Origin: Alsobacter soli
Lineage (GTDB): Bacteria > Pseudomonadota > Alphaproteobacteria > Rhizobiales > Beijerinckiaceae
Direction of reading: 5' to 3'
Assembly: GCA_945883115.1 (NCBI GenBank)
Contig: CAMCXA010000012.1
Span: forward strand, 1 to 52,962
Length of the DNA: 52,962 nucleotides
Shown piece by piece: positions 1 through 52,962 of this stretch (the stretch's first letter is position 1; each line of letters opens with the position of its first letter). The notes below the pieces were generated by a model. That model made no database searches. It was not told where the DNA came from and saw only the letters and a program-made list of their open reading frames with translations. Both the position numbers and the translations under genes were made by a program.

Positions 1-129
1 CGTTACAACGGCGTGCCTAAACAGCACTTCTATCTGTTCCTGAAAGAATGCGAATGGCGGTTCAATCATCGCCCTGCCAGCAACCTCTTGGCCGCACTCC
101 TTAAATGGAATAATCTCACAATACTGTAA
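1..129 (+). CDS. IS1595-family (ISXO2-like) transposase, C-terminal fragment
   Basis: An open frame enters from outside the window and ends at TAA 127-129, giving the last 42 residues of a protein. The segment HFYLFLKECEWRFNHR is typical of the C-terminus of ISXO2-like (IS1595) transposases, where an aromatic-rich HFYL..KE..WRFN block closes the DDE-type domain. Only this tail is visible, so whether the transposase is intact cannot be judged. The gene lies just upstream of an orphan LysR gene, so the insertion may have displaced that regulator's usual neighbour. Confidence 0.75.
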   Translation, partial: RYNGVPKQHFYLFLKECEWRFNHRPASNLLAALLKWNNLTIL

Positions 130-148
130 CCCTATCTAGGCCAGCCCC
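1..148 (+). mobile_element. 3' end of an IS1595-type insertion sequence
   Basis: This is the right end of an insertion sequence whose left part lies outside the window. It contains the transposase C-terminus (1-129) and, directly after the stop codon, the stretch 130-148 (CCCTATCTAGGCCAGCCCC), whose reverse complement begins GGGGCTGG as expected for an ISXO2/IS1595-like terminal inverted repeat. The exact end cannot be fixed without the left terminus. Confidence 0.6.
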
Positions 149-195
149 ATGTTTTAAATTGAGGAATATTTATGACAAATGAAATATATAATATA

Positions 196-220
196 GTTAT
201 AAATATTTATAATTTATAAC
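196..220. repeat. AT-rich inverted repeats upstream of the LysR gene (possible operator)
   Basis: Two overlapping inverted repeats are visible: a perfect 16-bp palindrome TTATAAATATTTATAA at 197-212, and GTTATAAAT (196-204) with ATTTATAAC (212-220). LysR-type regulators bind T-N11-A dyads, usually near their own start, and this pair lies 26 bp before the start codon at 246. Autoregulatory use is an inference; the base composition is so AT-rich that chance symmetry is possible. Confidence 0.35.
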
Positions 221-245
221 TCATGGTTATAGATCGGGATTTGTA

Positions 246-1196
246 TTGAGTCTAACGTTCCGCCAAATCCAGATTGTCGCGATGATCATGGAAACGCGCA
301 GCATAAGCGCTGCTGCCGAGCGGCTGTATGTCAGCCAGCCTGCACTCACAAAGGCCTTGCAGGTGCTTGAGGACGAGATCGGCGCGCGGGTGTTCGACCG
401 CGGCGCGGGCGGCATTTTCCCGACAGCCTTCGGCGAGGCGATTTTGCGACACGCGGGCGAAGTCCGCTCCGGGTTCAACAAAATCAAGCGGGAAATGGAG
501 CTTCTCAGGAGTGACGAGATCGGCACGCTCACAATCGGGGCCGGGCTCTATTCCACGGAATTGTGGCTCGGCAAAACCATTGCAAAGATGGTACTTGAAA
601 AGCCGCGGCAGAAATTCGAGATCATGCAGCGTGACTGGCTGAGTGTGATGAATATGGTGCGGGAAAACCGCATCGATATCGGATTGGCCTCGATTGCCCA
701 TGCTGCGATGGACCCCGCTTTCAAGACGGAGTTGCTCAAAGAAGTGCGCGCGTATTTCATTTGCCGCGCAGGGCATCCTCTTGATAACGGCCGTGACCCG
801 ACGATGGACGATTTAAGGCTCTATCCCTATGTCGGGGTGATGATGTCCAAGCGGCAGGCGGACCATTTTGGCGGAGACGCCGGAAAATTCGGCGATATCG
901 ACCCGCAATCCGGGATGCTTGTTCCCGCGATCGAGACGGCGAGTATCGCGGTGATCAACCAGATTGTGAAGGATACAGATGCGATCGGACTTGTGCCCGA
1001 ACTTTTATTGAAAGACAAGATTGCGGCCGGAAAGATTGTCGGATTGGGGCGGATGCATACGTCCTGGCTGGTAAGTCCAGTCGGATTTGTTTATCTGCGT
1101 GACCGCCCCTTGGCACCAATTACGAGAACATTCATCGAGATGGTGCGCGCTGTCGAGGACGAAAACTACGCCGCGCTCGAAGGGACGCAAGTCTAG
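246..1196 (+). CDS. LysR-family transcriptional regulator
   Basis: The 316-residue protein has normal LysR length. Residues 1-60 form the winged helix-turn-helix, with the classic run of conserved alanines, serines and SQPALTKAL in the recognition helix, followed by a periplasmic-binding-protein-like effector domain from about residue 90. The start is a TTG codon at 246, chosen because the HTH begins immediately after it and no better start exists upstream. LysR proteins respond to a small molecule and usually control an adjacent divergent gene. Here the upstream neighbour is an insertion-sequence fragment and the downstream gene is convergent, so no target can be named. Dyads at 196-220 may be its own operator. 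Confidence 0.9.
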   Translation: MSLTFRQIQIVAMIMETRSISAAAERLYVSQPALTKALQVLEDEIGARVFDRGAGGIFPTAFGEAILRHAGEVRSGFNKIKREMELLRSDEIGTLTIGAGLYSTELWLGKTIAKMVLEKPRQKFEIMQRDWLSVMNMVRENRIDIGLASIAHAAMDPAFKTELLKEVRAYFICRAGHPLDNGRDPTMDDLRLYPYVGVMMSKRQADHFGGDAGKFGDIDPQSGMLVPAIETASIAVINQIVKDTDAIGLVPELLLKDKIAAGKIVGLGRMHTSWLVSPVGFVYLRDRPLAPITRTFIEMVRAVEDENYAALEGTQV

Positions 1197-1209
1197 CCTT
1201 GGCAACCGC

Positions 1210-1608
1210 CTAGTCCGAGGCGCGCTCGGCCAGAAGATCCATGACGTCGCGTTTGATGCCCGCAAACAGGATGAGGGCGTTGCTTTCGATGCCGGAGCCG
1301 TTCTCGATGTCTGTTGCGAGCTCATTCTCGAAAATGTTCAGCTTGAGCAGAAGTTGGCGCTCGGTCACTGAGGGCGTTGTCATGAGACGTTCGACGATTT
1401 CGGCCGAGCCGGCAAACCCTTCTTCCGAAAATTCGAGGCTGGACTGATCCTGCTCAATGCCTTTTTTCAGGTAATAGGTGGAAATGAGTTGATCAATATC
1501 TGAAACATTATCCTGTTCTATGACAGAAGAAATGGGCCCGGCATCTTTTTTGTCCGATGGATGCGCTTGTGTTGCAAAAAAATTAGGCTTTCGAGCTGTT
1601 TCTGTCAT
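1210..1608 (-). CDS. hypothetical protein, acidic, about 132 residues
   Basis: I do not recognise this protein. It begins MTETARKPNF at 1608; an ATG at 1662 would add 18 residues, MKYDFSILKI onwards, without a better ribosome site. The sequence is acidic with a central stretch rich in I, D, S and E, and a helical C-terminal half with regularly spaced leucines ending AERASD. No signal peptide or membrane segment is seen. It converges with the LysR gene, 13 bp apart, and its upstream side is a long AT-rich gap. A regulator-associated or structural small protein is possible, but nothing in the sequence decides it. Confidence 0.55.
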   Translation of the reverse strand: MTETARKPNFFATQAHPSDKKDAGPISSVIEQDNVSDIDQLISTYYLKKGIEQDQSSLEFSEEGFAGSAEIVERLMTTPSVTERQLLLKLNIFENELATDIENGSGIESNALILFAGIKRDVMDLLAERASD

Positions 1609-1662
1609 AAGGAAATCTCGCACATAATGACGTATTTTTAATATAGAAAAATCATATTTCAA

Positions 1663-2078
<416 letters not shown>

Positions 2079-2820
2079 ATGATTTCAATGGGTTAGATGA
2101 GGTTTTGTTGAGCCTTGCTTCCCGAAAATCGGGATTGGGAAGCATATGGGAAGCATCGTGATGCTTTTTATGTTTCGTTCAGCCTTTGTTGGGAATGATT
2201 AGAGGATATCTTCAACAGAGTATGCATTGGATTAGAAGTGCACACGCCGACTATAATTTGGTCGCCGTCCACCGACCTCTGCCCTTGGTCTACCGTATGA
2301 TGATCACAGGCAGGTCATGATGGTCAGGGGGGCTGCCTTCCTCGGTCCTCCGTCCATTGCCATCCTTGACGCGTTCCGCTCCGACACGTCACGGGTCCCT
2401 CTGGCAAATTCCAAATCCCTTGCCGACACCGCCTTAAGACCCCGTACCACTGTATTCGGGGGCGTCGTTTCAGGATCGACCCCTTTAGTCAGGTTTTCCG
2501 TGGGCCGTGAGTAAATTGGAAAAATCCGGTGAACCCCTTTTTCGGGGGGGTACTCCAAGTTACGGGGCTGGGGGATAAAAACGCGGAGGGGATTGAACCG
2601 AGGGGTTAAGATCGAGGGGCTTTGACCACTGATCGTGGGGCTTGGTCGGGAAGAGAGAGACCAACAAACAAGGGTCCGTCGAGAAGTATGTATACGATCT
2701 GGAAAACTTGATCGGGTAAAATCAGTGATGTCGTAACACCCGTCAGTTTCAAAGCTGGACAAGTGTCAGGTTTTCCTAAAGATAGTAATGTAGCTTTCGC
2801 ATAAATGTTGGGGGCGAAAA
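2079..2820. other. gene-poor region after tRNA-Arg
   Basis: No gene is supported over these 742 bases. Just after the tRNA, GCTTCCC (2117-2123) and GGGAAGC (2137-2143) form an inverted repeat, and GGGAAGCAT occurs at 2137-2145 and 2148-2156; such arrays can be recombinase-binding sites but may be chance. A 65-residue plus-strand frame (2317-2514) and a 152-residue minus-strand frame (2304-2762) overlap each other. Both are rich in P, R, S and T, have no convincing ribosome site and look like non-coding translations. Confidence 0.45.
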
Positions 2821-3555
2821 GTGGTAATAGAACTTAAGGGGCTTGAACCCGGTCAGAGTGCCGCTTTTTCTGATCGAACCGGCTTTTTTTATGAATCAAG
2901 TTATAATGGATATATTTTGCCTATACTCGGTGATGCTCTCAGGGGCGACACTTGGTCAAAAAGTTGGGAATTTTATAAAAAAATTACCGCAGGGAAAATA
3001 AATCTTTCTAATGATTCTCTTTATTTATTTAATCCTTGTTTCAATGGAAATAAGGAAGCACAAAAATATTTATTGAGTTTGTACATCAATACGGGCGGGT
3101 TTTTAAAATATTTATCTTACATAAATGATAATTTTGATCATCAAAATCATTTTCACAATCAAACACTTTGTGAGATTTTATCTGTTGTATTAAGAAATAC
3201 AAAAAACGATAAACATAATCGATTATTTTGTGGGTATGCTAAATTAAATAATAGCTATAGTATAATGAACCCCAGTATGATGAATTCGATATATATATTT
3301 GAATCCAGTATTATATTTTCCGGGCCGCCAAAATTTTTTCAAAATGAAAAACCAGTTGAATTAATCCCATTGATGGGAATTAAAAAATATGTCGCGTTTT
3401 TTAATGGAATCAAGATTGAAATGAAGGATCGAGCGACTTTATGGTTTGGGAACGAATGCAATAAAATTGATTTAGATAAGCCATCACTCGGATATAATTT
3501 AAGAATTCATTTTGAAAAACATGCGAAGGAATCTGGCCTGTCCCCCAAAAAGTGA
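2821..3555 (+). CDS. hypothetical protein encoded by an AT-rich gene
   Basis: I do not recognise this 244-residue protein. It starts with GTG at 2821. The sequence is rich in N, K, I, F and Y with many aromatic residues, has no signal peptide or membrane helix, and shows no motif I can name. The gene is much more AT-rich than its neighbours and uses AT-ending codons, which suggests transfer from another genome. Its last codons (SGLSPKK, stop 3553-3555) are read from the left arm of the inverted-repeat element at 3537-3646, so the native C-terminus may have been replaced by that insertion. Confidence 0.6.
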   Translation: MVIELKGLEPGQSAAFSDRTGFFYESSYNGYILPILGDALRGDTWSKSWEFYKKITAGKINLSNDSLYLFNPCFNGNKEAQKYLLSLYINTGGFLKYLSYINDNFDHQNHFHNQTLCEILSVVLRNTKNDKHNRLFCGYAKLNNSYSIMNPSMMNSIYIFESSIIFSGPPKFFQNEKPVELIPLMGIKKYVAFFNGIKIEMKDRATLWFGNECNKIDLDKPSLGYNLRIHFEKHAKESGLSPKK

Positions 3556-3646
3556 TCCACGTTTACGGTATTTTATCCCAAGATATGCATCGCTTCAACG
3601 CAATCCTAAACCAACATAACACGTGGATCATCTGATGGGGGCAGGG
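3537..3646. mobile_element. 110-bp inverted-repeat element (MITE-like or IS remnant)
   Basis: The left arm 3537-3562 and the right arm 3621-3646 are imperfect inverted repeats matching at 19 of 26 positions. The matches include two solid blocks: CCCCCA near the outer ends and TGATCCACGT at the inner ends. About 58 bases lie between, with no frame. It could be a small non-autonomous element or the fused ends of a deleted insertion sequence. The family is not identified. No target duplication was recognised. Confidence 0.55.
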
Positions 3647-3877
3647 CAGTCCGGTTTTGCTCGGCAGGTTCACGCGAAAGGGAGCGGAAACGCCCAAAAT
3701 TGAGCCTCCAGCTAGTCCTCGCAGGGCTCGTAAAAGCCTCGCCCAGACGGTTCGTTCGAGTTCGACACCTCCATCATTCGCGACTACCGATCGCCCGATA
3801 AATGAACTATGATCGTGAGATGAACGGCCAATGTGATTGGTCTTCCGTTCGCCTCTCTTTGTTGATGAGTAAAAGCC
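3647..3877. other. non-coding stretch before the flavin monooxygenase gene
   Basis: With the inverted-repeat element this makes a 322-base gap without genes. A tRNA-T-arm-like string (GTTCGAGTTCGAC near 3754) lacks any pairing partner. The start at 3878 has no strong ribosome site. No promoter or terminator was recognised. Confidence 0.4.
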
Positions 3878-4882
3878 ATGGTAGCGTTATCGGTTCTTGA
3901 CCTTGTTCCTGTCGTTGAAGGCAAAACGGCTGCCGATGCGTTTGCCAATACCAAGGATCTTGCTCAACATGCAGAGCGATGGGGTTACCAGCGCTATTGG
4001 GTCGCTGAACATCACAATATGGTCGGTATAGCGAGTGCCGCGACTTCTGTTGTGATCGGGTTTATTGCCGCGCATACGTCCAAGATACGCGTTGGCGCGG
4101 GTGGCATTATGTTGCCAAACCATTCGCCGCTTTTGATTGCGGAGCAATTTGGAACACTTGAATCGCTTTATCCGGGGCGGATCGATTTAGGGTTAGGCCG
4201 TGCGCCAGGAACAGATCGTGCAACCTCGCAGGCGATGCGGCGCGACATGATGGCTTCCGATCATTTTCCCGATGATGTTCTTGAGTTGCAATCTTATTTT
4301 GGACCGCTTCAGCCGGATCAAACCATTGAAGCTGTTCCCGGTACCGGATTGAATGTTCCGCTTTGGATTTTGGGTTCGAGCCTTTATGGCGCACAATTGG
4401 CAGCAGCGCTTGGCTTGCCTTATGCATTTGCGTCGCATTTTGCACCTGATGCGCTTGAACATGCGCTGGCTATTTACAAGGCTCAATTTAGGCCGTCCCA
4501 ACAATCAGCCAAGCCGCATGCGATGGCGGGTGTAAATGTGGTACTCGCCGATACGGATGCTGAAGCTGATTATCTATTTAGTTCCATTCAGCAACGCTTC
4601 ACCGATATGATCCGGGGTAAACGCGGCTATCTGAAGCCGCCCATTGACGACATCCATGCTTATTGGTCGGCAGATGAAAACATGCACGCCTCACGCATGT
4701 TGGCTTGTTCGTTTGTCGGTTCGCCCGACACCGTGAGACGAAAGCTCGATGGGTTTGTAACCTCGACAGGCGTTGATGAGCTGATGGTAGCATCGGCTAT
4801 TTTCGAACATCAGGCCCGCTTAAGGTCATACGAGCTCTTGGCCGAATTGAGAAATAAGACCGCTATCGTTAAGGCGGCATAA
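3878..4882 (+). CDS. luciferase-like (LLM class) flavin-dependent monooxygenase
   Basis: The 334-residue protein has the size and fold signatures of bacterial-luciferase-like monooxygenases, which use reduced flavin and oxygen. RYWVAEHHN near residue 47 and [14 protein letters not shown] near residue 102 are hallmark segments of the single-subunit group often annotated MsnO8 or YhbW-like. The C-terminal region [10 protein letters not shown] is also typical. Substrate cannot be predicted. The gene stands alone between an inverted-repeat element and an IS3-type remnant, inside the interval bounded by tRNA-end repeats, so it may be cargo of an old integrated element. It is less AT-rich than the hypothetical gene before it. 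Confidence 0.88.
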
Positions 4883-4902
4883 GTCTGAGGGAAGGCGGAT
4901 CG

Positions 4903-5015
4903 TGGGCTGGTCTGCCCACTGAAAATTTTTCCTCCCTGATGTATGGCTTTTGAGCCGATGGAGGATGGAAGAATGGGCAAGAAAAAACATAACCCGGAAA
5001 TTCTACGTCAAAACT
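4903..5015 (+). mobile_element. left-end remnant of an IS3-family insertion sequence
   Basis: The stretch beginning TGGGCTGGTCTGCCCACTGA at about 4903 and continuing to the ATG at 4973 resembles the left terminus and leader of IS3-type elements whose OrfA begins MGKKKH. The resemblance is from memory and is lost near 5012, after about 13 codons. The right end is absent. Confidence 0.5.
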
Positions 5016-5035
5016 GCAGATTATATAACTATTTC

Positions 5036-5058
5036 AATAAGATAAGTGTTATCTTATT
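5036..5058. repeat. perfect 23-bp palindrome
   Basis: AATAAGATAA (5036-5045) and TTATCTTATT (5049-5058) are perfect reverse complements around GTG. There is no adjacent T-run that would make it a clear terminator. It lies directly left of the second tRNA-end copy (5060-5079) and between convergent genes, so a recombinase or regulator site is possible. Confidence 0.6.
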
Positions 5059-5059
5059 C

Positions 5060-5079
5060 ATCGTAATTGGTGCGCCAAT
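5060..5079 (+). repeat. candidate attR: tRNA 3' end repeat, right copy
   Basis: ATCGT-N4-GGTGCGCCAAT here matches the tRNA-Arg 3' end at 2061-2080 in 16 of 20 bases. The two copies would bound about 3 kb holding the AT-rich gene, the inverted-repeat element, the flavin monooxygenase and the IS3 remnant. Confidence 0.4.
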
Positions 5080-5175
5080 TTAATTGCCCTGTTCTGTTGC
5101 TCATGGTTGTGGCAACGAGGTTCGGGGTATGGCGGTGCCTTTGCGGGTCGTGGGCGCGGAACGGCTCCCGTCTTT

Positions 5176-7572
5176 TCACTCGCCATATGGCACCCAGATT
5201 GTTTTGAGTTGTGTGGCGTGTCGCAGGAAGCGGGGGCCTTGGCCGGTTGTTGTGGCATGCCAATCGGTCCGGTCACCTTCGAGCGTCCAGACGGGTTTGA
5301 GATTTCCTGCGGAGGCCAATTCGACCGCGGCCCACTCGGAGCGCGGCGCGGCGTACCAGAGCGCATCGACCTCGTCGTGATCGGCCAGCGTTTTCGCCAG
5401 TTCTGCACGTGCTCCTGTGACGATGCTGACAACGCCGCCCGGCACGTCGGATGTATCAAGAACCTGATAGAAATCGGTGGCTGACAGAGGCTGAACCGGG
5501 GATGGCACAACCACGACACGGTTGCCCATGGCGATGGCCGGCAAGATCAACGAGATCATACCGAGAAGGGGAGCTTCATCCGGACAGACGAGCCCGATGA
5601 CGCCGAATGGTTCGTGAAGACCGATGGTGAGGTGGCGGGAGCGGGTGGCGTGAACCCGACCGTCGAATTTGTCCGCCCACGCAGCGTAATAGAAGATGCG
5701 CCGGATCGTGGCTTCAACTTCATTTGCCGCCGCCTCGCCGGAGTGGCCGGACGACCGCAGCCGGTCGGCAAACTCGCCTGCGCGGGCAGACAGGTTTTCT
5801 GCCATGAAATAGAGCACTTGCGCGCGGTTGTGCCCCGCCTGTCCGCTCCAGCCCTTGGCTTTGACCGCTGTTTCCACGGCGTTGCGAATGTCCTTGCGGT
5901 TGCCGATGCCGGCTTCTCCCAGAGCTGTGCCGTCGGGTGCTGTCACTGTCCAGCTATAGCCGCCATCGGGGCGGGCTTGTTTGCCGCCGATATAAAGCTT
6001 TGCCGTTCGATCAATTTCAGGAAGTTTTGCCGTTTTCAGGCCGCTATGGGGGGACGCATCGAGCTTTGCCACTGTGCGGGGAGCGGCAGGCAGGAGCGAT
6101 TTTTCGATCATCGGAACGAGGTATTCGAGCAAGCCTTCGCGGCCGCCCTCGCGACCAAAGCCGCTCTCGCGATAGCCCCCGAAGCCGGCAGCGGCATCAA
6201 ACAGATTGGTCGAGTTGATCCAGAGCACGCCCGCCTTGATTTGCGAGGCGGTATCGAGGGCGAGATCAATATTCTCCGACCAGACTGACGCGGCCAAGCC
6301 GAACCGTGTATTATTGGCGAGCTGCACGGCCTCTTCCGGCGTGCGGAAGGTCATGGCAACCGCGACTGGGCCGAAGATTTCGACCTCGGCTATGGTTGAT
6401 GCCGGTTCGGCATTTACGAAAACGGACGGGGGATAGAAGCTGCCGCGCGCGGGGAGTTCGCAGTCCGACTGCCAGAGCGTGCCGCCCTCGGTGACGCCTT
6501 GTTGAACGAGACTTTCAATGCGGGCCAGCTGAGCAGGGTCGACAATGGCACCCATATCAATGGATTTGTCGAGCGGGTCGCCAACCCGCAATGTCGCCAT
6601 GCGTCGCCGAAGCTTGTCGAGGAAACGGTCGCTGATGCCTTCCTGGATCAGGAGGCGCGAACCGGCGCAGCAGACCTGTCCCTGATTGAAGAAGATTGCA
6701 TCTACGACGCCCTCGACGGCGCCATCCAGATCGGCATCCTCGAAGACGATAAAGGGCGATTTGCCGCCCAGTTCAAGGGATAGCTTCTTGCCGCTGCCCG
6801 CGGTGGCTTTACGGATGATCCGGCCGACCTCGGTGGAGCCGGTGAAGGCGATTTTGCTGACGCCCGCATGCGCGACAAGGGCGGCGCCCGTTGCTCCGTC
6901 GCCGGTGACAATGTTGACGACGCCGGGAGGAAGACCGACTTCGCTGCATATTTCGGCGAAAGCCAATGCCGTCAGCGGTGTATATTCCGCAGGTTTGAGC
7001 ACCACGGTGTTGCCTGCGGCGAGGGCCGGGGCAATTTTCCATGCGAGCATGAGCAGCGGGAAATTCCAAGGGATGATCTGGCCGCAGACACCGACCGGGC
7101 CGTGGTCCGGAATATCGGTTTCAATCAATTCAGCCCAACCGGCATGGTGATAGAAATGCCGGGCGACGAGCGGGATATCAATGTCGCGGGTCTCGCGGAT
7201 CGGCTTCCCGTTATCGAGTGTTTCGAGCACCGAGAGGAAGCGTTCGCGCTTCTGGATGTGCCGGGCAATCGCGTAGAGATAACGCGCACGGGCATGGCCG
7301 GGCAGTGTGGACCATGCCGGGAAGGCCGACGTGGCGGCGCTGACGGCGGCGTCGATATCACGAGTGGTGCCTTCGGCGACGCTGGCAAGCGGTTCATCGC
7401 GCGCTGGGTTCATGACGCGAAACGTGCCGCCTTCCGACGATTGCACAAAGGCGCCACCAATATAGTGACGGAAGCCGTCCCGATGGTGTTCGAGCCATTC
7501 CCGCACGGGCGAATCGGCTTCCGGAGCAGGGCCATACTCCATTGTGTTCAAAATCTCTTTGACGGTGGGCAC
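5176..7572 (-). CDS. tandem-domain aldehyde dehydrogenase
   Basis: The 798-residue protein carries two aldehyde dehydrogenase domains. The first (about 30-490) is complete: LELGG holds the general-base glutamate E267 and NQGQVC the catalytic cysteine C301, with PWNFP and FTGSTEVG of the NAD site. The second (about 520-798) keeps the fold (YIGGKQARPDGG, GVIGLVCP) but stops early and has no GQxC cysteine, so it is probably structural. The start is GTG 7572 with GGAT eight bases before it. It follows deoC after 11 bp, and the pair is known in rhizobial nucleoside use, where DeoC releases acetaldehyde that the dehydrogenase oxidises. Here the pair lies beside phosphonate genes. Confidence 0.9.
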   Translation of the reverse strand: MPTVKEILNTMEYGPAPEADSPVREWLEHHRDGFRHYIGGAFVQSSEGGTFRVMNPARDEPLASVAEGTTRDIDAAVSAATSAFPAWSTLPGHARARYLYAIARHIQKRERFLSVLETLDNGKPIRETRDIDIPLVARHFYHHAGWAELIETDIPDHGPVGVCGQIIPWNFPLLMLAWKIAPALAAGNTVVLKPAEYTPLTALAFAEICSEVGLPPGVVNIVTGDGATGAALVAHAGVSKIAFTGSTEVGRIIRKATAGSGKKLSLELGGKSPFIVFEDADLDGAVEGVVDAIFFNQGQVCCAGSRLLIQEGISDRFLDKLRRRMATLRVGDPLDKSIDMGAIVDPAQLARIESLVQQGVTEGGTLWQSDCELPARGSFYPPSVFVNAEPASTIAEVEIFGPVAVAMTFRTPEEAVQLANNTRFGLAASVWSENIDLALDTASQIKAGVLWINSTNLFDAAAGFGGYRESGFGREGGREGLLEYLVPMIEKSLLPAAPRTVAKLDASPHSGLKTAKLPEIDRTAKLYIGGKQARPDGGYSWTVTAPDGTALGEAGIGNRKDIRNAVETAVKAKGWSGQAGHNRAQVLYFMAENLSARAGEFADRLRSSGHSGEAAANEVEATIRRIFYYAAWADKFDGRVHATRSRHLTIGLHEPFGVIGLVCPDEAPLLGMISLILPAIAMGNRVVVVPSPVQPLSATDFYQVLDTSDVPGGVVSIVTGARAELAKTLADHDEVDALWYAAPRSEWAAVELASAGNLKPVWTLEGDRTDWHATTTGQGPRFLRHATQLKTIWVPYGE

Positions 7573-7583
7573 TGGTGTTATCC

Positions 7584-8627
7584 TCAGGCGAGTGCGTGGT
7601 GGGAAGCCGACGCATAGCGGCCGGTGACAAAATGTTCGAGCTGTCGTTCGATGTCGGCGAGCATCGCGCTGGCACCGATCCGGAAGAGATCAGGCTCGAG
7701 CCATTCGCGGCCAAGCTCTTCTTTCATCAGGATGAGCCAGCTCATGGCATCCTTGGCGGTCCTGATGCCTCCGGCCGGTTTGAAGCCAACCTTCATTCCG
7801 GTACGATCGCCGTAATCGCGCAGGGCGCGCAGCATGACCAGACTGACCGGCAGGGTCGCATTGACCTCTTCCTTTCCGGTGGATGTCTTGATGAAATCGG
7901 CGCCGGCCATCATTGCGACCATGCTGGCTTTGTAAACATTGCGCAGCGTCCGGAGATCGCCTGTTCCCAGAATGGCCTTCAGGTGCGCGTTGCCGCAAGC
8001 CTCACGCATGGCGCAAATTTCGTCGTACAGCGCCGTCCATTCTTGCCGGAGAACCTGAGCGCGATTGATGACGATGTCGATCTCGCCCGCGCCCATATCC
8101 ACGGCATAGCGGATCTCGGCGAGGCGTTGGGGCAAAGGTGTCAGGCCTGTCGGAAAGCCGGTGGCGACGGAAGCAACCGGAATGCCGGAGCCTTCGAGCG
8201 CGTTCACCGCTGGCGCAACCATGGTGGGGTAGACGCAGACCGCACCAACCTTGGGGGGTGTATCGGAAAGGCCGAGCGCCTCGACAATATCGGCACGGAG
8301 CGGGCGGCGCGCTTTGGCAGCGAGCCGGTGGACGCGTCCCGGTGTATCGTCGCCCGCCAAGGTTGTCAGATCGATGCATTGCAGCGCCTTGACGAGCCAG
8401 GCGGCCTGATAGGTTTTCTTCACCGTCCGGCGCCCGCCAAGCGTTGCGGTGCGCCGTTCGGTTGCCGAGAGATTGACCTGAACTGTCTCGAACCAGTCCA
8501 TGTGCAATTCCGTTCCGGCATTGCGGGGATGGGTTGGTCTGGTCACCGCCGGAAGTGATGTTTTTGTGGCCTGATCGCCTCCGGGCGGGTGCGTCTTCAG
8601 GTCTGGCTTTGCGGCGTGCGTTTTCAT
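7584..8627 (-). CDS. deoC: deoxyribose-phosphate aldolase DeoC
   Basis: This class I aldolase cleaves 2-deoxyribose 5-phosphate into glyceraldehyde 3-phosphate and acetaldehyde. The Schiff-base lysine K247 lies in ADFIKTSTGK, the second active-site lysine K283 in KPAGGI and the aspartate D184 in EIDIVIN. The 347 residues include a proline-rich N-terminal extension of about 42 residues if ATG 8627 is used; the conserved part begins near MDWFETVQ (ATG 8501), and a start between the two is possible. The aldehyde dehydrogenase gene follows on the same strand and would take the acetaldehyde. The preceding gap to the acyltransferase gene is 114 bp. Confidence 0.95.
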   Translation of the reverse strand: MKTHAAKPDLKTHPPGGDQATKTSLPAVTRPTHPRNAGTELHMDWFETVQVNLSATERRTATLGGRRTVKKTYQAAWLVKALQCIDLTTLAGDDTPGRVHRLAAKARRPLRADIVEALGLSDTPPKVGAVCVYPTMVAPAVNALEGSGIPVASVATGFPTGLTPLPQRLAEIRYAVDMGAGEIDIVINRAQVLRQEWTALYDEICAMREACGNAHLKAILGTGDLRTLRNVYKASMVAMMAGADFIKTSTGKEEVNATLPVSLVMLRALRDYGDRTGMKVGFKPAGGIRTAKDAMSWLILMKEELGREWLEPDLFRIGASAMLADIERQLEHFVTGRYASASHHALA

Positions 8628-8741
8628 TCGGTCTGCGTTCCAACAACAGGAAGGGACGATGCGCCGACCATACCATGATCAGGATCAGCCATGTCTGCCC
8701 TATTTGTTATCCGACAGCGGCATTCTTGTCATTGCCAGAAA

Positions 8742-9374
8742 TTACAGCGGTGCGCCCGCCGCGTATTTCTCGATGAAGGCCTCGATTTCAAGCTGACGGA
8801 AATCATTGAGTGCCTCGCGGAGCCGTGAATGAGGCCAGTCCCACCAAGCGAGGGCTTGAAGGTCGTCAGCGATTCTCTCTGAAAACCGGCGTCTGACCGG
8901 CTTTGCGGGCACGCCTGCGACGATGGTGTAGGGAGCTACATCCTTCGTGACAACAGCGCCTGCTGCGATGACGGCCCCGTTGCCGATTATTCGGCCGGGC
9001 AGAATGATCGCGCCATGACCAATCCAGACATCATGGCCGATTGTGACAGGTGTCGAGCGACGCCACTCGAAAAATTCCGCTTCATCGTCGGCGTCATCGA
9101 AATAGGCGCTCGCCCGATAGGTGAAATGCGCCTGCGTCGCCCGGTGCATCGGATGATTGCCGGGATTGATGCGAACCATGGCGGCAATCGAACAAAATTT
9201 TCCGATTGTCGTATAAATGACATTTCCATCGTTCACGATGTAGGAATAATCATCCATCATCGTCTCGACGAGCGATGTGCGTGCGCCAACTTCCGTGTAG
9301 CGGCCAAGTGTTGATCGCTTCACAGACGCCGTCGCATCGATCAGGGGCACGGAGCCGAGTTTCTTGTCAGTCAT
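8742..9374 (-). CDS. phosphonate-cluster hexapeptide-repeat acyltransferase
   Basis: The 210-residue protein is a left-handed beta-helix acyltransferase of the xenobiotic/chloramphenicol acetyltransferase type. The hexapeptide repeats ([16 protein letters not shown] and following) run from about residue 110 to 170, and [15 protein letters not shown] carries the family histidine. The start at 9374 is set by GGAGG seven bases upstream. Members of this family recur in C-P lyase gene sets (TIGR03308-like), where their role is not proven. No PhnO aminoalkylphosphonate acetyltransferase is present here, so this enzyme may acylate phosphonate intermediates (inference). It lies 25 bp from the divergent phnN start. 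Confidence 0.88.
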
Positions 9375-9399
9375 TTCATCCTCCATTATACAGAAAAAT

Positions 9400-9987
9400 A
9401 TGAGCAGTTGCGGTGCCTTGGTGCTGGTTGTCGGGCCTTCGGGCAGTGGCAAAGACACGCTGATCGGGTTGGCGCGCGATCAGCTCAAAGCTGACGCACA
9501 TTTTGTGTTTCCGCGCCGCGTGATCACCCGGATCGCGCAGATAGACGCGGAAGATCATGACACGATGGATTTGGCAGATTTCGAGCGTGCCGAGGCTGCG
9601 GGCCAGTTTGCGCTGAGTTGGGGTGCGCACGGTTTGCGTTACGGGATCCGGAAATCGTGCCTCGCGGGAATTGCGCGGGGTGAGACAGCGATTGTGAATG
9701 TTTCGCGCGCGGTGATTTCGATGGCGGAAGCGGGATTTGATCAGGTCACCGTGTTGTCGATTGTGTGTGATCCGGCGCTTCTGGCCCGGAGAATTGCAGG
9801 CCGTGGCCGCGAGACGGCCGACGAGATCGAAGCGCGGCTGAGACGAGAAGTCCCGTTGTCGGTCTCGAACGCCAAGCTGGTTGAAATCCGCAACGAGACG
9901 ACGATGCAGGACGCGCTGGAGCCGTTTTTGGCTGCAATCCGGGAGAGCGCAGTGCTCAGCGAAGCGGGGCACAGTCAACGCGCTTGA
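9400..9987 (+). CDS. phnN: ribose 1,5-bisphosphate phosphokinase PhnN
   Basis: PhnN phosphorylates ribose 1,5-bisphosphate to PRPP, the last step of recovering the ribose carrier of the C-P lyase pathway. The 195-residue protein has a P-loop GPSGSGKDT at residues 12-20 and the guanylate-kinase-like fold, with RRVITR near residue 45. ATG 9400 is chosen because the P-loop follows at normal spacing. The gene is inverted relative to all other genes of the operon: its start is 25 bp from the acyltransferase start, and its 3' end overlaps the DUF1045 gene by 32 bp. Its promoter must lie in the acyltransferase coding region or in that 25-bp gap. Confidence 0.95.
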
Positions 9988-10660
9988 ATTTGTCTGCCGC
10001 ATGAGCTTGCCGAAATAGACAGATACGATCAATCGTCGTCATAGGTTCGGGGACTTCCCGGGCGAATGCCGCTTTCAGGTGCGCCAAGGCGACCTCGCGA
10101 TCATCCTCATGAAGCGGACCGGTCAATGTCATGTGGAACCGGAATTCCTCGTGAACATGAGGATAGCCGAACTGCATAAGGTATTCATGTTGGCGCGGCG
10201 TCAGCGGGGATTTCAGGCGACGTGCAATATCGGCATCCGAGAGTGGCGCGCGAAATATATCGAACTCTTTGACGATGCGACTGGCGAGCGTGTTGAGGGC
10301 GGTTTCATCGCCCATCGGCGTGAGCGCGATGAAGGGGCCGATCGCGGTCGCCGAAAGCCCGGCAATCGGGACAGACTGTGCATCGGTCGCAAATCGATGC
10401 ATCGCTGCGATCAGCTTGGCTTCGTCGGTGCCTTCCGGGAGCCGGAAGGGCGCTTTCAGCGTGGCATGAAAGCCGTAGCGGCGTGGCTCCTCGGTGAGGT
10501 CCGACCATGAACGGGACAACATTGTGTCCGGTTGGAGTAGCGGCTCAACCAGCTCTCCGCTTGCGGCGTCATAGCCGATGACCGACGAGCCGAAACGCCA
10601 GAGCGGCGATGACGGGTCGGGCGCGAAATAGAGCGCGTAGCGGGGGCTCTCATCCGTCAT
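9956..10660 (-). CDS. DUF1045 phosphonate-cluster protein, 2H phosphoesterase fold
   Basis: The 234-residue protein is the DUF1045 (TIGR03223-type) protein found with C-P lyase genes. It has the two H-x-T/S motifs of the 2H phosphoesterase superfamily: HAT at 65-67 in YGFHATLKAPF and HMT at 176-178 in FRFHMTLTGPL. Enzymes of this superfamily open or hydrolyse cyclic phosphates. ATG 10660 lies two bases after the phnM stop, so the two are translated together; a longer frame to 10804 is only read-through of phnM sequence. No phnP is present in the window. DUF1045 may therefore hydrolyse the 1,2-cyclic ribose phosphate intermediate (inference). Confidence 0.9.
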   Translation of the reverse strand: MTDESPRYALYFAPDPSSPLWRFGSSVIGYDAASGELVEPLLQPDTMLSRSWSDLTEEPRRYGFHATLKAPFRLPEGTDEAKLIAAMHRFATDAQSVPIAGLSATAIGPFIALTPMGDETALNTLASRIVKEFDIFRAPLSDADIARRLKSPLTPRQHEYLMQFGYPHVHEEFRFHMTLTGPLHEDDREVALAHLKAAFAREVPEPMTTIDRICLFRQAHAADKFKRVDCAPLR

Positions 10661-10662
10661 GA

Positions 10663-11808
10663 TCAGAATGCCACGCGGCCGTTCGACCATAGGCCCCGAA
10701 CGATCGGGGTTGCGCCTGCTACGCGGAAGCGAAGAATATCGGCCCGCAATCCCTGCTTCAAATGGCCACGATCCTTGAGGCCGACCATGTCCGCGACCTT
10801 CCACGTGACCATCGCCATGGCGTCGGGGAAGGCAATTCCATGATTGGTGTTGAGCTTCAAGACCGCCTGGAGAAGGCTTGCCGGAACATAATCTGATGAC
10901 AGCCCGTCGAGCAGGCCAAGCGTCGCAAGTTCGGCAGCGGCGACGCCGCCAGAATGAGAGCCACCACGCACAACATTTGGCGCACCCGCAATTGTTGCAA
11001 GGCCGCGCCGCTTTGCCTCGCGTGCCGCAACGACGGTGGTGGGGAACTCCGAGATGACTGCGCCCGAGCGGACGCCAGCGTCGACATCGTCTTCCGTCGT
11101 GTCATCATGGGTTGCCAGAGGGACGCCGCGCGATCCGAACATCTCGACGATCAAAGGCCAATTCCGCTCCATGTTTTTCGGCCCTACGTCCATACGTATG
11201 GCAACATCCTCATCATGCTGGGATTCGGTCTTTTCGCCGGAGCCAATATTGTAGCGTTTGAGATGATCCAGATTCCGCCACTGGCGCTTGCCGGGCGTGT
11301 GATCCATCAGTGAAACAAGGCAGACAAGCGGGTTATCCGCGAAGGGTGAGACGTCGTCCACCAGCTCGTCGCCCGTCAATTCGCAGCGAATGTGAACCTT
11401 GTGATCAATCCGGAAAGCATTGGCGTGGATGCCTTCTTCGATCGCGCGGATCACTTGCGGGAAAATTTCACGGCGATAGTCTTTTTGGCCGAAAACAGAA
11501 CCGGCGCAGATTGAATCATAGACTGTCGTTACGCCTGCGGCGGCCATCTGGGCGTCGTGCGCGAGGGCGGCGGCGAGGCCATTTGGCCAGAACACGCCGG
11601 GTCTCGGAACGAAATGTTTTTCCATATTGTCGGTATGCATCTCGACGATACCGGGTGTGACGTAATCACCCTCGACATTGATCGCGGTCGGCAGGTGCGA
11701 GAGGCCTGTGTCGACGGCGACGATGCCGTCATGGTCGAATGTGAGTGTGCCAGTCACGACTTCGTCTTCAAGCACGAGCTTGGCATTTGTGAGGATTGTT
11801 CTGGTCAT
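10663..11808 (-). CDS. phnM: PhnM, ribose 1-methylphosphonate 5-triphosphate diphosphatase
   Basis: PhnM removes diphosphate from ribose 1-phosphonate 5-triphosphate before C-P bond cleavage. The 381-residue protein is an amidohydrolase-superfamily metalloenzyme of normal length; VEMHTDNMEKH near residue 56 is the PhnM form of the first metal-binding motif, and VVRGGSHSGG near residue 285 is also characteristic. Its ATG overlaps the phnL stop (ATGA) and its stop is two bases before the DUF1045 start, so it is embedded in the operon. Confidence 0.97.
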   Translation of the reverse strand: MTRTILTNAKLVLEDEVVTGTLTFDHDGIVAVDTGLSHLPTAINVEGDYVTPGIVEMHTDNMEKHFVPRPGVFWPNGLAAALAHDAQMAAAGVTTVYDSICAGSVFGQKDYRREIFPQVIRAIEEGIHANAFRIDHKVHIRCELTGDELVDDVSPFADNPLVCLVSLMDHTPGKRQWRNLDHLKRYNIGSGEKTESQHDEDVAIRMDVGPKNMERNWPLIVEMFGSRGVPLATHDDTTEDDVDAGVRSGAVISEFPTTVVAAREAKRRGLATIAGAPNVVRGGSHSGGVAAAELATLGLLDGLSSDYVPASLLQAVLKLNTNHGIAFPDAMAMVTWKVADMVGLKDRGHLKQGLRADILRFRVAGATPIVRGLWSNGRVAF

Positions 11809-12503
11809 GCTGCTGCCCTGTAAGCTGTGAGGTCAAGTCTGCGGGTTGCGATGCGGTCGCGTACGGCCTCATCGTGGAAAATACCGATAATTGCTGCGCC
11901 ATTGTTGCGCGCTTCGTCGATCAGGTGGACGACAACATCACGATTGGCGGCATCAAGCGAGGCGGTGGGTTCGTCGAGCAGCATTATCGCTGTGGGGTCA
12001 ACGAAGCTGCGGGCAATGTTGACGCGTTGTTGCTCGCCGCCAGAGAAGGTGGATGGCGCGAGCGTCCAGAGGCGTTCCGGAAGGTTCAGGCGCGCAAGCA
12101 TATCGCCCGCACGGCGCGTCGCTTCCGACGGGTCGATGCCGCGTGCCAGCATCGGGTCCTTTACAATATCGATTGTCGAGACGCGTGGAATGACGCGCAG
12201 AAACTGGCTGACAAAACTGAGCGTGCGCCGTCTGACTTCGAGAACACGCCGTGGGGTCGCGGTGACGATGTCGACGAACTGGCTGCCATGCAGCACATGG
12301 ACATGGCCTGCCGAGGGACGATAATTGCCGTAGAGAATGCGGAGAAGCGTCGATTTTCCGACGCCGGACGCGCCGTGGAGAATGACGGCTTCGCCCTTCT
12401 TCACTGTGAAATCGACCTGCGCGAAAACAGGCAACGAAACGCTGTTCTGCGTGTGCAGAAGAAATTGCTTGGAGAGGCCTTCAGCGCGGAGCATTGTTGT
12501 CAT
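11805..12503 (-). CDS. phnL: PhnL, ABC-type ATPase of the C-P lyase complex
   Basis: PhnL is an ABC ATPase subunit needed for C-P lyase function, not a transporter. The 232-residue protein has Walker A GASGVGKST, signature FSGGEQQRV and Walker B IMLLDEPTA. GGAAAG lies nine bases before ATG 12503. A 60-bp gap separates it from phnK, the only real gap in the operon; nothing recognisable lies in it. It shares four bases with phnM. Confidence 0.96.
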   Translation of the reverse strand: MTTMLRAEGLSKQFLLHTQNSVSLPVFAQVDFTVKKGEAVILHGASGVGKSTLLRILYGNYRPSAGHVHVLHGSQFVDIVTATPRRVLEVRRRTLSFVSQFLRVIPRVSTIDIVKDPMLARGIDPSEATRRAGDMLARLNLPERLWTLAPSTFSGGEQQRVNIARSFVDPTAIMLLDEPTASLDAANRDVVVHLIDEARNNGAAIIGIFHDEAVRDRIATRRLDLTAYRAAA

Positions 12504-12563
12504 GATGATTGTCTTTCCTTTGTCGTCCTAGTCCCGGTCGATGACAGTTTCGCGACATCTGTG

Positions 12564-13370
12564 TCAGGCACTCAGGACGGCGGACGTCAGAAGCTGGGTG
12601 TAGGCATGATGGGGATCGTCGAGGACCTGATCCGTTAGCCCTTCCTCAACAACACGCCCGTCCTTCATCACCATCAGACGGTCGGTGAGAAGGCGTGCAA
12701 CGGCAAGATCATGGGTGACGATAATGGCCGCGATGCCGAGATCGCGTACGAGCACACGGAGAAGATCGAGGAGGCGCGCCTGCACCGAGACATCCAGCCC
12801 GCCCGTTGGCTCGTCCATGAAGACAAGGCGCGGTTCGGGGACGAGGACACGAGCGATTTGCAGACGCTGTTGCATGCCGCCGGAGAATTGGCGCGGGCGG
12901 TCGTCAATCCGGTTGCCGTCAATCTCGACGCGCCCAAGCCAATCGAGTGCGGCATCCCGGATCTTGCCATAGTGGCGGTCGCCGCGATCCATGAGCCGTT
13001 CGCCGACATTGCCGCCAGCGGAAACATCCATTCTCAACCCGTCACGCGGGTTTTGATGCACAATTCCCCATTCGGTCCGCATCATCTTGCGACGGGTCGG
13101 TTCGGGAAGGTCGAAAATATTGACCGGATCGGCACCGTGCCGAAAGAGCACTTCACCTGCTGTCGGTGTGTCGATGCCGGCGAGGCATCGCAAGAGTGTC
13201 GACTTGCCCGAGCCGGACTCGCCGACAATGCCAAGCACTTCGCCGGGCCACAGATTGAACGATACATCAAGGCATCCGACGCGATCGCCATACATTTTCG
13301 AGACCGATTTGGAGAGCAAAAGCGGTTCAGGCTCAATAGCGAAATCTGTCATGGGTTGGACGAGGGTCAT
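12564..13370 (-). CDS. phnK: PhnK, ABC-type ATPase of the C-P lyase complex
   Basis: PhnK is the ATPase that docks on the PhnGHIJ core complex. The 268-residue protein has Walker A GESGSGKST, the PhnK/oligopeptide-type segment VHQNPRDGLRM, signature FSGGMQQRLQIAR and Walker B LVFMDEPTGGLD, with the switch histidine in VTHDLAV. It begins at ATG 13370, overlapping the phnJ stop by four bases. Confidence 0.96.
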   Translation of the reverse strand: MTLVQPMTDFAIEPEPLLLSKSVSKMYGDRVGCLDVSFNLWPGEVLGIVGESGSGKSTLLRCLAGIDTPTAGEVLFRHGADPVNIFDLPEPTRRKMMRTEWGIVHQNPRDGLRMDVSAGGNVGERLMDRGDRHYGKIRDAALDWLGRVEIDGNRIDDRPRQFSGGMQQRLQIARVLVPEPRLVFMDEPTGGLDVSVQARLLDLLRVLVRDLGIAAIIVTHDLAVARLLTDRLMVMKDGRVVEEGLTDQVLDDPHHAYTQLLTSAVLSA

Positions 13371-14305
13371 GCCTGATCCCCTATTTTTTTGGTCACGTAG
13401 TTGAGGTGTTCAGCGGTTGCGAGCTCTTTGCCAACATGGCCGTCGGCGCGTCTCGTTTCGCAGTAATTACTGTCCGAGCAGACGAACATCCGCCCGCCTT
13501 TATCATCGGTGATCACTTCATCGAGATACGAATCGGCGGCACCGCACAGGGCGCATGGTTCGCTCCAGCGCTGGATTGTGAAGGGGTGGTCCTCGAAATC
13601 GAGGCTTTTCACGCTGGTGAAGGGCGGGATTGCATAGATGCGCTTTTCACGGCCCGCGCCGAAGAGTTGCAAAGCGGGCATTTGATCCATTTTCGGATTG
13701 TCGAATTTGGGGATAGGGGTTGGCGACATGACGTAGCGATCATTGACGAGAACGGGGTAGGAATAGGTGGTTGCAACATGGCCGAAGCGGGCGATGTCTT
13801 CGTAGAGGCGCACATGCATCGGGCCGTATTCGGCCCAGGCGTGCATTTTTCGCGTTTCGGCCTCCGAGGGTTCGAGTTTACGGAGCGGCTCGGGTTGCGG
13901 CACCTGATAGACGAGGATCTGATTGGCATTCAGGGGCTTTTCCGGAATGCGGTGGCGCGTTTGAATGATCGTCGCCTCGTCCGTTTCTTCGGTGGGCTTT
14001 GCACCCGCAACGCGCTCGAAAAAGCGGCGGATCGAGACGGCATTGGTCGTGTCGTCAGCGCCTTGATCGATGACTTTCAGCGTGTCATCGGGGCCGATGA
14101 GGGAGGCGGTGATCTGGATGCCGCCTGTGCCCCAGCCGCGCGCAAGCGGCATTTCGCGGGATCCGAACGGCACTTGATATCCGGGGATGGCGACGGCTTT
14201 CAAGAGGGCACGACGGATCATGCGCTTCGTCTGCTCGTCGAGATAGCCGTAATTATAGTCGGGGTAGTGCGTGTGATGCGCGGTGGTCTCTTGGGCGATG
14301 CTCAT
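13367..14305 (-). CDS. phnJ: PhnJ, radical-SAM C-P lyase catalytic subunit
   Basis: PhnJ cleaves the carbon-phosphorus bond of ribose 1-phosphonate 5-phosphate by radical S-adenosylmethionine chemistry, giving an alkane and a cyclic ribose phosphate. The 312-residue protein carries cysteines C251, C254 and C276 in the unusual CX2CX21C cluster motif, and C282, the thiyl-radical cysteine six residues later; each is ten residues beyond its E. coli equivalent. ATG 14305 overlaps the phnI stop by four bases. The open frame extends upstream to 14644, but that part is antisense-like read-through of phnI. Confidence 0.98.
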   Translation of the reverse strand: MSIAQETTAHHTHYPDYNYGYLDEQTKRMIRRALLKAVAIPGYQVPFGSREMPLARGWGTGGIQITASLIGPDDTLKVIDQGADDTTNAVSIRRFFERVAGAKPTEETDEATIIQTRHRIPEKPLNANQILVYQVPQPEPLRKLEPSEAETRKMHAWAEYGPMHVRLYEDIARFGHVATTYSYPVLVNDRYVMSPTPIPKFDNPKMDQMPALQLFGAGREKRIYAIPPFTSVKSLDFEDHPFTIQRWSEPCALCGAADSYLDEVITDDKGGRMFVCSDSNYCETRRADGHVGKELATAEHLNYVTKKIGDQA

Positions 14306-15411
14306 TCTGCGGCCTCCAACTGCGCTGCTTGCGCGGCGCGCTCTTCCTGTTCGCGGCGGATTTTGCGGAGAAGCTCCAACTCGCCCTGAAAATCGACGTA
14401 ATGGGGCAGCTTCAAATGCTCGACGAAGCCCGCGGCCTCGACATTGTCGCAGTGATAGAGGACGAATTCCTCTTGCTGCGCCGGATATTCCGCGGCCTCG
14501 CCGAAGGAACGTGCTTTCAATGAACGGTCGATGATCGCCATCGACATGGCTTTGCGTTCGGAATGTCCGAAGGCGAGGCCATAGCCGCGCGTGAATTGGG
14601 GTGGAATGTCTTTCCCGCCCTGAAACTGGTTGACCATCTGGCACTCGGTCAAGGTGACATCGCCAAGATCAATGGCGAAGCCGAGTTCTTCGGGGATGAA
14701 GTCGACAGAAACCTCGCCCAGCCGGATTTCACCAGCGAAAGGGTGATTGCTGCCAAAACCGCGCTGAACTGAATAGGCCAGACCCAGCAGAAACCCTTCA
14801 TCGCCGCGTGCCATGGTTTGCAGACGGACGTCACGGTCGGCGGGGAATTCGATGGGATCACGGGTCAGATCAAAGGGACGAGGATCATCAGCGGGTGGGG
14901 ATTCCGCTTCCATCAAGCCTTCATCGCCGAGAATGTCCGGCACGCGCGGCATTGTGTTATCCAGCGGACTGACAGCCACCTGTGCCTCGGGTTCCGAACC
15001 AAGGTCTGCCATCAAGGCAAAATCGAACAAGCGATGGGTGTAGTCATAAGTTGGTCCAAGCACCTGCCCGCCGGGCAAATCCTTGTAGGTTGCCGAAATG
15101 CGCCGGCGGATCGCCATTGCCGCGGTATCCAACGGCACAGAGGAGCCGAAGCGCGGCAGGGTCGTGCGGTAAGCGCGCATCAGAAAGGCGGCTTCGATGA
15201 CGTCGCCCTGCGCCTGTTTCAATGCCAGCGCGCCCAGATCCCTGTCATAGAGCGAGCCCTCATTCATGACGCGTGCGACGGACAACGCCATTTGCTCGCG
15301 AATTTGCGCGACAGAGAGTTCAGGAATTGACGGGTCGCCGCGGCGTTCTTCGGCGATCAGATCATGGGTGGCGAGAATGGCAGCTTCGCCGCCTTTGACT
15401 GCGACATACAT
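14302..15411 (-). CDS. phnI: PhnI, C-P lyase nucleosidase subunit
   Basis: PhnI, with PhnG, H and L, exchanges adenine of ATP for the phosphonate to form ribose 1-phosphonate 5-triphosphate. The 369-residue protein matches the family in length and begins MYVAVKGGEAAI, a conserved N-terminus; the segment TRGYGLAFGHSERKAM is also typical. It shares one base with the end of phnH (TAATG) and four with phnJ, indicating coupled translation. No odd features are seen. Confidence 0.97.
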   Translation of the reverse strand: MYVAVKGGEAAILATHDLIAEERRGDPSIPELSVAQIREQMALSVARVMNEGSLYDRDLGALALKQAQGDVIEAAFLMRAYRTTLPRFGSSVPLDTAAMAIRRRISATYKDLPGGQVLGPTYDYTHRLFDFALMADLGSEPEAQVAVSPLDNTMPRVPDILGDEGLMEAESPPADDPRPFDLTRDPIEFPADRDVRLQTMARGDEGFLLGLAYSVQRGFGSNHPFAGEIRLGEVSVDFIPEELGFAIDLGDVTLTECQMVNQFQGGKDIPPQFTRGYGLAFGHSERKAMSMAIIDRSLKARSFGEAAEYPAQQEEFVLYHCDNVEAAGFVEHLKLPHYVDFQGELELLRKIRREQEERAAQAAQLEAAE

Positions 15412-16025
15412 TATGCTGCTCCGTCGAGAGGGGTGACCTTTGAAGTTCGGGGTAAGCCGACAATTTTATCGTCCGAAACAAGAAGGAGATCGACACCAAG
15501 CGGGAACCGCTCGTGATTGGCGGCAAACTCGTCCCAAAATCCGTTGCGGATCCCTTGCGGAGCAAAATTTACCAACGATTCAATGCCGGGACCGGTGACC
15601 ATCAAAGGCGTGCCATTTTCCAAAGATGGACACAGCACGATCAAGGTTGCGGAGCGGTCGGGGTAACGGTCTTCGCCAGTTGCGAAGCGCGCGAGAGCGG
15701 GATCGGGTGATGCAGCGTCAATGATTGCAAAGAGAGCGTGCTCTGGGCGTTCGCTGATCGGGGCGCCTGTGTGAAACACGAGCCAGTCGCGCATCGGACC
15801 CTTGACCAAATGATCCGGAAGCCAGACCGGCGTTTCGTAATCCGCCAAAGCAAGCAAGGTGGCGGCAGCGGCTGACGAGAGGCCCTGCGGGCCTTCAAAC
15901 GATGAAGTATCAACCCTGAGCAATACCCCGGGAGTGGAAAGCGCCTGCAAAATCAGGCGGAATATGGCTTGTGACTGAAAGATTGGGTCGGAGAAGCCGC
16001 GACCCATGACGAAGGGAACATTCAT
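15411..16025 (-). CDS. phnH: PhnH, C-P lyase core subunit
   Basis: PhnH is a structural subunit of the PhnGHIJ core complex. The 204-residue protein is of normal size; it starts in a region matching the family (RGFSDPIFQSQAIFR), contains WLVFHTGAP near residue 85 and GTPLMVTGPGIE near residue 138. It overlaps phnG by one base (TGATG) and phnI by one base. Confidence 0.96.
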   Translation of the reverse strand: MNVPFVMGRGFSDPIFQSQAIFRLILQALSTPGVLLRVDTSSFEGPQGLSSAAAATLLALADYETPVWLPDHLVKGPMRDWLVFHTGAPISERPEHALFAIIDAASPDPALARFATGEDRYPDRSATLIVLCPSLENGTPLMVTGPGIESLVNFAPQGIRNGFWDEFAANHERFPLGVDLLLVSDDKIVGLPRTSKVTPLDGAA

Positions 16026-16489
16026 CAGCCATCTCCCCGAACGAGCGTGAAAAAGTCTACTTTTGTCGCAGCCGCCTTCCGCGAGACGTCGATCTTCTTC
16101 GAGGCCTGCTGCTCGGCGAGCGGGCCGATCACGGAATTGTGCAAGATCGCGGCGTGCGTCGGCAGTTGAAGCATTCCGTCGAGAAGGGCTGCCAGCTGCG
16201 CCTTCCGTTTGTCGCGACCGAGGGCATAGGAGAAGCCCATCGTGCCGTCCTTCAGGCGGACGACACAGCGCGTCATGGTTGCTTCGCCGATATTGAACCG
16301 GCGGCCAGCGCCACCAGCGCGCCCCTCGAGCATGATCGTGCCCGTTTCGGCAGGCTTCATCACGTCATAGGCCGGCATCGGGCCGAGAGAAGCAATGGCT
16401 TGCTCCAGATCTTTTAGCGAGGCACGGGCCAGAACGGACATCCAGTGCTGCCGTGGTGTTTTTGATTCGGTATGGGGATTGACGGTCAA
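16025..16489 (-). CDS. phnG: PhnG, C-P lyase core subunit
   Basis: PhnG is a core subunit of C-P lyase. RQHWMSVLARA, AETGTIMLEGRAGG, LGRDKRKAQLAALLD and the end KVDFFTLVRGDG are all characteristic. I chose TTG 16489 because GAGGAG lies six bases upstream and because it leaves 13 residues before QHWM, giving 154 residues against 150 in E. coli. The in-frame ATG at 16534 would add 15 residues and has no ribosome site. This is the first gene of the minus-strand operon; the PhnF operator and a Pho-like repeat lie just upstream. Confidence 0.95.
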   Translation of the reverse strand: MTVNPHTESKTPRQHWMSVLARASLKDLEQAIASLGPMPAYDVMKPAETGTIMLEGRAGGAGRRFNIGEATMTRCVVRLKDGTMGFSYALGRDKRKAQLAALLDGMLQLPTHAAILHNSVIGPLAEQQASKKIDVSRKAAATKVDFFTLVRGDG

Positions 16490-16546
16490 TCCGCGCTCCT
16501 CAAGTGACAATATTTGACAAATCGGGGCATTCATCTGAATGCCATA

Positions 16547-16562
16547 AAAGGTCTATACCTTT
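16547..16562. promoter_or_regulatory. predicted PhnF (HutC-type GntR) operator
   Basis: AAAGGTCTATACCTTT has 6-bp perfect arms around CTAT. On the phnG strand it reads AGGTATAGACCT, nearly the TGGTATAGACCA site known for mycobacterial PhnF, and it contains the GTCTATAC core of the HutC subfamily. It lies between phnG and phnF, where it could repress both. Confidence 0.75.
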
Positions 16563-16565
16563 CAT

Positions 16566-16583
16566 GTGACGATTGAATGACGC
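16566..16583 (-). promoter_or_regulatory. possible Pho box for phnG
   Basis: Read towards phnG, the site is GCGTCATTCAATCGTCAC: two GTCA cores 11 bp apart, as in PhoB sites (CTGTCAT-N4-CTGTCAT). The flanking bases are degenerate, so it is weaker than the site before phnC. It lies right next to the PhnF operator. Confidence 0.45.
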
Positions 16584-16617
16584 GGTTCGCTTTTTTTGCG
16601 GAAAATCGGGAATGATA

Positions 16618-17349
16618 ATGAGCACAACGGGAACAGCCTGGCGGCGGATCGCGGATGACCTTGCGGCTTCAATCCAGCGTGGCGATTTTGCGATTGGTGC
16701 ATCGCTGCCGACAGCGCTTGAATTGGCATCCCGCTATGGTGTTCATCGACATACGGCGCGGCAGGCGTTTCGTCATTTGCAGGATCTTGGTCTTGTTTCG
16801 GTGGAGCAAGGACGGGGCACATTTGTAACGGGAAAGCCGTTTCCGTATCGGATCGGGCGGCAGGTCAGTTTTCGGCAGAATTTTGCCGCGGCGGGTATTG
16901 AAACGTCGGGGCAAGTGATTGCGTCCGAGGTGGTGGAGGCGGGGGAGCTTGTGGCGCGAGCGATTCTCGTTCCGGAGGGAACTTTGGTTTGGGCGATCCG
17001 GACGTTTAATCTGGCAGCCGGATTGCCCATCTCGACGGCAATGCATTATCTCGAGGTTGAGCGTTTCCCGGACTTTGCCACTATCCTGCGTCGGGAAAGC
17101 TCATCTGTTTCGGCGGCGCTCAAGGTGTTCGGCATTGATCACTATCAAAGGTTGGCGACCCGCCTTTCGGCCCGATTGGCAACGCAGGCCGAGTGTGAAC
17201 TCTTGGCGATTTCCAAGGGGGCACCGGTTTTGACATCGGAAGGACTTGACGGCTTGCCGGATGGCGAGCCTATTCATCTCGTCATATCGGCGTTCGCGCC
17301 CGAACGCGTGGAGTTTGTGATCGAGCCTGACGCGTTGACTGCGGCATAA
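16618..17349 (+). CDS. phnF: PhnF, GntR/HutC-family transcriptional regulator
   Basis: PhnF is the local regulator of phosphonate genes. The 243-residue protein has an N-terminal winged helix (about 5-75; GASLPTALELASRYGVHRHT is the recognition region) and a C-terminal UbiC-like effector domain (about 95-240). ATG 16618 with GGA seven bases upstream gives a length close to E. coli PhnF (241); the frame also opens at TTG 16573 and ATG 16612. It is divergent from phnG across a GGTCTATACC operator, and it converges with phnE2, 16 bp away. An effector has not been established from the sequence. Confidence 0.93.
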   Translation: MSTTGTAWRRIADDLAASIQRGDFAIGASLPTALELASRYGVHRHTARQAFRHLQDLGLVSVEQGRGTFVTGKPFPYRIGRQVSFRQNFAAAGIETSGQVIASEVVEAGELVARAILVPEGTLVWAIRTFNLAAGLPISTAMHYLEVERFPDFATILRRESSSVSAALKVFGIDHYQRLATRLSARLATQAECELLAISKGAPVLTSEGLDGLPDGEPIHLVISAFAPERVEFVIEPDALTAA

Positions 17350-17365
17350 ACTGATTGTTTGGCGA

Positions 17366-18223
17366 TCAGCGTGCTGTTGGCCCGATGATGGAAAACCGGA
17401 TGCGTGTGGAGACAAAGTCGATAATGGCGACTGTTACCAAAATCATCAGAATGATGAAGGATGTCTGCTGCCATTCGAGCATTCTGATCTGCTCGGACAG
17501 GTGCATCCCGATCCCGCCTGCACCAACGATCCCGATAATGGTCGCCGAGCGCGTATTGGACTCGATGTAGTACAGAACCTGACTGGCGATGACGGGCAGA
17601 ATTTGCGGGATCAACCCGAAGCGCACAGACTGGATGTGCGAACCGCCCGTTGATTTGATGCCTTCGACGGGGCGGCGGTCTGCCGCTTCTGCCGCTTCCG
17701 AGAATAATTTGCCGAATGCGCCAATATCGGATGTCATGATTGCGAGCACACCGGCGAACGGGCCAAGGCCAACGACGTTGATCCAGATGAGCGCCCATAT
17801 CAGAGTGTCAACACCGCGGATCGAGTCAAAAAATCGTCGGGACAGGAGTTGGAGAATGCGGTTTGTGATGACGTTGCGTGCGGCCAGAAAGCTCAAGGGA
17901 AACGCAATGACAACAGCCAGCAATGTGCCGAGAATGGCGATGGCCAATGTCTCTCCCATGGAGATGGCATAGGACATGACCTTGGCCCATGTCTCCGGGT
18001 TCGGGGGCAACATCAGATAGGCGATCAGCCCGAGTTGTCCGACGCCATCGATCATCCGTGCGGGTGAAAATTCGAGATGGATGAGGCCGAACACCAGCAA
18101 TGCGAATGCTGCAAGGACAAGGCCGATTGTTCGTGACCGGCTTACCCAATCAACCGAAAGCGCACCGGCATATTTTTCCCGAACAGTATCAATGTTTCCG
18201 AAGCGTTGGCGTGTTTTGTTCAT
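17366..18223 (-). CDS. phnE: phosphonate ABC transporter permease PhnE (second copy)
   Basis: This 285-residue inner-membrane permease has about six hydrophobic segments and the EAA-like loop EGIKSTGGSHIQSVRFGLIP, followed by GAGGIGMHL, typical of PhnE. It is the distal gene of phnC-D-E-E and starts on the last base of the first permease stop, so the two are probably made together and form a heterodimer. The N-terminal 30 residues are hydrophilic. Confidence 0.95.
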   Translation of the reverse strand: MNKTRQRFGNIDTVREKYAGALSVDWVSRSRTIGLVLAAFALLVFGLIHLEFSPARMIDGVGQLGLIAYLMLPPNPETWAKVMSYAISMGETLAIAILGTLLAVVIAFPLSFLAARNVITNRILQLLSRRFFDSIRGVDTLIWALIWINVVGLGPFAGVLAIMTSDIGAFGKLFSEAAEAADRRPVEGIKSTGGSHIQSVRFGLIPQILPVIASQVLYYIESNTRSATIIGIVGAGGIGMHLSEQIRMLEWQQTSFIILMILVTVAIIDFVSTRIRFSIIGPTAR

Positions 18224-19116
18224 TACCGTGACTCCTCGCCAATCAATCGATGTCTGACACGTTCCGTGATCGCATCAATCAGCATGACAGAGATTATGAT
18301 CATCAGAATGATGGCGCTGACATCCGAATAGTAAAATTTCCGGATGGATTCCAGGAGGGTCTGTCCAATACCACCGGCACCGACAAAGCCCATGACAGCT
18401 GCACCCCGGACATTGATTTCAAAGCGGAGCAGGCCATAGCTGACGAAGTTCGACCAGATTTGCGGCAATGCGCCGAAACGGACGCGTGCGAGCCACCCGC
18501 CGCCTGATGCGGAGACGCCCTCAACGGGCTTCATATCGATATTTTCAACGACTTCGGCGAACAATTTGCCGAGCGCCCCCATTGTGTGGATCAAAATTGC
18601 CAGCACGCCAGCAACCGGGCCCAGCCCGAAGGCCACCACAAAGATCAAAGCAAAAACGATTTCCGGAACGGTCCGCGAAAATTCGAGAAATCGTCGCGTC
18701 ATCGCAACAACCCAGAATGAGCGGGTTATGTTCTTGCTTGCCGCGAAGCAGAGCAGAAATGCACCGAAGGCGCCGAGCAATGTACCTACATAGGCCATCA
18801 GTAATGTTTCAAATAGTCTTATGGACCATTTTTTCAAACCCCAAAACCACTCGGCTGGGTCACTTAGCACGCTCTGTCCGTTATCGAGAAACATAAGTCG
18901 GCCAAAATAGTCCGTAAAGTTGCCGGCATTTTTCCAAAATAAGGCGGGTCTCACTTCTGCGATGATGCATGAAATGATGACGACCAGAACTATGACAGAC
19001 AGAAAGAGCAAGCTCTGCCGACGTTTTGCAGAGGTAGCGTCCTGATAATTTTTCAGGAGGATCTTTGACCGTTCACTGGAAATTTGGACTGCACTGGCCA
19101 TGATGTTTTGATCCAT
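18223..19116 (-). CDS. phnE: phosphonate ABC transporter permease PhnE (first copy)
   Basis: The protein is a PhnE-type permease with about six membrane spans, the loop EGVSASGGGWLARVRFGALP and GAGGIGQTLLES. The start is uncertain: ATG 19116 (297 residues) and ATG 19101 are free of secondary structure, whereas the longer ATG 19140 lies inside the strong hairpin 19119-19149. None has a clear ribosome site, which together with the hairpin suggests lower expression than PhnD. The gene overlaps the second permease by one base. Confidence 0.94.
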   Translation of the reverse strand: MDQNIMASAVQISSERSKILLKNYQDATSAKRRQSLLFLSVIVLVVIISCIIAEVRPALFWKNAGNFTDYFGRLMFLDNGQSVLSDPAEWFWGLKKWSIRLFETLLMAYVGTLLGAFGAFLLCFAASKNITRSFWVVAMTRRFLEFSRTVPEIVFALIFVVAFGLGPVAGVLAILIHTMGALGKLFAEVVENIDMKPVEGVSASGGGWLARVRFGALPQIWSNFVSYGLLRFEINVRGAAVMGFVGAGGIGQTLLESIRKFYYSDVSAIILMIIISVMLIDAITERVRHRLIGEESR

Positions 19117-19118
19117 AT

Positions 19119-19149
19119 AAAAGGGGGATGCTTGCGGCATCCCCCTTTT
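19119..19149 (-). terminator. perfect 13-bp hairpin between phnD and phnE
   Basis: AAAAGGGGGATGC (19119-19131) and GCATCCCCCTTTT (19137-19149) pair perfectly around a 5-base loop. Read in the operon direction the right arm ends in TTTT, so it can act as a leaky terminator or as a 3' stabiliser of phnD mRNA. Such hairpins commonly keep binding proteins in excess over permeases. Confidence 0.7.
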
Positions 19150-19161
19150 CGGTGCAGTTTA

Positions 19162-20076
19162 TCAGGATGACTTCTTCTTGAGTTGGTCAACAAACTTGTT
19201 GAGTTCGATTATCGTGTCGTAAGCTTTGTTATCGACACTTTCCCATGGCTTCGATTTTCCATCCGTTGCCTTCTCAAAGGCCATCGGATTATTTTTCGAC
19301 ACATTGAGAATAGCGTCTTTAATCGCTAGCTTGAGATCTGCCGGCATGTCGGCGAGAACCGCCATAGGCGAATTCACGATAACGTCCGATTTGAAGATCA
19401 TTTTGAAGTCGGCATATTTTGCCATACCCTTGCGGTCCATTCGCATGAGTAACGATTCGTTTTCATCATTGTACCAATTGAAGGCTGCATCGCATGTGCC
19501 CTGCTGGACACCGATGATCGCATTTTCGTGACTTCCTGCGTAAACAGTCTTTGAGAAGAATTTTTCAGGATCAATGCCCGCTTTGTCCATCGAATAACGA
19601 GGAACATTATTGCCGGACGTCGAATTCGGATCGACGAGACACAGGTTCTTGCCTTTCAAATCCTCGATCTTCGAAGCAGGGTTGTCTTTTTTTACCCAAA
19701 GCACCGAATAGTATCCTTTAGTGCCGTCCGCGTTGACATCCTGGGCGAATGCTTCAACCTTCGCACCGATCATCAAAGCACGAGCGAACGAGGCAGGGCC
19801 GTAATAGCCGATGTGAATTTGTCCGGCGCGTTGACCTTCAATAACTGCTGCGTAGTCAGCCGCGACACGAAGTGTCACTTTCACGCCCAGTTGCTTGGAT
19901 AGATACTCCATCATCGGGCCGTAGCGATCATTGACGCTTGACGCATTTTCGGCCGGAACAATTGCAAAAACCAATTCCGGATATTTTGCTTTCCACTCAG
20001 CAGCATTTGCTGCGCCGACGGTGGCGAGCATGGTGCTGGCGGCAACAGCCAGCAATACTGAACGACGATCAATCAT
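19162..20076 (-). CDS. phnD: phosphonate-binding periplasmic protein PhnD
   Basis: PhnD captures phosphonates in the periplasm. The 304-residue precursor has a Sec signal peptide (RR at 4-5, hydrophobic core, cleavage after AANA at about residue 25). The mature part begins with the PhnD-type AIVPAENASSVNDRYGPM and contains HIGYYGPASFARA and VDPNSTSGNNVPRY, which line the phosphonate site in this family. The lysine-rich C-terminus is normal. It lies 47 bp after phnC and 13 bp before the strong hairpin. Confidence 0.96.
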   Translation of the reverse strand: MIDRRSVLLAVAASTMLATVGAANAAEWKAKYPELVFAIVPAENASSVNDRYGPMMEYLSKQLGVKVTLRVAADYAAVIEGQRAGQIHIGYYGPASFARALMIGAKVEAFAQDVNADGTKGYYSVLWVKKDNPASKIEDLKGKNLCLVDPNSTSGNNVPRYSMDKAGIDPEKFFSKTVYAGSHENAIIGVQQGTCDAAFNWYNDENESLLMRMDRKGMAKYADFKMIFKSDVIVNSPMAVLADMPADLKLAIKDAILNVSKNNPMAFEKATDGKSKPWESVDNKAYDTIIELNKFVDQLKKKSS

Positions 20077-20123
20077 TCTCTCTCTCCTCAGGTTTCAGGG
20101 TGGTTTTTAGAAAATTCAGCTTC

Positions 20124-20927
20124 TCAGGCGACCGCCGATAGCGGTTGACCGATGAAGTCTGGTGTAGGTTGGCTTGTGCCCATGACATCGCCAGCCTCGA
20201 GACCGTAGAGCTCACGGGAAATCGTATCCGTGAGCGCTTCGGGAACATCATCAAACGCGACTTTCCCGCCAGCCATGCCAACCAGACGGTCGCAATAGGT
20301 GCGGGCAATATCAAGCGAGTGGAGATTGCAAATGACCGTGATTCCGAAATGCTTGTTGATGCGAAGGAGTGCATCCATCACAATCTTGGTATTGCGCGGG
20401 TCAAGCGAGGCAATCGGTTCATCCGCCAGAATAATATCCGGCTCCTGAACCAATGCCCGGCAGATTGCGACGCGTTGTTGCTGGCCGCCGGAAAGCTGAT
20501 CGGCACGCTGGGCTGCAAGGTTTGCAATATCAAACTGGTCAAGCGCAGCGAGCGCGACGGCACGGTCATCTTCGCCCCAAAGACGGAGCATGGAACGCCA
20601 TGACGGGGTTGTGGCGAGGCGACCCATGAGAACATTTGTCAGAACGTCGAGACGCCCGACCAGATTGAATTGCTGGAAGATCATGGCGCAGCGGCGACGC
20701 CACTCGCGAAGCTCTGCGCCGTTCAATTTGGCGATATTGCTGCCTTCGAAAACGATGCTGCCCGATGTTGGTTCGTTAAGGCGGTTGATCATGCGCAGCA
20801 AGGTGGATTTGCCTGCACCAGAACGCCCGATGACGCCGACGAAACTGCCACGCTCAATGGTGAGAGATACTGAGTCGACTGCTTTCGTCTGACCAAAGGT
20901 TTTGCTTAAACTGTTCAATGTCAGCAT
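20124..20927 (-). CDS. phnC: phosphonate ABC transporter ATP-binding protein PhnC
   Basis: PhnC powers phosphonate import. The 267-residue protein has Walker [11 protein letters not shown]-loop MIFQQFNLV, signature [11 protein letters not shown] and Walker [13 protein letters not shown], with the PhnC-type [10 protein letters not shown] segment. GAGGATGAAC precedes ATG 20927. It is the first gene of phnC-D-E-E and has a good Pho box about 42 bp upstream. Confidence 0.96.
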
Positions 20928-20968
20928 CGTTCATCCTCCTATTCTTAGACGACCCCTAGAGCGCTTCA

Positions 20969-20986
20969 ATGACAAGTTCGTGACAG
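20969..20986 (-). promoter_or_regulatory. Pho box upstream of phnC
   Basis: On the minus strand the site reads CTGTCACGAACTTGTCAT, matching the PhoB consensus CTGTCAT-N4-CTGTCAT at 12 of 14 defined positions with correct 11-bp periodicity. It ends 42 bp before the phnC start, a normal activator distance. It indicates that phosphonate import is induced by phosphate starvation. Confidence 0.75.
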
Positions 20987-21140
20987 GCTGTGGATAATCG
21001 GGGGAAGACAATGATCTTGATTCCCCTGCGGCAGCTCAGGGCGTCATATATCGACTTGTTAGATACCCGCTTCGGGATTTTTTCAGAGCGACATAGCGAG
21101 TTAATCACGTCTGGCACCGCTCATCAGAATGAGACGACGC

Positions 21141-22211
21141 TCAACTAATTCTGCGCCCGGTTTCCGCGCTGAAAAATTGCATTGCCGAATTAGGTATCGA
21201 AAGTGCCGCAGTCTCGTCGGCAGAGAATTTCTCGTCATGATCAATCATCAACACGGCCTCTTCGTCAGCAACTGCGCCATAGATTAAGCGTGAACTACCC
21301 AATTCCTCGCTGAACGAAAATCGAATGGACAGGCCTCTGCCATCCGACGCTAACCGTGCTTCTTCGGCACGGAACCCAAAGGTGACCGGGCCATCCTGAA
21401 GGTTTTTCCAGATTTTACGGTCATAGGCTAGGAGTTGTCCATCGCCGAATTTGATGTGACCGTCGTTGGTCGAGACGTTTACCCTCAGCAGGTTTAGACC
21501 CGGAGAGCCAATGAAACTCGCGACATAGGCGGAAGCTGGTCGACGGTATATTTCGTCCGGCGTTCCAATCTGTTCGATTCGGCCCTGGTTCATAACGACG
21601 ATCCGGTCCGCCAAAGTCATGGCCTCGACCTGATCATGCGTCACGAACAACGATGTTGTTCCAAGCCGTTGATGCAGTCGCCGGATTTCTGCGCGCATGG
21701 CCACGCGAAGCCTCGCGTCGAGATTGGAGAGCGGTTCGTCATAGAGGAAAACCTTTGGTTCGCGGATCATCGCGCGCCCCATGGCGACGCGTTGACGCTG
21801 GCCGCCGGATAGCTGCATCGGTTTGCGATCAAGAAACTCTCCAAGGCCAAGCATTTGGGCGACCGATTGAATACGGGCGATCCGGTCGGCTTTCGGCAGT
21901 CCTGCCACTTTCAACGCATAGCCTATATTTTCGGCGACTGTCATATGGGGGTAGAGCGCGTAGTTCTGGAACACCATTGCACATCCGCGCGCACGGGGTT
22001 CGAGATCATTGACGACAACATCGCCAATCTGGATCTCACCATCACTTGTTGCTTCCAGCCCGGCGATCATGCGGAGCAGGGTGGATTTGCCACAACCCGA
22101 CGGGCCAAGAATAACAACAAACTCGCCTGCTTCGATGGCGAGATCGACTTTATCGACGACTGTATTCGGACCGAATTTTTTTGATACAGCGGAAAGGGAG
22201 ACAGCGGCCAT
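21141..22211 (-). CDS. ugpC: sn-glycerol-3-phosphate ABC transporter ATP-binding protein UgpC
   Basis: The 356-residue ATPase has Walker [10 protein letters not shown] at 36-44, signature [14 protein letters not shown], Walker [13 protein letters not shown] and a C-terminal TOBE-like regulatory domain, the plan of UgpC/MalK. ATG 22211 precedes [14 protein letters not shown]; the frame to 22277 adds non-family residues. Its partners UgpE, A and B lie directly upstream, which decides the UgpC assignment over other MalK-type ATPases. A 213-bp gap then separates it from the phnC promoter. Confidence 0.92.
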
Positions 22212-22221
22212 GGGCGTATTC

Positions 22222-23154
22222 CTATTTTTCAGTCGCGATAAGGCCGCGCACAAAATAGCGCTGCATAAAGGCGACAAGCAGAAGAGGGGGGAGCATCACA
22301 ATCAAGCAGCCTGCCATTGCGACATTCCAATCAGGCGTGCCACCGCCGGTCGTACTGACATTAGGCGCAAGCATTTTGAGTTCAACGACGGCTGTTGTGC
22401 CGAAGCCCGCGCGATCAGGCGTGGCGAGCAAGGGCCAGAGATACTGGTTCCAAGCGTAGAGAAACATGATCGTAAAAAGAGCAGCCATATTGGCCCGCGA
22501 TAGCGGTATCAAAAATTCCGTAAGAAAGCGAAATGGCCCTGCGCCATCCATTCGAGCGGCTTCAAGCAACTCGTCGGGAACAGTCAAGAAGAATTGGCGG
22601 TAAAGAAACGTTCCTGTCGCAGTTGCTATCAGGGGCAGGATCAGACCCGTGTAGGAATTAAGGAGGTTCCATTCGAGTGCCAACTGAATACCGGTCAGGG
22701 ACGCGATGATACCGGAAATGCCTGTTGCGTCCAAAATCGATTGAAACGGCCAGAGTGCATTGGCAGCAACCGCATAGGTCGGCACGATACGAACCTCGAG
22801 AGGCAGCATTAGCGTGATAAAGATGAGCCAGAAAATCAGCATCCGGCCCGGGAATCGGAAATAGACCAGACCAAATGCTGTAATCGCCGACATAGCCACT
22901 TTGCCTGTGGCGACGCCGAGCGACATGATCAGACTGTTGGTTAGACGTTCACCTAGATGCCCACGCTCCCACGCTGCCGAGAGGTTTTCGAACAAATGGT
23001 TGCCTGGGATAAGGTGAAGTTCCGGTATATTGATCTCTCGTACTGTGAGTGTGGCACCAACGAAGACCAGCCAAAGCGGGATAAACACCATTAGAGCCCC
23101 GATACACAGGACGATATAGGTGGTGACGTTGAGAAGTGGTGTGCGCTCAATCAT
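22222..23154 (-). CDS. ugpE: sn-glycerol-3-phosphate ABC transporter permease UgpE
   Basis: The 310-residue protein is a MalG-type inner-membrane permease with about six spans and the EAA motif [17 protein letters not shown], then [10 protein letters not shown]. It lies 7 bp after ugpA and 10 bp before ugpC. It is somewhat longer than the E. coli protein because of an extended periplasmic segment before the second span and a glycine-rich stretch ([11 protein letters not shown]) before the last span. Confidence 0.92.
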
Positions 23155-23161
23155 GGCAAAC

Positions 23162-24046
23162 TCAGCTGTAATGGATGCGACGTTCGATGAAGCGGAACTG
23201 GAAGAACGTCAGTACTATCATCAGGAACATCAACACGATGGATTGGGCCGCAGCGCCCGAATAATCGAGGCCGCGGAAACCGTCGAAATAGATTTTATAG
23301 ACCATGAATTCGGTCGCCTTGGCGGGTCCGCCGTCCGTCATCACGTCCACAATACTGAACGAATCTTGGAAACTATCCGTGATGCTGATCACAAGAAGAA
23401 AAAAGAAAGTCGGCGTAATCAGCGGAAGTTGAATATCACGGACGCGCCGGAGCACGCCCGCCCCGTCCATAGCGCTTGCTTCAATGACGGATCGAGGAAT
23501 GGCCTGAAGGGCTGCCAAGAAAAAGATGAAACAATAGGCAGCGTACTTCCAAGAATAGCAGACAATAACCATCACCATCGCGTGATAGCCATTCTGCGCC
23601 GGATTCCAGAATTCGGGATTGGATTTGACGAGTGCAGAAAAAATGCCAGCGTCAGGGGCAAAAATGAATCGAAAAGCCAGAGCAGCAGCGGGCGCAACAA
23701 CCGCGTAAGGCCATACAAAGACAGTTCTAAATCCCTGATAGAATTTAAGGCCCCGATCGCATGCAACGGCAAGTAACAATCCAAATCCCATGGCTAGAAA
23801 AGTTGTGGCACCCGCGAAAACAAGGCTTCGTGTGATCGAAGCCCAATAGGCTCGGTCGGCAAAAACCTGGCGGAAATTATCTAGACCCACCCATTCATTG
23901 CCACCGCCCCAGGGCCTCTCTAGTGTGAAGGCCCAAAAAAGGGCAGCACCCGTCGGCCAGTAGAAAAAAGTAAAGACGAGCAAAATCTGCGGGGCGACAA
24001 ACAGCACCCCGATGGAAGCATTTGAAAAGGTCGCGCGTTTTTCCAT
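23162..24046 (-). CDS. ugpA: sn-glycerol-3-phosphate ABC transporter permease UgpA
   Basis: The 294-residue protein is a MalF-type permease with about six spans; VIEASAMDGAGVLRRVRDIQ is the EAA loop and ETLERPWGG-like residues after the first span resemble UgpA. It follows ugpB after 61 bp, a gap holding a 10-bp stem-loop (24069-24092). UgpA and UgpE form the transmembrane channel. Confidence 0.93.
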   Translation of the reverse strand: MEKRATFSNASIGVLFVAPQILLVFTFFYWPTGAALFWAFTLERPWGGGNEWVGLDNFRQVFADRAYWASITRSLVFAGATTFLAMGFGLLLAVACDRGLKFYQGFRTVFVWPYAVVAPAAALAFRFIFAPDAGIFSALVKSNPEFWNPAQNGYHAMVMVIVCYSWKYAAYCFIFFLAALQAIPRSVIEASAMDGAGVLRRVRDIQLPLITPTFFFLLVISITDSFQDSFSIVDVMTDGGPAKATEFMVYKIYFDGFRGLDYSGAAAQSIVLMFLMIVLTFFQFRFIERRIHYS

Positions 24047-24068
24047 GTTTTTCTGTCCGCAAGAATGA

Positions 24069-24092
24069 TGGACGCGGCTTTTGCCGCGTCCA
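24069..24092 (-). repeat. perfect 10-bp stem-loop between ugpB and ugpA
   Basis: TGGACGCGGC and GCCGCGTCCA pair perfectly around TTTT. There is no T-run after it in the direction of transcription, so it is more likely an mRNA-stabilising element or attenuator than a full terminator. The position parallels the phnD-phnE hairpin. Confidence 0.65.
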
Positions 24093-24107
24093 TAACAGAG
24101 TTATTTA

Positions 24108-25442
24108 TCAAGGAAGTTGTTTGCCGCCGTAGGTCTTTTCGAACTTGCGGAGAACGGCGTTTGACCGCTCTACGGCAGAGTTGATTCCTTCTTCGACTGA
24201 AACCTTATTGGCAAAGATTTCCACGAGAGCATCGCGCATTTCTTTGCGGATCTGGACGTAGCCGCCAAGACGGATTCCACGGGTATTTTCCGTTATACGA
24301 GAAGCATTCAGCGAAGCAATGGCCAGCTCACGGCCCTTATACGGTGCCTTATCGTAGAAGCCTTGAGCCTTCATGAATTCGAAGCCCGACGTGGTGACAG
24401 GGATATAGCCCGTGCGGGTCGAAAAGAAGAGCGCAGCGTCCGGCTGAGCGATGAAGTTGAAGAAGGCCGCAGCCCCCTTGTATTCGTCGGCGGATTTGCC
24501 TTTAAGCGTCCATAGAGATGCACCGCCCACGAGCGAGTTATGACGCTCGCCACCTGCCAGAATCGGAAGCATGGCGACGTCCCACTGCATGTCAGGCTTC
24601 TGAGTCTTACCAACCGTGCCGTGATCCGCGATGGAGGAGAGCATCAACTGGCAATCGGCATTGGAGAAGGCCTGTACGATCGTTGCCCCTGTGTCCTGCG
24701 TCTTTATCTTCACGAGGCCGTCATCGTAGGCTTTTTTCATGCTTTTGATTATGTCAACGAACTTGGTCTTGTTGACGGAAAATTCAGCGTCAAGGCCTTG
24801 GTAACCGTTACCCTTGGTTGCGATTGGAATATTGTTTGTGGCTGAAAATTGTTCCATCGTTTGCCACACACCATAATCCCAAGCCATGGGGCATTCGTAA
24901 CCTGCAGTTTTCAGTGCCTTCAAGGTCTCAAAAGTTTCCTCCCATGTCTTCGGAGCTTCTGATTTACCAATCTTGGCAAAGGCATCCTTGTTCCAATACA
25001 GCATTGCTGTTGAGGAATTGAACGGGAAAGAATTCAGAACACCCTTCGAATCAGCGTAATAATTCGAAATTGCGGGCACATAATCGGACCAATTGATTTT
25101 ATAGCCATTATCTTCCATCAGCTTTCCAGCAGGAACATAGGCTTCCGAAAGCAGCAGATCTAGCGTACCGGCATCGAAGACCTGAACGATGGTCGGATTC
25201 TTTTTCGCGCGATATGCAGCAATCGCGTTCTGTAAAGCGTTGTCATAGGAGCCTTGTGAGGTGCATGTGATTTCGTACGCGGTTTGCGAGTCGTTGAAGC
25301 GCTTGCAAACTTCCTCAACGGCGCTGCCGAGATCGCCGGTCAGGCCGTGCCACATTTCAAATTTTACGCGCTCTGCTGAGAAGGCCGACGTAGTTGCTGC
25401 GAGCAAAAGCGTAGCAGCTGTAGCGATGAGTTTCGATTTCAT
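24108..25442 (-). CDS. ugpB: sn-glycerol-3-phosphate-binding protein UgpB
   Basis: UgpB captures glycerol 3-phosphate and glycerophosphodiesters. The 444-residue precursor has a signal peptide of about 23 residues (cleavage near FSA-ER). The mature protein begins with MWHGLTGDLG and contains NPTIVQVFDAGT and NSFPFNSSTAMLYWNKDAF, as in E. coli UgpB. ATG 25442 is chosen because the signal peptide starts there; the frame extends to 25526. It heads ugpB-A-E-C and is divergent from a phosphoesterase-fold gene 199 bp away. Confidence 0.94.
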   Translation of the reverse strand: MKSKLIATAATLLLAATTSAFSAERVKFEMWHGLTGDLGSAVEEVCKRFNDSQTAYEITCTSQGSYDNALQNAIAAYRAKKNPTIVQVFDAGTLDLLLSEAYVPAGKLMEDNGYKINWSDYVPAISNYYADSKGVLNSFPFNSSTAMLYWNKDAFAKIGKSEAPKTWEETFETLKALKTAGYECPMAWDYGVWQTMEQFSATNNIPIATKGNGYQGLDAEFSVNKTKFVDIIKSMKKAYDDGLVKIKTQDTGATIVQAFSNADCQLMLSSIADHGTVGKTQKPDMQWDVAMLPILAGGERHNSLVGGASLWTLKGKSADEYKGAAAFFNFIAQPDAALFFSTRTGYIPVTTSGFEFMKAQGFYDKAPYKGRELAIASLNASRITENTRGIRLGGYVQIRKEMRDALVEIFANKVSVEEGINSAVERSNAVLRKFEKTYGGKQLP

Positions 25443-25568
25443 AAGATAGCTCCGTCGAAGGTTGGTTCGGTGGTTTAGCGCCCAGATCGGTACCTGCGGA
25501 GTGTGACATTCTTTGGAACATCCCATGACGCATTTATGAAGATTAACGTTGAAGATTTGCGCAGTTGA

Positions 25569-25586
25569 CTGTCATGGGGACGTCGT
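25569..25586 (+). promoter_or_regulatory. possible Pho box before the phosphoesterase-fold gene
   Basis: CTGTCATGGGGACGTCGT has a perfect first PhoB half-site and a weak second one with the right spacing. It lies 55 bp before ATG 25642 in the ugpB divergent region. A single good half-site is weak evidence. Confidence 0.35.
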
Positions 25587-25641
25587 GAAAACGCATCATT
25601 CGTACCGCCAGTTTTTGCGAATGAAGGTGAGGAAAGCTGCC

Positions 25642-26688
25642 ATGAATTCGAAAATTATTGATAGAAAGGTCAGCAGGTTTTCCCCCTTGAGCGCGGACGT
25701 AATTGCAAAGGCTCAGGCGGGTGAGGCGACGATTGAACTTCATGATTCGTGTCTTCAAGACATTCCAGCCTTTGCGGCCCTCGAGCAGGTTCCAGCCAGC
25801 TCTCCTGATGAGACGAAGCGCACCAGTGGTAGCCTCGTTATCTTTTCTTGGAATGCGGAACGGCTCAAATATGACGCTGCGTCTCGTGCACTGTTGGGGT
25901 CGGTTGCTCCCGATGTAGCGTTGCTGACAGAAGTCGATATCGGAATGGTGCGCTCAGGCAACCGGCATACAATTGCCGATCTCGCTGGGCCAACGGGCGC
26001 GGGCTACGTCTATGCCCTTGAATTTGCCGAGCTTGGTATTGGCGATAATCGCGAAATGATTTGGCACGCCGGGGAAACCAATGCCTCTGGGTATCATGGC
26101 AATGCGATTGTTTCGCGACACACTTTGTACGATGCGTTTGCGGTCAGGCTTGATGACGGTGCCTATTGGTATGTCGACCGGGAAACGGCGGATCAACGGC
26201 GAATTGGCTTTCGCAATGCGGTTGCTGCCCGAATTGGTGAAGATGATAACGGTCTATGGTGCGTGTCAGCGCATTTCGAAAATCGCACGACGCCCGCCAA
26301 ACGTGGAGATCAGGCGCGACGGCTTGTTGAAGCAATCAATGAACGCGCAGGCGCTTTGCCTGTGATTATTGGGGGTGATTTTAACACGTTAACCTTACCG
26401 ACCGATCCCGAAGCTTTGCGCCAAATCTTTGATGACCCTTCGCCGATTGAACCGATGTTTGCGGTGATGCGCGAGGCAGGGTTTGAATGGCGACAGGCCA
26501 ATTTGCCCGAGGCGTCTTGCCGAACCCGCCCTGACGGAACACCGGAACCACCGTTTACGCGGATTGACTGGTTCTTCACGCGTGGCCTTGAGGCATCAGT
26601 ACCTGCTACCCTGCCAGCCATCGATGCGGACGGAATGGCCATTTCGGACCATGAGGCACTGTGTGTGTCGGTATCTCTGGCGAGATAA
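25642..26688 (+). CDS. endonuclease/exonuclease/phosphatase-fold hydrolase
   Basis: The 348-residue protein belongs to the metal-dependent EEP superfamily of phosphodiesterases. The motifs are in order: SWNAERL with N71, LTEVD with the metal ligand E97, GGDFNT near 243-248, and SDHEAL near 335 with the catalytic Asp-His pair. ATG 25642 is preceded by GAGGAAAG; the frame opens earlier at 25549. There is no signal peptide, so it acts in the cytoplasm. Being divergent from ugpB, it may hydrolyse glycerophosphodiesters brought in by UgpBAEC (inference); nuclease action on DNA is not excluded. Confidence 0.85.
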   Translation: MNSKIIDRKVSRFSPLSADVIAKAQAGEATIELHDSCLQDIPAFAALEQVPASSPDETKRTSGSLVIFSWNAERLKYDAASRALLGSVAPDVALLTEVDIGMVRSGNRHTIADLAGPTGAGYVYALEFAELGIGDNREMIWHAGETNASGYHGNAIVSRHTLYDAFAVRLDDGAYWYVDRETADQRRIGFRNAVAARIGEDDNGLWCVSAHFENRTTPAKRGDQARRLVEAINERAGALPVIIGGDFNTLTLPTDPEALRQIFDDPSPIEPMFAVMREAGFEWRQANLPEASCRTRPDGTPEPPFTRIDWFFTRGLEASVPATLPAIDADGMAISDHEALCVSVSLAR

Positions 26689-26752
26689 AGTTCGTCATTC
26701 ACCCGTCATTTTTTTTCATCATTATTATTAAACTGAATTTATGGAGATCAAC

Positions 26753-27583
26753 ATGTCTGTCCCACATCATTCACTGCCCGTTTTAGGAGTTGCACTGCCG
26801 CTCGAAGGCCTCCGTATGCACCGAGACTGGATCCTCGAGCGCCAACGCGACCTTGAGGTGCAGGATTTCTTTTGGGCGCACGTCCTGAACGGCGATTGGA
26901 AGCCACTTGCTAATGAAATCAAGAAGGAACTCGACGGGTATCAAGGTCGCCTGGGCATTCACGGGCCGTTCTGGGGGTTCACAATTGATTCGGAAGATCC
27001 CGATGTTCGTGAGGTTGTAAAGAAGCGTATCGGGCAGGGGCTTGATGTCTGCGCACATCTGGGTGCGACGCAGATGGTGATCCATTCGCCCTACACCACA
27101 TGGGATCATAACAATCTGGATTATACTCCCGGCAGTCGGGCAGCGATTATCGAGCGTGTGCACGATACGTTGAAGAACGCCGTAAAACGCGCTGAAGATA
27201 TGGGATGTGTGATGGTGATCGAGAACATTGAGGACATCGACCCGCACGCCCGGGTTGAGCTTGCGAAGTCTTTCAATAGCACAGCGGTGCAGGTTTCGAT
27301 TGATACGGGCCACGCGAATTATGCGTATGGCTCTACCAACGGCCACCCTGTCGATTATTATGTGCACGCGGCGAGTAATATGCTTGCCCACGTCCATTTG
27401 CAGGATACAGACGGCCATGCCGACCGGCATTGGGCACCGGGCGAAGGCAATATTCAGTGGATGGAAGTTTTCCGCGCCCTGTCACGCCTGACCTCCAACC
27501 CGCGCCTGATCCTCGAATTGCGCGACAAAACCCGCGTTCGCGCCGGTGCGGATCATTTGATCGCGCTCGGCATCGCTGAGTAG
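26753..27583 (+). CDS. sugar phosphate isomerase/epimerase-type TIM-barrel protein
   Basis: The 276-residue protein is an AP-endonuclease-2/xylose-isomerase-like barrel. Candidate metal ligands are the glutamate in MVIENIEDID, the Asp-His of SIDTGHANY, the histidine in AHVHLQD and the conserved GEGNIQW. GGAG lies before ATG 26753, and the frame opens 12 bases earlier. It follows the EEP hydrolase by 64 bp on the same strand and so may process its product. The exact reaction cannot be told from sequence. Confidence 0.82.
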   Translation: MSVPHHSLPVLGVALPLEGLRMHRDWILERQRDLEVQDFFWAHVLNGDWKPLANEIKKELDGYQGRLGIHGPFWGFTIDSEDPDVREVVKKRIGQGLDVCAHLGATQMVIHSPYTTWDHNNLDYTPGSRAAIIERVHDTLKNAVKRAEDMGCVMVIENIEDIDPHARVELAKSFNSTAVQVSIDTGHANYAYGSTNGHPVDYYVHAASNMLAHVHLQDTDGHADRHWAPGEGNIQWMEVFRALSRLTSNPRLILELRDKTRVRAGADHLIALGIAE

Positions 27584-27724
27584 CAAAATCATTTCTGGAC
27601 GAAGGACCGTTATCGGGACTTTGCCAAGCGTGACGCACTCCACGTCATGCTTGGCCCAATGCTGCTAAATCGTCTGGCTCTACCGATCAAAGGATGGCTG
27701 GTTCAAAGCACGATCACACTTGCG

Positions 27725-27756
27725 GTGCGTAAAAACGCACGTTTAAGTGTCGACAC
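27725..27756. repeat. stem-loop and palindrome upstream of the Xsc-like gene
   Basis: GTGCGT-AAAA-ACGCAC (27725-27740) forms a 6-bp hairpin and GTGTCGACAC (27747-27756) is a perfect palindrome. They lie in the 251-bp gap before 27835 that otherwise shows no gene. They may be an operator or leader structure; no regulator gene is nearby. Confidence 0.35.
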
Positions 27757-27834
27757 CCATTCGCTTCGGTTTTATGCCATCAACGCAGCGTATGCAGGAC
27801 TTGAGACCAGAAATTCCACAGGAGACGAACCGCC

Positions 27835-29610
27835 ATGAAAATGACCACTGAAGAAGCCTTCGTGAAAGTGCTGCAAATGCACGGTATCGAGCATGCCTTT
27901 GGCATTATCGGATCGGCCTTCATGCCGATTTCGGATCTGTTTCCCAAAGCAGGGATCCATTTCTGGGATGTTGCGCAGGAAACCAATGGCGGTCTGATCT
28001 GTGATGGCTACACCCGCACGACGGGCAAGATCGCGATGGCGATTGCGCAGAACGGGCCCGGTGTTACCGGCTTCGTGACCGCTGTGAAGACGGCGTACTG
28101 GAACCATACCCCGATGCTGCTCGTCACCCCGCAAGCGGCGAACAAGACGATCGGCATGGGCGGGTTTCAGGAAGTCGAGCAGATGGCGATGTTCCGCGAC
28201 ATGGTCTGCTATCAGGAAGAGGTGCGTGATCCGTCCCGCGTGGCTGAAGTTTTAAATCGTGTGATTTTGAAAGCGAAGCGGCTTTCTGCCCCGGCCCAAA
28301 TCAACATTCCGCGTGATTACTGGACGCAGGTGATCGACATTAATTTGCCATCGATCCTTGAATTCGAGCGGCCTGCGGGCGGTGCGCACGCGATTGCGGA
28401 AGCGGCGAAACTGCTCTCCGAAGCAAAATTCCCGGTGATTTTATCGGGCGCGGGCGTTGTGCTCGGTAACGCTATTCCGGATTGCGCGGCGCTCGCTGAG
28501 CGGCTTGATGCTCCGGTTTGCAGCAATTACCAGCACAATGACAGCTTTCCCGGTAGCCATCGTCTGGCGGCGGGTCCGCTCGGCTATAATGGCTCGAAGG
28601 CCGCGATGGAACTGATTGCGAAAGCGGATGTCGTGCTCGCGCTCGGAACACGGCTGAATCCGTTTTCGACATTGCCGGGGTATGGCATTGATTACTGGCC
28701 GAAGACGGCGAAGATCATTCAGGTAGATATCAACCCCGACCGAATCGGGCTGACAAAGCCTGTGACGGTTGGCATTTGCGGTGATGCGAAGCAGGTTGCC
28801 CAGCAGATCCTCGCGCAGCTTGCACCGAGTGCAGGAAATGACGGGCGTGATTCCCGCAAGGCGCTGATCCATCAGACGAAATCAGCGTGGTTGCAGCAGC
28901 TTTCATCGATGGATCATGAGGATGATGATCCGGGCACAACGTGGAACGAGCGTGCGCGGAAGGCCAATCCGGAGCGTTTGTCGCCGCGTCAGGCATGGCG
29001 CGCCATTCAAGCGGCATTGCCGAAAGAGGCGATTGTTTCATCGGATATCGGGAATAATTGCGCGATCGGCAATGCGTATCCGACCTTCGAGGAAGGCCGG
29101 AAATATCTGGCACCGGGCCTGTTCGGGCCTTGCGGTTACGGGTTCCCGTCGATTATCGGCGCGAAAATCGGCAATCCGGATATTCCTGTCGTAGGCTTTG
29201 CCGGTGATGGTGCGTTCGGCATCTCGATGTCGGAGATGAGCTCGATCGGCCGTGAGGAATGGCCAGCGATCACGATGGTGATTTTCCGGAATTACCAGTG
29301 GGGCGCGGAAAAGCGCAATTCTACGCTCTGGTACGATGATAATTTCGTCGGCACCGAACTTGACCCGCATCTCTCCTATGCGCGTGTGGCTGAAGGATGC
29401 GGCCTGAAGGGCGTTACCGTGAAAACGCAAGCCGAGATTACGGCGGCTTTGAAAGAGGCGTGCGAGGCGCAGAAGAAGGGTGTGACGACTTTTGTCGAGA
29501 TCATCCTTAATCAGGAACTTGGCGAGCCTTTCCGCCGCGATGCGATGAAGAAGCCGGTGGAAGTGGCAGGCATTGATCCGAAGGATTTCCGCCCGCAAAT
29601 GGTTGGCTGA
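27835..29610 (+). CDS. xsc: sulfoacetaldehyde acetyltransferase (Xsc) or close homologue
   Basis: Xsc converts sulfoacetaldehyde and phosphate to acetyl phosphate and sulfite with thiamine diphosphate. The 591 residues match the family almost throughout, starting KMTTEEAFVKVLQMHGIEHA, with ANKTIGMGGFQEVEQM, the ThDP site GDGAFGISMSEMSS near 456, and NYQWGAEKRNS. Around the cofactor-activating glutamate E49 the family usually has D-C-A-H-E; here it is D-V-A-Q-E, so C46 and H48 are changed. GGAG lies ten bases before the start. The usual partners pta, tau genes and a sulfite exporter are absent, so a different aldehyde substrate is possible. A strong terminator follows. Confidence 0.8.
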   Translation: MKMTTEEAFVKVLQMHGIEHAFGIIGSAFMPISDLFPKAGIHFWDVAQETNGGLICDGYTRTTGKIAMAIAQNGPGVTGFVTAVKTAYWNHTPMLLVTPQAANKTIGMGGFQEVEQMAMFRDMVCYQEEVRDPSRVAEVLNRVILKAKRLSAPAQINIPRDYWTQVIDINLPSILEFERPAGGAHAIAEAAKLLSEAKFPVILSGAGVVLGNAIPDCAALAERLDAPVCSNYQHNDSFPGSHRLAAGPLGYNGSKAAMELIAKADVVLALGTRLNPFSTLPGYGIDYWPKTAKIIQVDINPDRIGLTKPVTVGICGDAKQVAQQILAQLAPSAGNDGRDSRKALIHQTKSAWLQQLSSMDHEDDDPGTTWNERARKANPERLSPRQAWRAIQAALPKEAIVSSDIGNNCAIGNAYPTFEEGRKYLAPGLFGPCGYGFPSIIGAKIGNPDIPVVGFAGDGAFGISMSEMSSIGREEWPAITMVIFRNYQWGAEKRNSTLWYDDNFVGTELDPHLSYARVAEGCGLKGVTVKTQAEITAALKEACEAQKKGVTTFVEIILNQELGEPFRRDAMKKPVEVAGIDPKDFRPQMVG

Positions 29611-29638
29611 ACCGCGTCAATAGCGTGACGTTTTTCAC

Positions 29639-29674
29639 CCCGCCGACTACATCAAAGTAGTCGGCGGGTTTTTT
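29639..29674 (+). terminator. intrinsic terminator after the Xsc-like gene
   Basis: CCCGCCGACTAC (29639-29650) and GTAGTCGGCGGG (29657-29668) make a perfect 12-bp GC-rich stem with a 6-base loop, followed by TTTTTT. It isolates the Xsc-like gene from the following GlcG-like gene. Confidence 0.95.
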
Positions 29675-29782
29675 GCGTGTAGGACAAATTTTTGCCGATA
29701 ACCGGATTGTAAGCAGAACGCGGAAGGTGCAAAATCACTTCATGGAGACGCTGAAAAGCGTACGCTCAATTTCAGGATTTGC

Positions 29783-30214
29783 ATGACCCATTCCATCACC
29801 ATCCAGTCGGTTGCACTGGCATCCGCGCTCCGGTTGACCACTGAAGCGATCAAACACGCGCAGTCCCGTAACTGGAAGATCGCTGTTTTTGTTGTCGATT
29901 CGGCTGGTGCGACCGTCGCTTCGGCGCGAATGGATGGCGTGAATGCGATCACCGGTGATATCGCGCTGGACAAAGCCTATACGGCGGCCTCGCTCCGCCG
30001 GACGACGAAGGCGCTCGCCGAGCGGATGGGAAGCGCGCCTGATTTGACAATGGGCATGGCCAACCGTCCGCGTTTGATCACATGGCAGGGCGGTGTACCC
30101 ATTGTCGAGGATGGAACGATTATCGGCGGGATCGGCGTTTCGGGCGCAGCCGGACATGAGGATGCCGAATGCGCGGAGACGGCACTTGCCGCTTTGGGTC
30201 TTACTTCCAAATGA
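29783..30214 (+). CDS. GlcG/HbpS-family (DUF336) protein
   Basis: The 143-residue protein is of the GlcG/HbpS type: an N-terminal segment of alternating alanines, a central VVDSAGATVASARMDG that is the family signature, and a C-terminal GGIGVSGAAGHEDAECA. Some members bind haem, others are found beside catabolic enzymes with unknown function. AGGA lies six bases before ATG 29783. It overlaps the enoyl-CoA hydratase gene by four bases (ATGA), so the two are co-expressed. Confidence 0.88.
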   Translation: MTHSITIQSVALASALRLTTEAIKHAQSRNWKIAVFVVDSAGATVASARMDGVNAITGDIALDKAYTAASLRRTTKALAERMGSAPDLTMGMANRPRLITWQGGVPIVEDGTIIGGIGVSGAAGHEDAECAETALAALGLTSK

Positions 30215-30978
30215 GCGACATGATCGGACAGGAGAGGCGGGGCGCGACGCTGATTGTCACGATTGATAATCCGGCCAAAGGCAATGCGCTGACGCTCGGG
30301 ATGCTTGATGCGCTTGAGGACTGCGCGATAACGGTCGAACGCGACCGCATGATCCGGGCCGTTGTGATCACGGGTGCCGGGGAAAAGGCGTTCTGTACGG
30401 GTGCGGATATCAATGAATGGTCGGCGCTGGATGCAGCGCAATTCTCGCGGGAATGGGTGCCGAAAGGGCACCGCTTGTTTGATCGCCTTGCACGATTGCC
30501 GGTGCCACTGATTGCGGCGGTGAACGGCATGGCGTTTGGCGGCGGGTTGGAACTTTTGGCGACAAGTGATCTCAGAATTGCCGCGCCGCATGCCCAGTTC
30601 GCGCTGCCGGAAACAACAATCGGAATCGTTCCGGGTTGGTCGGGCGCGCAACGTCTCGCGGCGCTCGTGCCGCAGGCTGTGCTTCGGGAAATGGCACTGG
30701 CTGGTTCGCGCATCTCAGCCGAGCGGATGCATCAGGTGGGATTTCTCAACGAGATTTCACCGGATCCGATGGCAGCAGCACTGGCAGTTGCCGAGCGGAT
30801 CGCGACCCTGTCACCCCGGGCCTTAGAGGCGACGAAGCTCGTGCTGAATGCTGCCAATGGCGAGGGAACAGCCGCAGCACTGGACAGTTTATCAGGTGCA
30901 TTGATCGCTGCCTCATCCGACAAGGCGGAAGGTGTTGCGAGTTTCAAGGAAAAGCGAAAGCCTAATTTCCGCTATTGA
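30211..30978 (+). CDS. enoyl-CoA hydratase/isomerase family protein
   Basis: The 255-residue crotonase-fold protein has the oxyanion-hole segments FCTGADINEW and NGMAFGGGLELLATSDLRIA, with the glutamate pair region LPETTIGIVPGWSGAQRL. The start ATG 30211 overlaps the GlcG-like stop; the frame opens at 30169. Crotonases hydrate, isomerise or hydrolyse acyl-CoA thioesters, and the substrate cannot be told. It converges with the minus-strand cluster 6 bp away, which also encodes an acyl-CoA dehydrogenase. Confidence 0.9.
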   Translation: MSDMIGQERRGATLIVTIDNPAKGNALTLGMLDALEDCAITVERDRMIRAVVITGAGEKAFCTGADINEWSALDAAQFSREWVPKGHRLFDRLARLPVPLIAAVNGMAFGGGLELLATSDLRIAAPHAQFALPETTIGIVPGWSGAQRLAALVPQAVLREMALAGSRISAERMHQVGFLNEISPDPMAAALAVAERIATLSPRALEATKLVLNAANGEGTAAALDSLSGALIAASSDKAEGVASFKEKRKPNFRY

Positions 30979-30984
30979 GCAGGT

Positions 30985-31842
30985 TCAACAGACGGTCTGT
31001 AACCGCTCGCTGCAGATCGCCAGAACGTCATTCATCGGGCGTTTCCACCAATCGAGGGACGAGAATATCTCAACCTCGACGGGGCCGTTATAATTTGCTG
31101 ATTCCATCAGTGCGCGGATCATGCGCAGGTCGATGACGCCATCGCCCATCATGCCGCGATCCGTGAGCAGATCGCGCGTCGGCACAAGCCAGTCGCACAC
31201 ATGATAGCCAAAAAGCCGGTTTGCTTTTCCTGCGCGTGTAATTTCTCTGGCGAGATCGGGATCCCACCAGACATGGTAGACATCAACCGCAACACCGAGC
31301 GACGGAAGGGACGGTGAACCCGGCTCGATCTTTTCCGCCAAATCGAGCGCTTGTTGCAGTGTGTTCAGACAGGAACGATCTCCGGCATACATCGGATGCA
31401 AAGGCTCGAGTGCGAGACGAATGCCGACCTTTTTTGCATGCTCGAGCAGGCGCGAAACGCCATCCTCGACCTGAGCGCGCGCGGTAGTCAAATCACGCGA
31501 GCCTTCAGGCAGAGAGCCGACGACAAGCACAAAGCACGCAGCGCCAAGGGTGGCTGCATCGGTGACGGCTTTGATATTGTCAGCGATATTCGCCTCTAAT
31601 TCCTGCCGTGTGAGCGCCGGGAAATAGGTGGAGCGGCAATAGCCTGAAACAGTCAATCGGGCATCACGGATCTGGCGGGCAATGGCTGCGACGTTCTCAT
31701 CTTGAAGATCGCGACGCCATGGGCAGATCGCGCCATAGCCATGTCGTGCGGCGGCGTCGATCACCGTGCTGATTTTTTCGCGATGACCCAGTGTCGCTGT
31801 GTTGATCGAACAGAGATCGAGACGGTTCGCGAGATCACGCAT
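30985..31842 (-). CDS. sugar phosphate isomerase/epimerase family protein
   Basis: The 285-residue TIM-barrel protein has the AP-endonuclease-2 pattern: LALEPLHPMY with the first metal glutamate, VAVDVYHVWWDPD with Asp and His ligands, GYHVCDWLVP and, near the end, VEVEIFSS with the last glutamate. It starts at ATG 31842 (TGATG with the DUF993 stop) or GTG 31845. It is the last gene of the set acyl-CoA dehydrogenase-SDR-DUF993-isomerase, and translational coupling suggests that it works directly with the DUF993 protein. Confidence 0.87.
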   Translation of the reverse strand: MRDLANRLDLCSINTATLGHREKISTVIDAAARHGYGAICPWRRDLQDENVAAIARQIRDARLTVSGYCRSTYFPALTRQELEANIADNIKAVTDAATLGAACFVLVVGSLPEGSRDLTTARAQVEDGVSRLLEHAKKVGIRLALEPLHPMYAGDRSCLNTLQQALDLAEKIEPGSPSLPSLGVAVDVYHVWWDPDLAREITRAGKANRLFGYHVCDWLVPTRDLLTDRGMMGDGVIDLRMIRALMESANYNGPVEVEIFSSLDWWKRPMNDVLAICSERLQTVC

Positions 31843-33008
31843 CACGAAGCGACGCCGTAGAGTGCGAGGAAACGCTTCATCCTGTGAGCGGCATCATCCG
31901 GGTTGGCGAGCAATCCTGCTTTATCCGCAAGCGTGAAAAGTTCCGTGAAATAGGGTAGCGGTCGCATGGATTGCGCGCCGCCAATCATGGTGAAATGCGG
32001 CTGAAAGCCGTTAAGATAGGCAAGAAACACAATGCCGGTTTTGTAATATTGCGTCGGGCTGCGGAAGATGAGGCGGGATAGCGGCACGGTTGGTGCAAAA
32101 ATCCGGTCATAGGCGGCACTATTGCCTGCTTTGAGCGCGGCAAGTGCTGCCGACGCAGCAGGGGCAATTGCATCGAAAATGCCAAGCAAAGCGTGGCTGA
32201 ACCCCTGTGCGTCCCCCTTGATCAATTCGGGGTAGTTGAAATCGTCGCCGGTATACATTTTGACGCCATGGGGAAGGCGGCGGCGCATGAGAATTTCTTT
32301 CTGATCGTCCAGCAGCGATATTTTGATACCGTCAATTTTTGCGGCATTGGCTTCGATGACACGCAAAGAGGTTTCAAGTGCTGTCTCGAACGTGTCAGCG
32401 CCCCAATAGTTTTTCAGCTGCGGATCGAACATATCGCCGAGCCAATGCAGGATGACAGGCTTGTCGCATGCGGCCAGAACCTTGGCATAGACGGTTTCAT
32501 ACTCTTTTGCGGAATTCGCGATCCGGGCCAAGGCGCGGCTCGCCATCATGATCATCCGGCCACCGCGTTTCTGGACAGCCTCGACCTGTTCGAGATAGGC
32601 GCGGATCACGTCATCAATCGAGCGGGCATCATTGGGTGACAGATGATCCGTGCCGATGCCTGAGAAAATCCGGTCGCGCTCTTCCGGCTTCGCTGCTTGC
32701 AGCGAATGGGTAATCAGCTCGAGGGCGCCCGGCCAGTCGAGGCCGCCGCCGCGTTGTGCGGTATCCATTGCTTCGGCAATACCAAGCCCGAGATCTAGCA
32801 AATGACGGCGATAGGCAAGGGTTGCGTCCCACTCAATTGCCGGGCCGATACTTGGCTCACGGGCAGAGAAAGGATCCACGACAACATGGGCCGCAGAAAA
32901 TGCAATTCGGCTGAAATCATGCGGACCTTTGGGCGTTTCAATCGGGACGCCGGTCAAGGTGTAGCGGGTGAGGTGGCCCTTCGTATCGGGGAGCGAAATC
33001 GAGGTCAT
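31842..33008 (-). CDS. DUF993 family protein (dihydrodipicolinate synthase-like barrel)
   Basis: The 388-residue protein belongs to DUF993, a family distantly related to class I lyases of the DapA type. IDGIKISLLDDQKEILMRRR contains the lysine expected to form a Schiff base, and MYTGDDFNYPELI and QYYKTGIVFLAYLNG are family-typical. The reaction is not known; in other genomes the family travels with isomerase-type barrels and Gfo/Idh dehydrogenases, as here. It lies 23 bp after the SDR gene and is coupled to the isomerase gene. Confidence 0.85.
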   Translation of the reverse strand: MTSISLPDTKGHLTRYTLTGVPIETPKGPHDFSRIAFSAAHVVVDPFSAREPSIGPAIEWDATLAYRRHLLDLGLGIAEAMDTAQRGGGLDWPGALELITHSLQAAKPEERDRIFSGIGTDHLSPNDARSIDDVIRAYLEQVEAVQKRGGRMIMMASRALARIANSAKEYETVYAKVLAACDKPVILHWLGDMFDPQLKNYWGADTFETALETSLRVIEANAAKIDGIKISLLDDQKEILMRRRLPHGVKMYTGDDFNYPELIKGDAQGFSHALLGIFDAIAPAASAALAALKAGNSAAYDRIFAPTVPLSRLIFRSPTQYYKTGIVFLAYLNGFQPHFTMIGGAQSMRPLPYFTELFTLADKAGLLANPDDAAHRMKRFLALYGVAS

Positions 33009-33031
33009 GGTCGGTTCCGATGTCTAAATGT

Positions 33032-33811
33032 TTAAAATCTCGGGATGACAAGGCCGCCATCGGCGGAGAGGACTTGCCCGGTGCAAAATGCCAATTGGCC
33101 TGTCGCAAGGGCGATGGTGATGTCGCCGATATCTTTTGGTTGTCCCATCCGTTGGATAACGGTCAAGCCCTCTTTGATGCGCTTGCGATACTGGTCTTGA
33201 ACAATAGCCGTCATCGGCGTTTCGATGAGGCCCGGGCGAATATCGTATGAGCCGATCTCCTCGCCGCCGAGACGCACGGCGAACACTTTTGCGACCATCG
33301 CCGCACCGGCTTTCGACACGCAATATTCGCCTCGCGCGACTGCGACCGCTTCCGCATTTGCCGACGAAATCGTAATCACGCAATGATGGACATCGGCTGG
33401 CCGCTCACGCCGTAAAACGCGCTTCGCCCAGGCTTGCGTGAGAAAAAACGGAGCGCGGGTGTTGATCGCGAGGCACCGATCATAACTTTCCGGTGTGACA
33501 TCAAGCAAATCACCGCGGGACAGGACGCCGACGCCGGCATTGTTGACGAGGGTTGTGAGCGGACCAAGTGCCGCTTCCGCGCGATCAAGAAGGGCGGCAT
33601 GGGCTGAAATGTCAGCGACATCGCCGGGGATTGCGACAGCTTTGGCACCAAGCGCATTCAACTCCGATACCGTTGCGGCCACTTCGTCATCGGCAGTTGG
33701 TGCATTGATCCCGACGGCATAGCCGACGGAAGCGAGCGCCAGCGCAATCCCTTTGCCGATCCCCCGACTCGACCCGGTGATGAGGGCTGCGCGATGTGGT
33801 TGCGTTGTCAT
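33032..33811 (-). CDS. short-chain dehydrogenase/reductase (3-ketoacyl-ACP reductase-like)
   Basis: The 259-residue SDR has the nucleotide motif TGSSRGIG at 12-19, NNAGVGV at 90-96 and the catalytic S149/S150, Y163 and K167 (YCVSK). ISSANAEAVAVARGEYCVSK is typical of the group annotated as 3-ketoacyl-ACP reductase found beside sugar catabolic genes, so a sugar or polyol alcohol is as likely as an acyl substrate. It is 15 bp after the acyl-CoA dehydrogenase gene and 23 bp before DUF993. Confidence 0.9.
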   Translation of the reverse strand: MTTQPHRAALITGSSRGIGKGIALALASVGYAVGINAPTADDEVAATVSELNALGAKAVAIPGDVADISAHAALLDRAEAALGPLTTLVNNAGVGVLSRGDLLDVTPESYDRCLAINTRAPFFLTQAWAKRVLRRERPADVHHCVITISSANAEAVAVARGEYCVSKAGAAMVAKVFAVRLGGEEIGSYDIRPGLIETPMTAIVQDQYRKRIKEGLTVIQRMGQPKDIGDITIALATGQLAFCTGQVLSADGGLVIPRF

Positions 33812-33826
33812 GTCGCTCGTCGTCCT

Positions 33827-35005
33827 TTAGAGGCGTGACCCGTTCTTGATCAGTTCTCGCGCAATCACTGTCCGTTGGATCTGCTGTGTTCCCTCGTAGA
33901 TTTGGCAGATTTTGGCGTCGCGATAAAGCCTCTCGACCTCAAATCCGCGGATAAAGCCGGAGCCCCCAAAAATCTGCACCGCATTGCTGGTCTGGGCAAC
34001 CACCATATCGCCGGCGAAGAGTTTTGCCATCGAGCAGGCGGCATTGGCGGGTTGTTCATTATCAATCAGGAGTGCGGCGTGATGTACGAGCGCCCTTGCG
34101 GCGGCGACCTCCTTCGCCATATCGGCGAGCATCCATTGCAGTCCCTGATTATCGATGATGGGGCCGCCAAATTGACGCCGTGTCTTTGCGTAGTCGAGCG
34201 CGGCATCAAGCCCGGCTTGTGCAATGCCTATGGCGAGTGCAGCAATACCCACCCGCCCTTTCTCGAGTACGCTCATCATGATATGAAAGCCGCGGCCGAG
34301 TTCACCCAGCAGGGCGTCATCGTCAAGAGCCACATTCTCGAAATGCAATGCGCCGACTTGGCTCGCACGCTGACCCATTTTGTGCTCTTTGGGGCCACGT
34401 GAAACCCCTTTTGCATCCAGCGGCACGATGAAGATCGACATGCCGCGATGGCCTGCAGCAGGATCGGTGCGGGCGAGCACGAAGCCGATATCGGCCACTG
34501 GAGCATTGTGAATCCAGATTTTACTACCGTTCAAAACCCAGCCTGATGCCGTTTTGACGGCGGTTGTTTTGATGCCCGAGACATCCGAACCTGCTTCCGT
34601 CTCGGTAATGCAATAGGCGACTTTGGTGCGAAACGAGAGGACTTCGCCGAGCCAGCGCTTCTGCTGGGTGGCAGAGCCATATCGCGTGAGCAATGTGCCA
34701 ATCAGTTCGACGAGGCCGCATTGATCGGCAACAGAAGAATAGCCATGCGCAAGCTCTTCCATCACAATCGCGTAGGCGAGGCAATCGAGCCCTGCTCCGC
34801 CGAGTGAGTCTGGCACGGTAATTCCAAAAAGGCCGAGTTCCGCCATTTGCTTATAGAGATGGTCAGGGAAAAGTTCATCCCGATCAAGAATTTCCGCCTC
34901 CGGGCGAATAGCGTCGGTTGCAAAACGCCGCGTCATCGCCTCAATGTCGCGATAGGTTTGCGGATCATTTTTCGGAAGGACTACCATCTGATAGCTTTCT
35001 GGCAT
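33827..35005 (-). CDS. acyl-CoA dehydrogenase
   Basis: The 392-residue FAD enzyme oxidises an acyl-CoA to the enoyl-CoA. YCITETEAGSDVSGIKT is the flavin and substrate motif, KTRRQFGGPI is typical, and the catalytic glutamate is E371 in IYEGTQQIQRTVIARELI, the position used by short-chain and isovaleryl-like enzymes. It leads the minus-strand operon and is divergent from a CoA-transferase, with 173 bp between starts. An electron-transfer flavoprotein must be elsewhere in the genome. Confidence 0.93.
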   Translation of the reverse strand: MPESYQMVVLPKNDPQTYRDIEAMTRRFATDAIRPEAEILDRDELFPDHLYKQMAELGLFGITVPDSLGGAGLDCLAYAIVMEELAHGYSSVADQCGLVELIGTLLTRYGSATQQKRWLGEVLSFRTKVAYCITETEAGSDVSGIKTTAVKTASGWVLNGSKIWIHNAPVADIGFVLARTDPAAGHRGMSIFIVPLDAKGVSRGPKEHKMGQRASQVGALHFENVALDDDALLGELGRGFHIMMSVLEKGRVGIAALAIGIAQAGLDAALDYAKTRRQFGGPIIDNQGLQWMLADMAKEVAAARALVHHAALLIDNEQPANAACSMAKLFAGDMVVAQTSNAVQIFGGSGFIRGFEVERLYRDAKICQIYEGTQQIQRTVIARELIKNGSRL

Positions 35006-35178
35006 AACCTGCGGTGTGCAGAACTTATTGACGGAACATCAAAACGTGCATTAGAAAAAGCCGTTATGTAACTATCTGGTTATTTAGTTTCAGGTAACGC
35101 TTTCGTCAAGGATATCCTGCCTTTGTTGCCCATCACAAGCTGCTCCATCTGCCGTCATCATCTGAAGAAAGAATCAGA
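35006..35178. promoter_or_regulatory. divergent promoter region, acyl-CoA dehydrogenase / CoA-transferase
   Basis: This 173-bp gap separates two divergent catabolic operons and must hold both promoters. Around 35063-35100 there are repeated GTAAC/GTTA half-sites in an AT-rich setting, which could bind a dimeric regulator. No regulator gene is adjacent, and no clear -35/-10 pair was seen. Confidence 0.4.
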
Positions 35179-36675
35179 ATGACACGCCCTGTGCCGGTAT
35201 TGAGTGCCGAAAACATTGCAAAAATGATTCCCGATGGGTCGACCATCGCGTTGGCGGCTTCGGGCATTTTCCTCGAAGCCGACGCGCTTTATGCCGCGCT
35301 CGAAACGTCGTTTCTGGAGACGGGCCATCCGCGCGATCTGACGCTTGTTCATGCGCTCGGCATTGGCGACGGCAAGGGTACGGGCCTCGGGCGTTTCGCG
35401 CATGAAGGGATGGTGAAGCGTGTGATTGGCGGGCATTGGAGCTGGTCACCTGCGATGCAGCGATTGGCGGCTGAGAACAAAATCGAGGCCTATTCTTTTC
35501 CGGGCGGGGTGATTTCGTCGCTTCTTCGGGAAATTGGTGCGGGCCGCCCGGGATTGATCACCCGGATCGGTTTGGGGACCTTTGCCGACCCGCGTGTCGA
35601 TGGCGGGCGGTGCAATGAGAGGGCGACGGAAGATCTTGTCGAGCATGTCAGTTTCGATGGCAGGGACTATCTGCGATATAAACCACTCAAAATCGACTTT
35701 GCCTTAATCCGTGCCAGTGATTCGGATGAGCGTGGAACGCTCTCGCTCTTGCGTGAGCCCACGGACCTCGATGCCCATGCCGCCGCACTGGCAGCGCATA
35801 ATTCAGGCGGCAAGGTGTTTGCACAAGTCGAGCGGATGGTGACACGACGCGCGCATCCCGCAAGGCTCAGCCGTATTCCCGGTATTCTGATTCATGGTAT
35901 TCTTCTCGCGCCTGACGCGCGCAAAACCTATTTGCCGGGATATGACCCGAGAGTATCGGGGGCTGCCGCACTTGCGCCCGGGCAGGGCGAGGATCATCCG
36001 GACCTGCCGACGGGAATTCGCCGCATTATTGCAGAGCGTGCAATGCAGGAGTTGGGTGATGCGCGATCGGTGAATTTCGGCTTCGGGATTCCGGGAGGCA
36101 TACCGGCACTTGTCAAGGCGGCGGGTGACGTTCGCTATTGGGGCTCGGTGGAGCAAGGCATCCACAATGGTGCGATGATTGACGGGCCGATGTTCGGCGC
36201 GGCCTTCGACCCTGATGCAATCATTCCGTCAGTCGACCAGTTTGATTTCTATTCCGGCGGCGGAATTGATGTCGCCTTTCTCGGTATGGGGGAGATGGAT
36301 GAACAGGGTAACGTCAATGTCTCGAAAATTGGCGGTCGTCTTGTCGGTCCGGGCGGGTTTGTCGATATCACGCAGACAGCGCGAAAAGTTGTTTTTTGCG
36401 GCGCTTTTGAAGCGAAAGGGCTCGATGTCGAAACCACATCGGATGGCAAATTGCACATCGCCTCGCACGGCACGGTGCCTAAGTTGGTCAAGGCGGTGGA
36501 ACATATCACGTTCAGCGGCAAACAAGCCCTGCTGAATGGGCAGACAGTGCTTTATGTAACCGAGCGAGCGGTGTTCAAACTGACGCAAAAGGGCGTGGCA
36601 CTCATCGAGGTTGCGCCCGGGATTGATCGGGATCGTGACGTTTTAAGCCGGATGGAATTTACGCCCGTCCTTTGA
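35179..36675 (+). CDS. family I CoA-transferase (acetate/3-ketoacid type), fused subunits
   Basis: The 498-residue protein joins the alpha and beta domains of 3-ketoacid CoA-transferases. The alpha part (about 1-260) has IPDGSTIALAASG; the beta part contains VNFGFGIPGGIPALV and the catalytic glutamate E325 in SVEQGIHNG, which forms the CoA thioester. It moves CoA from one acid to another, and with the divergent acyl-CoA dehydrogenase and the nearby crotonase it would activate a carboxylic acid for oxidation. GAAAGA precedes ATG 35179. The natural acid is not known. Confidence 0.92.
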   Translation: MTRPVPVLSAENIAKMIPDGSTIALAASGIFLEADALYAALETSFLETGHPRDLTLVHALGIGDGKGTGLGRFAHEGMVKRVIGGHWSWSPAMQRLAAENKIEAYSFPGGVISSLLREIGAGRPGLITRIGLGTFADPRVDGGRCNERATEDLVEHVSFDGRDYLRYKPLKIDFALIRASDSDERGTLSLLREPTDLDAHAAALAAHNSGGKVFAQVERMVTRRAHPARLSRIPGILIHGILLAPDARKTYLPGYDPRVSGAAALAPGQGEDHPDLPTGIRRIIAERAMQELGDARSVNFGFGIPGGIPALVKAAGDVRYWGSVEQGIHNGAMIDGPMFGAAFDPDAIIPSVDQFDFYSGGGIDVAFLGMGEMDEQGNVNVSKIGGRLVGPGGFVDITQTARKVVFCGAFEAKGLDVETTSDGKLHIASHGTVPKLVKAVEHITFSGKQALLNGQTVLYVTERAVFKLTQKGVALIEVAPGIDRDRDVLSRMEFTPVL

Positions 36676-36801
36676 AATTTTTAGCGTTTTTGGTTCAGTT
36701 TCGGGATGGCTAGTGGATCATTTTGGGTTAATCAGGAATCATCTTGTTATCTCATGCGGGGCAAGTGATTTAGTAAAGCGTCGATAAGAGGCGGGATTTC
36801 G

Positions 36802-37878
36802 ATGACAAAGAAAGATGCGCGCACCCTGAAAGTGGGTGTGCTGGGGGCCGGACAGATTGCGCAAGCGGCGCATTTCGAGAGCTGCACCAAAGCACGCAAT
36901 GCAGACCTCTTCGCCATTTGCGACGTTGCCGATGATCTCAGAGAGCGCATGGCGATCACCCATGGCGCACAGAAGACCTTCAATGATTACGATGAAATGT
37001 TGGCTGATCCCGGGATTGATGCCGTGATCATCGCGACGGCGGACGCTTTTCATGTTCCGGCGTCGATACGAGCGCTCGAAGCGGGCAAGCATGTGCTTTG
37101 TGAAAAGCCGGTTGCGATCGGCCTTGATGAAACTCTCGCTTTGGCGGAAGCGGTCAAGAAGTCCGGTTTGACGTTCCAGATCGGACATATGAAGCGGTTC
37201 GATGCCGGATTAATGGCTGCAAAGCACTTTATCGATACGGAAATGGGCGATTTGATCGCGTTAAAAGCATGGTATTGCGACTCGACGCATCGGTATCCGA
37301 TGACGGATGCGGTGCAACCTCTCATTGTGTCGAGCGCGAATGCACGCAAGCCATCGGGCAATCCGAAGGCCGATCTGAAGCGATATTATATGCTCGCGCA
37401 TGGCAGTCATCTTGTGGATACAGCCCGCTATTTTGGTGGTGATATTGTTGCGGTGACGGCGAAACTATCCGACACGAAGGGAGCCTATTGCTGGTTTGTC
37501 GATGTCGAGTTTGCCAATGGGTGTCTGGGCCATCTCGATCTGACGGTTGCTGTAAGGATGGATTGGCACGAGGGATTCCAGATTTACGGGCAAAATGGCA
37601 GCGTGATCGGGAAGACGTATAATCCGTGGTATTACAAATCGAGTGATGTCGAGATTTTTCATGAAAAAGAGGGTGGTACCTTCCGTCCTCTGGGCGAGGA
37701 CGGCCATTTTTACCGCCGGCAACTGGAAGGGTTTGCCGACACCATCCTGAACGGGGCCCCGATGATCGGAGCCGATATCGAGGACGGGATTGCGTCTGTT
37801 CGGGGGATGATTGCAATTGCACGTTCGGTTGAAACAGGGCGAACCGTCCGGCTTGCGGATGTTTCGGGTCTGTTGTGA
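36802..37878 (+). CDS. Gfo/Idh/MocA family oxidoreductase
   Basis: The 358-residue protein has the Rossmann start VGVLGAGQIAQAAH at 11-24, the signature EKPVAIG with the catalytic lysine near residue 101, and a C-terminal alpha/beta domain with HGSHLVDTARYFGG carrying the usual active-site histidine. Such enzymes oxidise sugars or cyclitols with NAD(P). GAGGCGGGA precedes the start. It opens a run of seven plus-strand genes; the next gene starts on its last base, so dehydrogenase and isomerase are coupled. Confidence 0.92.
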   Translation: MTKKDARTLKVGVLGAGQIAQAAHFESCTKARNADLFAICDVADDLRERMAITHGAQKTFNDYDEMLADPGIDAVIIATADAFHVPASIRALEAGKHVLCEKPVAIGLDETLALAEAVKKSGLTFQIGHMKRFDAGLMAAKHFIDTEMGDLIALKAWYCDSTHRYPMTDAVQPLIVSSANARKPSGNPKADLKRYYMLAHGSHLVDTARYFGGDIVAVTAKLSDTKGAYCWFVDVEFANGCLGHLDLTVAVRMDWHEGFQIYGQNGSVIGKTYNPWYYKSSDVEIFHEKEGGTFRPLGEDGHFYRRQLEGFADTILNGAPMIGADIEDGIASVRGMIAIARSVETGRTVRLADVSGLL

Positions 37879-38717
37879 TGCAGCTTGGAATCTTCGCAAA
37901 AACCTTTCCGGGATCAACCCCTGATGACGTACTCGGTCAGGTGAAGGCTGCGGGGTTCTCGTCGGCGCATTACAATATGGCGTGCTCGGGCCTTGCGGCG
38001 ATGCCCGATGCGATACCGGATGCCGTGACAGACGATATCGCAAATGCCGCTTCCCGAAGCGGGGTGACGCTTGTCGGGATGTCCGCCACATGGAACATGA
38101 TCCATCCCGATCCCGTTGAGCGGGAACTGGGGTTTCAGCGTCTTGATATGCTGGCCAAAGCAGCGCGGCGGGTTGGGGCAGGATTGGTAACGCTCTGCAC
38201 GGGAACGCGTGATCCGGTCGATCAATGGCACGCGCATCCAGACAATCATTCGACTGAGGCTTGGCGTGATCTCCTCGCCTCGATGGAAAAGGCCGTTCTG
38301 ATTGCCGAGCGGCATGACGTGTTTTTGGGTGTCGAGCCGGAACTGGCCAATGTGGTGGATACAGCCGTAAAAGCACGTCGACTGATCGACGAAATGGCGA
38401 CTGACCGGATCAGGATTGTACTTGATCCTGCCAATCTCTTCGAAATTGAAACCGCGGATGTTCGGGAGCGGCTTGTTGACGAGGCGATTGACCTGCTGGG
38501 TGACCGGTTTGCCATGGCCCACGCGAAGGATCGTGATGCACAGGGGCACTTTGTGGCAGCGGGACGGGGCGTGATCGATTTTGATCATTTTGTCCGCCGG
38601 TTGAAAGATGCGGGATTTTCAGGGCCATTGGTTACGCATGGACTGGCAGCGGACGAGGCCGCCGACGTTGCCGCGTTTCTCAAAAAGACGCTCGGTGATG
38701 CCGGGATTGATCATTGA
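37878..38717 (+). CDS. sugar phosphate isomerase/epimerase family protein
   Basis: The 279-residue TIM barrel has FLGVEPELANVV with a metal glutamate, RIVLDPANLF with the aspartate, AHAKDRDAQGHF with the histidine and GRGVIDFDHF at the position of the final ligand loop. ATG 37878 overlaps the Gfo/Idh stop by one base (TGATG). Proteins of this kind often epimerise or isomerise 3-keto or 2-keto sugars made by a Gfo/Idh partner, and coupling supports that here (inference). It is the third barrel of this type in the window, after those at 26753 and 31842. Confidence 0.88.
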   Translation: MQLGIFAKTFPGSTPDDVLGQVKAAGFSSAHYNMACSGLAAMPDAIPDAVTDDIANAASRSGVTLVGMSATWNMIHPDPVERELGFQRLDMLAKAARRVGAGLVTLCTGTRDPVDQWHAHPDNHSTEAWRDLLASMEKAVLIAERHDVFLGVEPELANVVDTAVKARRLIDEMATDRIRIVLDPANLFEIETADVRERLVDEAIDLLGDRFAMAHAKDRDAQGHFVAAGRGVIDFDHFVRRLKDAGFSGPLVTHGLAADEAADVAAFLKKTLGDAGIDH

Positions 38718-38719
38718 TT

Positions 38720-39541
38720 ATGACGGTGACAAGTTTTCATCATGACGGGGTGAGATTTGCCGTGACAGATCATGGCGGCGAGGGCGTTCCATTCCTGTTC
38801 CAGCATGGTCTTTGCGGCAGCGCGACGCAAACGGTTGAGGTTATCCCCGAGCTGCCGGATATTCGTGCGATTACGCTGGAATGCCGCGGGCATGGGAACT
38901 CCGAGGCGGGAAACCCTGACGGATTTTCGATTGCGACCTTTACCTCGGATGTCGATGCATTGATCGACGCTTGGCATTTGGCGCCGGTGATTATTGGCGG
39001 GATTTCGATGGGGGCGGCGATTGCGCTTCGTCTCGCTGTGCGGCGCCCCGAAAAGGTACGGGCACTGGTTCTCGCCCGTCCGGCGTGGATTTTTGATCGC
39101 GCGCCAGAAAATATGCAGCCGAACGCGGAAGTCGGACATTTATTGCGTGCGCATCCATCAGACGAAGCGCGGGCGATGTTTATGGCATCACCAACTGCGA
39201 AACGTCTTGCGGTGGAAGCACCGGATAATCTTGCATCTCTCACGGGATTTTTTGAGCGAACGCCGCAGGAGATTACGGCGGCATTGTTGACGCAGATTTC
39301 AGCGGACGGGCCGGGCGTAAGTGCAGCAGACATTGCGGCGATCACATGTCCTGTGCTGATTATCGGTCATGGCGATGATGTGATTCATCCGTTTTCCTTT
39401 TGCGAAGCGTTTGCCGAACTCATGCCTTCAGCAAAGCTTGTGCGTATCCCGGCAAAGACAAAGGGTAAAGCGCCCTATATCACTGCATTCAAGGCCGCTT
39501 TGGCCGAATTTTTAGAGGATGTATCTCATGGCAAAGCCTGA
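38720..39541 (+). CDS. alpha/beta-fold hydrolase, possible lactonase, catalytic His apparently missing
   Basis: The 273-residue protein has the alpha/beta-hydrolase plan: oxyanion HGLCG at 29-33, the nucleophile elbow GISMG with S96, and an acid in IIGHGDDVIHP. The third triad member is normally a histidine in a segment of type IP.KS....H; here the aligned segment is IPAKTKGKAPYITAF, with Y253 where His is expected. Either H239-region residues take over or activity is altered. ATG 38720 follows the previous stop by two bases. A sugar-lactonase role next to a dehydrogenase would be reasonable but is unproven. Confidence 0.85.
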   Translation: MTVTSFHHDGVRFAVTDHGGEGVPFLFQHGLCGSATQTVEVIPELPDIRAITLECRGHGNSEAGNPDGFSIATFTSDVDALIDAWHLAPVIIGGISMGAAIALRLAVRRPEKVRALVLARPAWIFDRAPENMQPNAEVGHLLRAHPSDEARAMFMASPTAKRLAVEAPDNLASLTGFFERTPQEITAALLTQISADGPGVSAADIAAITCPVLIIGHGDDVIHPFSFCEAFAELMPSAKLVRIPAKTKGKAPYITAFKAALAEFLEDVSHGKA

Positions 39542-40220
39542 CTCCACTTGGTTCGATATGCTTCCCAAAAACCGGTTGATGGCCGAGTTTTCGATGTGGT
39601 CGGCTGATCTTGTGCGGATTGCGGATGATCTCGCGCGTATTTCAGGCCAGGCGGACCTTTTGCATATTGACGTGGCGGATGGCCATTTTGCACCGGCTTT
39701 GTTGTTTTTCCCCGATCTTGTCGCGCGGATACGGGCGGCCAGCGCGATTCCGATCCATGTGCATCTGATGATTGCCGATGTTATCCTGATTGACCAGATC
39801 GACCAGTTTGCGGAGGCGGGAGCGGATCTGATCAGCGTTCATGCGGAGAACGGCAATGCGTCGGCGGGGCTCGACCGTATTGCAGGATACGGGCTCAAGG
39901 CAGGCATGGTTCTTAAAGTCGACACGCCCGTGATTACGGCATCACCTCACCTGATACGTCTCGATATGTTGACCCTGCTCGGCACAGCAATCGGTGTGAA
40001 GGGGCAGAGCCTGAACGAGCGCGCGCCTGCACGTTTGAAGGAGGCGCGAGCACTGATCAAGGAGACGGGCCGACGTATCGTTCTGGCGGCAGATGGCGGT
40101 ATTCGGGACAATACCGTTCCTGTGCTTCGCGAGGCCGGCGCGGAGACTGTTGTCATGGGTTCTTTGGCGTTCGGGGCACCCGATTTGGGTGCAAGGATTG
40201 CCTGGGTCCGTGGGCTCTGA
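39528..40220 (+). CDS. ribulose-phosphate 3-epimerase-like protein
   Basis: The 230-residue TIM barrel resembles Rpe. The metal ligands are present: H46 and D48 in LLHIDVADGH, H79 in HVHLM and D189 in AADGGI. The phosphate loop GSLAFG is also kept. Two Rpe landmarks differ: the LNPxTP motif is VLKVDTP and the MSVNPGFGGQ lid is GTAIGVKGQS. It is thus probably an epimerase for a related ketose phosphate, not housekeeping Rpe. AGGA lies eight bases before ATG 39528, and the gene overlaps the hydrolase gene by 14 bp. Confidence 0.87.
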   Translation: MAKPDSTWFDMLPKNRLMAEFSMWSADLVRIADDLARISGQADLLHIDVADGHFAPALLFFPDLVARIRAASAIPIHVHLMIADVILIDQIDQFAEAGADLISVHAENGNASAGLDRIAGYGLKAGMVLKVDTPVITASPHLIRLDMLTLLGTAIGVKGQSLNERAPARLKEARALIKETGRRIVLAADGGIRDNTVPVLREAGAETVVMGSLAFGAPDLGARIAWVRGL

Positions 40221-40235
40221 GCGAAAGAAGTGATG

Positions 40236-41186
40236 ATGACCGACGCCTATGCCATCGGCATTGATCTTGGGGGCACGCAAGTGCGGGCGGGCCTTGTTGA
40301 CTGGTCAGGTAAACTGATTGCCCGGGAGTCAATGCTGACGGACAGGATGGGGGGGCCACAAGCCGTTGTCGAGCAGATCGGGCTGCTCGTTGATAAAATC
40401 ATTGTGACCAAGCCGGAATGCATGATTGCCGGAATTGGTGTTTCCGCACCCGGGCCGCTTGACGCCGTAACGGGACATATTCTTGAAATTGCCACGCTGA
40501 AAGGCTGGGAGAACACCCCGATTGTCGAGATGCTGGAAGCGCGTCTCGGCCAGAATGTGGCGATCGAGAATGACGGATTGGCGGCAGCTCTCGGCGAATG
40601 GCGCTATGGCGCAGGCAAGGGTCTCACGCATTTCGTTTATGTGACCGTCAGCACGGGAATTGGCGGCGGCGTTGTGGCGGATGGCCGTTTATTGCGGGGA
40701 CGACGCGGCATGGCGTGCCATGTCGGGCATATGAGCATCGACCCGAACGGCCCAAGATGCGGATGCGGCAATCCCGGGTGCTGGGAGGCGATTGCCTCGG
40801 GAACGGCACTCGCAAGACGGGCGCAGGTGGCGATGATGGGCGATCCCGCATCAACATTGCATAGCGGGCCTCAACCCATTGATGCGGGTGCCATTTTTGC
40901 GGCTGCACGGCATGGAGACGGGACGGCTCTCAAGCTCGTAAACGAGGAAGCGAGATGGCTCGGCATTGGCTTGGTCAATTTGCTGCATCGGTATAGCCCG
41001 GAAAAGATCGTTCTCGGTGGAGGGCTGTCGCAGGGGCTTGATCTGATGCGAGCGGGCATTGAAGCAGAGATTGCCGCGCATGCAATGGTGCCCTTCAGAA
41101 CAGTGTCGGTTGTATCAGCCGGGCTTGGCGGAGATTCCGGTATTATCGGGGCGGCATCGCTATTTCAGTTTTCTGACCGGATTTGA
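40236..41186 (+). CDS. ROK-family sugar kinase
   Basis: The 316-residue protein has the ATP-binding DLGGTQVRAG at 9-18, the catalytic aspartate in ENDGLAAALGE near residue 112, and the zinc motif of ROK kinases CGCGNPGCWE near residue 172. There is no N-terminal HTH, so it is a kinase rather than a repressor. Several start codons (GTG 40230, ATG 40233, ATG 40236) are in frame. Together with the PfkB kinase it gives the gene run two sugar kinases, which suggests two phosphorylation steps or two substrates. Confidence 0.92.
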   Translation: MTDAYAIGIDLGGTQVRAGLVDWSGKLIARESMLTDRMGGPQAVVEQIGLLVDKIIVTKPECMIAGIGVSAPGPLDAVTGHILEIATLKGWENTPIVEMLEARLGQNVAIENDGLAAALGEWRYGAGKGLTHFVYVTVSTGIGGGVVADGRLLRGRRGMACHVGHMSIDPNGPRCGCGNPGCWEAIASGTALARRAQVAMMGDPASTLHSGPQPIDAGAIFAAARHGDGTALKLVNEEARWLGIGLVNLLHRYSPEKIVLGGGLSQGLDLMRAGIEAEIAAHAMVPFRTVSVVSAGLGGDSGIIGAASLFQFSDRI

Positions 41187-41207
41187 TCGACCTTCCCTAA
41201 AGAAAAT

Positions 41208-41268
41208 GTTCCGACTCTCTTGAACCGTTGCGATTATGCGGCTAACTTTTATAGCTATCGGTCGGAAC
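41208..41268. repeat. spaced inverted repeat before the aldolase-like gene
   Basis: GTTCCGAC (41208-41215) and GTCGGAAC (41261-41268) are perfect inverted repeats with 45 bases between, inside the 112-bp gap before 41299. The gap is the largest in this gene run, so an internal promoter with an operator pair is possible. Confidence 0.4.
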
Positions 41269-41298
41269 CTGCTCGGATGGGCTTTTGGGAGATTTACC

Positions 41299-42285
41299 AT
41301 GTCGCGATTAGACGAAAAGCTCGCCCGTATCCGTTCCGGCGCGTATAAGCGAACCGATTTTATCATTGCCGATGCCAAAGACCCCGATATGGGACCCGGA
41401 CTTTACTCGCATGGTCCGATTCGGTTGAATGATGGTTCGATGCCGCGGCTCAGAAACCGCGCTGAATTTCTGGAAACAATCCGCGACGTGATCAATCAGG
41501 ACATCGTCGACATCATGTTGACGTCAGCCTCCAATCTCGAACAGCTCGTCAAGTCGGGCGCTTACAAGAATTCGAAAATCAAGCCTGTGATCCGGGCGAA
41601 TGATACGACAGACATTTGGCGGCATCGTGGCGCTACCCATCATCATCGGCCATCGCGCCCGTTCCGCACCGCAAATCTGAAGCGCGTGAAGGAAAACCTA
41701 ACGGATCTTGGGCTTTACTCGATTACGTTTACCAATGATCTCGATGCTGATCTCGAAGCCATGCACGCATTCGCCGAGTTCCGCGAAGATGCGCTGGCAC
41801 ACGGGTTCACCTATTTTCTCGAAGTTTTCAATCCGAATGTTGGTGGCCCTTCGCCTGAGGAAATGCCGCACTTCGTCAATGATGCGATCATTCGTTGCCT
41901 TGCGGGTCTGACCGAGATCGAGCGTCCGCGCTTTTTGAAGATCGCCTATAATGGGCCGCGTGCACTTGATGAACTTGCGAGCTTTGATCCGAGCCTCGTT
42001 GTGGGTGTTTTGGGCGGCGGCGCAGGCACGACGCGCGATTGTTTCGAATTGATCTTTCAGGCGGAAAAATATGGTGCGCGGGTGGCTTTGTTCGGTCGCA
42101 AGATCAATCTGGCTGAAGCGCCGCTTGAAATGATCCGCCATATGCGCGCTGTTGCTGACGGCACTCTTGCACCGCTTGATGCGGTGAAATCCTATCATGA
42201 CACACTCGCTCAGCTGAAAATCGTTCCGGCTCGCTCGCTGGCGGATGACAGCCAGATTACCGAAGCACCGTTGAAGGCAGGCTGA
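41299..42285 (+). CDS. class I aldolase-like TIM-barrel protein (DeoC/LacD-like)
   Basis: I recognise the fold type but not the exact family. The 328-residue protein has FLKIAYNGPRALDELA with a lysine (K214) placed like the Schiff-base lysine of DeoC/LacD aldolases, then VVGVLGGGAGTTRDCFEL, a phosphate-binding-loop-like stretch, and YGARVALFGRKINLAE. GGGAGA lies six bases before ATG 41299. It is followed after 7 bp by a PfkB kinase, the classic pair for phosphorylating and splitting a sugar. A sulfosugar, deoxysugar or inositol-derived substrate is possible; none is shown. Confidence 0.7.
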   Translation: MSRLDEKLARIRSGAYKRTDFIIADAKDPDMGPGLYSHGPIRLNDGSMPRLRNRAEFLETIRDVINQDIVDIMLTSASNLEQLVKSGAYKNSKIKPVIRANDTTDIWRHRGATHHHRPSRPFRTANLKRVKENLTDLGLYSITFTNDLDADLEAMHAFAEFREDALAHGFTYFLEVFNPNVGGPSPEEMPHFVNDAIIRCLAGLTEIERPRFLKIAYNGPRALDELASFDPSLVVGVLGGGAGTTRDCFELIFQAEKYGARVALFGRKINLAEAPLEMIRHMRAVADGTLAPLDAVKSYHDTLAQLKIVPARSLADDSQITEAPLKAG

Positions 42286-42292
42286 TCCTGTG

Positions 42293-43315
42293 ATGCCGGT
42301 GCGAAGGGGTATCCTGACTGCAGGTTCGTGGGTTGTCGACAATAACAAAACGCTTCAGGCTTGGCCCGCCGAAGACACGATGAACACCTATGTCGAACTG
42401 GATCGGCAGGGTGGAGGCTCCGGCTGCAACATGGCGATCGATCTCAAAAAGCTTGATCCGTCCTTCCACGTCGAGACAATGGCTATTGTTGGTGACGATG
42501 ATGACGGGCGTTACCTTCTGGGGCAATGCGATCAGTACGGCATTCAGCGGCGGCATATGCAGGTGGTCAAAGGGGGCACGACGCCTTTCAGCGATTGCTT
42601 TAACTCCATCGAGAGTGGCAAGCGAACGCATCTCTATTATCCGGGTGTCGCTGAAGAATTATGCCCCGATCATTTCGATTTTAGTGACTCTGACGCCCGG
42701 ATTCTGCATCTCGGCCTTCCGGGCGCACACAAGAAGATGGATGCTCCCTGGGGCGAGGATTCGACCGGATGGGCAACCGTGCTGAAAGCAGCGGGCAGGG
42801 CGGGGCTCAAGGCCAATCTCGAAATGGTATCGACGACACGCGACAGGATCCGGCATTTCGGGCGGTCCTGCCTGCCGCATCTCGATTTCCTGATCGTCAA
42901 TGATTACGAGATCGGAGCGGTGGCGGATGTTGAAACGCGAGATGGCACACGAACGCTTTATCCAAAGGTTGTCGAGGCATTACGGGCGGTTTTTGATCAT
43001 GGCTCGATCTCGCTGGCCGTAGCGCATTTTCCCGAGGCCGCCATTGCGGTGACGCGTGACGGCAACGTGGTTGTAGCCGGGTCCGTTTCTATTCCGTCAA
43101 GCGAGATTGTCGGCGTTAACGGGGCGGGCGACGCCTTTGCTGCGGGCGTTCTCTTCGCATCCCATGAAGGGCAAGCAATCGAGGATGCGTTGCGGATGGG
43201 GCATGCATGCGCCGCGGCGTCGATGAGATCGGCAGCGACCACGAACACGGTTGTTTCGGCTTCCGAGTGTTTGGCACTGGCTGAAAAATGGGGCTTCCGT
43301 CCGGCGCCACTCTGA
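42293..43315 (+). CDS. PfkB-family carbohydrate kinase
   Basis: The 340-residue kinase has the PfkB N-terminal glycine pair GGGSGCNMA near residue 40 and the C-terminal signature VNGAGDAFAAGVL with the catalytic aspartate near residue 280; LIVNDYEIGAV is the typical middle segment. ATG 42293 is three bases after an alternative GTG. It closes the plus-strand run, 7 bp after the aldolase-like gene, and converges with thiQ. Likely substrate: the sugar cleaved by that aldolase. Confidence 0.92.
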   Translation: MPVRRGILTAGSWVVDNNKTLQAWPAEDTMNTYVELDRQGGGSGCNMAIDLKKLDPSFHVETMAIVGDDDDGRYLLGQCDQYGIQRRHMQVVKGGTTPFSDCFNSIESGKRTHLYYPGVAEELCPDHFDFSDSDARILHLGLPGAHKKMDAPWGEDSTGWATVLKAAGRAGLKANLEMVSTTRDRIRHFGRSCLPHLDFLIVNDYEIGAVADVETRDGTRTLYPKVVEALRAVFDHGSISLAVAHFPEAAIAVTRDGNVVVAGSVSIPSSEIVGVNGAGDAFAAGVLFASHEGQAIEDALRMGHACAAASMRSAATTNTVVSASECLALAEKWGFRPAPL

Positions 43316-43348
43316 CGAATTCGTTTAACCGGTTTTTAGAATAATAGC

Positions 43349-44041
43349 CTAGAGATAGTCGGCCAAACGTGGCTGTAGCGGCGTGGCAAAGAAGCGGTCA
43401 ATCGTTTGCGGGGTTGAGGCAGTTCCATCAGCCACAAAAACCGCGTGGGAAGCGATAGCTTTTAGATCGTCGGGATCATGCGAAACCATGAGTACGGTGA
43501 GATCGAGATCCTGTTGCAGTTTGCGGACTACCTCGAGCATGTCCCGCCTCAGACGTGGGCCGAGACCGCTGAAGGGTTCATCAAGCAACAGGATCGGTTT
43601 CTTCCGCAAAAGTATCCGTGCAAGTGCGACGCGTTGGCGTTCCCCGCCGGATAATTCGGCGGGACGATGCGTTTCGCGACCTTGCAATCCGAGACGGGCG
43701 AGCGCGGCATCGACTTCGCGCCATTCTGCCTTATCGAGCGAGAGATCAGGTTTGAGACCAAGGGCCGCGTTTTTTGCTGCATCCAGATGGGCGAAGAGAT
43801 TGTGCTCCTGAAACAGGATACTCACGGGGCGCTCGGAGGGTGCGAACCCTGTCACATCATTTCCGTTGATCCGGACCCGGCCCGATTGTGGATCGGTGAA
43901 GCCTGCAACAATATTCAGAAGCGTGGACTTTCCGCCGCCCGACGGACCAATAATCCCGATTATGCCGGGGCCGGGAAAGGAGAGCGAAAAACGGACGTTG
44001 AAGTCTTCAGTGGTCCATTGCACATCCTCAAGATCAATCAT
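43349..44041 (-). CDS. thiQ: thiamine ABC transporter ATP-binding protein ThiQ
   Basis: The 230-residue ATPase has Walker A GPSGGGKST, the ThiQ-like SILFQEHNLFAHLDAAKN, signature ELSGGERQRVALAR and Walker B ILLLDEPFSGLGP. ATG 44041 is chosen because AAAGGAG lies seven bases upstream; two earlier starts lack this spacing. It overlaps thiP by eight bases and is the last gene of thiB-P-Q. Confidence 0.93.
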   Translation of the reverse strand: MIDLEDVQWTTEDFNVRFSLSFPGPGIIGIIGPSGGGKSTLLNIVAGFTDPQSGRVRINGNDVTGFAPSERPVSILFQEHNLFAHLDAAKNAALGLKPDLSLDKAEWREVDAALARLGLQGRETHRPAELSGGERQRVALARILLRKKPILLLDEPFSGLGPRLRRDMLEVVRKLQQDLDLTVLMVSHDPDDLKAIASHAVFVADGTASTPQTIDRFFATPLQPRLADYL

Positions 44042-45626
44042 GCGCATGCTCCTTTCGGCCAAAGGCGGAGAATGCCTGCGTCATGAGGATTGAAAAAACG
44101 GCGAGAACAAGGGCGATCCCCGCCGCGTCATCCGTCCGGTAACTGCCAAGACGCTGATAGATCAAGAAAGGCAGCGTCACGATCGAGTCAGAACCAAAAA
44201 AGGCGATCACGCCGAAATCTCCGAATGAAAGCAGAAAAGCAAAGGTGAAAGCCGCACGAAAGGCGGGTTTGAGAATGGGCCAATCGATCAGGCTGAAACG
44301 TGACCAGCCTGAAATCCCGAGGCTTTCGCACAGCGGGTCCTCATGGGCAACAAGCCTGCGCAAGGATCCCGCAAGGCTGCGATAGACAAAGGGCAGAGCC
44401 ATGATCGCATTGATCAGAACGATCAGAACGGGCGCATAGCCTACCGAACTGGCCGACGGCATCAAGATCAAGAACCATCCCGCGCCGAGCAGAACAGGCG
44501 GCAGCAGGAGCGTCAGCTCAACGGGTGCTTCGAAGATGCGCGCTTGCTTTACGGCGCCCTTCGATTCAAGTCGTATCGCGGCCAAAGCAAGCGGATAGGC
44601 AATGAGTACGGCGATGAGTGCAGCCGTGAACGCGATGCCACCGGACGTGGCGATGGCCCGCCAGAGGATACGCTCCGTTAAAAGGCGCGAAAAATCTGCC
44701 GTCAAACCAGAGAGGATGACTGACAGGATCGGCAACAGGATAAACAGGGCCGAGAGCACGATCATGATCATATCCGGAACGGGATTTCCGGATTTTGACA
44801 AGGACGCTCGTTCAGGGCCGAGGGATAGGCGCGCTGTTTCAGCGAAAGGGGGCCGAAACTTGGCCAGAAAGGACAAAAGCAGCACGCATAGGCCGATCTG
44901 ACCCATAGCCAAGGCCAGAGCGAGCCTGGGATCATAATCGAAGCGAAGTGCCTGATAGATGGCGAGTTCCAATGTTGTCGCCGCCGGACCTCCGCCGAGT
45001 GTCAAAACAATCGTGAAGCTGGTAACGCAGAGCATGAAAATGAGCCCGGCAATGCCCGGTAGCGCATTTTGAAGCACGGGCCATTCAATCACCCGGAAGA
45101 TGGCCCGCTCGGACATGCCAAGCATTTGCGCCAGACGCCATTGCTCTCGCGGCACCTGTTGCAGGGCGATCAGGGTGAGAAGGGCGGCATAGGGCAAATT
45201 GAAAAACACATGCGCGAGCAGAATGCCATTCAGCCCGTAAATTGACGGAAGCTCGGGCCAAAAGCGGGAGATGAAGCCAGCGCGTCCGTATAAAGAGACG
45301 AGCGCCAGAACGGCAACCAAGGCAGGCAATCCCTGCGGCAGAGCGAAAAGGCGCAGCAGAAATCCGCGGCCGAAAAACTGGCGACGTGAGAGTGCGCGCG
45401 CCAGCAAGACACCGAGAACGACGGAAATCAGCGTGGACAAAACGGCCTGAAGCAGGGTGAAGCTCGCCGCCCGCCAGAGAAGGCTTGCTGACGTCGAGCC
45501 CATCCCCGGACTTGACCAACCAAGCGCAACAAGAGCCGGAAGCGCGATCAGTGCAAGCACCGCGAGCGCTAGAAGTGCGCCCGCGGAAGGCCAATTTTTG
45601 CCTATTGAGCCATGCTGGCTTGCCAT
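44034..45626 (-). CDS. thiP: thiamine ABC transporter permease ThiP
   Basis: The 530-residue protein is a fused double permease with about twelve hydrophobic spans and two EAA loops, the first near residue 185 ([20 protein letters not shown]) and the second near 450 ([17 protein letters not shown]). This duplicated layout is that of ThiP/FbpB; the flanking thiB and thiQ and the TPP riboswitch decide for thiamine. It overlaps thiB by 25 bp. Confidence 0.93.
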
Positions 45627-46597
45627 TCTTCAGTCCAGACCTTGCGCTTGGATGCAACCTCTTCAGGCGTGAACAGGAAGCTTTTTGATGGATTAACCAG
45701 CTTTCCGAAAGCTTCGGGAAGCGGTGCCGATGTTTTCGCAGCAGGCATCATCCAGTTTGTCGTCGGGATGATATCCTGAAACTCCGTGCTTATCATGAAT
45801 TTGAGAAAATCCTTGGCGAGTGCCGGTTGTTTGCTGGAGGCCATGATGCCCGCAACCTCGATCTGGAGATAATGACCTTCGGAGAAGGCTGCTGCCTGAT
45901 AGCGGTCGGTTTTCTCTTCGATCATGTGATAGGCGGGTGATGTCGTGTAGCTGAACACCATGGGTGCCTCACCCTTCGTGAAGAGTCCGTAGGCTTCGCT
46001 CCAACCGGGTGTGACGGTGAGAATGCGCTTGGATAATTTCTTCCACGCGTCTGGTGCCTTGTCGCCATAGACCGAGCGCATCCAGAGAAGGAGGCCCAGA
46101 CCCGGTGTCGAGGTGCGGGGATCTTGAATGACAATCTTCTCCGCAGGATTGCCATTGACCAATTCATCAAGGCTCTTCGGCGGGTTCTTGATTTTTTCCG
46201 AGTCATAGATGACCGCGAAATGAGCAAAATCAAAGGGTAAGAAATTGGGGTCGGACCAGCCGTTCGGAACTGTTACCGTCGATATATCCGCGCCATGCGG
46301 TGCAAAGAGATTGGTGTTGCGGGCCTCTGCGGTGAGGTTTGTATCCAACCCGAGAACGATATCGGCTTCCGAGTTTTTACCCTCCATTTTGAGGCGGTTG
46401 AGAATGGCAACGCCATCGGCGAGCGAAACGAAACGCACTTCGCAGCCGCATTTCGCCTCAAAGGCTTTTTTCACAGCGGGGCCGGGGCCCCAATCGGCGG
46501 TGAAGCTTTCATAGGTATAGACAGTGAGAACAGGTGCGGCATACGCAGGGACGATAGCCGCGAAAAACAAGGTGAGAAGTGACGCCAATCTTAACAT
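45602..46597 (-). CDS. thiB: thiamine-binding periplasmic protein ThiB
   Basis: The 331-residue precursor has a signal peptide of about 20 residues ending PAYA. The mature part begins [21 protein letters not shown], shortened here in meaning to the ThiB N-terminal block, and has GLDTNL and [12 protein letters not shown], typical of ThiB. GGAGG lies seven bases before ATG 46597; the frame to 46651 is within the leader. It binds thiamine or its phosphates for ThiPQ. Expression is controlled by the TPP riboswitch upstream. Confidence 0.94.
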
Positions 46598-46653
46598 TTC
46601 AGCCTCCATCTTTCGGCGGGAGGCAAGACAAAAAGACGATGCTTCTTGCACTG

Positions 46654-46752
46654 GCTCATCCTCCCTCCGCCGGCATTATCCGGATCAGGTTCTGCGGGTT
46701 AATGGCTCAGCACCATCTCTCAGCCTCGAAAATTCAAGGCACCCCGTTGAGC
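46654..46752 (-). promoter_or_regulatory. TPP riboswitch (THI element) upstream of thiBPQ
   Basis: On the minus strand the leader shows all THI-box landmarks in order: GGGGTGCC, GGCTGAGAGATGG, ACCC, GAACCTGATCCGG, TAATGCCGGCG and GAGGGAGG. The outer helix GCTCA (46748-46752) pairs with TGAGC (46654-46658). It ends 56 bases before the thiB start, so thiamine diphosphate should lower thiBPQ expression, probably by hiding the thiB ribosome site. Confidence 0.95.
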
Positions 46753-46841
46753 AATTGCTATCTTAGAGACGAAAAAACTAAACTGCAAGAGCATCGAACC
46801 GTGAGGTGGTATTTGAGGTATCGCTCGACTATATCTGGCAT

Positions 46842-47483
46842 ATGGACGAATTCGGTGACGCGCATTTCAGTATCCTGCTCGGCGGCACGCTGACGCCAAC
46901 GCCACGCCTTTTGCGCCAGATTGCTGGCTCACGCGTGATCGCGGCGGATGGCGGTATTCTGCATGCCGAGACGTTGGCAGTGTCTACCGAATTGTGGGTC
47001 GGTGACTTTGACTCGACGCCCGACGCCGCGCGGAAACGCTTTGATCATGTTTCGCGGGAAGAGCATCCGACAGACAAAGATCGGACAGATGGTGAAATTG
47101 CAATCGAAGCGGCGATTGCGCGCGGTGCCAAACGCTTGACGCTGGTGAGCGGACTCGGTGGGCAGGCCGACCACGTTCTCGGACATTTCATGCTGGCTCT
47201 CCGCTATGCGCAAGAAGGGCTCAGGGTCTCCATCACGAGCGGCGATGAAGAGGCCTACCCGTTGCTGCCGGGCGTTCATGAGTTCGATCTGCCTGCCGAA
47301 AGCAGGATCAGCATTATCCCCCTGAGCAAACTCGATCGTCTTTCGTTGAAGAATGTCTATTGGCCGTTGAATGATACGGTTGTTCCGCTCGGAAGCACAC
47401 GGACACTCTCGAACCGCGCCAAAGGACCCGTTCAGGTCGAGCTCGCGTCCGGATACGGGATGATTATCGCGTATCCGGTGTGA
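46842..47483 (+). CDS. thiamine pyrophosphokinase
   Basis: The enzyme transfers pyrophosphate from ATP to thiamine, giving ThDP. The 213-residue protein has AADGGILHA near 35, VGDFDS at 53-58 and DKDRTDGEIAIEAA at 78-91, the metal and nucleotide motifs of the family, and ends SGYGMIIAYPV. ATG 46842 and GTG 46806 are both possible; neither has a strong ribosome site. It is divergent from thiBPQ, so import and activation of thiamine sit side by side. Confidence 0.93.
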   Translation: MDEFGDAHFSILLGGTLTPTPRLLRQIAGSRVIAADGGILHAETLAVSTELWVGDFDSTPDAARKRFDHVSREEHPTDKDRTDGEIAIEAAIARGAKRLTLVSGLGGQADHVLGHFMLALRYAQEGLRVSITSGDEEAYPLLPGVHEFDLPAESRISIIPLSKLDRLSLKNVYWPLNDTVVPLGSTRTLSNRAKGPVQVELASGYGMIIAYPV

Positions 47484-47644
47484 TGGAGCCTTAGGTTTTC
47501 AAGCCGAATGGCGAATATGTTCGCCGCAGCAGCGATCGTTGCGCCTCCGATGTTTTATCGAACTGAGGGCACTTGCCATCCAAACAATATCTGACAGAAT
47601 GTCGCGGTTGATCATGGAACACGCTGGAATTTTATCACGATAAA

Positions 47645-48193
47645 TTGGGAGCGGACGTATCAAGCGATGCCATTCGCCAACCGAAGCCGCCAGTTCTGCT
47701 GATCGACGAAGTCGACCGCGCCGACGAGGAATTCGAAGCTTTCCTCCTCGAATTACTCTCCGATTTTCAAATCTCGATCCCTGAGCTCGGTACAATCTCC
47801 GCAAGTTCAATCCCGTTCGTCGTGCTGACCTCCAACGGCACGCGGGAATTGTCCGATGCCCTGCGGCGGCGGTGTCTGTATCACTATGTCGACTTTCCGG
47901 ATGTTGATCGCGAAGCCCGCATTCTTCTGGCGCGCTTGCCCGGGATTGACGCCACGCTGGCCTTACAGATTGCAGGCATGGTCGGCGCGATCCGCAAGGA
48001 AAGCCTCAGAAAGACACCGGGCGTTGCCGAAACACTCGATTGGGCGGCAGCCCTTGTTGGCATTGGTCTCAAAGATCTCCGTTCCGACCCCGAGGCCGTC
48101 CATGATACGTTGATGTGCCTCGTCAAAACGGCGGAGGACAAGAGCCGGATGACGTCTGAAGTCACCAACCGCCTGCTCGGCAAGGTGGCGTAA
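47645..48193 (+). pseudogene. MoxR-type AAA ATPase (CoxD-like), N-terminal half missing
   Basis: The frame encodes only the C-terminal part of a MoxR/CoxD ATPase: Walker B VLLIDEVDRADEEFE, the sensor-1 region VVLTSNGTRELSDALRRRC and TPGVAETLDWAAAL. A full protein has about 280-300 residues with Walker A about 60 residues before this point. Upstream, the frame stops at 47609-47611 and the preceding sequence shows no Walker A in any frame. Without its P-loop it cannot bind ATP normally. It lies one base before the CoxE-like gene, so the loss may have followed a deletion at the cluster edge. Confidence 0.8.
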
Positions 48194-48194
48194 G

Positions 48195-49394
48195 ATGGGC
48201 GCACAACTCCGCATCGTTCAGGAAACTGCGGCAGGAGCGCAAATCCGTTCGCGTCTGGCAGGCTTTGTCCGCAATCTGCGCGACAACGGCTTTCTGGTCG
48301 GTCTGGCGGAAACACGCGATGCGCTGCGCATTATTGCAGGGCCGGATGCCTTGCGGGTCTCTCGTCTGCGTCCCGCGCTCCGCGCACTCTTCTGCGCACG
48401 TCCCTCGGATTGGGAGCGCTTTGACGAAGTGTTCGATGCCTTCTGGCTCGGCCATGGCATGAAATCCGTTATGCGGATCAGTGGCGAGCCGCCGAAAGCA
48501 TCCTCCACGGTGCGCAAATCGGGCGATGGCATGCCCGATTTTGGAAAGCCCGGCATGCCTGACCGCACCGAACGTCGCGACGGTCCGGAGCATGACAATC
48601 CGGCGGATGGCCGCGGTCGCCGCGAGGGCGCGTCCCGAGCCGAGTCTCTCGGTTCGGTCGATTTCCGGCACATCACAGATCCGGCCCAGATGGAACAGGC
48701 TCATGGCCTTGCCGAACGCCTTTCACGCAGCATGCGGGCACGGTTGACCCGGCGCGAAAAAGTGCGCCGTACGGGCCCGCGACTTGATTTGCGGCGGACA
48801 ATCCATCGCAGCATCGCAACGGGCGGCGTGCCGTTGGAACTTGTTCACCGCCAGAGAAAAGACAAGCCGCTTAAACTTGTTATCCTGCTGGATGCATCTG
48901 GCTCGATGAGCCTCTATTCCGCGGTGTTCATCCGTTTCATGCACGGTGTCCTTGATACATTTCGGGAAGCCGATGCGTTTTTGTTCCACACCCGTCTCGT
49001 TCATGTCTCCGATGCGCTCCGCGAAAAAGACGCCGCCCGCGCCATCGACCGCATGGCACTCATGAGCCAGGGTGTCGGCGGCGGAACCAAAATCGGCGAA
49101 AGTCTCGCAACATTCAACCAATGGCATGCCAAACGCGTTATCACATCGCGAACGGCTGTGATGATCGTGTCCGATGGCTACGATACCGGCGAACCGGAAA
49201 CCTTGGCTGCCGAGATGCAAGCCCTGCGTCGACGCTGCCGTCGGATTATCTGGCTCAACCCGATGCTTGGCTGGAATGATTATTCGCCGGAAGCACGCGG
49301 AATCAAAGCTGCACTTCCGTTTATCGACCTTTTTGCTCCGGCGCATAATCTCGAGAGCCTTGTCGCGCTCGAGCCTTATCTGGCGAGGATTTGA
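48195..49394 (+). CDS. CoxE-like VWA domain protein
   Basis: The 399-residue protein is of the CoxE group (VWA domain containing CoxE-like). The C-terminal VWA domain begins LVILLDASGSMS near residue 230, a complete MIDAS DxSxS motif, with a further threonine in GGGTKIGESL and an aspartate in VSDGYDTGEPE. The N-terminal half is charged and flexible. CoxE works with the CoxD ATPase in inserting metal or sulfur into CO-dehydrogenase-type enzymes. Here the ATPase partner is truncated, and this gene starts one base after it. Confidence 0.9.
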   Translation: MGAQLRIVQETAAGAQIRSRLAGFVRNLRDNGFLVGLAETRDALRIIAGPDALRVSRLRPALRALFCARPSDWERFDEVFDAFWLGHGMKSVMRISGEPPKASSTVRKSGDGMPDFGKPGMPDRTERRDGPEHDNPADGRGRREGASRAESLGSVDFRHITDPAQMEQAHGLAERLSRSMRARLTRREKVRRTGPRLDLRRTIHRSIATGGVPLELVHRQRKDKPLKLVILLDASGSMSLYSAVFIRFMHGVLDTFREADAFLFHTRLVHVSDALREKDAARAIDRMALMSQGVGGGTKIGESLATFNQWHAKRVITSRTAVMIVSDGYDTGEPETLAAEMQALRRRCRRIIWLNPMLGWNDYSPEARGIKAALPFIDLFAPAHNLESLVALEPYLARI

Positions 49395-49396
49395 TC

Positions 49397-50218
49397 ATGC
49401 AGACGCATCAGGATGTTCTTGATCTTGCAAACGACATGAAAGCGCGCGGTGAGGCCTTCGCGCTCGCAACCGTTGTGCGCACCGTTTCCGTCACAGCCGC
49501 AAAGGCAGGTGCCAAAGCGGTGATCCGCGCCGATGGATCGATCAGTGGCGGATGGATCGGCGGCGGTTGCGCACGTGGTGCAGTTCTCAAAGCCGCCCGC
49601 GCGGCCATCGCGGACGGGCAGCCACGCCTTGTCAGCATCCAGCCTAAGGATTTGCTTGACGAGCTCGGTGTCAAGCCGGGCGAAGCCCGCGAAGGCATCG
49701 AATTTGCTCGCAATAATTGCCCGAGCCAAGGCACGATGGACGTCTTCGTCGAGCCTGTATTACCAAAGCCGCATCTCATCATCTGCGGGTCATCGCCCGT
49801 CGCAATTGCCTTGGCCGACGTATCAAGCCGTGCTGGCTTTTTTGTCTCGGTCTGCGCTCCCGCAGCTGATCATGGCGCCTTCGCCTCAGTGGAACGGTTT
49901 GTTGATGGATATACCCTTCCGGGTGCGGAAACAGGTGACCGGTTCGTTGTTGTCGCCACCCAAGGCAGGGGTGATCACGAAGCGTTGAAAGCGGCCCTTT
50001 CCGAGCCCGCAGATTATGTCGCCTTTGTCGGATCGCGTCGCAAGGCAGCAGCCCTGCGTGCGGATCTGGCGGAGGAGGGCATTGGCGAAAATCGCCTTTC
50101 TGCCTTCAAGGCCCCCGCAGGCTTGGACCTCGGCGCGATCACGCCCGAAGAAATTGCCATTTCCATTCTGGCCGAAATGATCGCCATCCGGCGCAACGGC
50201 CAGCGTGATCTGGCATAA
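49397..50218 (+). CDS. XdhC/CoxF-family protein
   Basis: The 273-residue protein belongs to the XdhC family of maturation factors that bind sulfurated molybdenum cofactor and load it into xanthine-dehydrogenase or CO-dehydrogenase-type hydroxylases. The N-terminal part has FALATVVRTVSVTAAKAGAK and GWIGGGCARGAV; the C-terminal Rossmann part has LIICGSSPVAIALADV, VVVATQGRGDHEAL and AFVGSRRKA. ATG 49397 with GAGG upstream is used; the frame opens at TTG 49391 inside the CoxE stop. It follows CoxE by two bases. Confidence 0.92.
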   Translation: MQTHQDVLDLANDMKARGEAFALATVVRTVSVTAAKAGAKAVIRADGSISGGWIGGGCARGAVLKAARAAIADGQPRLVSIQPKDLLDELGVKPGEAREGIEFARNNCPSQGTMDVFVEPVLPKPHLIICGSSPVAIALADVSSRAGFFVSVCAPAADHGAFASVERFVDGYTLPGAETGDRFVVVATQGRGDHEALKAALSEPADYVAFVGSRRKAAALRADLAEEGIGENRLSAFKAPAGLDLGAITPEEIAISILAEMIAIRRNGQRDLA

Positions 50219-50251
50219 ATAAACAATAGACGAGAACGAGGGAGACCCATC

Positions 50252-50857
50252 ATGGATATGAACGGATCACAGCGTATTGAAGCTAGCCGCGAAGTTGTTT
50301 ACGCGGCCCTGAACGACATTGAAATCCTGCGCCAGTGCATTCCTGGGTGTGAAAACATCGAAAAAACGTCTGAAACCGAGATGACGGCGAAGGTAGTCCT
50401 CAAAATCGGCCCTGTGAAAGCCTCTTTTTCCGGCAAAGTCACCTTGTCCGATCTTGACCCGCCAAACGGATACACCATCACCGGCGAAGGCTCGGGCGGT
50501 GCTGCAGGCTTCGCAAAGGGTGGCGCGGCCGTCAAACTCGAAGCCGATGGCGAGGCCACAATCCTGCACTACACCGTCAACGCCCAGATCGGCGGCAAAC
50601 TCGCCCAGCTCGGTGGTCGCCTCATTGATGCGACGTCAAAAAAGCTCGCAGGTGATTTCTTCGAGAAATTCAGCTCCATCGTCGGCCCAGCGCCTGAAGG
50701 CGAGGAAGAAAAGAAAAAGGGCTGGTTTGGCAAATTGCTCGGCTCGTCGGCTGCCGTTCTCGTTGCGGGCACGCTTCTCGTCCCGACATGCTGCCTGACC
50801 GGTCATGTTCATGCTGCAGACGACGTCGTCCCGTTCCCGATGTGTGTGTCACGCTAA
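50252..50857 (+). CDS. CoxG-like SRPBCC domain protein with C-terminal membrane segment
   Basis: The 201-residue protein has an SRPBCC (START-like) domain over about 1-150: EASREVVYAALND, CIPGCENI and GEGSGGAAGFAKG are CoxG landmarks. A hinge of glutamates and lysines (about 150-160) precedes a hydrophobic segment with two cysteines near residue 185, an apparent membrane anchor. CoxG anchors CO dehydrogenase to the membrane. GGGAGA precedes the ATG. It follows XdhC by 33 bp. Confidence 0.9.
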   Translation: MDMNGSQRIEASREVVYAALNDIEILRQCIPGCENIEKTSETEMTAKVVLKIGPVKASFSGKVTLSDLDPPNGYTITGEGSGGAAGFAKGGAAVKLEADGEATILHYTVNAQIGGKLAQLGGRLIDATSKKLAGDFFEKFSSIVGPAPEGEEEKKKGWFGKLLGSSAAVLVAGTLLVPTCCLTGHVHAADDVVPFPMCVSR

Positions 50858-50889
50858 CTCAGACGAGACAGGAGGGGGCACCTCAGCCC

Positions 50890-51663
50890 TTACCAGCTTG
50901 TATAGCCGCCATCTGCAAGCACAATCGATCCGGTCATCAGGCTTGAGGCCTCGCTCGCCAGAAAAAGGATCACGGAGGCAATTTCGTCCGTCCGGCCCAT
51001 CCGGTTCATTGGCGTACCGCCAACCCAATGCTGGAACATTTTAGGGTCTTCATAAACGAACGATGTCAGTTCAGTTTCGATATAGGTCGGCGCGACGGCG
51101 TTGACGCGAATACCCCGCGTTGCCCATTCGGCCGCAAGTGAACGTGTCAAATGGTGAACACCGGCTTTGGAGGCATTGTAATGCGCCTGCTCCTGCGGCC
51201 GATTGACGATGAAGCCTGACATCGAGCCGACATTGACAATATTGCCACCGCCCATCTCGAGCATGCTCTTGCCGAATGTGCGGCAACACCAGAACAACCC
51301 GTTCAGATTGACGTCGATGACTTTGAGCCAGGTTGCGTCATCCATGGTTTCGGCAGGCCGGTTCGACAAAGCGATGCCTGCATTATTGACGAGAATATCC
51401 ACTTTGCCATGGCGGGCGATGATCGCCGCATGCACCTGCTCGACAGCCCGGGCATCCGTCACGTCGAGCTTTTCCCACTCGACTTTGCGGCCCTTGGCTT
51501 GAAGCGCTTGGCTGGATTTGGCGGCTGTGTCGGGATTCATATCCGCGATGATCACGGTAGCACCCGCTTCGCTGAGCGCATCTGCTGTCGCAAGGCCAAT
51601 ACCCTGCGCCGCACCTGTGACGACGGCAACTTTTCCATTGAGGCTGAAACGTTTGAGATACAT
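50890..51663 (-). CDS. short-chain dehydrogenase/reductase
   Basis: The 257-residue SDR has TGAAQGIG at 17-24, NNAGIA at 93-98 and catalytic S147, Y162 and K166 (YNASK). The end SLMTGSIVLADGGYTSW is standard. It resembles polyol and 3-ketoacyl reductases, so the substrate is open. It lies on the minus strand after the GMC oxidoreductase gene (141-bp gap), which suggests oxidation of an alcohol, but the gap allows a separate promoter. It converges with the CoxG-like gene. Confidence 0.92.
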   Translation of the reverse strand: MYLKRFSLNGKVAVVTGAAQGIGLATADALSEAGATVIIADMNPDTAAKSSQALQAKGRKVEWEKLDVTDARAVEQVHAAIIARHGKVDILVNNAGIALSNRPAETMDDATWLKVIDVNLNGLFWCCRTFGKSMLEMGGGNIVNVGSMSGFIVNRPQEQAHYNASKAGVHHLTRSLAAEWATRGIRVNAVAPTYIETELTSFVYEDPKMFQHWVGGTPMNRMGRTDEIASVILFLASEASSLMTGSIVLADGGYTSW

Positions 51664-51804
51664 GGCGGATGATCCTTTGCAGAAAGAAAACGAAGCGACT
51701 GATAAACACTACCGACTACTGTGCCACAAACACAAGGCGGGTCCAACCCGTTGGCTCGAAAGCGGGACGCAATTCACCCGTTTCTACGGACAAAGCACAA
51801 TGGG

Positions 51805-52962
51805 TCAGTTCGGCGGCAGAACCGCCGCCGGCAGCGGCTCTCGCCCGCGAATGATATCCGATCCTTTTTCACCCGCCATAATGGTTGCAGCATTCGTATT
51901 CGAGGAAACAAGGCGGGGCATGATCGACGCGTCACACACGCGCAAGCCGCCGATCCCGTGCACACGCAAATCATCAGGGGAGACGACTGCCATCGCGTCA
52001 TGCCCCATCCGGCAGGTCCCCACCGGATGATGCTGCGTCTTGCCGGACCGGCACGCATACTCGAAAAGATCCTCATCGCTCACAAGCTCAGGCCCCGGCA
52101 ACCGCTCGCCGAGCAGAAACGGCTTGAGCGCCGGCTGCTTTAATAGCTCGCGGGCGATGCGAAGCCCTTTGATCGAAATTTCCCGATCATACGGATCTGC
52201 AAAATAATTCGGATCGATCAGCGGCATCGCTGCCGGATCACTCGAACCCAACCTTACCGAGCCGCGCGAGCGCGGGCGAATAAAGGCCGCGTTCAGCGTC
52301 AACCCGTTATTCTTCAGCTTGGCCACCCCCGCCTCGATGCCCGAGCCAAGTCCGAGATGGAACTGGACATCGGGTGAGCGCGCCGCGTCATCGGCATAAG
52401 CAAACGCGCCGGTCTCAAACAAGGTAGATGCAACCGGTCCCTTTTTGTAGAGAAGATACTGAATTCCGGCACCTAGCGCCCGATACCATGACGCATAGCT
52501 GTCATAGGTATGGCTGCCCGTGCACTCAGCGATCACATAGAGATCGAGATGATCCTGCAAATTGGAGCCGACACCTGGTAGATCATGCACGACGGGAATG
52601 CCGACAGAGGTCAGATGATCCGCCGGACCAATACCGGACAGCATCAGCAAACGAGCCGAGCCGATTGTGCCGGATGAAACAATCACATCGCGTTCACAGC
52701 GGATCGTTTCCGTTGCCCCGCCTGCCGCCCCAAGTTCGACCCCGACCGCTCGGCCCTTCTCGACCACAATCCGCGTGACGGACCGTCCGGTGATCACCGT
52801 CAGATTGCCGCGTTGCCGCGCCGGCTTCAGATATTCAACCGCCGTGCTCGAACGCCGCGCATTCCGGACGGTAATCTGGTAGTGGCCGACACCTAATTGG
52901 GTGGCGCCGTTGAAATCCGGATTATAGGGCAGGCCATATTCCTGCCCCGCCCGAATGAAAGC
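51805..52962 (-). CDS. GMC-family FAD oxidoreductase, 5' end outside the window
   Basis: The frame runs off the right edge; the C-terminal 385 residues are seen. SSGTIGSARLLMLSGIGP is the second GMC signature, QHHPVGTCRMG holds the catalytic histidine and SSNTNAATIMAGEKGSDII the second active-site residue (Asn) and FAD contacts. This is the choline/alcohol dehydrogenase type (BetA-like), which oxidises primary alcohols. The N-terminal FAD-binding part lies beyond 52962, so full length and exact substrate cannot be judged. Confidence 0.92.
   Translation of the reverse strand, partial: AFIRAGQEYGLPYNPDFNGATQLGVGHYQITVRNARRSSTAVEYLKPARQRGNLTVITGRSVTRIVVEKGRAVGVELGAAGGATETIRCERDVIVSSGTIGSARLLMLSGIGPADHLTSVGIPVVHDLPGVGSNLQDHLDLYVIAECTGSHTYDSYASWYRALGAGIQYLLYKKGPVASTLFETGAFAYADDAARSPDVQFHLGLGSGIEAGVAKLKNNGLTLNAAFIRPRSRGSVRLGSSDPAAMPLIDPNYFADPYDREISIKGLRIARELLKQPALKPFLLGERLPGPELVSDEDLFEYACRSGKTQHHPVGTCRMGHDAMAVVSPDDLRVHGIGGLRVCDASIMPRLVSSNTNAATIMAGEKGSDIIRGREPLPAAVLPPN

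Follow-up and report, generated by a model that had tools for sequence, protein, structure and literature searches.

The seven-gene run at positions 36802-43315 of the window (the whole 52,962-nucleotide stretch of Alsobacter soli DNA analyzed here) consists of two modules placed end to end, module A (g1-g5) and module B (g6 and g7), and is not one fixed set. The run is beyond chance, because both g1-g5 and g6-g7 are found as blocks at other loci. All seven open reading frames are present on the plus strand, as stated in a preliminary description of this DNA. Of the families named there, six were recovered with Pfam (GFO_IDH_MocA, AP_endonuc_2, Abhydrolase_1, Ribul_P_3_epim, ROK, and PfkB); g6 is the exception.

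Table 1 Features of the seven-gene run.
Feature	Position	Strand	Assignment	Basis
g1 (module A)	36802..37878	+	Gfo/Idh/MocA NAD(P)-dependent sugar/cyclitol dehydrogenase, 358 aa	PF01408, 84.6 bits
g2 (module A)	37878..38717	+	Xylose-isomerase-like TIM barrel, sugar phosphate isomerase/epimerase family, 279 aa	PF01261, 115 bits
g3 (module A)	38714..39541	+	Alpha/beta-hydrolase-fold protein; likely ATG start 38720	PF00561, 68 bits
g4 (module A)	39519..40220	+	Ribulose-phosphate 3-epimerase-like; likely ATG start 39528	PF00834, 137 bits
g5 (module A)	40230..41186	+	ROK-family sugar kinase, 317-318 aa	PF00480, 238 bits
A/B junction gap	41187..41298	+	112 bp	Sequence
g6 (module B)	41299..42285	+	Class I (Schiff-base) aldolase-type barrel, 328 aa	Predicted fold; without Pfam/NCBIfam model
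g7 (module B)	42290..43315	+	PfkB-family sugar kinase, 341 aa	PF00294, 92.1 bits (cut-off 25.8)

With the likely ATG starts of Table 1, g1 and g2 overlap by one base (TGATG), g2 and g3 are 2 bases apart, and g3 and g4 overlap by 14 bases; the spacing is 9-12 bases between g4 and g5 and 4-7 bases between g6 and g7. Most junctions are thus overlapping or shorter than 10 bp, as had been described, and the one that departs is the 112-base junction of g5 and g6, measured to the g6 ATG that g6 relatives use. An alternative longer in-frame start of g6 lies at 41236. The only terminator-like site in this gap is at 41227-41242. The scan of the region was uninformative, with one promoter-like site (4.0 expected) and eight terminator-like sites (8.2 expected), the latter a number within chance. 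No transporter or regulator gene was found inside the run. The earlier remark to this effect is correct for the window genome, a draft of 104 contigs, but many other genomes carry ABC transporters and regulators beside both modules. On the opposite strand lie a sugar-type ABC operon (21141-25526) and a thiamine-type ABC operon (43349-46651).

As a block, module A is also found in Rhizobiaceae, Aureimonas, and Roseobacteraceae, often with ABC transporters alongside. All five genes were found in 13 of the 18 loci compared, window counted (g1 of L160 is cut by the contig start); these loci are not independent, as L098 and L173 form a similar pair, L185 and L186 another, and the plasmid loci were hand-picked out of longer match lists. 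L185-L187 were found via g6, which biases adjacency counts, and were counted separately from the 14 others. Among those 14, which include two short loci (L166 and L170), g6 was near none, another DeoC/LacD-type aldolase with a kinase was present in five, a DHA kinase in one, and none of these in eight.

The two modules adjoin in Alloyangia, Salipiger, and Aureimonas, namely in three of the 80 g6 loci compared out of at least 478 confirmed relatives (L037, L040, and L046/L187; the stretches examined for L185 and L186 do not include g6, which was taken from L037 and L040 instead). They represent two lineages besides that of the window. Both modules are on one replicon, 500-750 kb apart, in R. 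sullae, R. leguminosarum WSM2304, and S. sumterensis. In the genus sample, module A occurred besides the window only in G425, on a different contig from g6-g7, and a class-wide profile search with g4 at E 1e-60 matched, out of 385 genomes, only that of the window. With the window genome left out of the family sample, g6 was present in four of the seven genomes with a g3 orthologue (0.74 expected; hypergeometric P 0.003, relatedness ignored). One conserved seven-gene set was rejected, as eight mapped genus and family loci and 77 of the 80 g6 loci carry one module alone. The single system proposed earlier is therefore replaced by a widespread independent unit, g6-g7, and a separate block, g1-g5, which are apart in some relatives and adjoining in others rather than dispersed in all.

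No Pfam or NCBIfam model matched g6 at E 0.001. A search of 52 g6 members against Pfam at E up to 1 gave no credible family, and PF01791 (DeoC) was absent; the ten families matched were unrelated, with one to four members each and a best E of 0.0078. PF01791 does match two DeoC-type neighbour genes in other loci. The AlphaFold2 model of g6 (mean pLDDT 94.5) and its fold matches bear out the class I aldolase-type (beta/alpha)8 barrel suggested earlier. The model matched 2qji (ADH synthase) with a Foldseek E of 4.1e-10 (Z 24.0, rmsd 2.8, 255 aligned), followed by LsrF (4p2v, Z 23.4), FBP aldolase (1ojx, Z 22.7), and sulfohexulose-1-phosphate aldolase (8tnf, Z 21.2); the link to the sulfoglycolytic aldolases (8tnf and YihT) is one of fold resemblance only. 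A candidate Schiff-base residue, Lys214 in FLKIAYNGP, is invariant in the 52 members and, in weak profile alignments (probability 15% and 4%), aligns with the K of 'IKVGYTG' and 'LKLPYPG' in two DeoC-family aldolases. A negative control, in which the g6 profile was compared with that of the TIM barrel g2, yielded E 0.18. The signature motifs of g6 are DAKDxDM, IRxNDTxDIW, and FLEVFNP, and we take its GGG and GRxI motifs to resemble the phosphate site of DeoC/FbaB/LacD aldolases. We infer that Lys214 forms the Schiff base and that g6 acts as a class I aldolase. The gene is called 'hypothetical protein' in 22 of the 40 listed plasmid rows (all rows that annotate g6).

The closest solved relatives of g7 in a PDB profile search were YdjH and IolC, with adenosine kinases and ribokinases ranked between these and ketohexokinase. 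Its best NCBIfam match was IolC (67.8 of 300 bits); the 1-PFK model, which would fit a 1-PFK-type glycolytic use of module B, gave 39 bits, and both scores are under the cut-off. Genes in the compared loci were labelled by their best tblastn match in a library built from loci with annotations or with our own labels, and unlabelled genes may intervene. On this basis, a g7-like PfkB kinase lies directly downstream of g6 in 47 of the 77 loci with at least 1.2 kb downstream. An ADP-dependent-type kinase was found within 7 kb in 11 of the remaining 30 loci, neither type was recognised in 19, and no locus had both. The name of the second type, ADP-dependent glucokinase/phosphofructokinase, is the plasmid records' own and had no NCBIfam support at 1e-12. 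On the g6 tree, two switches between kinase types suffice when only rows with one type are counted; with rows that have neither type as a third state, 13 changes were needed against 27.9 in shuffles. Across 50 g6-g7 pairs, the distances of the two genes are correlated (Mantel r 0.77, 0 of 2000 permutations).

Of the 44 g6 loci that have 7 kb of sequence on either side, 33 have ABC-transporter genes nearby. An operon on an annotated Pararhizobium plasmid consists of three ABC genes, g6 (there a 'hypothetical protein'), and the kinase, with a ROK gene opposite. Elsewhere, module B is accompanied by transporters of the fructose/ribose type, by polyol-type dehydrogenase genes, and by genes for D-lyxose isomerase-like proteins, of which the one in L017 scored 208 of 350 bits on its model. 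The order in three genus mates (L018, L019, and L020) is FrcB-C-A-FrcK-AKR-SGNH-MFS-g6-g7. The window genome keeps the Frc operon on contig C45 without g6-g7, which sit behind module A. The pair thus appears to have left an FrcBCAK-type operon and moved behind module A in the window lineage, although in a draft genome the apparent relocation could be loss with a separate gain. Its present position hints that a ketose of the same kind is supplied by module A.

The enzymes of module A were assigned at the family level. g1 shares 59-77% identity with nine orthologues and conserves the C-E-K-P motif; its best NCBIfam match, IolG (139 bits, cut-off 355), and the levoglucosan dehydrogenase (LgdA) model (72 of 650 bits) do not reach the equivalog level, and its closest solved sequence is DgpA. 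g2 shares 55-63% identity with seven orthologues. Its AlphaFold2 model, built from only three sequences (pLDDT 85; five models, 59.7-85.4), gave Z 24-28 to UlaE, ketose 3-epimerases, YcjR, AtHYD, and others; this fold search did not discriminate among epimerases, isomerases, and hydratases, nor single out DgpC- or LgdB-type enzymes. In g3, the nucleophile Ser98 and the acid Asp222 are invariant in the alignment of the window and seven orthologues. The canonical C-terminal catalytic His is missing in all eight sequences, with an invariant Lys248 there; other invariant His residues are 31, 60, 219, and 225, and the esterase match stops short of the His region. Thus, the families behind the function set listed earlier stand, but the hydrolysing role of g3 is doubtful on its alignment. 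g4 is below both equivalog cut-offs (Rpe 152 of 213 bits, AlsE 113 of 271 bits). g5 has invariant D-GGT and E-D motifs in the window and eight orthologues and scored 120 of 253 bits, under the cut-off, on the allose kinase model.

We consider the chances about even that the run is a composite sugar-catabolic operon, in which a module A route and the two-enzyme ending of module B would be used jointly. In this scheme, g1 (NAD-dependent Gfo/Idh) would oxidise a sugar derivative, the keto product would be rearranged by g2 (isomerase, epimerase, or eliminase), g3, and g4 (3-epimerase), and g5 would phosphorylate one product of module A. g7 would phosphorylate a ketose, most likely at C1 to judge from kinase kinship alone, and g6 would probably cleave the phosphorylated ketose, yielding dihydroxyacetone phosphate and an aldehyde. 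The earlier idea that the route ends with an aldol cleavage is credible, as an aldolase and a sugar kinase recur beside module A in several lineages. More tentatively, g6 may found an unnamed class I aldolase family of Alphaproteobacteria, reaching Verrucomicrobiota and Actinomycetota. With an interchangeable PfkB or ADP-dependent-type kinase, it would form a portable ketose-1-phosphate route (transport, 1-kinase, aldolase; like the liver-type fructose route) plugged onto module A, itself otherwise undescribed, as its cleavage end in several lineages, that of the window included.

The 112-bp gap counts against the joint operon, as it permits separate transcription. It is a serious though less than even possibility that two independent pathways adjoin, module A leading via g5 (hexose 6-phosphate) to central metabolism and g6-g7 serving an FrcBCA-imported ketose. 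The gap where the modules meet, the loci that carry either module alone, which are the majority, and the Frc transporter operon retained by the window genome favour this explanation. The repeated adjacency in two further lineages, the other aldolase-kinase pairs beside module A, and the family co-occurrence above chance, relatedness ignored, speak against it.

A 3-keto-glycoside route of the levoglucosan or O-glycoside beta-elimination kind is a rather unlikely role for module A. In such a route, a Gfo/Idh enzyme would oxidise C3, TIM-barrel enzymes would eliminate and hydrate, a second Gfo/Idh would reduce, the ROK kinase would yield a hexose 6-phosphate, and the Rpe-like enzyme would invert C3. 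Richer module A loci do have two Gfo/Idh genes, two TIM-barrel genes, and an ABC transporter (RL_Gfo2 and RL_SPE2 accompany g1 and g2 in L098, L167, L173, L185, L186, and L187), the g2 fold matches include YcjR (3-keto-glucoside 4-epimerase) and AtHYD, and DgpA is nearest to g1. However, the second pair is absent from the window run, and the best RL_Gfo2 match in the window genome has 32% identity and is not a close orthologue. On the levoglucosan model, g1 scores below two other Gfo/Idh genes, on C6 and C5 of the same genome (323 and 286 bits), the g2 fold is equally close to ketose 3-epimerases, and the aldolase would be superfluous. A true levoglucosan cluster was found above cut-off in none of the 240 genomes of the class sample, with 19 of them, window genome included, matching at E 1e-80. 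A cyclitol route parallel to inositol catabolism, with g1 as IolG, the TIM barrel as IolE, g3 for ring opening, g7 IolC-like, and g6 IolJ-like, is improbable: IolG and IolC are the best NCBIfam matches of g1 and g7, the SPE2 neighbour in L098 matches IolE (76 of 290 bits), and IolC is known to be paired with a class I aldolase, but all these scores are far under the equivalog cut-offs, IolD and IolB are absent from the run, the catalytic His is missing in g3, the route would leave g4 and g5 without a function, and module B is kept with genes of fructose/ribose, lyxose, and polyol type.

A single assay of g6 would annotate a widespread catabolic step, often beside sugar transporters. If the proposed role is true, alphaproteobacteria gain a way to cleave ketoses without passing through hexose 6-phosphates. 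That module A recurs next to unrelated pairs of aldolase and kinase suggests a sugar not yet described that is degraded to trioses.

As in the preliminary description, we recognised no described pathway with exactly this set; in a literature search with thin coverage of subscription journals, no paper on the seven genes or g6 was recognised. g6 resembles the DeoC/FbaB/LacD superfamily (LsrF, ADH synthase, archaeal FBP aldolase, YihT, and sulfohexulose-1-phosphate aldolase) in its barrel, with Z 20-24 over about 250 residues, but differs in its 10-17% identity, the lack of a PF01791 match in 52 members, and its own signatures. Kinase-aldolase pairs are known from ketohexokinase and aldolase, YdjH-YdjI, and IolC-IolJ. 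g7 is likewise a PfkB kinase directly beside an aldolase-type gene, whereas g6 belongs to another aldolase family and has an ADP-dependent-type kinase instead at some loci. The E. coli D-allose pathway combines an Rpe-like epimerase and a ROK kinase (AlsE-AlsK), as does module A, but g4 and g5 are under the corresponding cut-offs and the run has no RpiB. The lgdA-B1-B2-C layout of the levoglucosan pathway (PMC7676230) is like the richer module A loci, which share Gfo/Idh and SPE-type enzymes, an ABC transporter, and a LacI regulator; the window differs in having one Gfo/Idh and one SPE-type enzyme only, together with g3, g4, and g5, and no equivalog-level match. The S. meliloti fructose uptake locus comprises frcA, B, C, K, R, and S, with frk as the fructose kinase, as described in PMC10433430. 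That description includes no g6-g7, and AKR, SGNH, and MFS genes intervene in the genus mates, but the same FrcB-FrcC-FrcA-FrcK order stands upstream of g6-g7 there.

The preliminary description had claimed seven consecutive genes on one strand, and this run (g1 to g7) was present, with its ORFs and families read from the window sequence. The window is one contig (C12) of the 104 that make up a draft genome of 2.6 Mb. Pfam named six of the seven ORFs: Gfo/Idh (g1), xylose-isomerase-like TIM barrel (g2), alpha/beta hydrolase (g3), Rpe-like epimerase (g4), ROK kinase (g5) and PfkB kinase (g7). At E 0.001 neither Pfam nor NCBIfam had a match for g6, and none of g1 to g7 met the cut-off of an NCBIfam model. 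The g5-g6 junction is 112 bp and every other junction is tight. A literature search found no paper on the seven-gene set. The further claim of a single seven-gene pathway did not stand as one unit; what was found is two portable modules, g1-g5 (module A) and g6-g7 (module B), which adjoin in the window and in a small number of further genomes.

Judged from gene order in other genomes, module A is a block separate from module B. Blocks of g1-g5 occur in genomes of the window's family and are plasmid-borne in R. johnstonii 3841, Aureimonas AU20, Shinella, Agrobacterium and Rhizobium SL42; g1 identity across these blocks is 59-77%. The set was complete in 13 of the 18 compared loci, the window counted. 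Three loci (L100, L166 and L172) hold only g1-g3, L162 lacks a recognised g5, and a contig end cuts the module in L170. Of the 18, 11 have two or more ABC-transporter genes no further than 10 kb away. A second Gfo/Idh gene (Gfo2) and a second TIM-barrel gene (SPE2) are added in R. johnstonii, Shinella, the sampled genome G418, Alloyangia, Salipiger and Aureimonas pseudogalii.

The two modules are arranged head to tail in the window. Alloyangia pacifica and Salipiger mangrovisoli share an order in which a LacI-Gfo2-ABC-SPE2-g1-g5 cluster comes after the operon ROK regulator-FrcB-FrcC-FrcA-g6-g7, which has genes of a fructose-type uptake system. In Aureimonas pseudogalii one flank of the module-A cluster bears a g6, and the opposite flank bears g7, another copy of g6, FrcA and FrcC. 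In Kaistia soli (L057), g6 and an ADP-dependent-type kinase gene stand beside Gfo2, ABC and SPE2, with g1-g5 missing, and L050 has the order g6-g7-SPE2. Among the 14 module-A loci found without use of g6, none had g6 nearby. An aldolase-kinase pair lies beside module A in five of them, a DeoC-type aldolase with PfkB in L098 and L173 and a YihT-like aldolase with a ROK-AAA kinase in L099, L162 and L179. DHA kinase genes lie downstream of module A in L160, and the remaining loci (8/14) had neither such a pair nor DHA kinase alongside. R. sullae, R. leguminosarum WSM2304 and Shinella sumterensis carry both modules 500-750 kb apart, which we counted against an association.

Three genus mates (L018, L019 and L020) have the run FrcB-FrcC-FrcA-FrcK-AKR-SGNH-MFS, then g6-g7. 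The matching Frc operon of the window's genome, on contig C45, has FrcK, another MFS gene (by eye), an SGNH gene and then other genes, and g6-g7 is absent from it; the MFS relative (64%) sits on contig C51. Of the 10 genomes in the genus sample, 8 have g6 and 2 have a g3 orthologue. In the family sample, which excludes the window's genome, a g3 orthologue (over 200 bits) was found in 7 and g6 in 21 of 198 genomes, and both together in 4, where 0.74 would be expected (P 0.003, without correction for relatedness). We place the chance that modules A and B are used jointly at about even.

The predicted structure indicates that g6 is an aldolase-type barrel of a family without a name, and g6 is very probably an aldolase. 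It was present in 5 of 289 genomes in a class scan, the window's own counted. When named genomes were scanned with a profile, at least 478 relatives were confirmed, and 80 of these loci were used. Searched against Pfam with E up to 1, 52 members matched only ten unrelated families (best E 0.0078). The AF2 model (mean pLDDT 94.5) was nearest to the solved folds of ADH synthase (Z 24.0), LsrF (Z 23.4) and archaeal FBP aldolase (Z about 22.8), followed by sulfohexulose-1-phosphate aldolase (Z 21.2) and LacD and YihT (Z 20-21). Invariant residues include K27, R99, D105, E175, K214, R267 and K268. Two profile alignments with weak scores place K214 opposite the lysine in the motifs 'IKVGYTG' and 'LKLPYPG' of DeoC-type aldolases; a negative control with g2 aligned nine columns at a different place.

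Kinase genes were counted at the 77 of the 80 listed g6 loci with at least 1.2 kb downstream. In 47, g6 is immediately followed, in the same orientation, by a g7-like PfkB gene, and 11 of the other 30 have, within 7 kb, a gene of the ADP-dependent glucokinase/phosphofructokinase type, a name used by plasmid records; neither type was recognised in 19 of the 77. The one ADP-dependent-type kinase compared with NCBIfam, that of L177, had no match at 1e-12. Two switches between kinase types suffice on the g6 tree, counting rows with either type, and g6 and g7 distances were correlated (r 0.77, 50 pairs, 0 of 2000 permutations). The PDB structures closest to g7 were YdjH and IolC, then adenosine kinases, ribokinases and ketohexokinases. 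We tentatively propose that g7 might phosphorylate a ketose at C1, because IolC and ketohexokinase put phosphate onto the CH2OH adjoining the keto group.

FrcBCA- or ribose-type ABC transporters and ROK regulators are near g6 in Paracoccus, Alloyangia, Shinella and Sinorhizobium; Rhizobium loci have polyol-type ABC and zinc- and short-chain-dehydrogenase-like genes. D-lyxose isomerase-like genes are near g6 in several loci, and ribulokinase- and AraD-type genes in L014 and L015; Agrobacterium fabrum has a glycerol-3-phosphate dehydrogenase gene and an FGGY kinase gene there. An annotated Pararhizobium operon holds a transporter, a kinase and the aldolase (g6) with no further enzyme, so that a ketose would fit as the substrate of module B.

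Within module A, g3 keeps Ser98 and Asp222. The canonical C-terminal His is absent in all eight aligned sequences, with an invariant Lys248 at that place, and the match to a known esterase ends upstream of it; g3 may be other than an ordinary hydrolase. The g4 loops, DVADGHFAPALLFF and GTAIGVKGQ, are unlike those of Rpe and AlsE, and g4 retains the His and Asp residues corresponding to metal ligands and acid-base. The g2 fold is equally near to ketose 3-epimerases, UlaE, YcjR and keto-glucal hydratase.

The window also holds a second sugar-like cluster, an apparent set of C-P lyase genes for phosphonate, and thiamine-type genes, listed below with features of the compared loci.

Coordinates of features in the window and in compared loci (L-numbers)
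Feature	Sequence	Position	Strand	Remark
Seven-gene run g1-g7	window	36802-43315	+
Apparent phosphonate gene set	window	8742-20927	-
PhnJ	window	13367-14644	-	Pfam
PhnI, PhnK, PhnM, PhnCDE-like genes	window	around PhnJ, 8742-20927	-	by eye, from translations
Second sugar-like cluster	window	30985-35005	-
TIM-barrel isomerase	window	30985-31845	-	second sugar-like cluster
DUF993 protein	window	31842-33008	-	PF06187, 587 bits; family without assigned function
SDR and acyl-CoA dehydrogenase	window	within 30985-35005	-	second sugar-like cluster
FadX-like CoA-transferase	window	35179-36675	+	320 bits, cut-off 750; beside second sugar-like cluster
Thiamine-type ABC transporter operon	window	43349-46651	-	ThiQ model 242 bits, cut-off 245 narrowly missed; rest by eye
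Thiamin pyrophosphokinase-type gene	window	46806-47483	+	faces thiamine-type ABC operon
g6 neighbour	L102	7349-8605		recorded as bacterial ADP-dependent glucokinase/phosphofructokinase
g6 neighbour	L177	7236-8501		recorded as bacterial ADP-dependent glucokinase/phosphofructokinase
Corresponding kinase-type gene adjoining g6	L178	7077-8336		recorded as hypothetical
YihT-like aldolase, ROK kinase fused to P-loop (AAA_33) domain	L099	697-3050		beside module A; AAA_33 assigned on this locus; SorC-like regulator and ribose-type ABC also present
YihT-like aldolase, ROK kinase fused to P-loop (AAA_33) domain	L179	3178-5545		beside module A; SorC-like regulator and ribose-type ABC also present
DhaL, PTS-EI-type protein, DhaK	L160 (genus mate G425)	3823-9291		behind module A, in place of g6-g7

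In the window's genome, Gfo2 has no close orthologue (best match 32%), and two other Gfo/Idh genes scored 323 and 286 of 650 bits against the levoglucosan dehydrogenase model. The published account gives the levoglucosan pathway a layout with two Gfo/Idh and two TIM-barrel genes (PMC7676230). The larger module-A loci resemble this pathway in their doubled Gfo/Idh and TIM-barrel genes.
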